Below, piece by piece: positions 1-33,581 of a stretch of DNA of 33,581 bases. Source of the stretch: Cyanobacteria bacterium CG_2015-22_32_23 (GTDB lineage: Bacteria > Cyanobacteriota > Cyanobacteriia > Cyanobacteriales > Cyanobacteriaceae); assembly GCA_009993045.1 (NCBI GenBank), contig JAACUG010000089.1:1-33581 (forward strand). The letters run 5' to 3'. A program made the translations under genes and the position numbers. Position 1 is the stretch's first letter. Each line of letters begins with the position of its first letter. The notes beneath the pieces were generated by a model. It worked only from the letters and a program-made list of their open reading frames with translations. It ran no database searches and had not been told where the DNA came from.

Positions 1-205
1 TACCCTGTTTTTTGAGCAAAAATGCCTAAAACTACGCACTTTTTTATTAACTTAACGATGCCCCAAGCCTTGATTTTAATAGCTTTCTGATTTATTCAGT
101 AAACCCTAATTAAATGATATTAACGAGGTTTTTCAATCAAAAAAAAAGCATACAATAAACTTAAAATTACTTATTTTTATATTACTTATTACTTATTTTT
201 TAAAA
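1..205. other. Intergenic region downstream of dnaN
   Basis: No gene is visible in this AT-rich stretch, which lies beyond the 3' end of the minus-strand dnaN. It contains short direct repeats of TTACTTAT around 168-200 and an A9 run near 141. I see no GC-rich hairpin followed by a T-run that would make a clear terminator. Bases 1-20 resemble 33533-33552 at the far end of the window (17 of 20 match). Confidence 0.5.
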
Positions 206-1351
206 TTAGTCTTTAATTTGCACGGGCATAATCAAATAAGTCATATCAACACCGCTCAAAGGATTAATAATAACGGGTTGAGTAGCACCATTTAAACTAA
301 ACTTAATATTATCGGAATTTATCGCTTTTAAACCATCCATTAAGTATTTAATATTAAATCCAATTTGAAAATCATCCCCAGTAATTTCGACATTAACAAC
401 TTCTTTAGCGTTACCTAACTCTCTCGCTTCTACTGATAAATTAAGCTCATTAGTACTGGCTATTAGGTTAAATTTAACCATGTTATTCTTACCATCAGCA
501 AACACAGAAACCCGTTCTAAACTATTGATAAGCATTTTACGATCAACTACTATAGAACGCTCAAAAGTTTTTGGTATAAGCTGATTGTAGTTAGGATAAG
601 CACCATCTAACCTACGACTGGTTAAACTTTGATTGTCTAATTCAAACACTATTTGCCCTTCATCAACGTATAATGAGACAAAATCATCTACAGAAGAAGT
701 ACTAATTATCTTTTCTAACTCTCTCAATGCCCGTGACGGTATAGTAAGAGCAAAATTACTACTATCATCGGTTTCTATTTCCTCACTGATTTTAGCCACT
801 GCCAAACGATGCCCATCGGTTGCCGCAAACTCTAAACTATCCCCATCACGAGTTAGGTGTAACCCCGTTAAAATCTGTTTAGTCTCATCACTACTAGCAG
901 AAAATAAAGCACTTTTTAAGCCTTCTTTTAACGCTGTTACAGGTAATAAAAACTTGTCATCGGTGTCAATAGTTGGTAATTCAGGATATTCGTCACCTCT
1001 TACTCCTCTTAACTGAAACTTACCAGAAAGAGAATTAATGGCAACCATCGGATTATCGTCTAATTCTTCCTCATCGAAAGAAAAACTAACCTCACCATCG
1101 GGTAAATGTCCGATAATATCATTCAACAATTTAGCCGGTAAAGTAATTGTACCTCTTTCTTCCACCTCAGCAGTAAAACTACTTCTCATACCCAGAGTTA
1201 AATCAAAACCCGTCAAAGTTACCTGATTTTTACCCTTTTCAGCTACTAATAAAACATTGCCTAAAATCGGATGAGTAGGGCGACTAGGTACAGCACGACT
1301 TACTAATGATAAACTATTTTTTAGATCAATTTGAGAGCAGACAATTTTCAT
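206..1351 (-). CDS. dnaN: DNA polymerase III subunit beta (sliding clamp)
   Basis: The product is the ring-shaped processivity clamp that encircles DNA and tethers the replicative polymerase. At 381 residues it has the usual length for a bacterial beta clamp. It starts MKIVCSQIDLKNSL and ends with the conserved PLSGVDMTYLIMPVQI, where the C-terminal MPV/MPMRL-like segment closes the third clamp domain. Other family signatures include TLPAKLLNDII near residue 70 and EFAATDGHRLAV near 175, and three repeated clamp domains fit the length. The start is an ATG at 1351-1349. The gene stands alone with no dnaA, recF or gyrB beside it; dnaA and dnaN are often unlinked in cyanobacteria. I found no convincing DnaA-box cluster nearby, so a replication origin is not supported. 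Identity is very secure. Confidence 0.97.
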   Translation of the reverse strand: MKIVCSQIDLKNSLSLVSRAVPSRPTHPILGNVLLVAEKGKNQVTLTGFDLTLGMRSSFTAEVEERGTITLPAKLLNDIIGHLPDGEVSFSFDEEELDDNPMVAINSLSGKFQLRGVRGDEYPELPTIDTDDKFLLPVTALKEGLKSALFSASSDETKQILTGLHLTRDGDSLEFAATDGHRLAVAKISEEIETDDSSNFALTIPSRALRELEKIISTSSVDDFVSLYVDEGQIVFELDNQSLTSRRLDGAYPNYNQLIPKTFERSIVVDRKMLINSLERVSVFADGKNNMVKFNLIASTNELNLSVEARELGNAKEVVNVEITGDDFQIGFNIKYLMDGLKAINSDNIKFSLNGATQPVIINPLSGVDMTYLIMPVQIKD

Positions 1352-1635
1352 AATACTTTTTCAACTTATTAAATACTAATAGAAGTTCTATTGTACTAAA
1401 TAATTGACTCTTTTTTAGCACAAAGATCTTATGTTAACGTAAATTGAACAGAAATGATTAATAACTTAACTAGCTATCAGTTATCAACTATTAAAATCAT
1501 CTCAAATTCTTAGAAATAATTTAGAAATTATATAGGTATATTGATAATTTATGCTTAATTTAAAGATTCTATTTTGTCAATAAAACACAGTTAATTATGA
1601 TGTTTTTTTATGGAATTATCATTTTATTAGTGTAA

Positions 1636-2526
1636 CTAATTTAAACCTACTTTAGCTAAAATTTCTAATGGTTTATGTTTTAGTAATAACTCTAATTCTT
1701 CTTTATTTTTTACTAATAAAGCACCTGCAAAACCCAAAGAGTTAATGGATATTGAATCCATTTTTTCTTTACTTCTAGGTATTATCATCATCCAAGATTT
1801 TGTGATTAATAAATTATAATGAATTAATGGTTTATTATCTTTAATGTTAATGTTTAATTTTCCTAGTAATTGATAGTAATAATCTAAGGTTATTTTCCCT
1901 AATTCTTCAGGAGATTTATCGGTTATATCCTCAAAAAAAGCAACTGCTTGTAGATAAGGAAATGATTTTAGATTAATGATTTTATCTTCTTTTTTATTAC
2001 TTAAAACTAAATCATCAATAGGTATAGTATCTATTTCATCCACTAAAGGATAAGGTACTAATTGTAAATGTTTATGAGGTTGAGAAGCTCCTGCTATTTT
2101 ACCACCATTATAAAAACCTAAGCCATTTATTTGTTTTAAAACTATCCATAAAGCTGTAAAATCCTCAAGGGTTAAGATATTTTCTTGAGATTCAAATTCA
2201 CGGGTAATAATTAATAAGTGATGATTGACTACATTATATTTATTTAAAATTAATACATGATTTTCCTCAATATCCGCAATAAATAAATCTTTTTCGTAGG
2301 GTAAAAAAGGATTAAAATTTGACTTAGATTCTTTCTGTTTTTCTTTTTGTTTTTTCTTAGCTTTATCTTTTTTATTTAAGTTATCTAAAATTCTCACAAT
2401 AAATTTTATGTCATTTTCTTCCACAATTTGATATTTAGTCGCCATGGGATGTAAAACTTTTGTGGCTAAGGCTTCTTCCGTTACAGATGTTATTTTTCTC
2501 CATAAATTGAGATTATTTTCACTCAT
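1636..2526 (-). CDS. ATP adenylyltransferase (Ap4A phosphorylase, Apa1/Apa2-like)
   Basis: The family cleaves diadenosine tetraphosphate with phosphate to give ATP and ADP, and belongs to the HIT/GalT superfamily. The diagnostic HxHxQ motif is present as QPHKHLQLVPYP (His151, His153, Gln155), where the family uses a histidine nucleophile. The N-terminal part (FNPFLPYEKDLFIADI, residues 71-86) and the segment HHLLIITREFESQ (102-114) also match Apa1/Apa2-type enzymes. At 296 residues the length is normal. A lysine-rich, low-complexity insert (residues 52-69) separates the first strand from the core and is probably a surface loop. The ATG at 2526 is preceded by AT-rich sequence without a strong ribosome site. 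The downstream flank is clear of genes up to dnaN and the upstream flank leads to the DUF1997 gene on the same strand, 45 bp away, so the two could be co-transcribed. Confidence 0.85.
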   Translation of the reverse strand: MSENNLNLWRKITSVTEEALATKVLHPMATKYQIVEENDIKFIVRILDNLNKKDKAKKKQKEKQKESKSNFNPFLPYEKDLFIADIEENHVLILNKYNVVNHHLLIITREFESQENILTLEDFTALWIVLKQINGLGFYNGGKIAGASQPHKHLQLVPYPLVDEIDTIPIDDLVLSNKKEDKIINLKSFPYLQAVAFFEDITDKSPEELGKITLDYYYQLLGKLNINIKDNKPLIHYNLLITKSWMMIIPRSKEKMDSISINSLGFAGALLVKNKEELELLLKHKPLEILAKVGLN

Positions 2527-2571
2527 AATTTATTCTTGATAATTTGACTAATATTTGATTCCTGTGTAAAA

Positions 2572-3285
2572 TCATTTTACAGGATTAAAAGTGCGTGCAG
2601 TTTTCGGTGGAATAGGTAAATCGAAACGACAATGAAAGTCTTTTTGTACTTTATAACTTAAACGAGGAGATACTTGCTTAACTATTTGACTTAAAAGGCG
2701 ATCGCCTGTATTCTGAATAATAGACATAGGCAATTTATAGATAAAATGAGGAAATCTGACTTTTACTTGTAAATTCAACTGCCAGTTAATTTTAGTAATA
2801 ATTTCAGGTAGAGAGTTTTTTCCTTGTTGATGATAAACTTTTTCGATGCCAACAGAGGCTTGAGAAACAGGTATTGACTCTATATACATATCTGAAACAT
2901 AGTTGACTTCGTATCCTTGATGATTAAATTCAGGATTTGTCACCGAATACATCGAATAGTGTTTAGACTGTGGAGTAGTGAGTATTACAGTCATTTCTGG
3001 TTCAACATTGTAGCCAAAAGCACCATAATTACCGATAATCAAAGTATAACCGTTTTCGCCGAAAGGTTTTGCTTTCATTGGTGAAGCACATCGTACAAAC
3101 CACCCTTGATGATCATTGAGATAATTTGCTACAGTATCTTCATCACTATACATCTCCATTATACCACTAAAAAGTGTCTTAAAGGCTACAGGTTCTTGTG
3201 GTGAAATTTCTAATTCTTCAGGAGTTAGAGAATCGTCAATGAAATTTTCTGGGGTGTTATTAGGAGGAATATTTGATTCTGACAT
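2572..3285 (-). CDS. DUF1997 family protein
   Basis: This 237-residue protein matches the DUF1997 family known mainly from cyanobacteria and plastid-bearing plants; its biochemical role is not established. Recognisable segments are FSGIMEMYSDEDTVANYLND (about residues 39-58), WFVRCASPMKAKPF (62-75) and the C-terminal FPHFIYKLPMSIIQNTGDRLL. The overall pattern of mixed beta strands resembles a lipid- or pigment-binding START-like fold, which is inference. No signal peptide or membrane segment is seen, so it is probably cytosolic or peripheral. A HIP1 octamer lies inside the gene at 2698-2705. The ATG at 3285 has no strong ribosome site. The gene lies 45 bp upstream of the Ap4A phosphorylase gene on the same strand. 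Confidence 0.75.
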   Translation of the reverse strand: MSESNIPPNNTPENFIDDSLTPEELEISPQEPVAFKTLFSGIMEMYSDEDTVANYLNDHQGWFVRCASPMKAKPFGENGYTLIIGNYGAFGYNVEPEMTVILTTPQSKHYSMYSVTNPEFNHQGYEVNYVSDMYIESIPVSQASVGIEKVYHQQGKNSLPEIITKINWQLNLQVKVRFPHFIYKLPMSIIQNTGDRLLSQIVKQVSPRLSYKVQKDFHCRFDLPIPPKTARTFNPVK

Positions 3286-3290
3286 AATTT

Positions 3291-3328
3291 GGCAGTTGAC
3301 AGTTAGCAGTGGACAGTTAACAATTATC
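3291..3328. repeat. Short intergenic repeat rich in CAGTT/GACAGTT
   Basis: This tract repeats CAGTTGACAGTTAGCAGT-like words in the gap between the divergent DUF1997 and RND genes. The same word family (GACAGTTAACAATT) recurs near 18815 and 19745 in other gaps. Such short repeats are common in cyanobacterial intergenic DNA. No function can be read from it. Confidence 0.5.
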
Positions 3329-3390
3329 AGGCAATAGCTTTAAACAATAATGTTTATTTTTAGTTATATCTTAATTATTAATTATTCTTC

Positions 3391-6078
3391 ATGAATTTTT
3401 CTTTACGCCAACGGTTAAATATTTCTCGCCTTGCCATTCAACATCCTTGGTTAACGATTAATTTTTGGATAGCGGTTAGTGTAGCAGGATTATTGGCTTT
3501 TTCTTCTCTTCAATATGCCTTATTTCCTGACGTGACTTTTCCTGTGGTGATTATTCGCGCCTCAGGAAATTTTGACACTGCCATTGAAACAGAAACAAAA
3601 TTAACAAATCCGTTACAAAAACCTTTATTAAATCTTAAATCTATCGAAAATATCGTCTCTTCTACTTTCAAATCTGAAACCGTAATTACTTCCCTTTTTT
3701 TTGCAGGAGATACTCTTGATTCGGCGACGAAAATTATTGAAAAAGCCATCGCTAATGTTGATTTACCAGAAAATACAAAAATTGAAATTATCCCCTATAA
3801 TCTCAATGAATCTTCAGCCATTAGTTATGTTTTAACTAGCGAGAAAAAAAGTTTAGCAGACATAGCGGAAATAGCCAATAACAAGATTATTCCAGCTTTA
3901 AAAAATATTGATGGTATTTTAAAGGTAAATATTTTGGGGTTAGATTTTCCTGAAGATGAAAAAATAACTCCTAGTTTTGTCAGTTTTAACGGTAAAGAAA
4001 GTTTAGGAATTTCTATTATTAAACGGGGAGATGGTAATACTTTAGAGGTGGTAAAATCCGTTGAGTCTGTCATGAAAAAATTGGCATCTTCCTTGAGTGA
4101 GATAACGATAAATGTAGCGCAAACCGAAGCAAATTATATCAAAGAAGCAACTCAGGCAACCATTGACACTCTTGTCTTAGCAATTATTTTGGCAGTATTA
4201 GTCATTTTTCCTTTTCTTGGTAATTTTACTGCTACTTTTATCACCGCTTTAGCCATTCCTATTTCTTTGCTAGGCACTTTTATTGTCATGGCGATAGGTA
4301 ATTTTAATTTAGAAACTATTACTTTATTAGCTTTAGCCTTAGTCATTGGTATTGTTGTGGATGATGCCATTGTGGATGTGGAAAATATTATGCGTCATCT
4401 CGAAAATGGCGACTCACCGAAAGAAGCAGCCATAAAAGGTAGCGATGAAATTGGCTTAACTGTATCAGCTTCCACTTTAACCATCGTCGCTGTTTTTTTA
4501 CCCGTTGCCTTAACTAGCGGTAATGTTGGGCAATTTTTTAAGCCTTTTGGGTTAACGGTTTCCGCCGCCGTGATAATTTCTCTTTTAGTAGCGCGCACTT
4601 TATCTCCTGTGTTAGCGATATTTTGGTTAAAAAGAAAAAACCACCAGCAAAACTTAGAAAATTCCTTAATGATGAATATTAGTCACAAAATAGTTAAACA
4701 ATATAGTAACTTATTAATTTGGTCATTATCTCACCGTAAAATAGTTTTAATTGGCGCTTTAATCAGTTTTATCATCGGTATCGCTTTAATTCCCTTTATT
4801 CCTCAAGGTTTTATTCCTCAATTAGATAGAGGAGAATTTAATATTATTTATACCACCGAATTGCCGAAAATTCCTAGTGATTGGAATATTAATCAAAATC
4901 AGCAGGAAAAAAATTCCTCTATTAATCAAGATAACTCTAGCTTTAACTGGTTAGGAGAAATTAAAGAAAATCCCAATGGCTTTATTTTAAGACGCACTCG
5001 CCGCATAGGAGAAAAAATTGAGGAAGTGATTTTAGACATTCCCGAAATCGAGTCTATTTTTAATATTGTTGGTTTTCGAGGGCAACCAAATTTAGGTAAA
5101 ATTTATATTAAGCTAAAAAGTGAGGGAAAAATTAATGCTTTTGAGGTACAAAATAAGATTAGAAAAACTTTACCCGTTATTAAAGGAGTAAATATCAGTG
5201 TAGAAGATATTAAATTTGTTGATACAGGAGATGACAAACCTTTTTCTTTTCGTTTATTAGGAGATAATCTTACTTCTTTGAATCAAAGGGGGAATAAAAT
5301 TAAAGGAAAATTAGCAAATTTTTCAGCCTTAACAGATTTAACGATGTCACCCTCAGAAATTGCCACAGAAGAAAACAATGATATTAACATTATCGAACAT
5401 TTTAACGGTAAAAGAGCTATAACTTTTTCGGCTAATTTAGGGAAAGATGAAGCCTTGGGAGATTTAACTACGGAAGTCAAGAAGGAAATTCAATCTCTTT
5501 TATCCTCTGATGTTACCCTTTCCCTTGGGGGAGATTCTGCAAGAATGGAAGAAATTGCCAGACAATTTGGCATCATTTTTGTTTTATCTATCACCTTCAT
5601 GTTATTATTACTTTGGGCATTATTTGGTAGTTTACTAGAACCCATGGTAGTAGCTTTATCATTACCCTTATCTATTGTTGGCGCAATGCTAGGATTACTC
5701 TTTACCCAAAGCGCCTTCGGTATGATTTCCCTGTTAGGAATAATTTTTTTATTAGGATTATTAGATAAAAATGCTTTATTGTTAGTGGATTACGCTAATC
5801 AATTGCGAAAAAAAGGGATGTCTCGTCAAGATGCAATTATAACCACGGGAATAACTAGATTGCGCCCAATTTTAATGACAACTTCTTCGACTATTTTAGG
5901 AATGTTACCCATTGCCATGGGGTGGGGTGTCGGTGCACAATTAAGACAACCAATGGCAGTGGCAATTATTGGCGGTTTATTAACCTCTACCATTTTATGC
6001 TTAATTTTTGTACCTGTTTTTTATACCATAGTGGAAGATTTATGGTTAAAAATTCAAGGCAAGTATAAAAATAACTAA
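3391..6078 (+). CDS. RND-family efflux transporter (AcrB/HAE1-like), stand-alone
   Basis: This is an inner-membrane, proton-driven pump of the resistance-nodulation-division superfamily. The usual plan is visible: an N-terminal transmembrane helix (residues 22-42), a periplasmic porter domain, a membrane block around 255-420, a second helix near 450-472, a second porter domain and a last membrane block from about 725 to the end. The proton-relay residues are present: Asp324-Asp325 in IGIVVDDAIVDVEN and Lys793 in GLLDKNALLLVDYA. At 895 residues it is about 150 shorter than typical AcrB. The porter and docking loops seem reduced, which may affect trimer docking to an outer-membrane channel. No membrane-fusion or outer-membrane gene lies beside it, so partners must be elsewhere or absent. 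The substrate cannot be told from sequence. Its stop overlaps the stop of the convergent DUF4278 gene by 3 bp. Confidence 0.88.
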   Translation: MNFSLRQRLNISRLAIQHPWLTINFWIAVSVAGLLAFSSLQYALFPDVTFPVVIIRASGNFDTAIETETKLTNPLQKPLLNLKSIENIVSSTFKSETVITSLFFAGDTLDSATKIIEKAIANVDLPENTKIEIIPYNLNESSAISYVLTSEKKSLADIAEIANNKIIPALKNIDGILKVNILGLDFPEDEKITPSFVSFNGKESLGISIIKRGDGNTLEVVKSVESVMKKLASSLSEITINVAQTEANYIKEATQATIDTLVLAIILAVLVIFPFLGNFTATFITALAIPISLLGTFIVMAIGNFNLETITLLALALVIGIVVDDAIVDVENIMRHLENGDSPKEAAIKGSDEIGLTVSASTLTIVAVFLPVALTSGNVGQFFKPFGLTVSAAVIISLLVARTLSPVLAIFWLKRKNHQQNLENSLMMNISHKIVKQYSNLLIWSLSHRKIVLIGALISFIIGIALIPFIPQGFIPQLDRGEFNIIYTTELPKIPSDWNINQNQQEKNSSINQDNSSFNWLGEIKENPNGFILRRTRRIGEKIEEVILDIPEIESIFNIVGFRGQPNLGKIYIKLKSEGKINAFEVQNKIRKTLPVIKGVNISVEDIKFVDTGDDKPFSFRLLGDNLTSLNQRGNKIKGKLANFSALTDLTMSPSEIATEENNDINIIEHFNGKRAITFSANLGKDEALGDLTTEVKKEIQSLLSSDVTLSLGGDSARMEEIARQFGIIFVLSITFMLLLLWALFGSLLEPMVVALSLPLSIVGAMLGLLFTQSAFGMISLLGIIFLLGLLDKNALLLVDYANQLRKKGMSRQDAIITTGITRLRPILMTTSSTILGMLPIAMGWGVGAQLRQPMAVAIIGGLLTSTILCLIFVPVFYTIVEDLWLKIQGKYKNN

Positions 6079-6725
6079 TAAGTAATACCTCTATAAGTTC
6101 TTGGTTTTACTTTATGTTTAGAGATAGTTTTTCCCTCGACAATTATTTCTTCTTCTATAGATTTATGGTTATTAACCACAACTCCTCTATAGGTTTTTAT
6201 ATCTTCTATTTCTTCTGAATTTTGTGCCGAAATTCGTCTATTACTATTACTTTTTTTGATAATTTCTACTCTATCTTCCCTAGAAGTATATTGAAAAAGA
6301 TTATATTTATTTTCTACTGCAAATATTTCTCTATTACCATCTTTTTCCTTCATAGATGAATTTGTTTCTAACAATTCCCTACTATTTTCTGAGGATAACG
6401 GTAAAGGAATATCATTTATTTTTTCTGTTTTATTTTCCCTAATCTCACCAGAAACTGTTGATAAATATTGTGGTTTAATCTTTTCTTTCACTGCAATTTC
6501 TTCTTCCCATATAGTATAAGAATAATTAGTTTCAAGGATAAAACTTTCTTTTCCTATATCAAGAATTTCTTTGCAAATATTTAATGCTTTTTCTTTAAAT
6601 TTTTTAGGTAAATCAGATTTACGATGAAAAGTTTTTCCAAAACAATTTATACTTAATGATCTTCTTATTTCCGAAGCTACAACCCCTTGATTTACCAAAT
6701 CATCTAATAAAAGTATTTTCATCAT
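6075..6725 (-). CDS. DUF4278 domain-containing protein
   Basis: The family is cyanobacterial and has no assigned function; its hallmark is a short TYRG(V/I)xY motif. This 216-residue protein carries two such motifs near its end, TYRGVVV (about residues 179-185) and TYRGITY as the last seven residues. The N-terminal part (residues 1-65) is compact and mostly helical. The middle (70-170) is polar, rich in Glu, Asn, Ser and Lys, and likely disordered. There is no signal peptide or membrane helix. Two ATG codons are adjacent at 6725 and 6722. The gene converges on the RND transporter gene and overlaps its stop codon by 3 bp. The domain call rests on the TYRG motifs only. Confidence 0.6.
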   Translation of the reverse strand: MMKILLLDDLVNQGVVASEIRRSLSINCFGKTFHRKSDLPKKFKEKALNICKEILDIGKESFILETNYSYTIWEEEIAVKEKIKPQYLSTVSGEIRENKTEKINDIPLPLSSENSRELLETNSSMKEKDGNREIFAVENKYNLFQYTSREDRVEIIKKSNSNRRISAQNSEEIEDIKTYRGVVVNNHKSIEEEIIVEGKTISKHKVKPRTYRGITY

Positions 6726-6963
6726 TTAACCTCTGAGATAATATTATTAATTTTTTAGAGTAGCCAATGTTATTGAATTAGTAAGATGTTTAATGTTATT
6801 AAAAAGTTAAAACGATTATTCCGATAATGCTGTAGATAAACCTTTAATCTTTGCTATCAGCACAAAATTTAAAACTTTATTACCATAGCTACATTTTAAG
6901 ATAACTTAATCTGACATTATATTAAATCTAAATAAATTTAAAAACTGTAAATTAAAATACATA

Positions 6964-7407
6964 TTATCTAATTAAATAACTAAAATATTTTTCAGATTTA
7001 TTTTCTTGAGTTTTGATTAATATTCTCCATGTATCGCCTTTTGATTGTCGTTGTAAATCAATATTAAATGTATTGTTAATTATCCTTTTTTGAAATGAAG
7101 TTTTCTTGACTATAATTTGATATTTTCCTTCTAAATGATATGTAGGTAAATTAAAGATTAGATTAGGTTTTATTTGAATCACATCGATTTTATTAATTTT
7201 TATCTCCGATGTTTCTGTATTTAGTTGACGACTTAAGTTATTATGACTTTTTTCTAAATTTAAAATAACAGCTTTTTTAATTATCTCCCCATTTGGTGCA
7301 AATTCTAAAGGGGGTTGAGATGATGTACACCCGAAAGAAAATATTAAGATAAAGAGAAATAATAAAAGTCTATTAATCTTTCTTTTAAATAAGACTTGAT
7401 TAACCAT
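6964..7407 (-). CDS. Putative lipoprotein of unknown function
   Basis: The predicted product starts MVNQVLFKRKINRLLLFLF, followed by a hydrophobic run and the lipobox FSFGC, so it is probably exported and lipid-anchored at the new N-terminal Cys (near residue 27). The mature part, about 120 residues, is beta-rich and polar, and I recognise no domain in it. I chose the ATG at 7407 because the longer frame to 7446 would need a TTG start and adds a hydrophobic stretch before the basic n-region. No clear ribosome site is visible for either choice. Upstream, a divergent gene for a membrane protein starts at 7651. Confidence is good that it is a real gene, low for any role. Confidence 0.6.
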   Translation of the reverse strand: MVNQVLFKRKINRLLLFLFILIFSFGCTSSQPPLEFAPNGEIIKKAVILNLEKSHNNLSRQLNTETSEIKINKIDVIQIKPNLIFNLPTYHLEGKYQIIVKKTSFQKRIINNTFNIDLQRQSKGDTWRILIKTQENKSEKYFSYLIR

Positions 7408-7650
7408 AAATATTAAAAGATAAAAGTAGTTAATTTTTACTTTCAATTTATCATAAGTAATGTAAAAGAGGTAGTAAAATTATTAAATAAATTAGTAATG
7501 ACTTTTCTGCTTTGAGTATGGTAAATTATTAATTGGGAAAGATAATTGAGAGATATAACATAATTAAATAATTGAAATTTTCTTTCTTAACTATAAAATT
7601 TTCATGAATAACTATTTAACTTTCATCTTATTATTACTTTTCTATAAAAT

Positions 7651-8622
7651 ATGGTTGATAACTCACAAAAATCTGACAAAAACTTATCTATTCAAATAAA
7701 AATATCATTAAAAAGAACTATTCTTCAACTTGAAAAAGCTATAGAAATCATTAAAAATAATTCTATTGAAGATTTACCTAACTTAACCATAGTTGAAAAT
7801 TTAGTCGATTCTAGCAATGCTTTAGTAGATTATTTACAACTTAAAAAAGCTAGTATTACTAACGAAACTCAAACAGAAAATAAATTACCAGAAAACAATG
7901 ATATATCAGAAAATAAACGTGAGAATAAGACAATAAAAGGAAGAATCAAAACTAAAAGAAAATTTAATCTAAACTTAATCTTGATAATTCTTTTAATTAT
8001 TAGTCTAATTACTAATATTATTATTTGGAATTTAAAGTCAAATAATTTAGTAATGCTGTCGGAAGAAGAAAAAATAATTGTTGAAGATAAAGAAACTTTA
8101 GTAACAAATAAAATGCCAACTATTGAAAATAATCATCTCTCCAAATCAGATACTCCTATAAATAATTATCCTGATGAAGAGATAAAAGTTGAGGAAAAAA
8201 TTTCTCCAGAATCTAAAGAGATAGAGTCAAATTCAGAAAATAAAATAAATACAAATTTAGAAATAGATACCAACAATTTATCAAAAGATTCTAAAGTGGA
8301 AGAATTAAACTTAAATGTAACTCCAGAGCAATCTTTATTAACAAATATTGAAAATGAAATAAAAAATATAACCAATAAATATGGAAATAAATTAATTCTT
8401 TATATAGAAGCAAATTTTAGCACAAATAACTTAGTAATTACCTTTAGTCAAGATTGGTATAAATTGACAGAAAATGAGCAAAATAATGTTGTTAATGATG
8501 TTTTTGATAAAGTTAAAAACCTTAATTTCTATAAGTTTAACATCAAAGATGCTAATAATAATTTATTGGCTCGTAATGCGGTTATTGGCAATAAAATTAT
8601 TATTGTTAATAGAGGAAATTAA
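7651..8622 (+). CDS. One-pass membrane protein of unknown function, Glu/Asn-rich
   Basis: Visible parts are a helical N-terminal region (residues 10-70) that may form a short coiled coil, a basic stretch (about 88-105), and a single strong transmembrane helix (about 106-128, rich in Leu and Ile). A long polar segment rich in Glu, Asn and Ser follows (130-225), then a compact C-terminal domain (about 230-323). Basic residues before the helix suggest an N-in topology, with the C-terminal domain outside the cytoplasm. I do not recognise the C-terminal domain; it includes KLILYIEANFSTNNLVITFS and ends in IIIVNRGN. Codon use is extremely AT-rich, like its neighbours. The ATG at 7651 follows TCTATAAAAT, with no ribosome site evident. 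It converges on the HhH gene 41 bp away. Confidence 0.6.
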   Translation: MVDNSQKSDKNLSIQIKISLKRTILQLEKAIEIIKNNSIEDLPNLTIVENLVDSSNALVDYLQLKKASITNETQTENKLPENNDISENKRENKTIKGRIKTKRKFNLNLILIILLIISLITNIIIWNLKSNNLVMLSEEEKIIVEDKETLVTNKMPTIENNHLSKSDTPINNYPDEEIKVEEKISPESKEIESNSENKINTNLEIDTNNLSKDSKVEELNLNVTPEQSLLTNIENEIKNITNKYGNKLILYIEANFSTNNLVITFSQDWYKLTENEQNNVVNDVFDKVKNLNFYKFNIKDANNNLLARNAVIGNKIIIVNRGN

Positions 8623-8663
8623 TAATAGTTTAGTAAATTATTAAGAAGTTTTTAAAATTTGTA

Positions 8664-9365
8664 TTAAACTAAATGACGATAAATATTAATAGGAATTCCT
8701 GTACGTTTTCTCACATCTAAAAGAGACTGATATTGTCCTTTTTTTTGCCTTTCAATAACAATTTTTAAAGCACTTTTTTCATCAATATTTAAAGTCATTA
8801 ATTCTTCTACAGAAAAAGAGTTTAATCTTCGCCAAGAAGTGTCAAATTCTTTATTGATATTATAACTAAAAACAATTAAAGGTTCGATACGTTTTAAAAT
8901 ATTTTCAGGAATACCAACGACTTCGGATAACTCATCAATATCTGTAAAAATATAACCTTCATGCCTTAAACAATCAATATCGTTAGCATAAATAATAGAT
9001 AAACCTAGCTGATAAATAATATCATCTTTTGAGCAAGTATTTATATCAACTTTTCCTCGACTTTCTGCCATTAATTGGGCAATTCTAGTAGAAGTAATTA
9101 ATACGCCTTTAGGGGCAGTTTTTATGAGATAATTTTCCTTAATTTTAAAAGCGATAATAACTTGACTAATCCAAATTAAATTTACTAAAGTTGGTATTGC
9201 AGATGATAAAATAATTGAACTAAAAGTTAATCCACTACCAATATATAACCATGAGTTAGTTTTAGTTTTCCATCCTGCATAAACAATGGAAATACCGCCA
9301 AAAATAGGTAAAAATGACCACCATAACCAAGGAGGATTTTTATCAAACCAATTATTTTGAGACAT
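8664..9365 (-). CDS. Membrane protein with C-terminal helix-hairpin-helix (ComEA-like) motifs
   Basis: The N-terminal 90 residues hold about three hydrophobic segments, beginning PPWLWWSFLPIFGGISIVYA. After them comes VDINTCSKDDIIYQLGLS (about residues 115-132), which fits the DINTA-type start of ComEA-family helix-hairpin-helix domains, followed by VVGIPENILKRIEPL (about 149-163). A second, weaker HhH-like repeat seems to lie at the C-terminus (LMTLNIDEKSALKIVIERQ to the end). HhH domains bind DNA non-specifically in ComEA and serve protein contacts elsewhere, so a DNA role is possible but not shown. The gene is 233 codons. It lies 16 bp downstream of the TM2-SHOCT gene on the same strand, so the two probably form an operon. 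Confidence 0.65.
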   Translation of the reverse strand: MSQNNWFDKNPPWLWWSFLPIFGGISIVYAGWKTKTNSWLYIGSGLTFSSIILSSAIPTLVNLIWISQVIIAFKIKENYLIKTAPKGVLITSTRIAQLMAESRGKVDINTCSKDDIIYQLGLSIIYANDIDCLRHEGYIFTDIDELSEVVGIPENILKRIEPLIVFSYNINKEFDTSWRRLNSFSVEELMTLNIDEKSALKIVIERQKKGQYQSLLDVRKRTGIPINIYRHLV

Positions 9366-9381
9366 AATTAATTTTCTTTTT

Positions 9382-9717
9382 TTATAGTTTATCTAAAAAT
9401 TTTCGGCGTTTTTCTTCATATTCATCAGCAGTAATGATACCTTGATCATATAATTTTTTTAATTCACTTAAAGTTGTGATACTATTACTTTGTGCGGCTG
9501 GAATAATATTAACATTATATTGAGCATTAAAAGCATTATCTGACATTAATAATAAGCCAATAAAATCAAAAATAGCAAGTAAAGCAGGAATAAATGTCCA
9601 GAAGAAAACTAAGTATAAAATTCCTGCAAAATTATTACCTAAATAAAATTTATGAATACCGAAACTGCCTAGAAAAAAAGCTAAAATTATTGCGACTGAT
9701 TTATTTTTTGCTTCCAT
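9382..9717 (-). CDS. TM2 domain protein with C-terminal SHOCT motif
   Basis: The 111-residue product begins with a TM2 domain: two transmembrane helices (residues 7-27 and 33-58) joined by the hallmark GIHKFYLGN (residues 20-28). The C-terminal 27 residues form a SHOCT-type motif, LKKLYDQGIITADEYEEKRR. TM2-SHOCT proteins are small membrane proteins of unknown function; SHOCT is thought to mediate oligomerisation. An AAGGAATA ribosome site lies a few bases before the ATG at 9717, the best ribosome site in this part of the window. It probably heads a short operon with the HhH gene. The triple-SHOCT gene at 10467 has the same motif. Confidence 0.82.
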   Translation of the reverse strand: MEAKNKSVAIILAFFLGSFGIHKFYLGNNFAGILYLVFFWTFIPALLAIFDFIGLLLMSDNAFNAQYNVNIIPAAQSNSITTLSELKKLYDQGIITADEYEEKRRKFLDKL

Positions 9718-9773
9718 GTTTTTATTCCTTTTATAATCTAAGTTAACAAGATAAAATATTTTTTATTATTTAT

Positions 9774-10010
9774 TTATTTACGGATAAAATTACTATTTTT
9801 ATGCTTAAAAGTTTTTAATTTTAATGAAATAAAGTATAAACAAACTATTCCTGTTTGAATCTCTAAAATAAGCAGATAATGTTTGATAAAATAATTAACT
9901 TCCATAATAGAATTTAAAGAAAAAATCAGTAAACCTAAAATCAGAAAAGAAATTAATTGCCATTGCCGAGAATAAGAGAATAATGACTTTGATGATTTAA
10001 TCATTTTCAT
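9774..10010 (-). CDS. Small membrane protein of unknown function
   Basis: This is a 78-residue reading frame with two hydrophobic segments (about residues 18-33 and 44-63) and basic ends, which fits a small double-pass inner-membrane protein. I recognise no family. I take the ATG at 10010; a TTG at 10016 would add two residues and an ATG at 10004 would remove two. It lies 56 bp upstream of the TM2-SHOCT gene on the same strand and could be co-transcribed with it. It may be real because of its membrane pattern and position, but homologues would be needed for certainty. Confidence 0.4.
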   Translation of the reverse strand: MKMIKSSKSLFSYSRQWQLISFLILGLLIFSLNSIMEVNYFIKHYLLILEIQTGIVCLYFISLKLKTFKHKNSNFIRK

Positions 10011-10466
10011 AATCAATTTGATAAGGTTAATATTTTCTCTAATTATATTGTAATTAAAATATTAGCAACAACTCTGTTCGGCTGTAAAGATTTATAAAGT
10101 AATAGTTTATAATCAGTTATAATGATTCATTACTGTAAGTGTTATTTTCCGAATATGATTTCATGTCAAATTTAAAAGAGAATTATATAATTTTATTAGA
10201 GGAATTAAAATCTTTAAAGTCTTCTGAGATTAATTGTCATAAAATCACCAAAAATAATAACTAAAAGAAATTGATGTTTAAGATTTTTAGGTAAAAAAAA
10301 TAAAATATTAATAATTTAATTGGTTTATTTTTCCTTAAATCTGATTTCTTTTACGCACTTGTTATTAATGATAGTTAAACTAAAAGATTGAGATTTTTTA
10401 TTTTCTTAAGAAAATTTATGATTGACTATTATATTATAATTTATCTTAATTATTCAGAACAAAATT
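10011..10466. other. Gene-poor intergenic region with one possible 33-codon frame
   Basis: This AT-rich gap separates the divergent small membrane protein gene and the triple-SHOCT gene. The only coding-like object is a plus-strand frame at 10163-10264 (33 residues, starting MSNLKENYIILLEELKSLKS), which looks like an amphipathic helix or the start of a lost gene. The word ACGCACTTGT at 10353-10362 recurs at 33554-33563. The promoter for the 10467 gene must lie here, but I cannot choose among many AT-rich boxes. No structured RNA is evident. Confidence 0.4.
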
Positions 10467-11333
10467 ATGGCAAAAAGTTATTTTATTAGTCGTAACAGTC
10501 AAGATTTAGACAAAATTTATCGTGCAATAATTTTATGGTTTAAAGGCAAACAATATGAAGTAGAAGGCACAGAAAAACAAGGAATTTATTTAATTCAAGC
10601 GAGAAAAACAAGTACAATTAGAACATTATTAGGCTCAAATTTAGCTTTTAAAATTTTAATTTATTTCTCTAATGATACCATAATTAAGAATCAAGAATTA
10701 GTGGTAGAAACTACTAGGGGAAAATGGATTCAAAATATTGCAGGTGCTGGTTTTGCTGGTATTTTTACGGGTGGTTTCACCGTTATGACTGGTATTGCTA
10801 CGGCAGGATGGGGATTTTTATTAGAAAATGAGTTAATTTCTTACCTAGAAAATGAGCTTAATTTTCAAAGAATTACTACAGATATTTCTAACAAAAATAA
10901 TCAAGATATTTCTGAAAACAATATTAACAATTCTTCCTCTATTAACTTAGATAAAAATTCAGAAGATAAAAAAATTATCCGTGAATTAGAAGAAGAAATT
11001 AATAAGTTAGAAATTGCCTTTACTGATGAAATTTTAACCGAAGCAGAATTTACAAGAAAAAAAGCGATTTTAGAAAGAAAAATTGATGACTATGAAATTA
11101 ATTTAGTCATTGAAGATAAAATTAGTAAATTGCAATCTGCCTTTTCTCAAGGAATTTTAAATCAAGAGGAGTATGAAGAAAAAGTTAACCAAATTGAAGC
11201 CAATATGAGAGAAACAATTTTACAAGAAAGGCTGATACAACGAAATAAGACTAAAATTATTAAATTAAAAGAAGCCTTAAATAATGGGGTAATTACTAAA
11301 GAAGAATATCAGCGAAAAATTAGCAATTTATAA
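10467..11333 (+). CDS. Protein with three C-terminal SHOCT-like repeats
   Basis: Residues 1-100 form a folded, beta-containing domain. A Gly/Ala-rich hydrophobic segment follows (about 92-116, GAGFAGIFTGGFTVMTGIAT), likely a membrane or membrane-associated helix pair. After a polar linker (135-165) come three related helical hairpins: LEIAFTDEILTEAEFTRKKA, LQSAFSQGILNQEEYEEKV and LKEALNNGVITKEEYQRKI. Each has the SHOCT pattern L..a...GiiT..Ey..K. The last repeat ends at the C-terminus. The tandem arrangement is unusual, since SHOCT normally occurs once. The nearby TM2 protein (9382-9717) carries the same motif, which hints that the two products could interact. The ATG at 10467 has no clear ribosome site. 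Confidence 0.7.
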   Translation: MAKSYFISRNSQDLDKIYRAIILWFKGKQYEVEGTEKQGIYLIQARKTSTIRTLLGSNLAFKILIYFSNDTIIKNQELVVETTRGKWIQNIAGAGFAGIFTGGFTVMTGIATAGWGFLLENELISYLENELNFQRITTDISNKNNQDISENNINNSSSINLDKNSEDKKIIRELEEEINKLEIAFTDEILTEAEFTRKKAILERKIDDYEINLVIEDKISKLQSAFSQGILNQEEYEEKVNQIEANMRETILQERLIQRNKTKIIKLKEALNNGVITKEEYQRKISNL

Positions 11334-11439
11334 TAGCTTTTTTTGTCTGAAATGGGGAAAAAGAATTAAGGATTAAGAAATTTAGATAACTATTTCCTAT
11401 TCCTTATCTTCATCAGTAATATGGGTGGAAGATTCTAAA

Positions 11440-12516
11440 TTAAATACTAATGAATTCGCTATTAAGCTGTTGTAAATCCAGGGGAAATTCCTGCCAAACT
11501 TTACCATCTAAAGCTAATTGTTCAATATAACTAGCTAATCTTAGCGCTTTTAAGGCTTGTTCACCACCCACAGAAGGTTTATTACCACCTCTAACACAAC
11601 TGACAAAATGTTCTAATTCTGCGTGTAAAGGCTCTATATTACTTGTATAAACTTTTTCGATTAAACCATCTTGACGATATAAAATTTGACCGTAATCAGT
11701 AGTATAATTAGCAGTAGTTTGACGATGAATTAAAATTTCATTATTGAGAAAATCAGCTTCTGTTAAACTTTGCTTACAATGGGCAACAATACGGCGTATT
11801 TTACGATGAGTTACTTTACTGGCGGTAACGGTAGCAACAATACCATTAGCAAAATTAAGAGTTGCGGTAACATAGTCTAAATATTGTGATTCAGCCGCAC
11901 GACTACCTGTAGCACTCAATTTAGTTACTGGTGATTCTGCTAATTCTAATAATAAATCTAAGTCATGGATCATTAAGTCTAACACGACAGATACATCATT
12001 AGCACGATCTGAATATGGACTCATGCGATGCGCTTCTAAAGCTAATAAATTCTCTGTTTTTAAGACTTTGCTTAATTCTTGGAAGGCTGGATTAAATCTT
12101 TCAATATGTCCTACTTGTAATATGCAATTAGTAGCGGCTGCAGCATTAACTAAAGACTCTGCTTCTGATATACTAGCGGCAATGGGTTTTTCAATTAAAA
12201 CGTGTACTCCTGCATTTAAACAGTCTAAGCCAACTTGATGATGTAGTCTAGTGGGTGCTGCAATACAGACAGCATCGACATTAGGTAACATTTCTAAGTA
12301 ATTTTCAAAAAAATGGACTCGATATTTACTAGCAACATCTAAACCTTTTTCGACATTAACATCAGCAATACCTACTAATTCGACATCTTTAAGTAAACTT
12401 AACACCCTAGTGTGATGTTGTCCCATATTTCCTACTCCGATAACTCCCATTTTTAATGGCAGGTTATAATTTCTGGGAATAGGTAAATTACTTGACGATA
12501 ATCTTTGATTTTTCAT
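11440..12516 (-). CDS. Gfo/Idh/MocA family NAD(P)-dependent oxidoreductase
   Basis: The product is a 358-residue dehydrogenase of the glucose-fructose oxidoreductase/inositol dehydrogenase family. The N-terminal Rossmann fold has GVIGVGNMGQHHTRVL (about residues 24-39), the dinucleotide-binding GxGxxG. The conserved catalytic-region lysine is in VLIEKPIA (about 110-117). The segment VGHIERFNPAFQEL (about 136-149) and the histidine in LDLMIHDLDLLLEL (about 179-192) also fit the family. About 20 extra residues precede the Rossmann fold. The substrate cannot be read from sequence; sugars and sugar nucleotides are usual. A GAGGAG ribosome site sits upstream of the ATG at 12516. The gene stands alone. 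Confidence 0.88.
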   Translation of the reverse strand: MKNQRLSSSNLPIPRNYNLPLKMGVIGVGNMGQHHTRVLSLLKDVELVGIADVNVEKGLDVASKYRVHFFENYLEMLPNVDAVCIAAPTRLHHQVGLDCLNAGVHVLIEKPIAASISEAESLVNAAAATNCILQVGHIERFNPAFQELSKVLKTENLLALEAHRMSPYSDRANDVSVVLDLMIHDLDLLLELAESPVTKLSATGSRAAESQYLDYVTATLNFANGIVATVTASKVTHRKIRRIVAHCKQSLTEADFLNNEILIHRQTTANYTTDYGQILYRQDGLIEKVYTSNIEPLHAELEHFVSCVRGGNKPSVGGEQALKALRLASYIEQLALDGKVWQEFPLDLQQLNSEFISI

Positions 12517-12634
12517 GTTATTTAACTCCTCTACACAAAATAATTTTATCTTTTTTAGGTATCTTTATTTACCTCAGATACTATCACAGTTAAACTAATC
12601 TGGAATAGATTATGAATAGTAATAAATAAATTAA

Positions 12635-12717
12635 TTATGACAACTTCTATCTCCTAACTCCCCGTTTCCTTTTATCTCCCCGTTTCCTTTTATCTCCTAA
12701 CTCCTAATTATTAATTG
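12635..12717. repeat. Intergenic tandem repeat, CCCCGTTTCCTTTTATCT x2 within a TATCTCCTAACTCC tract
   Basis: An exact 18-bp unit is repeated head to tail at 12660-12677 and 12678-12695. It is flanked on both sides by TATCTCCTAACTCC-type words. A related TATCTCCTAATT occurs at 18839-18850. It has the look of the short tandemly repeated sequences common between cyanobacterial genes. It touches the 3' end of the GDSL hydrolase gene. Confidence 0.75.
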
Positions 12718-13380
12718 TAAAGGTTGCCAATGGACAATTTCATGGAATAAAGATTCATAACCTTTAATATTAGGATGCAATCCATCTTTAGACATTTGTG
12801 TCTTTCGCCAATATTCTCCCCGACTCATCCACATATCGAATAAGTCAAGATAGGGAATATTACGAGTTTCACAGGCTTGTTTTGTTACTTCTTTATAGTG
12901 ATATTGATCTCGTAGATTATAATAAAGGCAGTCTAAAAAAGGCATTTTTTCTTCATCTACTGGTATCATCCCCACAAACATGACTGAACATAATTTTTGG
13001 GCTTGATCTAGTAAACTATTAATATCTTCAGTAAACTTCTGATAATTAGTTAAATTTCTCCCTTGAATATGCCCCAAACGAGGAGTATCATTAACTCCCA
13101 CTGATAAAATAATCAAGTCAGGATATTTATTTCTTAATTCCCCTCGATGACTAAATTCTTGGCATAAACGACTGTTAACTTGACTAATGCCATCTCCTCG
13201 AATACCTAAGTTATACAATACATGATCTTGATCACTATTCATAAAATAACGGCGTAATCTTTCTACCCAGCCTCCGCCTTCGGTATCACCATAACCATAG
13301 ATTAAACTATCACCTATGGCAATAATACGCAAAGGCTGAGATTTTTGTCGCTGATTATGAGGATTATCTAAAATTTGCAT
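12697..13380 (-). CDS. SGNH/GDSL-type hydrolase (esterase/lipase-like)
   Basis: All four SGNH blocks can be seen in this 227-residue protein. Block I is IIAIGDSLIYGYGD (about residues 19-32) with the nucleophile Ser in GDS. The Gly block is at about 59-66 (NLGIRGDG). Block III is LSVGVNDTPR (about 91-100) with Asn. Block V is DGLHPN (about 199-204) with catalytic Asp and His. The substrate is unknown; the family includes esterases, thioesterases and acyl-carbohydrate hydrolases. There is no signal peptide, so it is probably cytosolic. The same-strand ABC1-kinase gene ends 72 bp upstream of its start, so co-transcription is possible. Confidence 0.88.
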   Translation of the reverse strand: MQILDNPHNQRQKSQPLRIIAIGDSLIYGYGDTEGGGWVERLRRYFMNSDQDHVLYNLGIRGDGISQVNSRLCQEFSHRGELRNKYPDLIILSVGVNDTPRLGHIQGRNLTNYQKFTEDINSLLDQAQKLCSVMFVGMIPVDEEKMPFLDCLYYNLRDQYHYKEVTKQACETRNIPYLDLFDMWMSRGEYWRKTQMSKDGLHPNIKGYESLFHEIVHWQPLQLIIRS

Positions 13381-13452
13381 TTATATCAAATCTCGTAAAA
13401 TCTTAACTTCTTCTGTGGGTGAATGCCATTTAATGGGATAAATATCCCCTAC

Positions 13453-15126
13453 TTAACTGGCTACTAAATCCTGAGAAAATTGCCTGATGGCTTGTAATGC
13501 CACATCAAAAAGTTTTTGGGGTTTTAACTCTGGTTGAATTAATGTCCACAATCTTTGTACTTCTTTCGTGTGAAGTCTGTCATCTTCAATTAAAGCAGTA
13601 ATTAGTTGACGGCGTAAATAATCCCCTTCTTCTGATACTAAAAACTGTATTCCTAATGTTGCTGTTGGTAATAAATCAAATTGACGATCTGATTGTGCGA
13701 TCGCAATCATATTTTCTAATCTTTCCCACTGAAACTTATCATTTTTAAATAATACTTCAATAAGACGTTTACGCATGGCGGGGGATTCTTCCGTTAATAA
13801 ACGACGAGAAACATAAGGGAAAGACACTTCAACAATACGAAAATCAGGATTAAGACTTAAGGCTAAACCTTCTTGAGTAACTAATGAGCGAATGATTAAA
13901 GCAAATTTCGCAGGTACTCTAAAAGGATATTCATACATCAATTCTGAAAAATCATCAGTGATAGTTTTAAAGTTAAAATCACCGACACTTTGTCCGATGG
14001 CACTACCTAAAACCTTTTCTAAGGCGGGTATAATGGGTGTTATATCAGTTTCTGGGGTTAAAAAGCCCAAATTGACAAAATCTTTAGCTAAGGCGGTATA
14101 ATCACGGTTTATGAGTTGTACTACAGAAGAGGCGATGGTTTCTTTAGTATCTTCGGCTAATTGATCCATCATGCCAAAATCAATATAAGCCATTCTACCA
14201 TCAGTCATGGCGAATAAATTACCTGGGTGTGGATCTGCATGAAAGAAACCGTGTTCTAATAACTGTTTTAACCCTGAAGTGACGCCGATTCTAATAATTT
14301 CGCTAAAATCTAAACCAGCAGCTTGAATACCATCTAAATCGTTTAATTTATAACCATTAATCCACTCTAAAGTTAAGACATGATGACTGGTATAATGCCA
14401 ATAAATACAAGGAACTTTTACTTCCTTATCTCCTAAGAAATTAGTAGCAAATTTTTCAGCGTTTCTTCCTTCATTAATATAATCAATTTCTTCAAATAAT
14501 TTTATACCAAATTCATCAACAATTAACCCTAAATCATGACCTAAATTAAGGGGTAAAAAAGGAGCTACCCAACTAGAGGCTAAACGCATTAAATATAAAT
14601 CTAAAGAAATAACAGGCAATAAATTTGGACGCTGAACTTTAACTGCTACTTCTTCTCCAGTGTGCAAAACAGCTTTATATACTTGTCCTAAACTAGCGGC
14701 AGCGACAGGGTTACTAGAAATTTCTCGATAGGCTTCTTTTATTTTTAAATCTAATTCTCGTTCAATAATTTCAAAAGCAATTTCATTCTCAAAAGGAGGT
14801 AATTGATCCTGTAATTTAATTAGTTCTTCTAAAAAATCTTTTCTAATTAAATCAGGGCGAGTGGATAATGCTTGTCCAACTTTAATGAATGTAGGTCCTA
14901 ATTTTGTTAAAATTTTTCTTAGTTTTTCTGCTCTTTTTAACTTATTTTTTTCTTCTTGTTTAAACCATTTATCTAGGGTTAATTGAATAATAAAAACACC
15001 AAAATAAATGATAATTTTTAAACTACGAAATATGGCTAACCAAGGGCGATAACGATAATATTGAGCAATGACATTGGCATTATATTGAGCATCCCGTGTT
15101 TGGACATCTGATGAAGAATAATTCAC
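13453..15126 (-). CDS. ABC1/AarF/UbiB family atypical kinase
   Basis: This family holds ATPase-like atypical kinases linked to prenylquinone metabolism; in cyanobacteria and plastids members associate with thylakoids or plastoglobules. Hallmarks seen in order are the KxGQ motif in KLGPTFIKVGQALSTRPDLI (about residues 73-92), the Ala-rich loop AAASLGQVYKAVL (about 142-154), VAVKVQRP (160-167), HADPHPGNLFAM (about 297-308) and the metal-binding IDFGMMDQ (317-324). The C-terminal region to residue 557 is helical. The start is a GTG at 15126; no nearer ATG is in frame before the conserved domain. The GDSL hydrolase gene follows on the same strand. The substrate and the member within this multi-copy family cannot be fixed from sequence. 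Confidence 0.92.
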   Translation of the reverse strand: MNYSSSDVQTRDAQYNANVIAQYYRYRPWLAIFRSLKIIIYFGVFIIQLTLDKWFKQEEKNKLKRAEKLRKILTKLGPTFIKVGQALSTRPDLIRKDFLEELIKLQDQLPPFENEIAFEIIERELDLKIKEAYREISSNPVAAASLGQVYKAVLHTGEEVAVKVQRPNLLPVISLDLYLMRLASSWVAPFLPLNLGHDLGLIVDEFGIKLFEEIDYINEGRNAEKFATNFLGDKEVKVPCIYWHYTSHHVLTLEWINGYKLNDLDGIQAAGLDFSEIIRIGVTSGLKQLLEHGFFHADPHPGNLFAMTDGRMAYIDFGMMDQLAEDTKETIASSVVQLINRDYTALAKDFVNLGFLTPETDITPIIPALEKVLGSAIGQSVGDFNFKTITDDFSELMYEYPFRVPAKFALIIRSLVTQEGLALSLNPDFRIVEVSFPYVSRRLLTEESPAMRKRLIEVLFKNDKFQWERLENMIAIAQSDRQFDLLPTATLGIQFLVSEEGDYLRRQLITALIEDDRLHTKEVQRLWTLIQPELKPQKLFDVALQAIRQFSQDLVAS

Positions 15127-15219
15127 GTTTTCTAATCAGGTTTTATATAAAAGTATTTTTAGATAGTCAGAAATAATTATAACTCTAAATAGTATATTAA
15201 AATTACCCACCGCTAGAAA

Positions 15220-16677
15220 ATGAATATGAATAGGAATAATTACCAAGATCTTAACTCTGAAACCACAGGGAATACTATTCCCAAAGTCAATATTTTTACG
15301 ATGTTACGATTAGGCTTATTTAATCTCGGTATTGGTTTAATTTCTGTGTTGACTTTAGCGGTATTAAATCGGGTCATGATTTCTGAGTTAGGTATTCCAG
15401 CTACTATCGCCGCAGGTACTTTAGCATTATCTCAGTTAGTTGCACCAACTCGGATTTGGTTAGGACAATTATCCGATAGTAAAAAATTATTTGGCTTACA
15501 TCGTACTGGTTATGTACGTCTTGGAATTATGATGGCTGGATTATGTATCTTTTTAGCGGTACAAATAGTCTGGCTATTAGGCAAAAATATCGAGATAAAT
15601 AACGGTTGGCAATGGAATGTTTCGACAGTTATCTTGAGTCTTGGTTTGGCTTTAATTTTTATTTTACAAGGTATTGCTATCGGTGCAAGTTCAACTCCTT
15701 TTACTGCCTTACTGGTGGATATATCTGACGAAGATAACCGCTCAAAAATAGTCGGTATAATTTGGTCAATGTTGATGGTTGGAATTGTTATTGGTGGTGT
15801 TATAGGTCAAGTTTTACTGAAAAATTTAGCCGTAGAAGAAGACAACACAATTTCCTTAAGTACTTTACAACCACCCATCAATTCTATATTTATAATTGTC
15901 CCTTTGATTGTCATTTTCTTAACTTTCATTGCCACTTGGGGAGTAGAAAAAAAATACTCTCGTTACCGTTTACGCTCATCTTTTGTGGATAGAGAAGATG
16001 GTATCAGCTTAAAACGAGCATTAAAAATTCTTACTTCTTCCCGTCAAACAGGAATCTTTTTCTCTTTTTTAGTCATGATTACCATGAGTTTATTTATGCA
16101 AGAAGCAGTTTTAGAGCCTTATGGTGGAGAAATCTTTAAAATGAGTATTGGTGAAACGACTATGCTTAACTCTTTTTGGGGTATTGGTATTTTAATCGGT
16201 TATGGTACAACAGGATTTTTTGTCATTCCCCGTTTAGGGAAAACCAAAACCACTAAAATAGGCTGTATCTTAGTTGCTTTATCTTTTAGCTTGATTATTC
16301 TTTCTGGTTTAACTACCACACCTCAAATATTACAAGGCTCTATGGTATTATTTGGTATCGCCGCAGGTATAACAACTATTGGTTCAATTAGTTTGATGTT
16401 AGATTTAACCATAGCAGAAACCGCTGGAACTTTTATTGGTGCATGGGGTTTAGCACAATCCATGTCACGAGGTATCGCCATCGCTATCGGTGGTTGGATT
16501 CTCGATGTGGCTAGATTTATGTTTAATAATGCTTGGTTTGCCTATAGTTTTGTCTTTTTCTGTGAAGCTCTTTTTATTATAGGTGCGATCGCTCTTTTAA
16601 ATAAAGTTAATGTTCAAGAATTTCAAAATACCACCCGTCAAGCCACTGCCATGGTAATGGAAGCCGAACTTGATTAA
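15220..16677 (+). CDS. BCD/PucC-family major facilitator (chlorophyll/bacteriochlorophyll-related transporter)
   Basis: This is a 485-residue, 12-helix membrane protein of the BCD branch of the major facilitator superfamily. Phototrophic bacteria encode PucC/LhaA-type members linked to light-harvesting complex assembly; cyanobacterial relatives are poorly characterised. The family pattern appears in FTMLRLGLFNLGIGLISVL (about residues 27-45), the loop APTRIWLGQLSDSKKLFGLH (76-95) and LMLDLTIAETAGTFIGAWGL (near 393-412). Substrate or pigment specificity is not visible. The gene points away from the ABC1-kinase gene, with 93 bp between them. A HIP1 site lies at 16585-16592. ATG codons at 15220 and 15226 are both possible starts. 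Confidence 0.85.
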   Translation: MNMNRNNYQDLNSETTGNTIPKVNIFTMLRLGLFNLGIGLISVLTLAVLNRVMISELGIPATIAAGTLALSQLVAPTRIWLGQLSDSKKLFGLHRTGYVRLGIMMAGLCIFLAVQIVWLLGKNIEINNGWQWNVSTVILSLGLALIFILQGIAIGASSTPFTALLVDISDEDNRSKIVGIIWSMLMVGIVIGGVIGQVLLKNLAVEEDNTISLSTLQPPINSIFIIVPLIVIFLTFIATWGVEKKYSRYRLRSSFVDREDGISLKRALKILTSSRQTGIFFSFLVMITMSLFMQEAVLEPYGGEIFKMSIGETTMLNSFWGIGILIGYGTTGFFVIPRLGKTKTTKIGCILVALSFSLIILSGLTTTPQILQGSMVLFGIAAGITTIGSISLMLDLTIAETAGTFIGAWGLAQSMSRGIAIAIGGWILDVARFMFNNAWFAYSFVFFCEALFIIGAIALLNKVNVQEFQNTTRQATAMVMEAELD

Positions 16678-16701
16678 AAAAGGAGGTATCAGGTTTTTAA
16701 T

Positions 16702-16723
16702 CCCTTTACCCTTTACCCTTTAC
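16702..16723. repeat. Heptamer tandem repeat CCCTTTA x3
   Basis: Three perfect copies of a 7-bp unit lie in the gap between the BCD transporter and ftsH. Heptameric tandem repeats like this are a known feature of cyanobacterial intergenic DNA. No role is evident. Confidence 0.75.
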
Positions 16724-16923
16724 GAAACCTCAAATCAATAATTAATTCCATTGTGTAAAATTTTAGTTAAATGGGTGTTATGGCTGAAAAAATTGTCATA
16801 AAAATGAGAACTATGTTAAGTTTAGTTAAGAAATGTTGTTACAATTGATCATAAGTAAAAAAAACAAAAGACAGAACAAGTTAACTACTTAATTCACTTT
16901 TAGATAAATAAATTTAGGAAAAT

Positions 16924-18804
16924 ATGAAATTATCTTGGCGTACAGTCCTATTATGGACAATACCATTTTTAGTAATCGGCTTTTTTGTGTGGCAGGGTAG
17001 TTTTGCCACTAACGTTAGTGATAACAACAATACCGCTAGTACTCGCATGACTTACGGTAGATTTTTAGAATATTTAGACAAAGGCAGAGTTAGCAGTGTT
17101 GATCTCTATGAAAATGGACGTACTGCTATTGTAGAAGCGATTGATCCCGAATTACATCAAGTACAAAGATTAAGAGTTGATTTACCCGGTACTTCTCCAG
17201 AGTTAATCACTAAATTGAGAGAATCAGGAATTAATTTTGATACTCATCCTCTACGCAATGAAGGTGCGATTTGGGGTATTTTAGGTAATTTAGTTTTTCC
17301 TGTACTATTGATTGGTTCTTTATTTTTCCTTTTCCGTCGCTCTAGTAATATGCCGGGTGGACCTGGACAAGCCATGAATTTCGGTAAATCTCGTGCTCGT
17401 TTTCAAATGGATGCTAAAACTGGTATTCAATTCGATGATGTAGCTGGTATTGAAGAAGCAAAAGAAGAATTAGAAGAAGTCGTTACTTTCTTGAAACAGC
17501 CCGAAAAATTTACGGCTATTGGTGCAAAAATTCCTAAAGGTGTTTTACTTGTAGGTCCTCCCGGAACGGGTAAAACCTTACTAGCTAAAGCCATTGCAGG
17601 GGAAGCTGGTGTACCTTTTTTCAGCATTTCTGGATCTGAATTTGTCGAAATGTTTGTGGGTGTTGGTGCTTCTCGTGTGAGAGATTTATTCAAAAAAGCT
17701 AAGGAAAATGCACCTTGTTTAATCTTTATTGATGAAATTGACGCAGTAGGAAGACAAAGAGGCGCAGGTATCGGCGGAGGAAATGATGAAAGAGAGCAAA
17801 CTTTAAACCAATTATTAACAGAAATGGATGGTTTTGAAGGTAATACTGGTATCATCGTCATTGCCGCTACAAACCGTGCAGATGTCCTTGATTCAGCGTT
17901 AATGCGTCCGGGTCGTTTTGACCGTCAAGTTATGGTTGATCCCCCTGATTTTAAAGGTAGAATCGGTATTTTAGATGTTCATGCCCGTAACAAAAAAATC
18001 GCTTCTAGTGTTTCTCTTGAGGCGATCGCCCGTCGTACCCCCGGTTTTAGTGGAGCAGATTTAGCAAACTTACTCAATGAAGCGGCTATTTTAACCGCCC
18101 GTCGTCGTAAACCAGAAATCACCTTATCAGAAATTGATGCGGCGGTGGATCGTGTGGTAGCGGGTATGGAAGGCACTCCTTTAGTGGATAGCAAAAGTAA
18201 ACGCTTAATTGCTTACCATGAAGTTGGTCACGCTATAGTCGGTACTTTATTAAAAGATCATGATCCCGTACAAAAAGTAACCTTAATTCCTCGTGGCCAA
18301 GCCCAAGGTTTAACATGGTTTACCCCTAATGAAGAACAAGGATTAACCACCAAAGCACAGTTAATGGCAAGAATTGCTGGAGCAATGGGGGGAAGAGCCG
18401 CAGAAGAAGAAGTGTTCGGGGATGATGAAGTAACCACTGGTGCAGGAGGTGACTTACAACAAGTGACTGGTATGGCACGTCAGATGGTAACACGTTTCGG
18501 TATGAGTGATTTAGGTCCACTTTCTTTGGAAAGTCAAGGAGGAGAAGTGTTTTTAGGCGGTGGTTTCATGAATCGTGCGGAATATTCAGAAGAGAGTGCT
18601 TCTCGTATTGACGCTCAGATTAAAATGTTAGCTGAACATGGTCATCAAATTGCCCGTCAAATTGTCCGAGACAATCGGGAAGTTATGGATCGTTTAGTTG
18701 ACTTACTCATCGAAAAAGAAACCATTGACGGTGAGGAATTTCGTCAAATCGTAGCTGAATATACCACTGTACCTGAAAAAGAACAATTCGTTCCTCAGCT
18801 ATAA
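16924..18804 (+). CDS. ftsH: ATP-dependent zinc metalloprotease FtsH (FtsH2-like)
   Basis: This membrane-bound AAA+ protease extracts and degrades membrane proteins; cyanobacterial FtsH2 removes damaged D1 during photosystem II repair. The 626 residues show an N-terminal transmembrane helix (8-24), a lumenal/periplasmic domain (30-112), a second helix (115-137), and the AAA domain with Walker A GPPGTGKT (211-218) and Walker B LIFIDEID (266-273). The SRH region around 315-334 includes [20 protein letters not shown]. The zinc-binding HEVGH is at 432-436. The N-terminal sequence and length look closest to the cyanobacterial FtsH2 type, which I infer from memory. An AGGA ribosome site lies just before the ATG. 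It stands alone downstream of a 246-bp gap that must hold its promoter. Confidence 0.97.
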
Positions 18805-18814
18805 ATTAAGCCAT

Positions 18815-18850
18815 GACAATTAACAATTGACAACTCCTATCTCCTAATTT
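18815..18850. repeat. Intergenic short repeat tract
   Basis: The sequence GACAATTAACAATTGACA followed by ACTCCTATCTCCTAATTT combines the two repeat words seen near 3300 and near 12640. It lies between ftsH and the decayed mgtC. I see no strong terminator after ftsH other than this tract. Confidence 0.5.
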
Positions 18851-18896
18851 ATGTTTTCATAGGTAAAGGATAAATCAGGCGAAATAAAATCACTTT

Positions 18897-19311
18897 ATGG
18901 AAGATACAGAATTTATAATTAGGTTAATAATAGCCTTGTTATTAGGATCAGGTTTAGGACTTGAACGTCAATGGCGACAAAGGATGGCAAGGTTATTAAC
19001 TAATAGTTTAGTTTGTATTGGTGGTTGTTTATTTGTCATGCTTTCCATGATGATAGAAGGAGATAGTAGTCGTACTCGTGTTATTGCTCAAGTAGTTTCT
19101 GGTATTGGTTTTTTAGCTGAAGGAAAAGAAGAGTTTTGAAATTCGTTCGATACATAGCGAAAAATTAACGGGAGTGGTTATGGGAGTGAAAATACAAGCT
19201 GAAATAGTGGCTAAAACTTGTCAAGATCAAGCATTAGACCATATTATAAGTAACTTAAGTCTTGAGCCAACAGTAATAAAAGCCACTTGGCAAACTATTT
19301 TTCAGAATTAG
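18897..19311 (+). pseudogene. MgtC/SapB family membrane protein gene, internally deleted
   Basis: The frame at 18897-19139 encodes 80 residues of the MgtC/SapB N-terminus: IRLIIALLLGSGLGLERQWR, VCIGGCLFVMLSMM and VVSGIGFLAEG, then a stop. Intact relatives continue GIGFLGAG plus further membrane helices and a cytoplasmic domain. A second frame, shifted by one base and running to the TAG at 19309-19311, encodes a typical C-terminal end: FEIRSIHSEKLTGVVMGVKI and, at the end, LEPTVIKATWQTIFQN. So both ends of the gene remain, while the middle has been lost and the frame broken at about 19115-19135. The missing part would be on the order of 80-100 codons, judged from the usual size of about 220 residues. 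It is almost certainly non-functional. Confidence 0.78.
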
Positions 19312-19329
19312 ACATTGAGTACTTTTTTT

Positions 19330-19728
19330 TTAAGGTACAACTAAAACAGGGCAAGGTGCAAGATTAATTACTCGATTAGTAACGCTTTCCTCTGCGCCTT
19401 CGTGAGTCAACCCTAAACCTCGACAACCCATGATAATTAAATTAGCTTCTACTTCATCGGCTACGTCACAGATAGTAAAAGAAGGCATCCCTTCACGCTC
19501 AATAATTTCAGCAATAATATTTTCTTGAGCAAATAATTCTTTGGCACTATCTAATAATTTAGCGACATTTTCTTCATTACTCATCACAGAATCATCCTTT
19601 GCTGATTTTTTCACTACAGAGAGTAAAAATAGCTTACTATCATAGGTTTTAACAACATTACTGACAACGGCAACAGCATCCCTTGTTTCTCTATTTTGAT
19701 CAATGGGAAAAAGAACTTTTTTAAACAT
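19330..19728 (-). CDS. Universal stress protein (UspA) family
   Basis: The 132-residue product has the single-domain Usp plan: strand one FKKVLFPIDQN (2-12), LFLLSVVKK (34-42), IIAEIIEREG (about 72-81), and the nucleotide-loop region LIIMGCRGLGLTHEGAEESV (about 98-117), ending APCPVLVVP. The usual G-x2-G-x9-G-S motif is only partly kept (GCRGLG then GAEESV), so ATP binding is uncertain. Members help survival under stress, mostly by unknown means. It ends 19 bp from the decayed mgtC and is transcribed towards it. Confidence 0.85.
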   Translation of the reverse strand: MFKKVLFPIDQNRETRDAVAVVSNVVKTYDSKLFLLSVVKKSAKDDSVMSNEENVAKLLDSAKELFAQENIIAEIIEREGMPSFTICDVADEVEANLIIMGCRGLGLTHEGAEESVTNRVINLAPCPVLVVP

Positions 19729-19968
19729 AATACTTCAGAACAATGAACAGTTAACAATTAAACTTTATTTACATTTTTTATTACTATTTATTATTGCCTA
19801 CTTGTTCAATTTTCATGGGGTATATTAATATATTTTATTGTTTGTATTTCTTTTGTTGCTTTTAAAAATAATTTTACATATCGTTACACTTCGGGTAAAA
19901 TCTCCAAAGAAGTAAAATTTTTTACCGATTTATTTTTAAAAATCTAATATATATAGGAAAATTTTGTC

Positions 19969-21168
19969 ATGGCAAAAAAAAGCATTGCAAGTTTAACAAA
20001 GTCTGATTTAGAAGGAAAAAGAGTCTTAGTGCGTGTGGACTTTAACGTACCCATGGATAACGGACAAATCAGCGATGATACTCGTATTAAAGCCGCTTTA
20101 CCTACCATTAATTATTTAAGTTCTAATGGTGCTAAAGTTATTTTATGTAGTCATATGGGTCGTCCTAAAGGTGAAGTTAAAGAAAGTTTACGTTTAACTT
20201 CTGTGGGTAATCGCTTATCAGAATTATTAGATAAAAAAGTTACTAAATTTGATGATTGTATCGGTGACGATGTCACAGAGGGAGTAAATGCCATGGCAAA
20301 CGGTGATGTTGCTTTATTAGAAAATCTCCGTTTTTATAACGAAGAGGAAGCTAATAATCCTGAATTTGCGCAAAAATTAGCTAGTAATGCTGATTTATAC
20401 GTTAATGATGCTTTTGGTACTGCTCACCGTGCCCATGCTTCCACAGAAGGGGTTACTCATTATTTATCTCCCTCTGTAGCAGGTTTCTTGATCGAAAAAG
20501 AATTAGAATTTTTACAAAGTGCCATCGAAACTCCTAAACGTCCTTTAGTTGCAATCATTGGTGGTTCAAAAGTATCTAGTAAAATCGGTGTCATTGAAAC
20601 CTTACTAGAAAAATGTGATAAATTAATCATCGGCGGTGGCATGATTTTTACTTTCTATAAAGCCCGTGGTTTAAGTGTTGGTAAGTCTTTAGTAGAAGAA
20701 GATAAACTAGAATTAGCTAAATCTTTGGAAGCCAAGGCAAAAGAAAGAGGAGTTAAATTTTTATTACCTACTGATGTAGTTCTAGCTGATAATTTTGCCC
20801 CTGATGCTAACGCTAAAACCGTTGATATTAATAACATTCCCGATGGTTGGATGGGTTTAGATATTGGCCCTGATTCTGTTAAAACTTTCCAAAATGCCCT
20901 TGCTGATTGTCAAACGGTTATCTGGAATGGCCCTATGGGGGTATTTGAGTTTGAAAAATTCGCTCATGGTACAGATGCGATCGCCCATACTTTAGCAGAA
21001 TTAACAGAGAAAGGCACTACTACTATTATCGGTGGTGGTGACTCCGTGGCGGCGGTAGAAAAAGTTGGCGTTGCCGAAAAAATGAGTCATATTTCTACTG
21101 GTGGTGGTGCTAGTTTAGAGTTACTTGAAGGTAAAATTTTACCCGGTATTGCGGCATTAGATGACTAA
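19969..21168 (+). CDS. pgk: Phosphoglycerate kinase
   Basis: This is the glycolytic and Calvin-cycle enzyme that interconverts 1,3-bisphosphoglycerate plus ADP with 3-phosphoglycerate plus ATP. The 399 residues are the standard length. Family signatures are present: [12 protein letters not shown] (18-29), the basic CSHMGRPKG (60-68), [25 protein letters not shown] (about 147-159), and at the nucleotide site [15 protein letters not shown] and [13 protein letters not shown]. The C-terminus has [22 protein letters not shown] ribosome site at 19954-19960 precedes the ATG. The leader contains a possible hairpin pairing GGTAAAA (19894-19900) with TTTTACC (19920-19926). A strong terminator follows at 21204-21227, and a HIP1 site lies at 20977-20984. 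Confidence 0.98.
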
Positions 21169-21203
21169 TGATACAAGCCAAATTTTGATGATAAAATGAT
21201 CTA

Positions 21204-21227
21204 AAAGTCCTCCATTATTGGGGGATT
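21204..21227. terminator. Bidirectional terminator between pgk and the hsp70-grpE cluster
   Basis: TCCTCC (21207-21212) pairs with GGGGGA (21219-21224), with one G-T wobble, around the loop ATTATT; flanking A and T bases extend the stem. On the plus strand a T-rich segment follows (for pgk), and on the minus strand GGAGGACTTTT gives a T-run (for the grpE-like gene). The convergent gene order makes use in both directions plausible. The core also resembles a widespread cyanobacterial repeat, AATCCCCCAATAATGG. Confidence 0.7.
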
Positions 21228-21270
21228 TAAACTTTATATCAAGATAAATATTCTTAAAATAAAAAGATAA

Positions 21271-21840
21271 TTAAACCTCAGATTTAGCGGTAATAACTTC
21301 TACATAACGAAGGATTTTTTCTTTTATTTTAAACCCTTGACGAACAATTTTAGTAATAGTTTGATCTGGTATATCTTCTCTTATTTCTCGCTCAACTACT
21401 TGGCAAATACTAAAATCAGGAATATCGCCATTAAAATCAATTTTTTCTACTTCCCTACGAGATAAAATAGTGAGTAATTTTTCCTGCATACTAGAGGTAA
21501 ATTTTGGCAATCTTTTAAAGGCTTTAGGGTTAAAATTATCCTCTTGTAAATTATTATCTAAATAGTTAATTAAAAATTCTAAACTATCATAAATATCTAA
21601 CATTTCTTCATATAATGCCTCGGCTTTTGCTTCATTTTCCTGTTGTTGAATTTTGACGGTTTGTTGTAATTTAGTTTTTTCCTTTAATAACTCTTGATTT
21701 TCCTGTAAAAGTTGATCTCTTTTCTCCTTAGTAATAAGTAAAATATTCTGATTATCCGATAAATTATCATCAATATCTACTGATTTTTTAGACTTATTAT
21801 TACTATAAATTAAGTTTTTCAAAAAGTTTAATGTTGTCAT
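21271..21840 (-). CDS. GrpE-like nucleotide exchange factor
   Basis: GrpE swaps ADP for ATP on Hsp70 proteins. This 189-residue product has the GrpE layout: a polar N-terminus, a long coiled coil (about residues 38-78), a helical region (about 80-125), and a C-terminal beta-wing-like segment with ICQVVEREI, TITKIVRQGFKIKEKILRYV and EVITAK. Those last parts correspond to the GxxxxxxVLRPAxVxV end of standard GrpE, but here RPA is replaced by RYV. The divergence suggests a specialised exchange factor rather than the housekeeping GrpE. It is the last gene of the five-gene cluster, 77 bp after the J-like gene. Its likely partner is the Hsp70-like protein at 25424-27670. Confidence 0.72.
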   Translation of the reverse strand: MTTLNFLKNLIYSNNKSKKSVDIDDNLSDNQNILLITKEKRDQLLQENQELLKEKTKLQQTVKIQQQENEAKAEALYEEMLDIYDSLEFLINYLDNNLQEDNFNPKAFKRLPKFTSSMQEKLLTILSRREVEKIDFNGDIPDFSICQVVEREIREDIPDQTITKIVRQGFKIKEKILRYVEVITAKSEV

Positions 21841-21917
21841 GATTTTATACTGTAAAAATAGATTTTAATAAAAAGTTACTTTACCATGGCTATTGACTAT
21901 AAAATTTATTAGTTAGA

Positions 21918-22280
21918 TTAAGAAAATAATTCTAATCCTAATTCTTTATCTGATTCAGAAATAGTTTCACTTTCTTTATAAGCAGTATCTAAACCATCAA
22001 ATTCAGGTAATAATTTAATCAAGGGAATAGGCTCATTTAATGCTGATAAATCCTGTTTTTTGAAACGTTGAATTAAAGGTAAATTAGGGCGTAAATAATC
22101 AGCAATTAACCTTTGTTGACTATCCATTAAATTTTTTCTAGCCTCTGCGATTTGCTTGGGATTATACCTTTTTTTCTTCATCGCCATGGCAAAGGCTTTA
22201 GTTATTTCAGAGGTAGATGCTGCCGAAGAAACTTCTAAAATATCGTAAGGATTTGGTGTTATATTTTCTTGATTAAACAT
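21918..22280 (-). CDS. J-domain-like protein lacking the HPD motif
   Basis: The first 65 of 120 residues look like a DnaJ J-domain: NPYDILEVSSAASTSEITKA (residues 10-29) matches helix I and the loop before helix II, and ARKNLMDSQQRLIADYL (46-62) matches helix III. The HPD tripeptide that triggers Hsp70 ATP hydrolysis is absent. At its place the sequence reads KKKRYNPKQIAEA (35-47). The rest is acidic and short (to ELGLELFS), with no zinc-finger or client-binding domain. It might compete with or replace a true J-protein in binding the neighbouring Hsp70-like protein, which is inference. The gene lies 15 bp after the TPR gene, so they are very likely one transcript. Confidence 0.65.
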   Translation of the reverse strand: MFNQENITPNPYDILEVSSAASTSEITKAFAMAMKKKRYNPKQIAEARKNLMDSQQRLIADYLRPNLPLIQRFKKQDLSALNEPIPLIKLLPEFDGLDTAYKESETISESDKELGLELFS

Positions 22281-22295
22281 AGTTAAATTTTTTAA

Positions 22296-24743
22296 TTAAA
22301 TAATATGTAAAGCCTTATATAATTCTCGAAAATCAGGCTCATAAGGACAAATGTCATAAGCCCATCTTCCTAATTGTTGTAAGGTTTCCCAGTCTAATTC
22401 TTTAGTTTTTGCACCATTTAAAGCAATTTCAATAAAGATAGAAGCAACTAAATATTTTATTTCTTGATTTGATGAATGCTTAGCTTTTTTTACGGCATCT
22501 TCAAATCTATTTTGTTTTAAAAGTTGATCAACCTCTTCCGCTTCTTTACTATACTTTAATCTACTTAATAAGTCTAAAATTAAAGGGTTATTTTGATCAA
22601 TTTTTTGTACTTCTTTAAGTTGACTAATTGCTTGAGAAAAAGAGATTTTTTCATTAGCCACTTTATCAGAAATTTCTCTTGCTTTAAATTCAGCTAAATA
22701 ACTAGCAGAAGATGAAGACTTTAATAAATTATACCAAAATTGAGCAAATTCTAAATGTTCATTAAAGTTCTCAATTTTTTGTCTTTGTTTTTGACATAAA
22801 CTATCAATTTCTGTTAACCAATCACAATTATTTTTAATCTCGTTTTGAGCAATTTTTAAACAAGATACCGCTTTTTTCCATGAATCCTGTTGTAAATAAT
22901 AACAACCTTGATAATAATTAATCAAACTATAAGCTAGTTTTTCTATGTCAGAAGAAGGAGTTAAATTTGGTTTAATTTTTATTCCTCTTTCTACGTCATT
23001 TTTTAAACAAGCGGCAACGGTTAAACCCCAATCAGTAAATAATGTGCCTAATTGATTTATCGTTAAATTGATGTTTTTTAATTGGGATTTATGCTGTTGA
23101 TAAAAAGCAGGAGTGATGAATAATTCTCTAATTTTTACTCCACTACTTGGCGGATTTCCTATTAACTCTATAGCTAACATTTCTCGGCGGAAAATATCTC
23201 TTAATTGATAATATTTTTGAAGGTTACTATCTTTATATTTATCAATAATATTTTCAACTATTTTAATTAATTCTTCTTTGATTTTTTCATAATCAATTTG
23301 ATTAATACTTAACCAAGGTAAATTTTGTAAAATTGGATTTTGTTTAATATTTACTAATCCTGTCGCCCATACTGCTATCCATTTTTCTGTATAACTAGCA
23401 TCTATTTGCACTTGATAATAAAGAGCGATGGTCATATTATGTAAAATAGTAATATTAGGAGTATTTTTAAATTCCTCACTAAGTTGATTAATAATATTAA
23501 CTAAGTCGTTAGATTGCCATAATTGAGACTCTAAAGCAGGTTGAATATGCTTAGATAAATTATGTTCAATATTTTCGTTATAACCGTATTTTTCTGTTAA
23601 ATTTTGACAACAATTTTTCGCTTCTTCATAGTTTTTATCCGCTACTAAATTTTCGATATGTTGAATAATTTGTAAGCGATTTCGTTGAATTAAAATTTTG
23701 AGAGATTCTTTTTGTTTATCTACTAAATCATGATTAATTTGTTTCCATTCTTTAGCGGTATTTTCCCACTCATTTTTTTGTAAATAACAAAATCCTCGTA
23801 AATAATTGCTTCTTTCTCCTGTCATTTTTGCTAGGCAAGATAAAGCAGAATTATAGTCATTTTCCTTTATATAAATTAAGGCTAAACGATAACGAGCTAA
23901 ATCGAAACTATGCAAATGAGATAATGCTAATTGATATTGTTTTTTAGCAATGGTAAAGTTACCTATTTTCTCCGCTAATAATCCCTGTCTATATTCAGTT
24001 TTGGCATTAATAACCGTCTCTAATTTTTGTTTTAATTCCTCCCCATCTTGACGGCTAAATTTTTCTAAATTTAATTGTAATTGACTTTTGGCTAAAATAA
24101 AATTACCTTGTTGGGCAAGATTTTTTATTTGCTTTAAATTATTCTCATATTGAGTTTGCAATTGTGCTAAATTTTCATACTCTTTAATTTTTTTGGCTAC
24201 AGTGACAACTTTATAAATTTTTTCTGCCTCCAAAAGATAAGTTAAACCTTCTCGATAAAATCCTTTTTTACCTTGATTTTTACCTTCATTATATAAGGAT
24301 TGAAATTGATTTCTGCGCTTAATTTTATCCTTTAAAATTTGTTCATTAACTACATATTCTGTCTCATATAAAAGCTCATTACATTTAGTAAAAGAATCTA
24401 AGGCTTGAGTAAGAATTGTACTGTCAAAAGGATCATTTTTATCTAAGGCAATAAATTCTTTTCCTTGACTAGCGAAAGATTCTCCTCTTTGCAGTCGCAT
24501 TTTCCATGTAGTAAGCTGACTATTGACATTATATAATAAGTCAGTTATCACCACATCTCGTACTAATTGTTCACGCCAAGAGGGGTTTTCTTTCCATAAA
24601 GATTTAATTTCTTCTGCTAATTTGATAGCTTCTTTTAGTTTTTTTAATTGGGCATATTCTTTTGCTTTACTAAATTTTTCTTGACTAATTTCTTTATTTT
24701 CAAAAACCGCTTGAGTTTTGCCGATAAAATCAAATAATCCCAT
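22296..24743 (-). CDS. Large tetratricopeptide-repeat (TPR-like) helical protein
   Basis: The 815 residues are almost wholly alpha-helical and contain degenerate TPR-type repeats, for example KLKEAIKLAEEIKSLWKENP (about residues 35-54), LAEKIGNFTIAKKQYQLALS (about 254-273) with ARYRLALIYIKENDYNSALS next to it, and AVSCLKIAQNEIK around 635. No signal peptide, membrane helix or catalytic domain is seen, so it is likely a cytosolic scaffold. It begins MGLFDFIGKTQAVF. Neighbours on both sides are Hsp70 co-factors (zinc-ribbon/LysM protein 28 bp upstream, J-like protein 15 bp downstream), which suggests that it organises the chaperone with clients or the membrane anchor. I do not recognise a named family. 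Confidence 0.72.
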   Translation of the reverse strand: MGLFDFIGKTQAVFENKEISQEKFSKAKEYAQLKKLKEAIKLAEEIKSLWKENPSWREQLVRDVVITDLLYNVNSQLTTWKMRLQRGESFASQGKEFIALDKNDPFDSTILTQALDSFTKCNELLYETEYVVNEQILKDKIKRRNQFQSLYNEGKNQGKKGFYREGLTYLLEAEKIYKVVTVAKKIKEYENLAQLQTQYENNLKQIKNLAQQGNFILAKSQLQLNLEKFSRQDGEELKQKLETVINAKTEYRQGLLAEKIGNFTIAKKQYQLALSHLHSFDLARYRLALIYIKENDYNSALSCLAKMTGERSNYLRGFCYLQKNEWENTAKEWKQINHDLVDKQKESLKILIQRNRLQIIQHIENLVADKNYEEAKNCCQNLTEKYGYNENIEHNLSKHIQPALESQLWQSNDLVNIINQLSEEFKNTPNITILHNMTIALYYQVQIDASYTEKWIAVWATGLVNIKQNPILQNLPWLSINQIDYEKIKEELIKIVENIIDKYKDSNLQKYYQLRDIFRREMLAIELIGNPPSSGVKIRELFITPAFYQQHKSQLKNINLTINQLGTLFTDWGLTVAACLKNDVERGIKIKPNLTPSSDIEKLAYSLINYYQGCYYLQQDSWKKAVSCLKIAQNEIKNNCDWLTEIDSLCQKQRQKIENFNEHLEFAQFWYNLLKSSSSASYLAEFKAREISDKVANEKISFSQAISQLKEVQKIDQNNPLILDLLSRLKYSKEAEEVDQLLKQNRFEDAVKKAKHSSNQEIKYLVASIFIEIALNGAKTKELDWETLQQLGRWAYDICPYEPDFRELYKALHII

Positions 24744-24771
24744 ATATTTTTACCTTTTTTTACTAAATTAT

Positions 24772-25278
24772 TTATTGACAAAATTTCGTCAAATTAGGAA
24801 TTAAAATTACTTGCCCGACTTCTAAATTTTGCGGTGAAATTATACTAGGATTTGCTTCAGTTATTAAATGCCATGCACTGCCGTCACCATAAAAACGTAA
24901 ACCTAACATATATAAAGAATCACCAGATTTTATTTGATAATTAAAACCACCACACCATTTTAAATCTGGTTTTGATTCTTCTTTATTTACGGTAATAATA
25001 GGCTCTTGTTTATCTTGATTAATCGTATTTAGACTAGCTTGATAATTATTTTTTGCGATCAAATATCCCCCATAAATTCCTGCTATTATTGCTAATAATG
25101 CTATGACTAAGACTATGTAAATTAATGATTTTTTAACGGGTTTTGATTCGGTTTTTGTGTCTAAAAAAGGTAACTCTTTTAACATCCGAATTGTGGATAA
25201 ATCTGTCTCACAATTAGGGCAAATATTTGTTTCAATCTCTTGGCGATCGCACACAGGGCAAGTCAATTTTTGTATCAT
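24772..25278 (-). CDS. Zinc-ribbon, single-pass membrane protein with C-terminal LysM domain
   Basis: The 168-residue product starts MIQKLTCPVCDRQE. Cys7, Cys10, Cys20 and Cys23 form two CxxC pairs, a small zinc ribbon. A transmembrane helix spans about 51-74. After a polar linker comes a LysM domain (about 113-161): FNYQIKSGDSLYMLGLRFYG to LEVGQVILIPN. LysM binds peptidoglycan or other GlcNAc polymers, so the topology is probably zinc ribbon inside and LysM outside. I chose the ATG at 25278 because a GGAG ribosome site lies five bases upstream. A longer frame to 25374 would add residues translated from a repeat hairpin. The gene is second in the hsp70 cluster, 145 bp after the hsp70 stop and 28 bp before the TPR gene. 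Confidence 0.75.
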   Translation of the reverse strand: MIQKLTCPVCDRQEIETNICPNCETDLSTIRMLKELPFLDTKTESKPVKKSLIYIVLVIALLAIIAGIYGGYLIAKNNYQASLNTINQDKQEPIITVNKEESKPDLKWCGGFNYQIKSGDSLYMLGLRFYGDGSAWHLITEANPSIISPQNLEVGQVILIPNLTKFCQ

Positions 25279-25299
25279 AAAAACTCCATAATTTTGATC

Positions 25300-25423
25300 T
25301 TGTAGGGTGGGCAATGCCCACCAATAATTAATACTTATGTATTTAGATGCGTAATTTCGCCTCCCTGCCCCCAAGTTTGGGGGGAGAATAGATAAAAGTC
25401 TGCAGAAAAGGGGATTTAGGGGC
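25300..25423. repeat. Two palindromic repeat elements between the hsp70-like and LysM genes
   Basis: GGTGGGC (25306-25312) and GCCCACC (25316-25322) form a perfect 7-bp hairpin. CCCCCAA (25368-25374) and TTGGGGG (25377-25383) form a second one. Between 25383 and 25423 lies GGGGATTTAGGGGC, typical of mobile palindromic repeats in cyanobacteria. The elements lie inside the presumed transcript of the cluster, where they could cause partial termination or RNA processing. A similar GGGCG-type hairpin ends alaS near 28021. Confidence 0.65.
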
Positions 25424-27670
25424 TTAACGGGTTAAACCAGTAGATACTACGCCCGTAGGTAAATCTTTTTCTAAATACTCTCGTATTTCTTCCATTAATT
25501 CTCGTAAAATTCTGTCAGCGGTTGTGCCATCACCCCGTTGCATGGCATCTAAAACATTAGCGAATTTATTTTCTAAAACCTTACCGTGGGCTGGTGCAAT
25601 ACGATTCGCTCTTCTGACTCCAAAACGAAGCATAATTAAAACATGAACTAAATCAGGTAAATTGTCATATTCTTGTTTCCCATCTTCTGCTAACTTTTGC
25701 ATTGCCGAAAAATTGTTAGCATTAATGGCTTGTGTCATTGTAGTAACTAACATTTTCAAGCGACTTATTTGATCTTCGTGCATATAACTAACGCAATACT
25801 CAAGGGCAAAATCAAAATCATCTAAGTATTCTTGTATTTTGCCAAAATCTTTACAAGCTAACTTCTGTAACTCTTTAAGTTTTTCTTCTGCTACTTGAAT
25901 GCGATCACGAAATGGCGCTGTGCGATCGCCTTGTAACGATGTATTATTTTGACGAATTTGATTTGAAGCTCGGACAATTTCACCAGCCAACTCATTAACA
26001 TACTCAGCACCATATTCCGTTAAGCTACCATTATCATTAAGTTGAGCGATTAACTCTTCTACCTCTTGATTAATTTTTTCGTCTTGATTACCACGAGAAA
26101 AAGAGCCGCTTACACGAATAGCGTGATTATTTTTGAGACTGGCAGTCATGGTTAAAGCCGAATTTTCCTCATCTAACTCTATCATCACATCAACTTCCGT
26201 ACCTTTAGGGTAAGGTTTATCTAAAGCTAACCACATATCACCAATACGATCATCATAGTCATTATCGGTACGAACTTTTTTATCCAAATTAACCCCGATG
26301 GTTTCGACTTTATCAGGGCTAAAAAACTTAAAATGTATCAATTCTTGCCCATCACCAGAGGTTTTAAAAGTTTTGGTTTTTTGAATCGGTAAAACTTCAC
26401 CCAGTTTAATCAATTCAAAACGAGGATCATCTACTAATTTGATACAATAATCACGAGATACTGTGCCGACAATTTCCGTAATGCCAGAAGAAACAATACC
26501 AGCACCTTCTGCTACTGCATACATCGGGCGTGGATGAATGACGACTTTATCCTTACCAAAGGCTTTAATAACTTCTTGTTGCACTAAAGGAATTTGACTT
26601 GAACCACCCACTACCAATACAATATCGATCATATCTTCGGGATAATCAGAATATTTGATGGCATCTTGACAAATTTCGATCGAGCGCTTAACTAAAGGTA
26701 ATATCATGTCCTCAAATTCCGCTCTTGTAATGGTAACGTTAACGGTAATAGCCATACCAAACTCATCAATCAATGCTGACGGAAGATTAATTTTCGCTTC
26801 GGTTTTACTACTTAAGTCAATTTTTGCCCTTTCTGATTCCATTTTCAACTCAGCTTTAAATTTAACTTTCTGAAAATGGGGCATTTTATTAATTAAACTA
26901 TCAAGGCTATCTAAACCTTCTTCTTTTGCCACTCTTTGCTTCACTAAATCCATCAATTTTTCATCAATGTCATCCCCCCCTAACCACAAATCTCCTGCTT
27001 TTCCTGACTCAATAAAAGTGTTTCCTGAAGCAGTAATTAATGATGAGTCAAAAGTACCACCACCAAAATCATATACCAAGATAGTTTTAACATCATCACT
27101 ATCGGGCTTAAAACCGTAGGAAATAGCGGCAGCAGTAGGCTCAGGTAATAAAATTGGTTTTCCTAACCCAGCTCTAATAGAAGCGTTTTCCGTGGCATAG
27201 CGTTGTTTATCGTTAAAATAGGCAGGAATAGTAATCACCGCTTTAGTAATTTTACCCGTTTGCCCTTGATTTTCTTGATAAGTTTGGGCATTTTTTACCA
27301 CTTGCTTAAGAATTTCTGCACTTATATCTTCAGGTTGATATTCCTTTCCTCCAAGCCATACCGAAAGACTATTTTCCGTGCCTTGAGTGGATTGAGTGAT
27401 TTTATAACCAAAGTTTTTGAGTTGTTGTTGCACAACTTCATCACCGAAACCACGCCCCATTAAGCGTTTAATGGAGATAATAACATTTTCTGGATCTTGT
27501 TTTAACTGATTATAGGCTTCTTTACCTACTATCAAATTATTACCCGATAAACTTACTACTGATTTTACTAAAAATCCATGAATAGGATCATTAACCACTT
27601 GCGCGTCAACAAATTTAAAAGCCGCCACAGAATTAGTTGTGCCTAAATCGATTCCTACAATATTACCCAT
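25424..27670 (-). CDS. Hsp70/DnaK-like chaperone with divergent C-terminal half
   Basis: The N-terminal ATPase domain (about residues 1-390) is clearly Hsp70: phosphate-1 GIDLGTTNS (6-14), AVITIPAYFND (144-154), phosphate-2 VYDFGGGTFD (199-208) and the adenosine motif VLVVGGSSQIP (351-361). Beyond it the protein differs from DnaK. The linker normally reading DVLLLDV is replaced by VGTVSRDYCIKL (401-412), the beta substrate domain (about 420-525) is poorly conserved, and the helical lid region runs to residue 748, about 110 longer than DnaK, without the acidic DnaK tail. It heads a same-strand cluster with LysM, TPR, J-like and GrpE-like genes. I found no CIRCE element upstream. It is probably a dedicated chaperone, not the housekeeping DnaK; clients are unknown. 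Confidence 0.88.
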   Translation of the reverse strand: MGNIVGIDLGTTNSVAAFKFVDAQVVNDPIHGFLVKSVVSLSGNNLIVGKEAYNQLKQDPENVIISIKRLMGRGFGDEVVQQQLKNFGYKITQSTQGTENSLSVWLGGKEYQPEDISAEILKQVVKNAQTYQENQGQTGKITKAVITIPAYFNDKQRYATENASIRAGLGKPILLPEPTAAAISYGFKPDSDDVKTILVYDFGGGTFDSSLITASGNTFIESGKAGDLWLGGDDIDEKLMDLVKQRVAKEEGLDSLDSLINKMPHFQKVKFKAELKMESERAKIDLSSKTEAKINLPSALIDEFGMAITVNVTITRAEFEDMILPLVKRSIEICQDAIKYSDYPEDMIDIVLVVGGSSQIPLVQQEVIKAFGKDKVVIHPRPMYAVAEGAGIVSSGITEIVGTVSRDYCIKLVDDPRFELIKLGEVLPIQKTKTFKTSGDGQELIHFKFFSPDKVETIGVNLDKKVRTDNDYDDRIGDMWLALDKPYPKGTEVDVMIELDEENSALTMTASLKNNHAIRVSGSFSRGNQDEKINQEVEELIAQLNDNGSLTEYGAEYVNELAGEIVRASNQIRQNNTSLQGDRTAPFRDRIQVAEEKLKELQKLACKDFGKIQEYLDDFDFALEYCVSYMHEDQISRLKMLVTTMTQAINANNFSAMQKLAEDGKQEYDNLPDLVHVLIMLRFGVRRANRIAPAHGKVLENKFANVLDAMQRGDGTTADRILRELMEEIREYLEKDLPTGVVSTGLTR

Positions 27671-28046
27671 AATTTTTATTCAATTTTTAGTCTCTGTTTA
27701 TATATCAGTAACGAATCATCAATTTATGCGCTTTTTCTCGAAAAATTTTTTTTGGGTAATAACAATAAAGAAGAAAACCATTGAAACTAACTGAAAACTT
27801 CAAACACCGTTCTGTAGTATTTAACAATTATTTATGTATTGTATATAAGTGATGTTTAAAACGTTTTCTCCTCATAGTTTATATCAAAAGTATTATTTCT
27901 TAATCGTCAATCATAGTTGTAGAAACATTCATCATTTTTTAATCCCTTAACTAAATTTGAGAAATATTTGATGTATTAAGAAACATAAGTGACATATTTT
28001 AATAAAATTTTAAAAAAGTAGGGCGATGCACCGCCCACCAAAAAGA
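27671..28046. other. Upstream region of the hsp70 cluster and 3' flank of alaS
   Basis: No gene is seen. The right end (28012-28037) is the alaS terminator. The remaining AT-rich sequence must hold the promoter of the hsp70-like cluster, reading to the left, but no single -35/-10 pair stands out. A 10-bp palindrome AAAACGTTTT lies at 27858-27867, about 190 bp before the hsp70 start. There is no CIRCE (TTAGCACTC...GAGTGCTAA) repeat. Confidence 0.45.
28012..28037 (-). terminator. Rho-independent terminator of alaS
   Basis: Read on the minus strand just after the alaS stop, GGGCG and CGCCC (28021-28025 and 28032-28036) form a 5-bp GC stem with a six-base loop, followed by TACTTTTTT. Hairpin plus T-run and position support termination. 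The stem may come from the same palindromic repeat family as 25306-25322. Confidence 0.7.
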
Positions 28047-30755
28047 TTAAGATAAAGCCTCAATTAATTTATTTTTAGCAATAGTTAATGCCTCCTCAAC
28101 TTTACTTGCATCTTTACCTCCAGCTTGTGCCAGATTTGGTTTACCACCGCCACCACCACCGCAAATTTTAGCGATTTCGCCGATAAATTTACCAGCTTGA
28201 AGTTGTTTTTCTTTGTAAATTTTCTCACCAAAAGCCGCCACTAAACTAACTTTATTAGCTTCAGGAATCGAGGCTAAAATCACGGCAGAATTACCTAATT
28301 TTTGTTGTAATTTTTCTCCCACCGATTGCAAGGATTTAGCGTCTAATTCTCCCATATTCGCCACTAAAATTTTAAATTCCCCTACAGATTCAGCATTATT
28401 AATCAAACTTTCAGACTTTAATAAAGCTAACTCTTGTTTAACATTTTCTAGCTCTTTTTGAGTGGTTTTTAACTCACTTTGAAGGTTAGAAAATCGATCA
28501 AAAATTTCCTCTGGTTTAACTTTTAATTTGTCTGATAATTGCTTCACTACTTCATCTCTAACTTTCAGATACTCTAAGACAGAGGCACCTGCAACAGCTT
28601 CAATACGGCGGATACCAGAAGCAACCCCTGTTTCAGAGATGATTTTAAATAAGCCAATTTCGGCTGTATTATTAACATGAGTGCCTCCGCACAATTCCAT
28701 CGAAACCCCAGCAATATCGATAACTCGCACTTCTGAGCCGTATTTTTCCCCAAACATGGCGATCGCACCCTTAGCTTTAGCCTCATCAATGTCCATGATA
28801 CTAATATCTGTCGGATGAGATTCAGCAATCCAAATATTGATTAAATCTTCAACTTGTTGTAATTGTTGCTTAGTAATAGGTTGGGGAGAATTAAAGTCAA
28901 AACGTAACTTATCAAAGGATACCAAAGAACCAGCTTGAGAGATGTTTTCATCAACAATTTTTTTCAATGCTGATTGTAACAAGTGAGTTGCGGTATGATT
29001 AGCTTTAACTCGGTTACGACAGGCTTTATCGATAGTTGCGCGTAACTTTTGCCCAATTTGAATTGTACCTCTTTCCACTGTACCATAATGGACAAAAAAG
29101 CCCGACTCTTTCTGCACATCTTCGATGGATACTAACACATCTTCTCCTGCTAAATAGCCCTTATCGCCGATTTGTCCACCAGATTCTGCATAAAATGGGG
29201 TTTTATTTAAAATTAACTGCACTTTACTACCTGATTCGGCTTTTTGTACTGATTTACCGTCAATTAATAACCCCTCGATGTGACTTATTAACTGATATTC
29301 ACTATAGCCTAAAAATTCTGTGGGATGGATATGCTCTGCTAACTTGTCTATGCTACCCTGTACAGTTAAATCGATGGTTTCATGGGCAGATTGAGAGCGA
29401 GTGCGTTGAGCTTCCATTTCCGCTTCAAAAGCAGCCACATCAACCTTTAAACCCTCCTCCTCAGCGATTTCCTGAGTCAATTCGAGGGGAAAACCGAATG
29501 TATCATAAAGGGTAAAAGCATCCTCCCCCGAAATAGTAGCAAAGCCATCGGTAGCAAAGCCATCGGTAGCAAAGCCATCGGTAGCAAAGCCATCTTGGCT
29601 GTATTTTTGCTGATTTTTGAGCTTAATAATCACCTCATTTAACAGTTTTTCCCCCCTTTCAAGGGTTGCTAAAAATGCCGACTCCTCCCGTTGTAACTCG
29701 GTTTTAATTACCTTTTCTCTTTCTCTGGTATTGCTGTAAACCCCTTCTAATAGCCTGATAGCGGTTTCTGCTACCTCATTGATAAAATTGCCATCGATAC
29801 CGATTAAACGCCCGTGACGCACCACACGACGTATCAGACGGCGCAAAATATAACCCCTTCCTATATTCGATGCAGAAATACCATCAGCTATCATCTGAAC
29901 TACTGATCGCACATGATCACCGATAACCTTCAAAGATACCTTAGTATTTTCCGAAGCGGTTTTATAATCAATATTTGCCAACTTTCCTGCGGTGGCAATA
30001 ATAGGAAAAATCAAGTCAGTTTCGTAGTTATTAGGCACTTGTTGCAGAATTTGTGCCATTCTTTCTAACCCCATGCCTGTATCGATGTTTTTGTTTTGCA
30101 GAGGGGTTAAATTGCCTTGGGCATCTCGATTATACTGCATAAATACCAAGTTGTAAAACTCGATAAAGCGAGTATCGTCTTCCAAGTCGATGTCATCATC
30201 TCCCAATTCTGGCTTAAAATCATAGTATAACTCAGAACAAGGACCACAAGGACCAGTTACCCCCGATTTCCAGAAGTTATCTTCTTCTCCCATACGAATA
30301 ATCCGTTTTTCGGGGATTCCCACTTCATCACGCCAGATAGCAAAAGCCTCATCGTCTTCTCTAAAGACACTGACAACGATTCTTTCTGGAGGTAATTGAA
30401 ACACCTGAGTTGACAATTCCCACCCCCAGGCGATCGCCTCTGACTTAAAGTAATCACCGAAGCTAAAGTTACCCAACATCTCAAAAAAAGTATGATGCCT
30501 AGCGGTGCGCCCTACGTTTTCAATATCATTAGTACGGATGCACTTTTGAGAAGTGGTAGCACGAGGATAATCAGGGGTTTTCTGCCCTAAGAAAATAGGC
30601 TTAAAGGGGAGCATTCCTGCTATAGTTAACAAAACAGTGGGATCTTCTGGCACTAATGAAGCACTAGGGAGAATTTTGTGTTGTTTTTGGGCGAAAAAGT
30701 CTAAAAATTTCTCTCTGATTTCGTTTCCCGTGAGGGAGGGAGGGATATTAGTCAT
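28047..30755 (-). CDS. alaS: Alanine-tRNA ligase, with a DGFAT x4 insertion
   Basis: This class II synthetase charges tRNA-Ala and edits mischarged Ser/Gly. It has the normal size (902 residues). Seen are the N-terminal ITGLRSS-like segment, CIRTNDIENVGRTARHHTFF (72-91), the editing-site HTATH (about 587-591) and CGGTH (about 688-692) that bind zinc, and a C-terminal Gly-rich stretch, ICGGGGGGKPNLAQAGG. Odd is a tandem DGFAT x4 at about residues 388-407, between the helical tRNA-recognition part and FTLYDTFGFPLELTQEIA. The first 32 codons and 24 upstream bases are duplicated at 33349-33469, across the inserted restriction-modification module. A terminator follows at 28012-28037. The alaS promoter is now either within the module's left end or lost (see findings). 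Confidence 0.97.
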   Translation of the reverse strand: MTNIPPSLTGNEIREKFLDFFAQKQHKILPSASLVPEDPTVLLTIAGMLPFKPIFLGQKTPDYPRATTSQKCIRTNDIENVGRTARHHTFFEMLGNFSFGDYFKSEAIAWGWELSTQVFQLPPERIVVSVFREDDEAFAIWRDEVGIPEKRIIRMGEEDNFWKSGVTGPCGPCSELYYDFKPELGDDDIDLEDDTRFIEFYNLVFMQYNRDAQGNLTPLQNKNIDTGMGLERMAQILQQVPNNYETDLIFPIIATAGKLANIDYKTASENTKVSLKVIGDHVRSVVQMIADGISASNIGRGYILRRLIRRVVRHGRLIGIDGNFINEVAETAIRLLEGVYSNTREREKVIKTELQREESAFLATLERGEKLLNEVIIKLKNQQKYSQDGFATDGFATDGFATDGFATISGEDAFTLYDTFGFPLELTQEIAEEEGLKVDVAAFEAEMEAQRTRSQSAHETIDLTVQGSIDKLAEHIHPTEFLGYSEYQLISHIEGLLIDGKSVQKAESGSKVQLILNKTPFYAESGGQIGDKGYLAGEDVLVSIEDVQKESGFFVHYGTVERGTIQIGQKLRATIDKACRNRVKANHTATHLLQSALKKIVDENISQAGSLVSFDKLRFDFNSPQPITKQQLQQVEDLINIWIAESHPTDISIMDIDEAKAKGAIAMFGEKYGSEVRVIDIAGVSMELCGGTHVNNTAEIGLFKIISETGVASGIRRIEAVAGASVLEYLKVRDEVVKQLSDKLKVKPEEIFDRFSNLQSELKTTQKELENVKQELALLKSESLINNAESVGEFKILVANMGELDAKSLQSVGEKLQQKLGNSAVILASIPEANKVSLVAAFGEKIYKEKQLQAGKFIGEIAKICGGGGGGKPNLAQAGGKDASKVEEALTIAKNKLIEALS
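29536..29595. repeat. In-frame 15-bp tandem repeat x4 inside alaS
   Basis: The unit GTAGCAAAGCCATCG occurs four times head to tail (29536, 29551, 29566, 29581); the fourth copy differs in its last base. On the coding strand it encodes DGFAT repeated. The unit length is a multiple of three, so copy-number changes keep the frame. The near-identity suggests recent expansion by replication slippage. Confidence 0.95.
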
Positions 30756-30779
30756 AAAATATTATCAATAATGGTCTAT
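30659..30779. repeat. Left copy of 121-bp direct repeat flanking the R-M module
   Basis: This copy covers the first 32 codons of alaS and 24 bp upstream of its start. It matches 33349-33469 in the same orientation at 115 of 121 positions without gaps. The right edge (TGGTCTAT) marks where alaS upstream sequence stops and module sequence begins. Confidence 0.95.
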
Positions 30780-30860
30780 CTCCTATTATCCGATAATTTG
30801 TAGAGTCTAGCTAACAACTATCGTTCCTACAATACACTACTTCAATTGCAATCCATAAAA

Positions 30861-30890
30861 TGTGACTTATAGTCCGTTGACATATAATCA
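30861..30890 (+). promoter_or_regulatory. C-box-like operator and promoter of the C-R genes
   Basis: TGTGACTTATAGTC (30861-30874) followed by CCG and TTGACATATAATCA (30877-30890) strongly resembles the double operator of controller proteins such as C.Esp1396I, as I remember it. The right half contains a TTGACA (30877-30882) that could serve as the -35 box, with a weak -10 (GATGAT, 30901-30906). This layout fits activation at the left site and repression at the right. The C gene starts at 30937. Confidence 0.72.
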
Positions 30891-30936
30891 TCAAAATTAA
30901 GATGATAAAAGTTACAAGTGTTAACAATATTGATTT

Positions 30937-31176
30937 ATGTCAGGTACATTGCGAACTTATGTTGCTTTAACCATCAAAAAAATAAGAAAAAAAAGAAATC
31001 TCAGTCAAGAAGCCCTAGCATATAAAGCGAATCTCGATCGAACTTATATATCTGGGGTTGAGCGTGGAGTGAGAAATATTACCCTTGACTCTTTAGAACA
31101 AATTGTTATCGCACTGGATATGGATATTCCTACTTTTTTGAGTGAAGTTTATCATGAATTATATAATAAACCCTAA
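30937..31176 (+). CDS. Controller (C) protein of an R-M system, XRE-type HTH
   Basis: The product is 79 residues with one helix-turn-helix of the XRE/Cro-CI class: LSQEALAYKANLDRTYISGV (residues 22-41), then ERGVRNITLDSLEQIVIALD. Size and sequence are typical of C proteins that time restriction-modification gene expression by binding C-boxes as dimers. The C-box-like operator lies 47-76 bp upstream of the start. The 3' end overlaps the endonuclease gene by 23 bp, so translation is probably coupled and C and R are one transcript. This arrangement delays endonuclease until methylation is established. Confidence 0.9.
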   Translation: MSGTLRTYVALTIKKIRKKRNLSQEALAYKANLDRTYISGVERGVRNITLDSLEQIVIALDMDIPTFLSEVYHELYNKP

Positions 31177-31924
31177 CTGTGATACCAGTTTTATTTCGGG
31201 AAAAGGGAATCAAATTTCGATCGATAAAGCAATTTTTGAGTTAGCCTTAAAAGACTCTCATTTAGTGATTGAAAAAATAGTAAAAGATATACCCGTTGAC
31301 ATATTTGCTATTTTAGGAATGAGAAATTTATCATCATTTATTGGTGAATTATTTGCTATCAGTTTTGCTCAAAAATCAGGGGAATTATTCATTAAAAATC
31401 CTCATCAAGACGGTTATCCCGATTTTCTTTTAATGGATACTATTGGGAAAGAGATATTACAAAAATTATCATCTCAAGGAGAATTACGAGATAAATCGCC
31501 TTTTAGCCCTTTTATCAATGGTGGTATTGAGGTGAAAGCTACTTGTGGTTCTGTACCATCACCATCAGAATTAAGAAAAAAAGGATTAACCAAGCCCGAT
31601 ATGGGAGATACCCGAATTAAAATGTTAAAAGGTTACGATTGGAAAGCCCATCATCGCGAAACAAATAACCTGATTGGTTTACTTTGGGATTTTGATAATA
31701 AGATTCCTCTAATAATTGCCATTTTTTTCAGCAGTAATTTAACAGAAAATGACTGGGGTAAAATCGTTACACCCAAAGAAGGAGGAGGAAGAACAACAAG
31801 TGTTTCAATTATGCCTCGTGATGGAGTTCGCAAAATGTATAATAATTGGATTTTGGTGAGAGATGATCAACGTTATATTAATTTTTTGAATAAGTACAAT
31901 AAAAGTAGTTTAATTTCAAAATAG
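31154..31924 (+). CDS. Type II restriction endonuclease, PD-(D/E)XK type
   Basis: The identity rests on context (C gene upstream, methyltransferase downstream) and on a plausible nuclease motif: GYPDF with Asp90 and, 36 residues on, GGIEVKAT with Glu126 and Lys128. Further conserved-looking parts are MRNLSSFIGELFAISFAQ (56-73) and MGDTRIKMLKGYDWKAHHRE (near 150-170). I chose the ATG at 31154 over a GTG at 31142; both overlap the C gene. The product is 256 residues, a normal size. The target sequence cannot be read. It reminds me of the ScaI-like endonuclease family, but I could not test that. The gene is convergent with the methyltransferase gene and overlaps it by 9 bp. Confidence 0.78.
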   Translation: MNYIINPNCDTSFISGKGNQISIDKAIFELALKDSHLVIEKIVKDIPVDIFAILGMRNLSSFIGELFAISFAQKSGELFIKNPHQDGYPDFLLMDTIGKEILQKLSSQGELRDKSPFSPFINGGIEVKATCGSVPSPSELRKKGLTKPDMGDTRIKMLKGYDWKAHHRETNNLIGLLWDFDNKIPLIIAIFFSSNLTENDWGKIVTPKEGGGRTTSVSIMPRDGVRKMYNNWILVRDDQRYINFLNKYNKSSLISK

Positions 31925-33253
31925 ACATAATTGTTGAGATTTCTGTTGACTTTTAGTCACATTTTGATGATTGTCAGTGAGGATTGACATTATAAAAGAA
32001 AAAATTTGTTCTAATCCTAAAGGTGGCACACTTTCACCTATCAAGTCTCTAATCAATTTATCACTAATCTTTTTACCATCTGCTCGTTTCCACTGAAAAG
32101 GATATTTATCTATAGTGTGTAAAATCATTGCTTCATAAAGAGATAATACCCGATGTTGGCTAGGATGAATTTTATTGTCACTACAAGCATAAGAAAGATT
32201 CCGAGTTAAAGTGCTAGATGGTGCATCCCAACTCATTCTTTTATAGGCACTGGTATAACCTTTCATCAAACGATATTCTTTCCCCTCTCTTACCCAAGGG
32301 CGAGGGAGAAGGTGTCCGCATTTTTGACAATATATAGGTGTTTCGGTACTAGCTCGATTAATACCATGACTATTTTTTTTCGCTTGATGAGTTTGATTCC
32401 CAGTAAATCGACAATGAGGATTAATACATTGATTATCAAAAGCACTTTTTTCAGGTGGAGTATTGCTTACCCACAAATATTTATCTTCGTCTAATAAGGG
32501 AACATAATGATAAGGAATAGATTGACACTTAGCATTTTTAGGATTATCAGCACACAGAGGAGGCAAATGGGAAATAGCATCTCTAACGGTTATCCAAAGA
32601 GGAAGATTTAATCCATCTTTACTATAAGTTGGTGGAGGAAAAAGATCCCCTGAAAATTGAAGATAAGATTTTAATTTTTCATTTTTTGTAAATATTGAAA
32701 TCAATCTTTGACGACATTGAGGGACACCATAATCAGCAAATTCAATGTTACGAATACACCTTACAAAATTTTTTCCTAAAGACTCTTGAATAAAATCTAA
32801 AATATTAATTAATTCTCCATGTTTATAAGGATGAGGAATATAGGTTTTTTCCATTTCTGGTACATTTTCCATAATTAGCGTATCTGCACCACTAGCGACA
32901 AAAATTTCTACTGTAGGAATTATTAATAAATTTCTCTCATCTATTTCACTTTTTTTACCTTCCCGAATACCGTTTAAAAGTTTTCCTCTACCATTTTTTG
33001 ACATTCCTTGACATGGTGGGGTAGCAAATACTAAATCTAATTTTTCACCTGATAATTTTCTGATTATTTCTTTTAAGATCGTCTCTTTTTTCTGCCAAAT
33101 ATCACCAATAATAATTGATGTTTCCGGATAATTAAATTTAAACACTTGAGCACGATCGTTAATTTTTTCATTCGCTACTATTACATCAAAACCACTATTT
33201 TGAAGGGCTAAATCTCCTATTCCTCCACTACAAAACAAACTTATCGCTTTCAT
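31916..33253 (-). CDS. DNA (cytosine-5) methyltransferase of the R-M module
   Basis: Motifs of C5 methyltransferases appear in order in the 445 residues: I LFCSGGIGDLAL (6-17, AdoMet binding), IV TPPCQGMS (78-85, catalytic Cys81), VI MENVPEM (128-134), VIII PQCRQRLISIF (178-188) and X GESVPPLG (406-413). The target-recognition region between VIII and IX contains a probable zinc site with Cys276, Cys281, Cys309 and Cys312 (CINPHC and CQKCGH), which is not standard for small bacterial C5 enzymes. It protects the host against the neighbouring nuclease. A C-box-like site lies 28-37 bp upstream of the start (33281-33290). The 3' end overlaps the endonuclease gene by 9 bp. Confidence 0.92.
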   Translation of the reverse strand: MKAISLFCSGGIGDLALQNSGFDVIVANEKINDRAQVFKFNYPETSIIIGDIWQKKETILKEIIRKLSGEKLDLVFATPPCQGMSKNGRGKLLNGIREGKKSEIDERNLLIIPTVEIFVASGADTLIMENVPEMEKTYIPHPYKHGELINILDFIQESLGKNFVRCIRNIEFADYGVPQCRQRLISIFTKNEKLKSYLQFSGDLFPPPTYSKDGLNLPLWITVRDAISHLPPLCADNPKNAKCQSIPYHYVPLLDEDKYLWVSNTPPEKSAFDNQCINPHCRFTGNQTHQAKKNSHGINRASTETPIYCQKCGHLLPRPWVREGKEYRLMKGYTSAYKRMSWDAPSSTLTRNLSYACSDNKIHPSQHRVLSLYEAMILHTIDKYPFQWKRADGKKISDKLIRDLIGESVPPLGLEQIFSFIMSILTDNHQNVTKSQQKSQQLCLF

Positions 33254-33348
33254 TTTCTACTGACATCACTTTTATTTGTTGACTATAATCTACAATAATT
33301 TTTTCAAAAATGCAAATGTAACTAAAATGACCGATAAACTTTTTTTTC
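33254..33348. other. Upstream region of the methyltransferase gene
   Basis: This 95-bp gap lies between the methyltransferase start and the right direct repeat. Read on the minus strand, TTGCAT (33309-33314) and TAGATT (33286-33291) are separated by 17 bases and could be -35 and -10 boxes. The -10 overlaps the C-box-like element below, so C-protein binding would block it. Choice of promoter is inference. Confidence 0.4.
33278..33294 (-). promoter_or_regulatory. Single C-box-like operator of the methyltransferase gene
   Basis: On the plus strand TTGACTATAATC (33279-33290) matches the right half of the operator before the C gene (TTGACATATAATC) with one base missing, and the minus-strand reading GATTATAGTCAACA resembles the operator repeat of C.Esp1396I-type systems. 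A single site at a methyltransferase promoter usually means repression by the C protein. Confidence 0.6.
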
Positions 33349-33445
33349 AAGCACTAGGGAGGATTTTGTGCTGTTTTTGCACGAAAAAGTTTAAAAATTT
33401 CTCTCTGATTTCGTTTCCCGTGAGGGGGGGAGGGATATTAGTCAT
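33347..33445 (-). pseudogene. alaS 5' remnant (32 codons)
   Basis: Within the right direct repeat, the alaS start codon (33445-33443) and the next 31 codons are kept in frame, then TGA (33349-33347) ends the frame one base into the non-homologous flank. Compared with intact alaS it has S7P, D19N and A22V plus two silent changes. It cannot make a synthetase. It lies about 94 bp upstream of the methyltransferase start on the same strand, so it would act as a short leader frame. Confidence 0.85.
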
Positions 33446-33469
33446 AAAATATTATCAATAATGGTCTAT
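33349..33469. repeat. Right copy of 121-bp direct repeat flanking the R-M module
   Basis: This is 95% identical to 30659-30779 in the same orientation, with an offset of exactly 2690 bp and no gaps. It marks the right boundary of the inserted module, which therefore spans about 30780-33348. Confidence 0.95.
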
Positions 33470-33581
33470 TGATAAATATAGGTTAGAAAAACTCTAAATG
33501 TTTTCCCTCTATCTTTCTTAATTCCTCTAAACTACCCTGTTGTTTAAGCTAAGACGCACTTGTATAGTATATAATTACAAT
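33470..33581. other. Probable original alaS upstream region (window end)
   Basis: No gene is visible. Sequence beyond the right repeat should be the ancestral upstream DNA of alaS. Read on the minus strand it contains TATACTAT near 33561-33570, a possible -10 box, but the -35 lies outside or is unclear. Bases 33533-33552 resemble the left end of the window (17 of 20). Confidence 0.4.

Follow-up and report, generated by a model that had tools for sequence, protein, structure and literature searches.

Known systems and the present locus

Insertion of restriction-modification (R-M) systems with long target duplications of variable length has been described (Nobusato 2000; Furuta 2010, as cited in PMC3031569 and PMC3874152), and the citing passages of both articles link movement by long target duplication to rearrangements. 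In H. pylori ELS37, a 1577-bp duplication around an insertion was inferred to have one homologous and one non-homologous junction, according to the relevant section of PMC4615327. A class of Type II R-M systems controlled by a C protein, with C-boxes of the form GACTtatAGTC, is described in excerpts of PMC3115060. Neither the literature matches listed nor the excerpts contain a description of alaS or groEL as an R-M duplication site.

The window, the whole 33,581-nucleotide stretch of DNA analysed, comes from Cyanobacteria bacterium CG_2015-22_32_23 (G000) and carries an R-M module, RM1, next to alaS. As in the insertions of Nobusato and Furuta, so far as the citing passages describe them, it is a Type II R-M unit flanked by direct repeats of target sequence of ~100 bp; the unit contains no transposase or integrase, and four RM1-less relatives (G001, G004, G008 and G011) have a single coding copy of the alaS start. 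Unlike those insertions, its outer flanks are not both collinear with an empty site (compared in G001–G004, G008 and G011), its repeat copies differ by 5%, an essential gene was targeted at its start and is kept intact, different R-M systems recur at the same gene, and one related groEL case has two allelic copies.

Features of the locus

28047..30755, minus strand: alaS, alanine--tRNA ligase, intact, 902 aa (ORF; TIGR00344, E=0, 1059.7 bits, cut-off 457.05)
30659..30779, minus strand: repeat copy 1, part of intact alaS (codons 1–32 and 24 upstream nt; repeat search, alignment)
30780..30801, minus strand: native alaS upstream sequence past the end of the repeat (-25 to -46), which the alaS upstream of G003 matches at every base (locus comparison)
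30802..30860, unstranded: filler, 59 nt, with no match outside its own genome among the loci compared
30864..30889, plus strand: paired putative C-protein operators, GACTTATAGTC and GACATATAATC, placed at the module's outer boundary (30861) and having the C-box form GACTtatAGTC given in the excerpts of PMC3115060
30937..31176, plus strand: C, predicted controller protein, 79 aa, HTH_3 (PF01381, 3.3e-13; PADLOC Control_protein, 7.1e-20)
31154..31924, plus strand: R, predicted restriction endonuclease, 256 aa, GYPD...ExK motif (PADLOC REase_II, 5.9e-67)
31916..33253, minus strand: M, predicted C5-cytosine DNA methyltransferase, 445 aa (PF00145, 3.4e-29)
33254..33324, unstranded: M upstream region, common to G003 (98.6% over 71 nt), and M-side module edge (locus comparison)
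33325..33348, unstranded: filler, 24 nt, gap between module and alaS fragment, different from that of G003 (locus comparison)
33349..33469, minus strand: repeat copy 2, detached alaS 5' fragment (repeat search, alignment, locus comparison)
33470..33544, minus strand: 3' end of an ABC-transporter gene, which reads KQQGSLEELRKIEGKHLEFF and then a stop, and is foreign to the native alaS upstream region (a 71-nt match, at 87%, with the last part of an ABC_tran ORF in G038)
33545..33581, unstranded: 37-bp end of a presumed IS630-type element and contig break point (whole elements with transposase ORFs in L080 and L081)

The R-M module

Only C, R and M lie between the alaS copies, as judged from the ORF list and Pfam, and all three genes are intact. 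C overlaps R, M lies on the opposite strand and is convergent with R, and the module extends over ~2.46 kb (30861–33324). By its HTH-type C with operators, its nuclease motif and its methyltransferase, this set is predicted to be a Type II R-M system with a controller protein. It resembles the class in the excerpts of PMC3115060 in the C/R overlap, the convergent M, the paired C-boxes, a PD-(D/E)XK-like R motif and a C5 methyltransferase. Unlike in that class, no solved structure related in sequence was found for R, which also has no Pfam match. GYPD and ExK are invariant in all 12 aligned R sequences, the window's included (the broken R of G003 was left out), and the C-side operator is present in 13/13 lined-up modules, with a few bases changed in some. 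A promoter scan gave 14 sites vs 13.3 in shuffles, which is no excess, and a search for terminators found none.

The duplicated alaS start

The two repeat copies (30659–30779 and 33349–33469, spacing 2690) are identical at 115 of 121 positions without gaps, the longest identical run being 42 nt. All six substitutions fall in the alaS-coding part (codons 7, 19, 22 twice, 25 and 28). Copy 1 comprises alaS codons 1–32 (97 nt) and 24 upstream bases, and in copy 2 the frame is open through 32 codons, followed by a stop. Chance does not account for the pair, given its BLAST E-value of 5.9e-53 and the lack of a flanking direct repeat at E<=1e-6 in any of 143 random 2.4-kb pseudo-modules, which were overlapping draws and hence non-independent. 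After this pair, the largest repeat families listed for 27500–33581 are a tandem array of 15 bp and pairs of 29 nt at 72%.

The repeat around C, R and M had been proposed from the sequence alone with exactly this identity and offset, and it is confirmed. Its extent as a 121-bp pair also stands, but on the alaS side homology to native upstream DNA runs 22 bases further, to 30801. The same sequence-only reading held that alaS was left intact beside the module and its duplicated piece, in agreement with the full-length ORF and its TIGR00344 score of 1059.7 bits. Copy 2 shares 95.0% identity with copy 1 and 94.2% with the alaS of another species (G004), so that its description of the insertion as recent is unsupported. 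Of the differences between the copies, two are derived in copy 1 and four in copy 2, one of the latter being common to G004.

An assembly artefact, in which two alaS-like contigs were joined around the R-M genes, is very improbable. The assembly does have 142 contigs, and this one ends 112 bp after copy 2, in the IS; however, the copies differ at six bases within one contig, and the junction of M with the alaS fragment recurs in an independent assembly (G003).

The outer flank

Positions 33470–33581 have no match upstream of alaS in G001–G004, G008 or G011, all six having different upstream DNA. The empty site anticipated by the sequence-only reading, with 33470 onward joined directly to the alaS start, is absent from these relatives. 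The observation that it had named as refuting an insertion, a lack of homology between 33470–33581 and alaS upstream regions, is therefore what is seen at this locus: alaS upstream DNA differs in six relatives, and 33470–33544 reads as an ABC-transporter 3' end. Its other expectation was borne out, as G001, G004, G008 and G011 have a single coding copy of the alaS start and no RM1; the exception is G002, with two alaS-start copies around a different R-M. Insertion as a class of explanation survives on two grounds: the alaS fragment at the orthologous module of G003 has a native outer side, and this architecture is shared by further genomes. Precise excision between the repeats, which had also been suggested, would not restore the native site here, since the outer flank is already different.

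The reported absence of a transposase or integrase holds for the interval between the repeats, but the contig ends in the 37-bp end of an element that we take to be of IS630 type. The second ORF of the transposon in L081 is a DDE_3 protein (PF13358, 2.2e-40). A composite transposon flanked by IS elements was rejected: an IS end is found on one side only, 75 bp outside copy 2, and the other side is alaS. A search with HlyD, aimed at linking contig C21 of G000 with the ABC-transporter 3' end by copy 2, found only a 137-bp remnant in G004.

The same module in Geminocystis sp. GBBB08

RM1 is present in 2 of 15 family genomes at 96–100% identity (other matches there are <=37%). The second carrier is Geminocystis sp. 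GBBB08 (G003), where the module also adjoins an alaS 5' fragment. The dS values between the two genomes are 0.144 for M and 0.193 for C, vs 0.468 for alaS, 0.69 for pyrF, 0.704 for purH and 0.847 for pflB. The module values of 0.14–0.19, against 0.47–0.85 for the four chromosomal genes, indicate that RM1 moved between the two lineages after their split. No vehicle was found: in plasmid and phage collections, the matches to M at E<=1e-40 were two plasmid records (44.5% and 36.4%) and one phage record (47.8%), none of them a close relative.

The two genomes share both ends of the module to the base, and in each an alaS 5' fragment follows M, while the filler and the alaS breakpoint differ (codon 32 in one, codon 38 in the other). 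In G003, a MAG contig with 2.4-fold k-mer coverage, the outer side of this fragment continues into native upstream DNA to about -52. On the C side of the G003 module, a 17/18 match to alaS upstream overlaps conserved operator bases and flanking DNA. It was dropped as evidence of an alaS remnant: modules from other genera also contain its last bases (TTTGTGACTTATAG), and its first bases are flanking DNA.

These data can be read as a simple insertion in which ~160 bp of target was duplicated (codon 38 to -46, combining G003 and the window); trimming of the window's copy 2 and replacement of its outer flank would have followed. R-M insertion with long target duplication was reportedly proposed by the Kobayashi group. 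The architecture, the repeat length and the native upstream DNA in G003 favour this explanation; the copy-specific changes fit a common source in the G000/G004 clade (0.979), and a divergence of 5% is in keeping with how long RM1 has been in the lineage (M dS of 0.144 over both branches). The non-native outer flank in the window speaks against it, and we consider it a serious though doubtful alternative.

Other alaS fragments

In another Geminocystis, a different, ApaLI-like R-M system lies between alaS and an old alaS fragment, so that alaS fragments occur beside two unrelated R-M systems. Pieces of alaS upstream or 5' DNA unattached to RM1 are found in G001, G002 and G003, alaS pieces on contig C21 of G000 adjoin a remnant of the M of the ApaLI-like system, and RM1 of G003 is also flanked by 257-bp repeats of that system. 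All of these, together with the IS630-type end and ABC-transporter 3' end beside copy 2, are compatible with an old toxin-antitoxin/R-M island upstream of alaS that already held such fragments, and in which recombination, also through IS elements, set RM1 beside one of them; the repeat would then be no footprint of RM1 arrival. This history is unlikely, as both carrier genomes have the alaS 5' fragment on the same side of RM1, directly beside it, and the groEL and Planktothrix cases below need no old alaS island.

At copy 1, six sites of the upstream stretch from -41 to -35 are of G003 type, and eight sites from -13 to +27 are of G004 type. The 44 informative sites form 12 runs vs 23 expected (P=0.00085, a value that is too small, as neighbouring sites may be single events), a pattern that points to recombination at the alaS start.

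Parallels at groEL and in Planktothrix

Three Methylococcales-type genomes (G388, G389 and G390) contain an intact groEL, then cargo with an RM1 relative and then a 5'-truncated groEL. In G389 the groEL copies are non-sisters in the tree and are followed by different terminator regions, each of which is found after groEL elsewhere; on these two grounds, it seems that the cargo brought one of the copies with it. The copies of G390 are also non-sisters, and those of G388 are sisters (0.889). Simple target duplication predicts the sister copies of G388, but not the non-sister copies of G389 and G390 or the different downstream regions of G389. It is also disfavoured by the gene-fragment repeats found, none of which is near-identical (4–20% divergence).

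The same architecture occurs at a Planktothrix gene end. A comparison within Planktothrix gave no clean empty site: G193 has one copy of this gene end but ~1.1 kb extra between the flanks, G134 carries the gene end twice (~100 bp, 90%) with another ORF in between, and every further genome matching both flanks has them on separate contigs. For the candidate endonuclease adjacent to the G486 methyltransferase, neither Pfam nor PADLOC gave a match.

Proposed origin

That a mobile R-M module was joined with partial duplication of an essential gene is well supported. As to how, we lean toward one-sided homologous joining over simple target duplication. The ~2.46 kb module (30861–33324) would have been acquired horizontally, its source being a different Geminocystis lineage, and would have joined the chromosome, without a transposase, at the alaS 5' end. 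One side may have been anchored by homology in the alaS start and upstream region, and the M side linked end to end, with filler in between, to a second copy of the chromosome at a point within alaS codons 32–38. Such joining would keep alaS whole and leave a partial alaS copy beyond the module, the outer flank of which a later rearrangement would have exchanged for ABC-transporter DNA and an IS element. We infer the one-sided homologous step, the direction and order in which it took place, and the involvement of a second copy of the chromosome as partner from the dS-based transfer, the identical module edges with differing filler and breakpoints in G000 and G003, the mixed G003-type and G004-type sites at the alaS start, and the terminator regions of G389.

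One-sided joining has a precedent in the described section of PMC4615327: the gene-conversion-like event of H. pylori ELS37 likewise has a long duplication sandwiching an insert, with homology inferred at one end and none at the other. There, however, the insert is ~50 kb (ICEs) and the duplicated segment is partly an R gene, whereas here a 2.5-kb R-M lies by alaS. Some findings speak against one-sided joining: neither a donor nor an empty parent of this strain was seen, simple duplication within the lineage accounts equally well for the six differences between the copies, and the G388 copies are sisters; the shared C-side contact in G003 is weak (17/18), and that contig, from a MAG, has 2.4-fold k-mer coverage. 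The full course of horizontal arrival, one-sided joining and later flank replacement is accordingly proposed tentatively, as somewhat short of an even chance.

R-M systems are often mobile, in many cases with no visible vehicle. In the loci compared, members of one R-M family, from cyanobacteria and Methylococcales-type bacteria, and different families at one gene, lie beside a partial copy of a neighbour that is kept whole. This suggests that the movement of such defence genes need not involve a transposase and can duplicate part of the gene at the landing site. A broader and rather unlikely extension is that essential genes, alaS and groEL among them, may offer defence modules a place to dock without an integrase, with the partial copy beside each module acting as a travelling homology arm by which unrelated R-M, CBASS-like and toxin-antitoxin cassettes would be swapped between species at the same gene; one whole gene would always be left, since any other outcome is lethal. 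The partial-copy architecture is a recognisable footprint, and its joining mechanism is testable through allelic versus identical copies and junction filler. Truncated copies of essential genes thus offer a way to find small defence islands.

Organization of the RM1 locus

RM1, the C-controlled Type II restriction-modification (R-M) module of the window, lies between two copies of the alaS start:

30659–30779, minus strand: copy 1, at the start of the whole alaS gene
30780–30801: native alaS upstream DNA running beyond the repeat, identical to that of Geminocystis sp. GBBB08 (G003)
30861–33324: RM1, with genes C, R and M
30864–30889: paired C-boxes upstream of C, the outer edge of the module
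33349–33469: copy 2, a detached piece of 32 alaS codons and 24 upstream bases
33470–33544: end of an ABC-transporter gene
33545–33581: end of an IS630-type element, where the contig stops

The sequence-only reading had described a direct repeat of 121 bp beside an intact alaS, and both hold: the copies are identical at 115/121 positions, with no gaps and an offset of 2690, and copy 1 opens the complete gene. The genes between them encode a controller protein (C), a predicted endonuclease (R) and a C5 methyltransferase (M), the last on the strand opposite to C and R. The GYPD...ExK motif of R is unchanged across all 12 R sequences aligned, that of the window among them; the alignment was made without the broken RM1 R gene of G003. 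When 13 modules from cyanobacteria and proteobacteria are lined up, the recognisable C-side homology between genera starts at the C-box operator, with five congeneric modules sharing further C-side sequence among themselves; in distant relatives, functional conservation alone may account for this edge. In three close groEL-linked modules, at differing groEL positions, the module edge is 0–12 bases from the groEL fragment. A perfect C-box-like palindrome, GACTTTTAGTC, is located within the 3' end of M, at the R/M convergence (31948–31958). Inside alaS, a 15-bp tandem unit (29536–29594) encodes in-frame ATDGF repeats and thus extra amino acids; the stretch holding them is missing from alaS of the congeneric genomes G001, G002 and G004.

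The same reading took the locus for an insertion with long target duplication and predicted an empty site in relatives, with the alaS start joined to 33470 onward. No such site was found in the six relatives whose alaS upstream DNA was compared (G001–G004 of the same genus, G008 and G011 of a sister genus): the outer flank of copy 2 is ABC-transporter and IS630-type DNA, not alaS upstream. The locus behaves like such an insertion but is not classed as one in the strict sense, because its outer flank is not collinear. G004, whose alaS most resembles the window's, has no RM1; its single alaS-start copy adjoins a toxin-antitoxin region of BrnT type and an ApaLI-like R-M.

Age of the copies and transfer of RM1

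Copy 2 shares 95.0% identity with copy 1 and 94.2% with G004 alaS, and clusters with both in the tree (support 0.979). Of the six differences between the copies, copy 1 has the derived state at two and copy 2 at four, one of which also occurs in G004. RM1 is found in 2 of 15 family genomes, at 96–100% identity, and in 11 of 388 genomes of the order (E<=1e-60). Between the window's genome (G000) and G003, dS is 0.144 for M and 0.193 for C, below the values for alaS (0.468), pyrF (0.69), purH (0.704) and pflB (0.847), and RM1 therefore moved between the two lineages after their split. In G003, RM1 is on the alaS contig, yet ~15 kb away from alaS, and has beside M a separate alaS fragment that runs from codon 38 to about −52. 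The M-side fragments of G000 and G003 each track their own lineage's allele (support 0.979 and 0.783), which could reflect gene conversion, independent joining or homology-anchored joining.

A hotspot at the start of alaS

The DNA upstream of alaS varies by genome: RM1 in G000, BrnT in G003 and G004 (G011 has an almost identical stretch), an HNH-type protein in G002, and in G001 a HicA-like ORF, which, as tested in G002, scores under the Pfam cut-off. Detached alaS 5' coding pieces occur in G000, G002 and G003 (3 of 13 family genomes with alaS found, leaving out two matches with E 0.13 and 0.47); upstream-only pieces add G001 and more copies in G003. Compared with the G004 sequence, four of five detached upstream copies stop at −58; the fifth, in G003, stops 6 bases earlier. 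An ApaLI-like R-M and toxin-antitoxin genes separate the intact alaS of G002 from a 5' copy 4 kb away with 80% identity. The contents up to this decayed copy (locus L035, 5459–9471) are the HNH-type protein, the ApaLI-like R-M and HicAB. The alaS start of G000 appears mosaic, part G003-like and part G004-like: its 44 sites fall into 12 runs, against an expectation of 23 (P=0.00085, an overstatement, as adjacent sites may represent one event).

Another contig of G000 (C21, locus L038) carries two alaS pieces, codons 88–114 and 214–252 (1812–1998 and 2311–2609), in the order HlyD-like gene, alaS pieces, IS-like remnants and a C-terminal remnant of the ApaLI-like system's methyltransferase. An internal alaS piece in G003 (L033, 9607–9798; 83%) lies in alaS orientation amid toxin-antitoxin-like genes, several kb past the alaS 3' end.

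The same architecture in other modules

Direct repeats at E<=1e-6, no more than 2 kb from the module on either side, flank 6 of 13 RM1-family modules tested and 0 of 143 pseudo-modules, the latter being overlapping draws from 13 stretches with real module regions and groEL genomes left out. The 13 exclude L105, L112, L113 and L114 (diverged or incomplete) and L099 (a duplicate record). In five of the six, the repeat belongs to a gene next to the module: alaS in the window, groEL in three Methylococcales-type genomes (G388, G389, G390) and, in Planktothrix G238, the 3' end of a 417-aa ORF. Four of these five have the complete gene on one side; the exception is G390, where the repeat found within 2 kb pairs two truncated copies of groEL and the complete groEL is more distant, past another R-M. 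The repeat around RM1 in G003 is a fragment of the other, ApaLI-like R-M. The seven modules without repeats belong to five congeneric cyanobacteria, Corticimicrobacter (C-side flank of only 0.4 kb) and one betaproteobacterium. In Planktothrix G134, an unrelated 217-aa ORF is enclosed by a duplication (90%) of ~100 bp of the gene end found next to the R-M of G238 (L136, 2669–3870).

Cargo at groEL
G388: RM1 relative
G389: CD-NTase and 2TM effector, plus RM1 relative
G390: RM1 relative and another R-M
G486: similar CD-NTase and effector, different C5 methyltransferase and adjoining ORF

The G486 cargo is bounded by the 3' part of groEL and a 5'-truncated groEL. The ORF beside its methyltransferase gave no family match and is taken for the candidate endonuclease of that methyltransferase; G471 has a methyltransferase and ORF of this type ahead of a groEL start. 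Both are short contigs ending within groEL, with the whole gene outside view. Loci L103 (G389, 2660–9879) and L172 (G486) read groEL, CD-NTase with SLATT_4-type effector, methyltransferase and partner ORF, truncated groEL; the two genomes resemble each other in the CBASS-like pair and differ in the methyltransferase system. In L104 (G390, 1836–4923), a second, unrelated R-M precedes a truncated groEL whose first base (569) nearly coincides with that of the fragment beside the RM1 relative (567).

Mechanism

R-M units with long, variable target duplications are already described (PMC3031569, PMC3874152), and a one-sided homologous origin was inferred at least once before (PMC4615327). Among the literature matches listed, no report of alaS or groEL as recurrent sites of R-M duplication was found.

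In cases with the whole gene in view, the gene is kept whole, a partial copy lies past the module, and the units showed no recombinase. Two routes give this same picture. By simple target duplication, the copies would initially be identical and the outer flank native; the whole and truncated groEL of G388 are sisters (0.889), in its favour. By one-sided joining, incoming DNA would recombine by homology within the gene at one end and be joined illegitimately at the other, so that the two gene copies might be different alleles from the outset. G389 counts for the latter, because its whole and truncated groEL are non-sister and precede two different terminator regions, each of which follows groEL in other genomes; the two copies in G390 are likewise non-sister. 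A third possibility, the shuffling of an older island already holding alaS fragments, has real support at a low probability. The window fits both simple target duplication, somewhat the less likely of the two here, and one-sided joining, which is tentatively favoured because RM1 was transferred, copy 1 has a G003-type stretch just upstream, and filler lies at the junctions.
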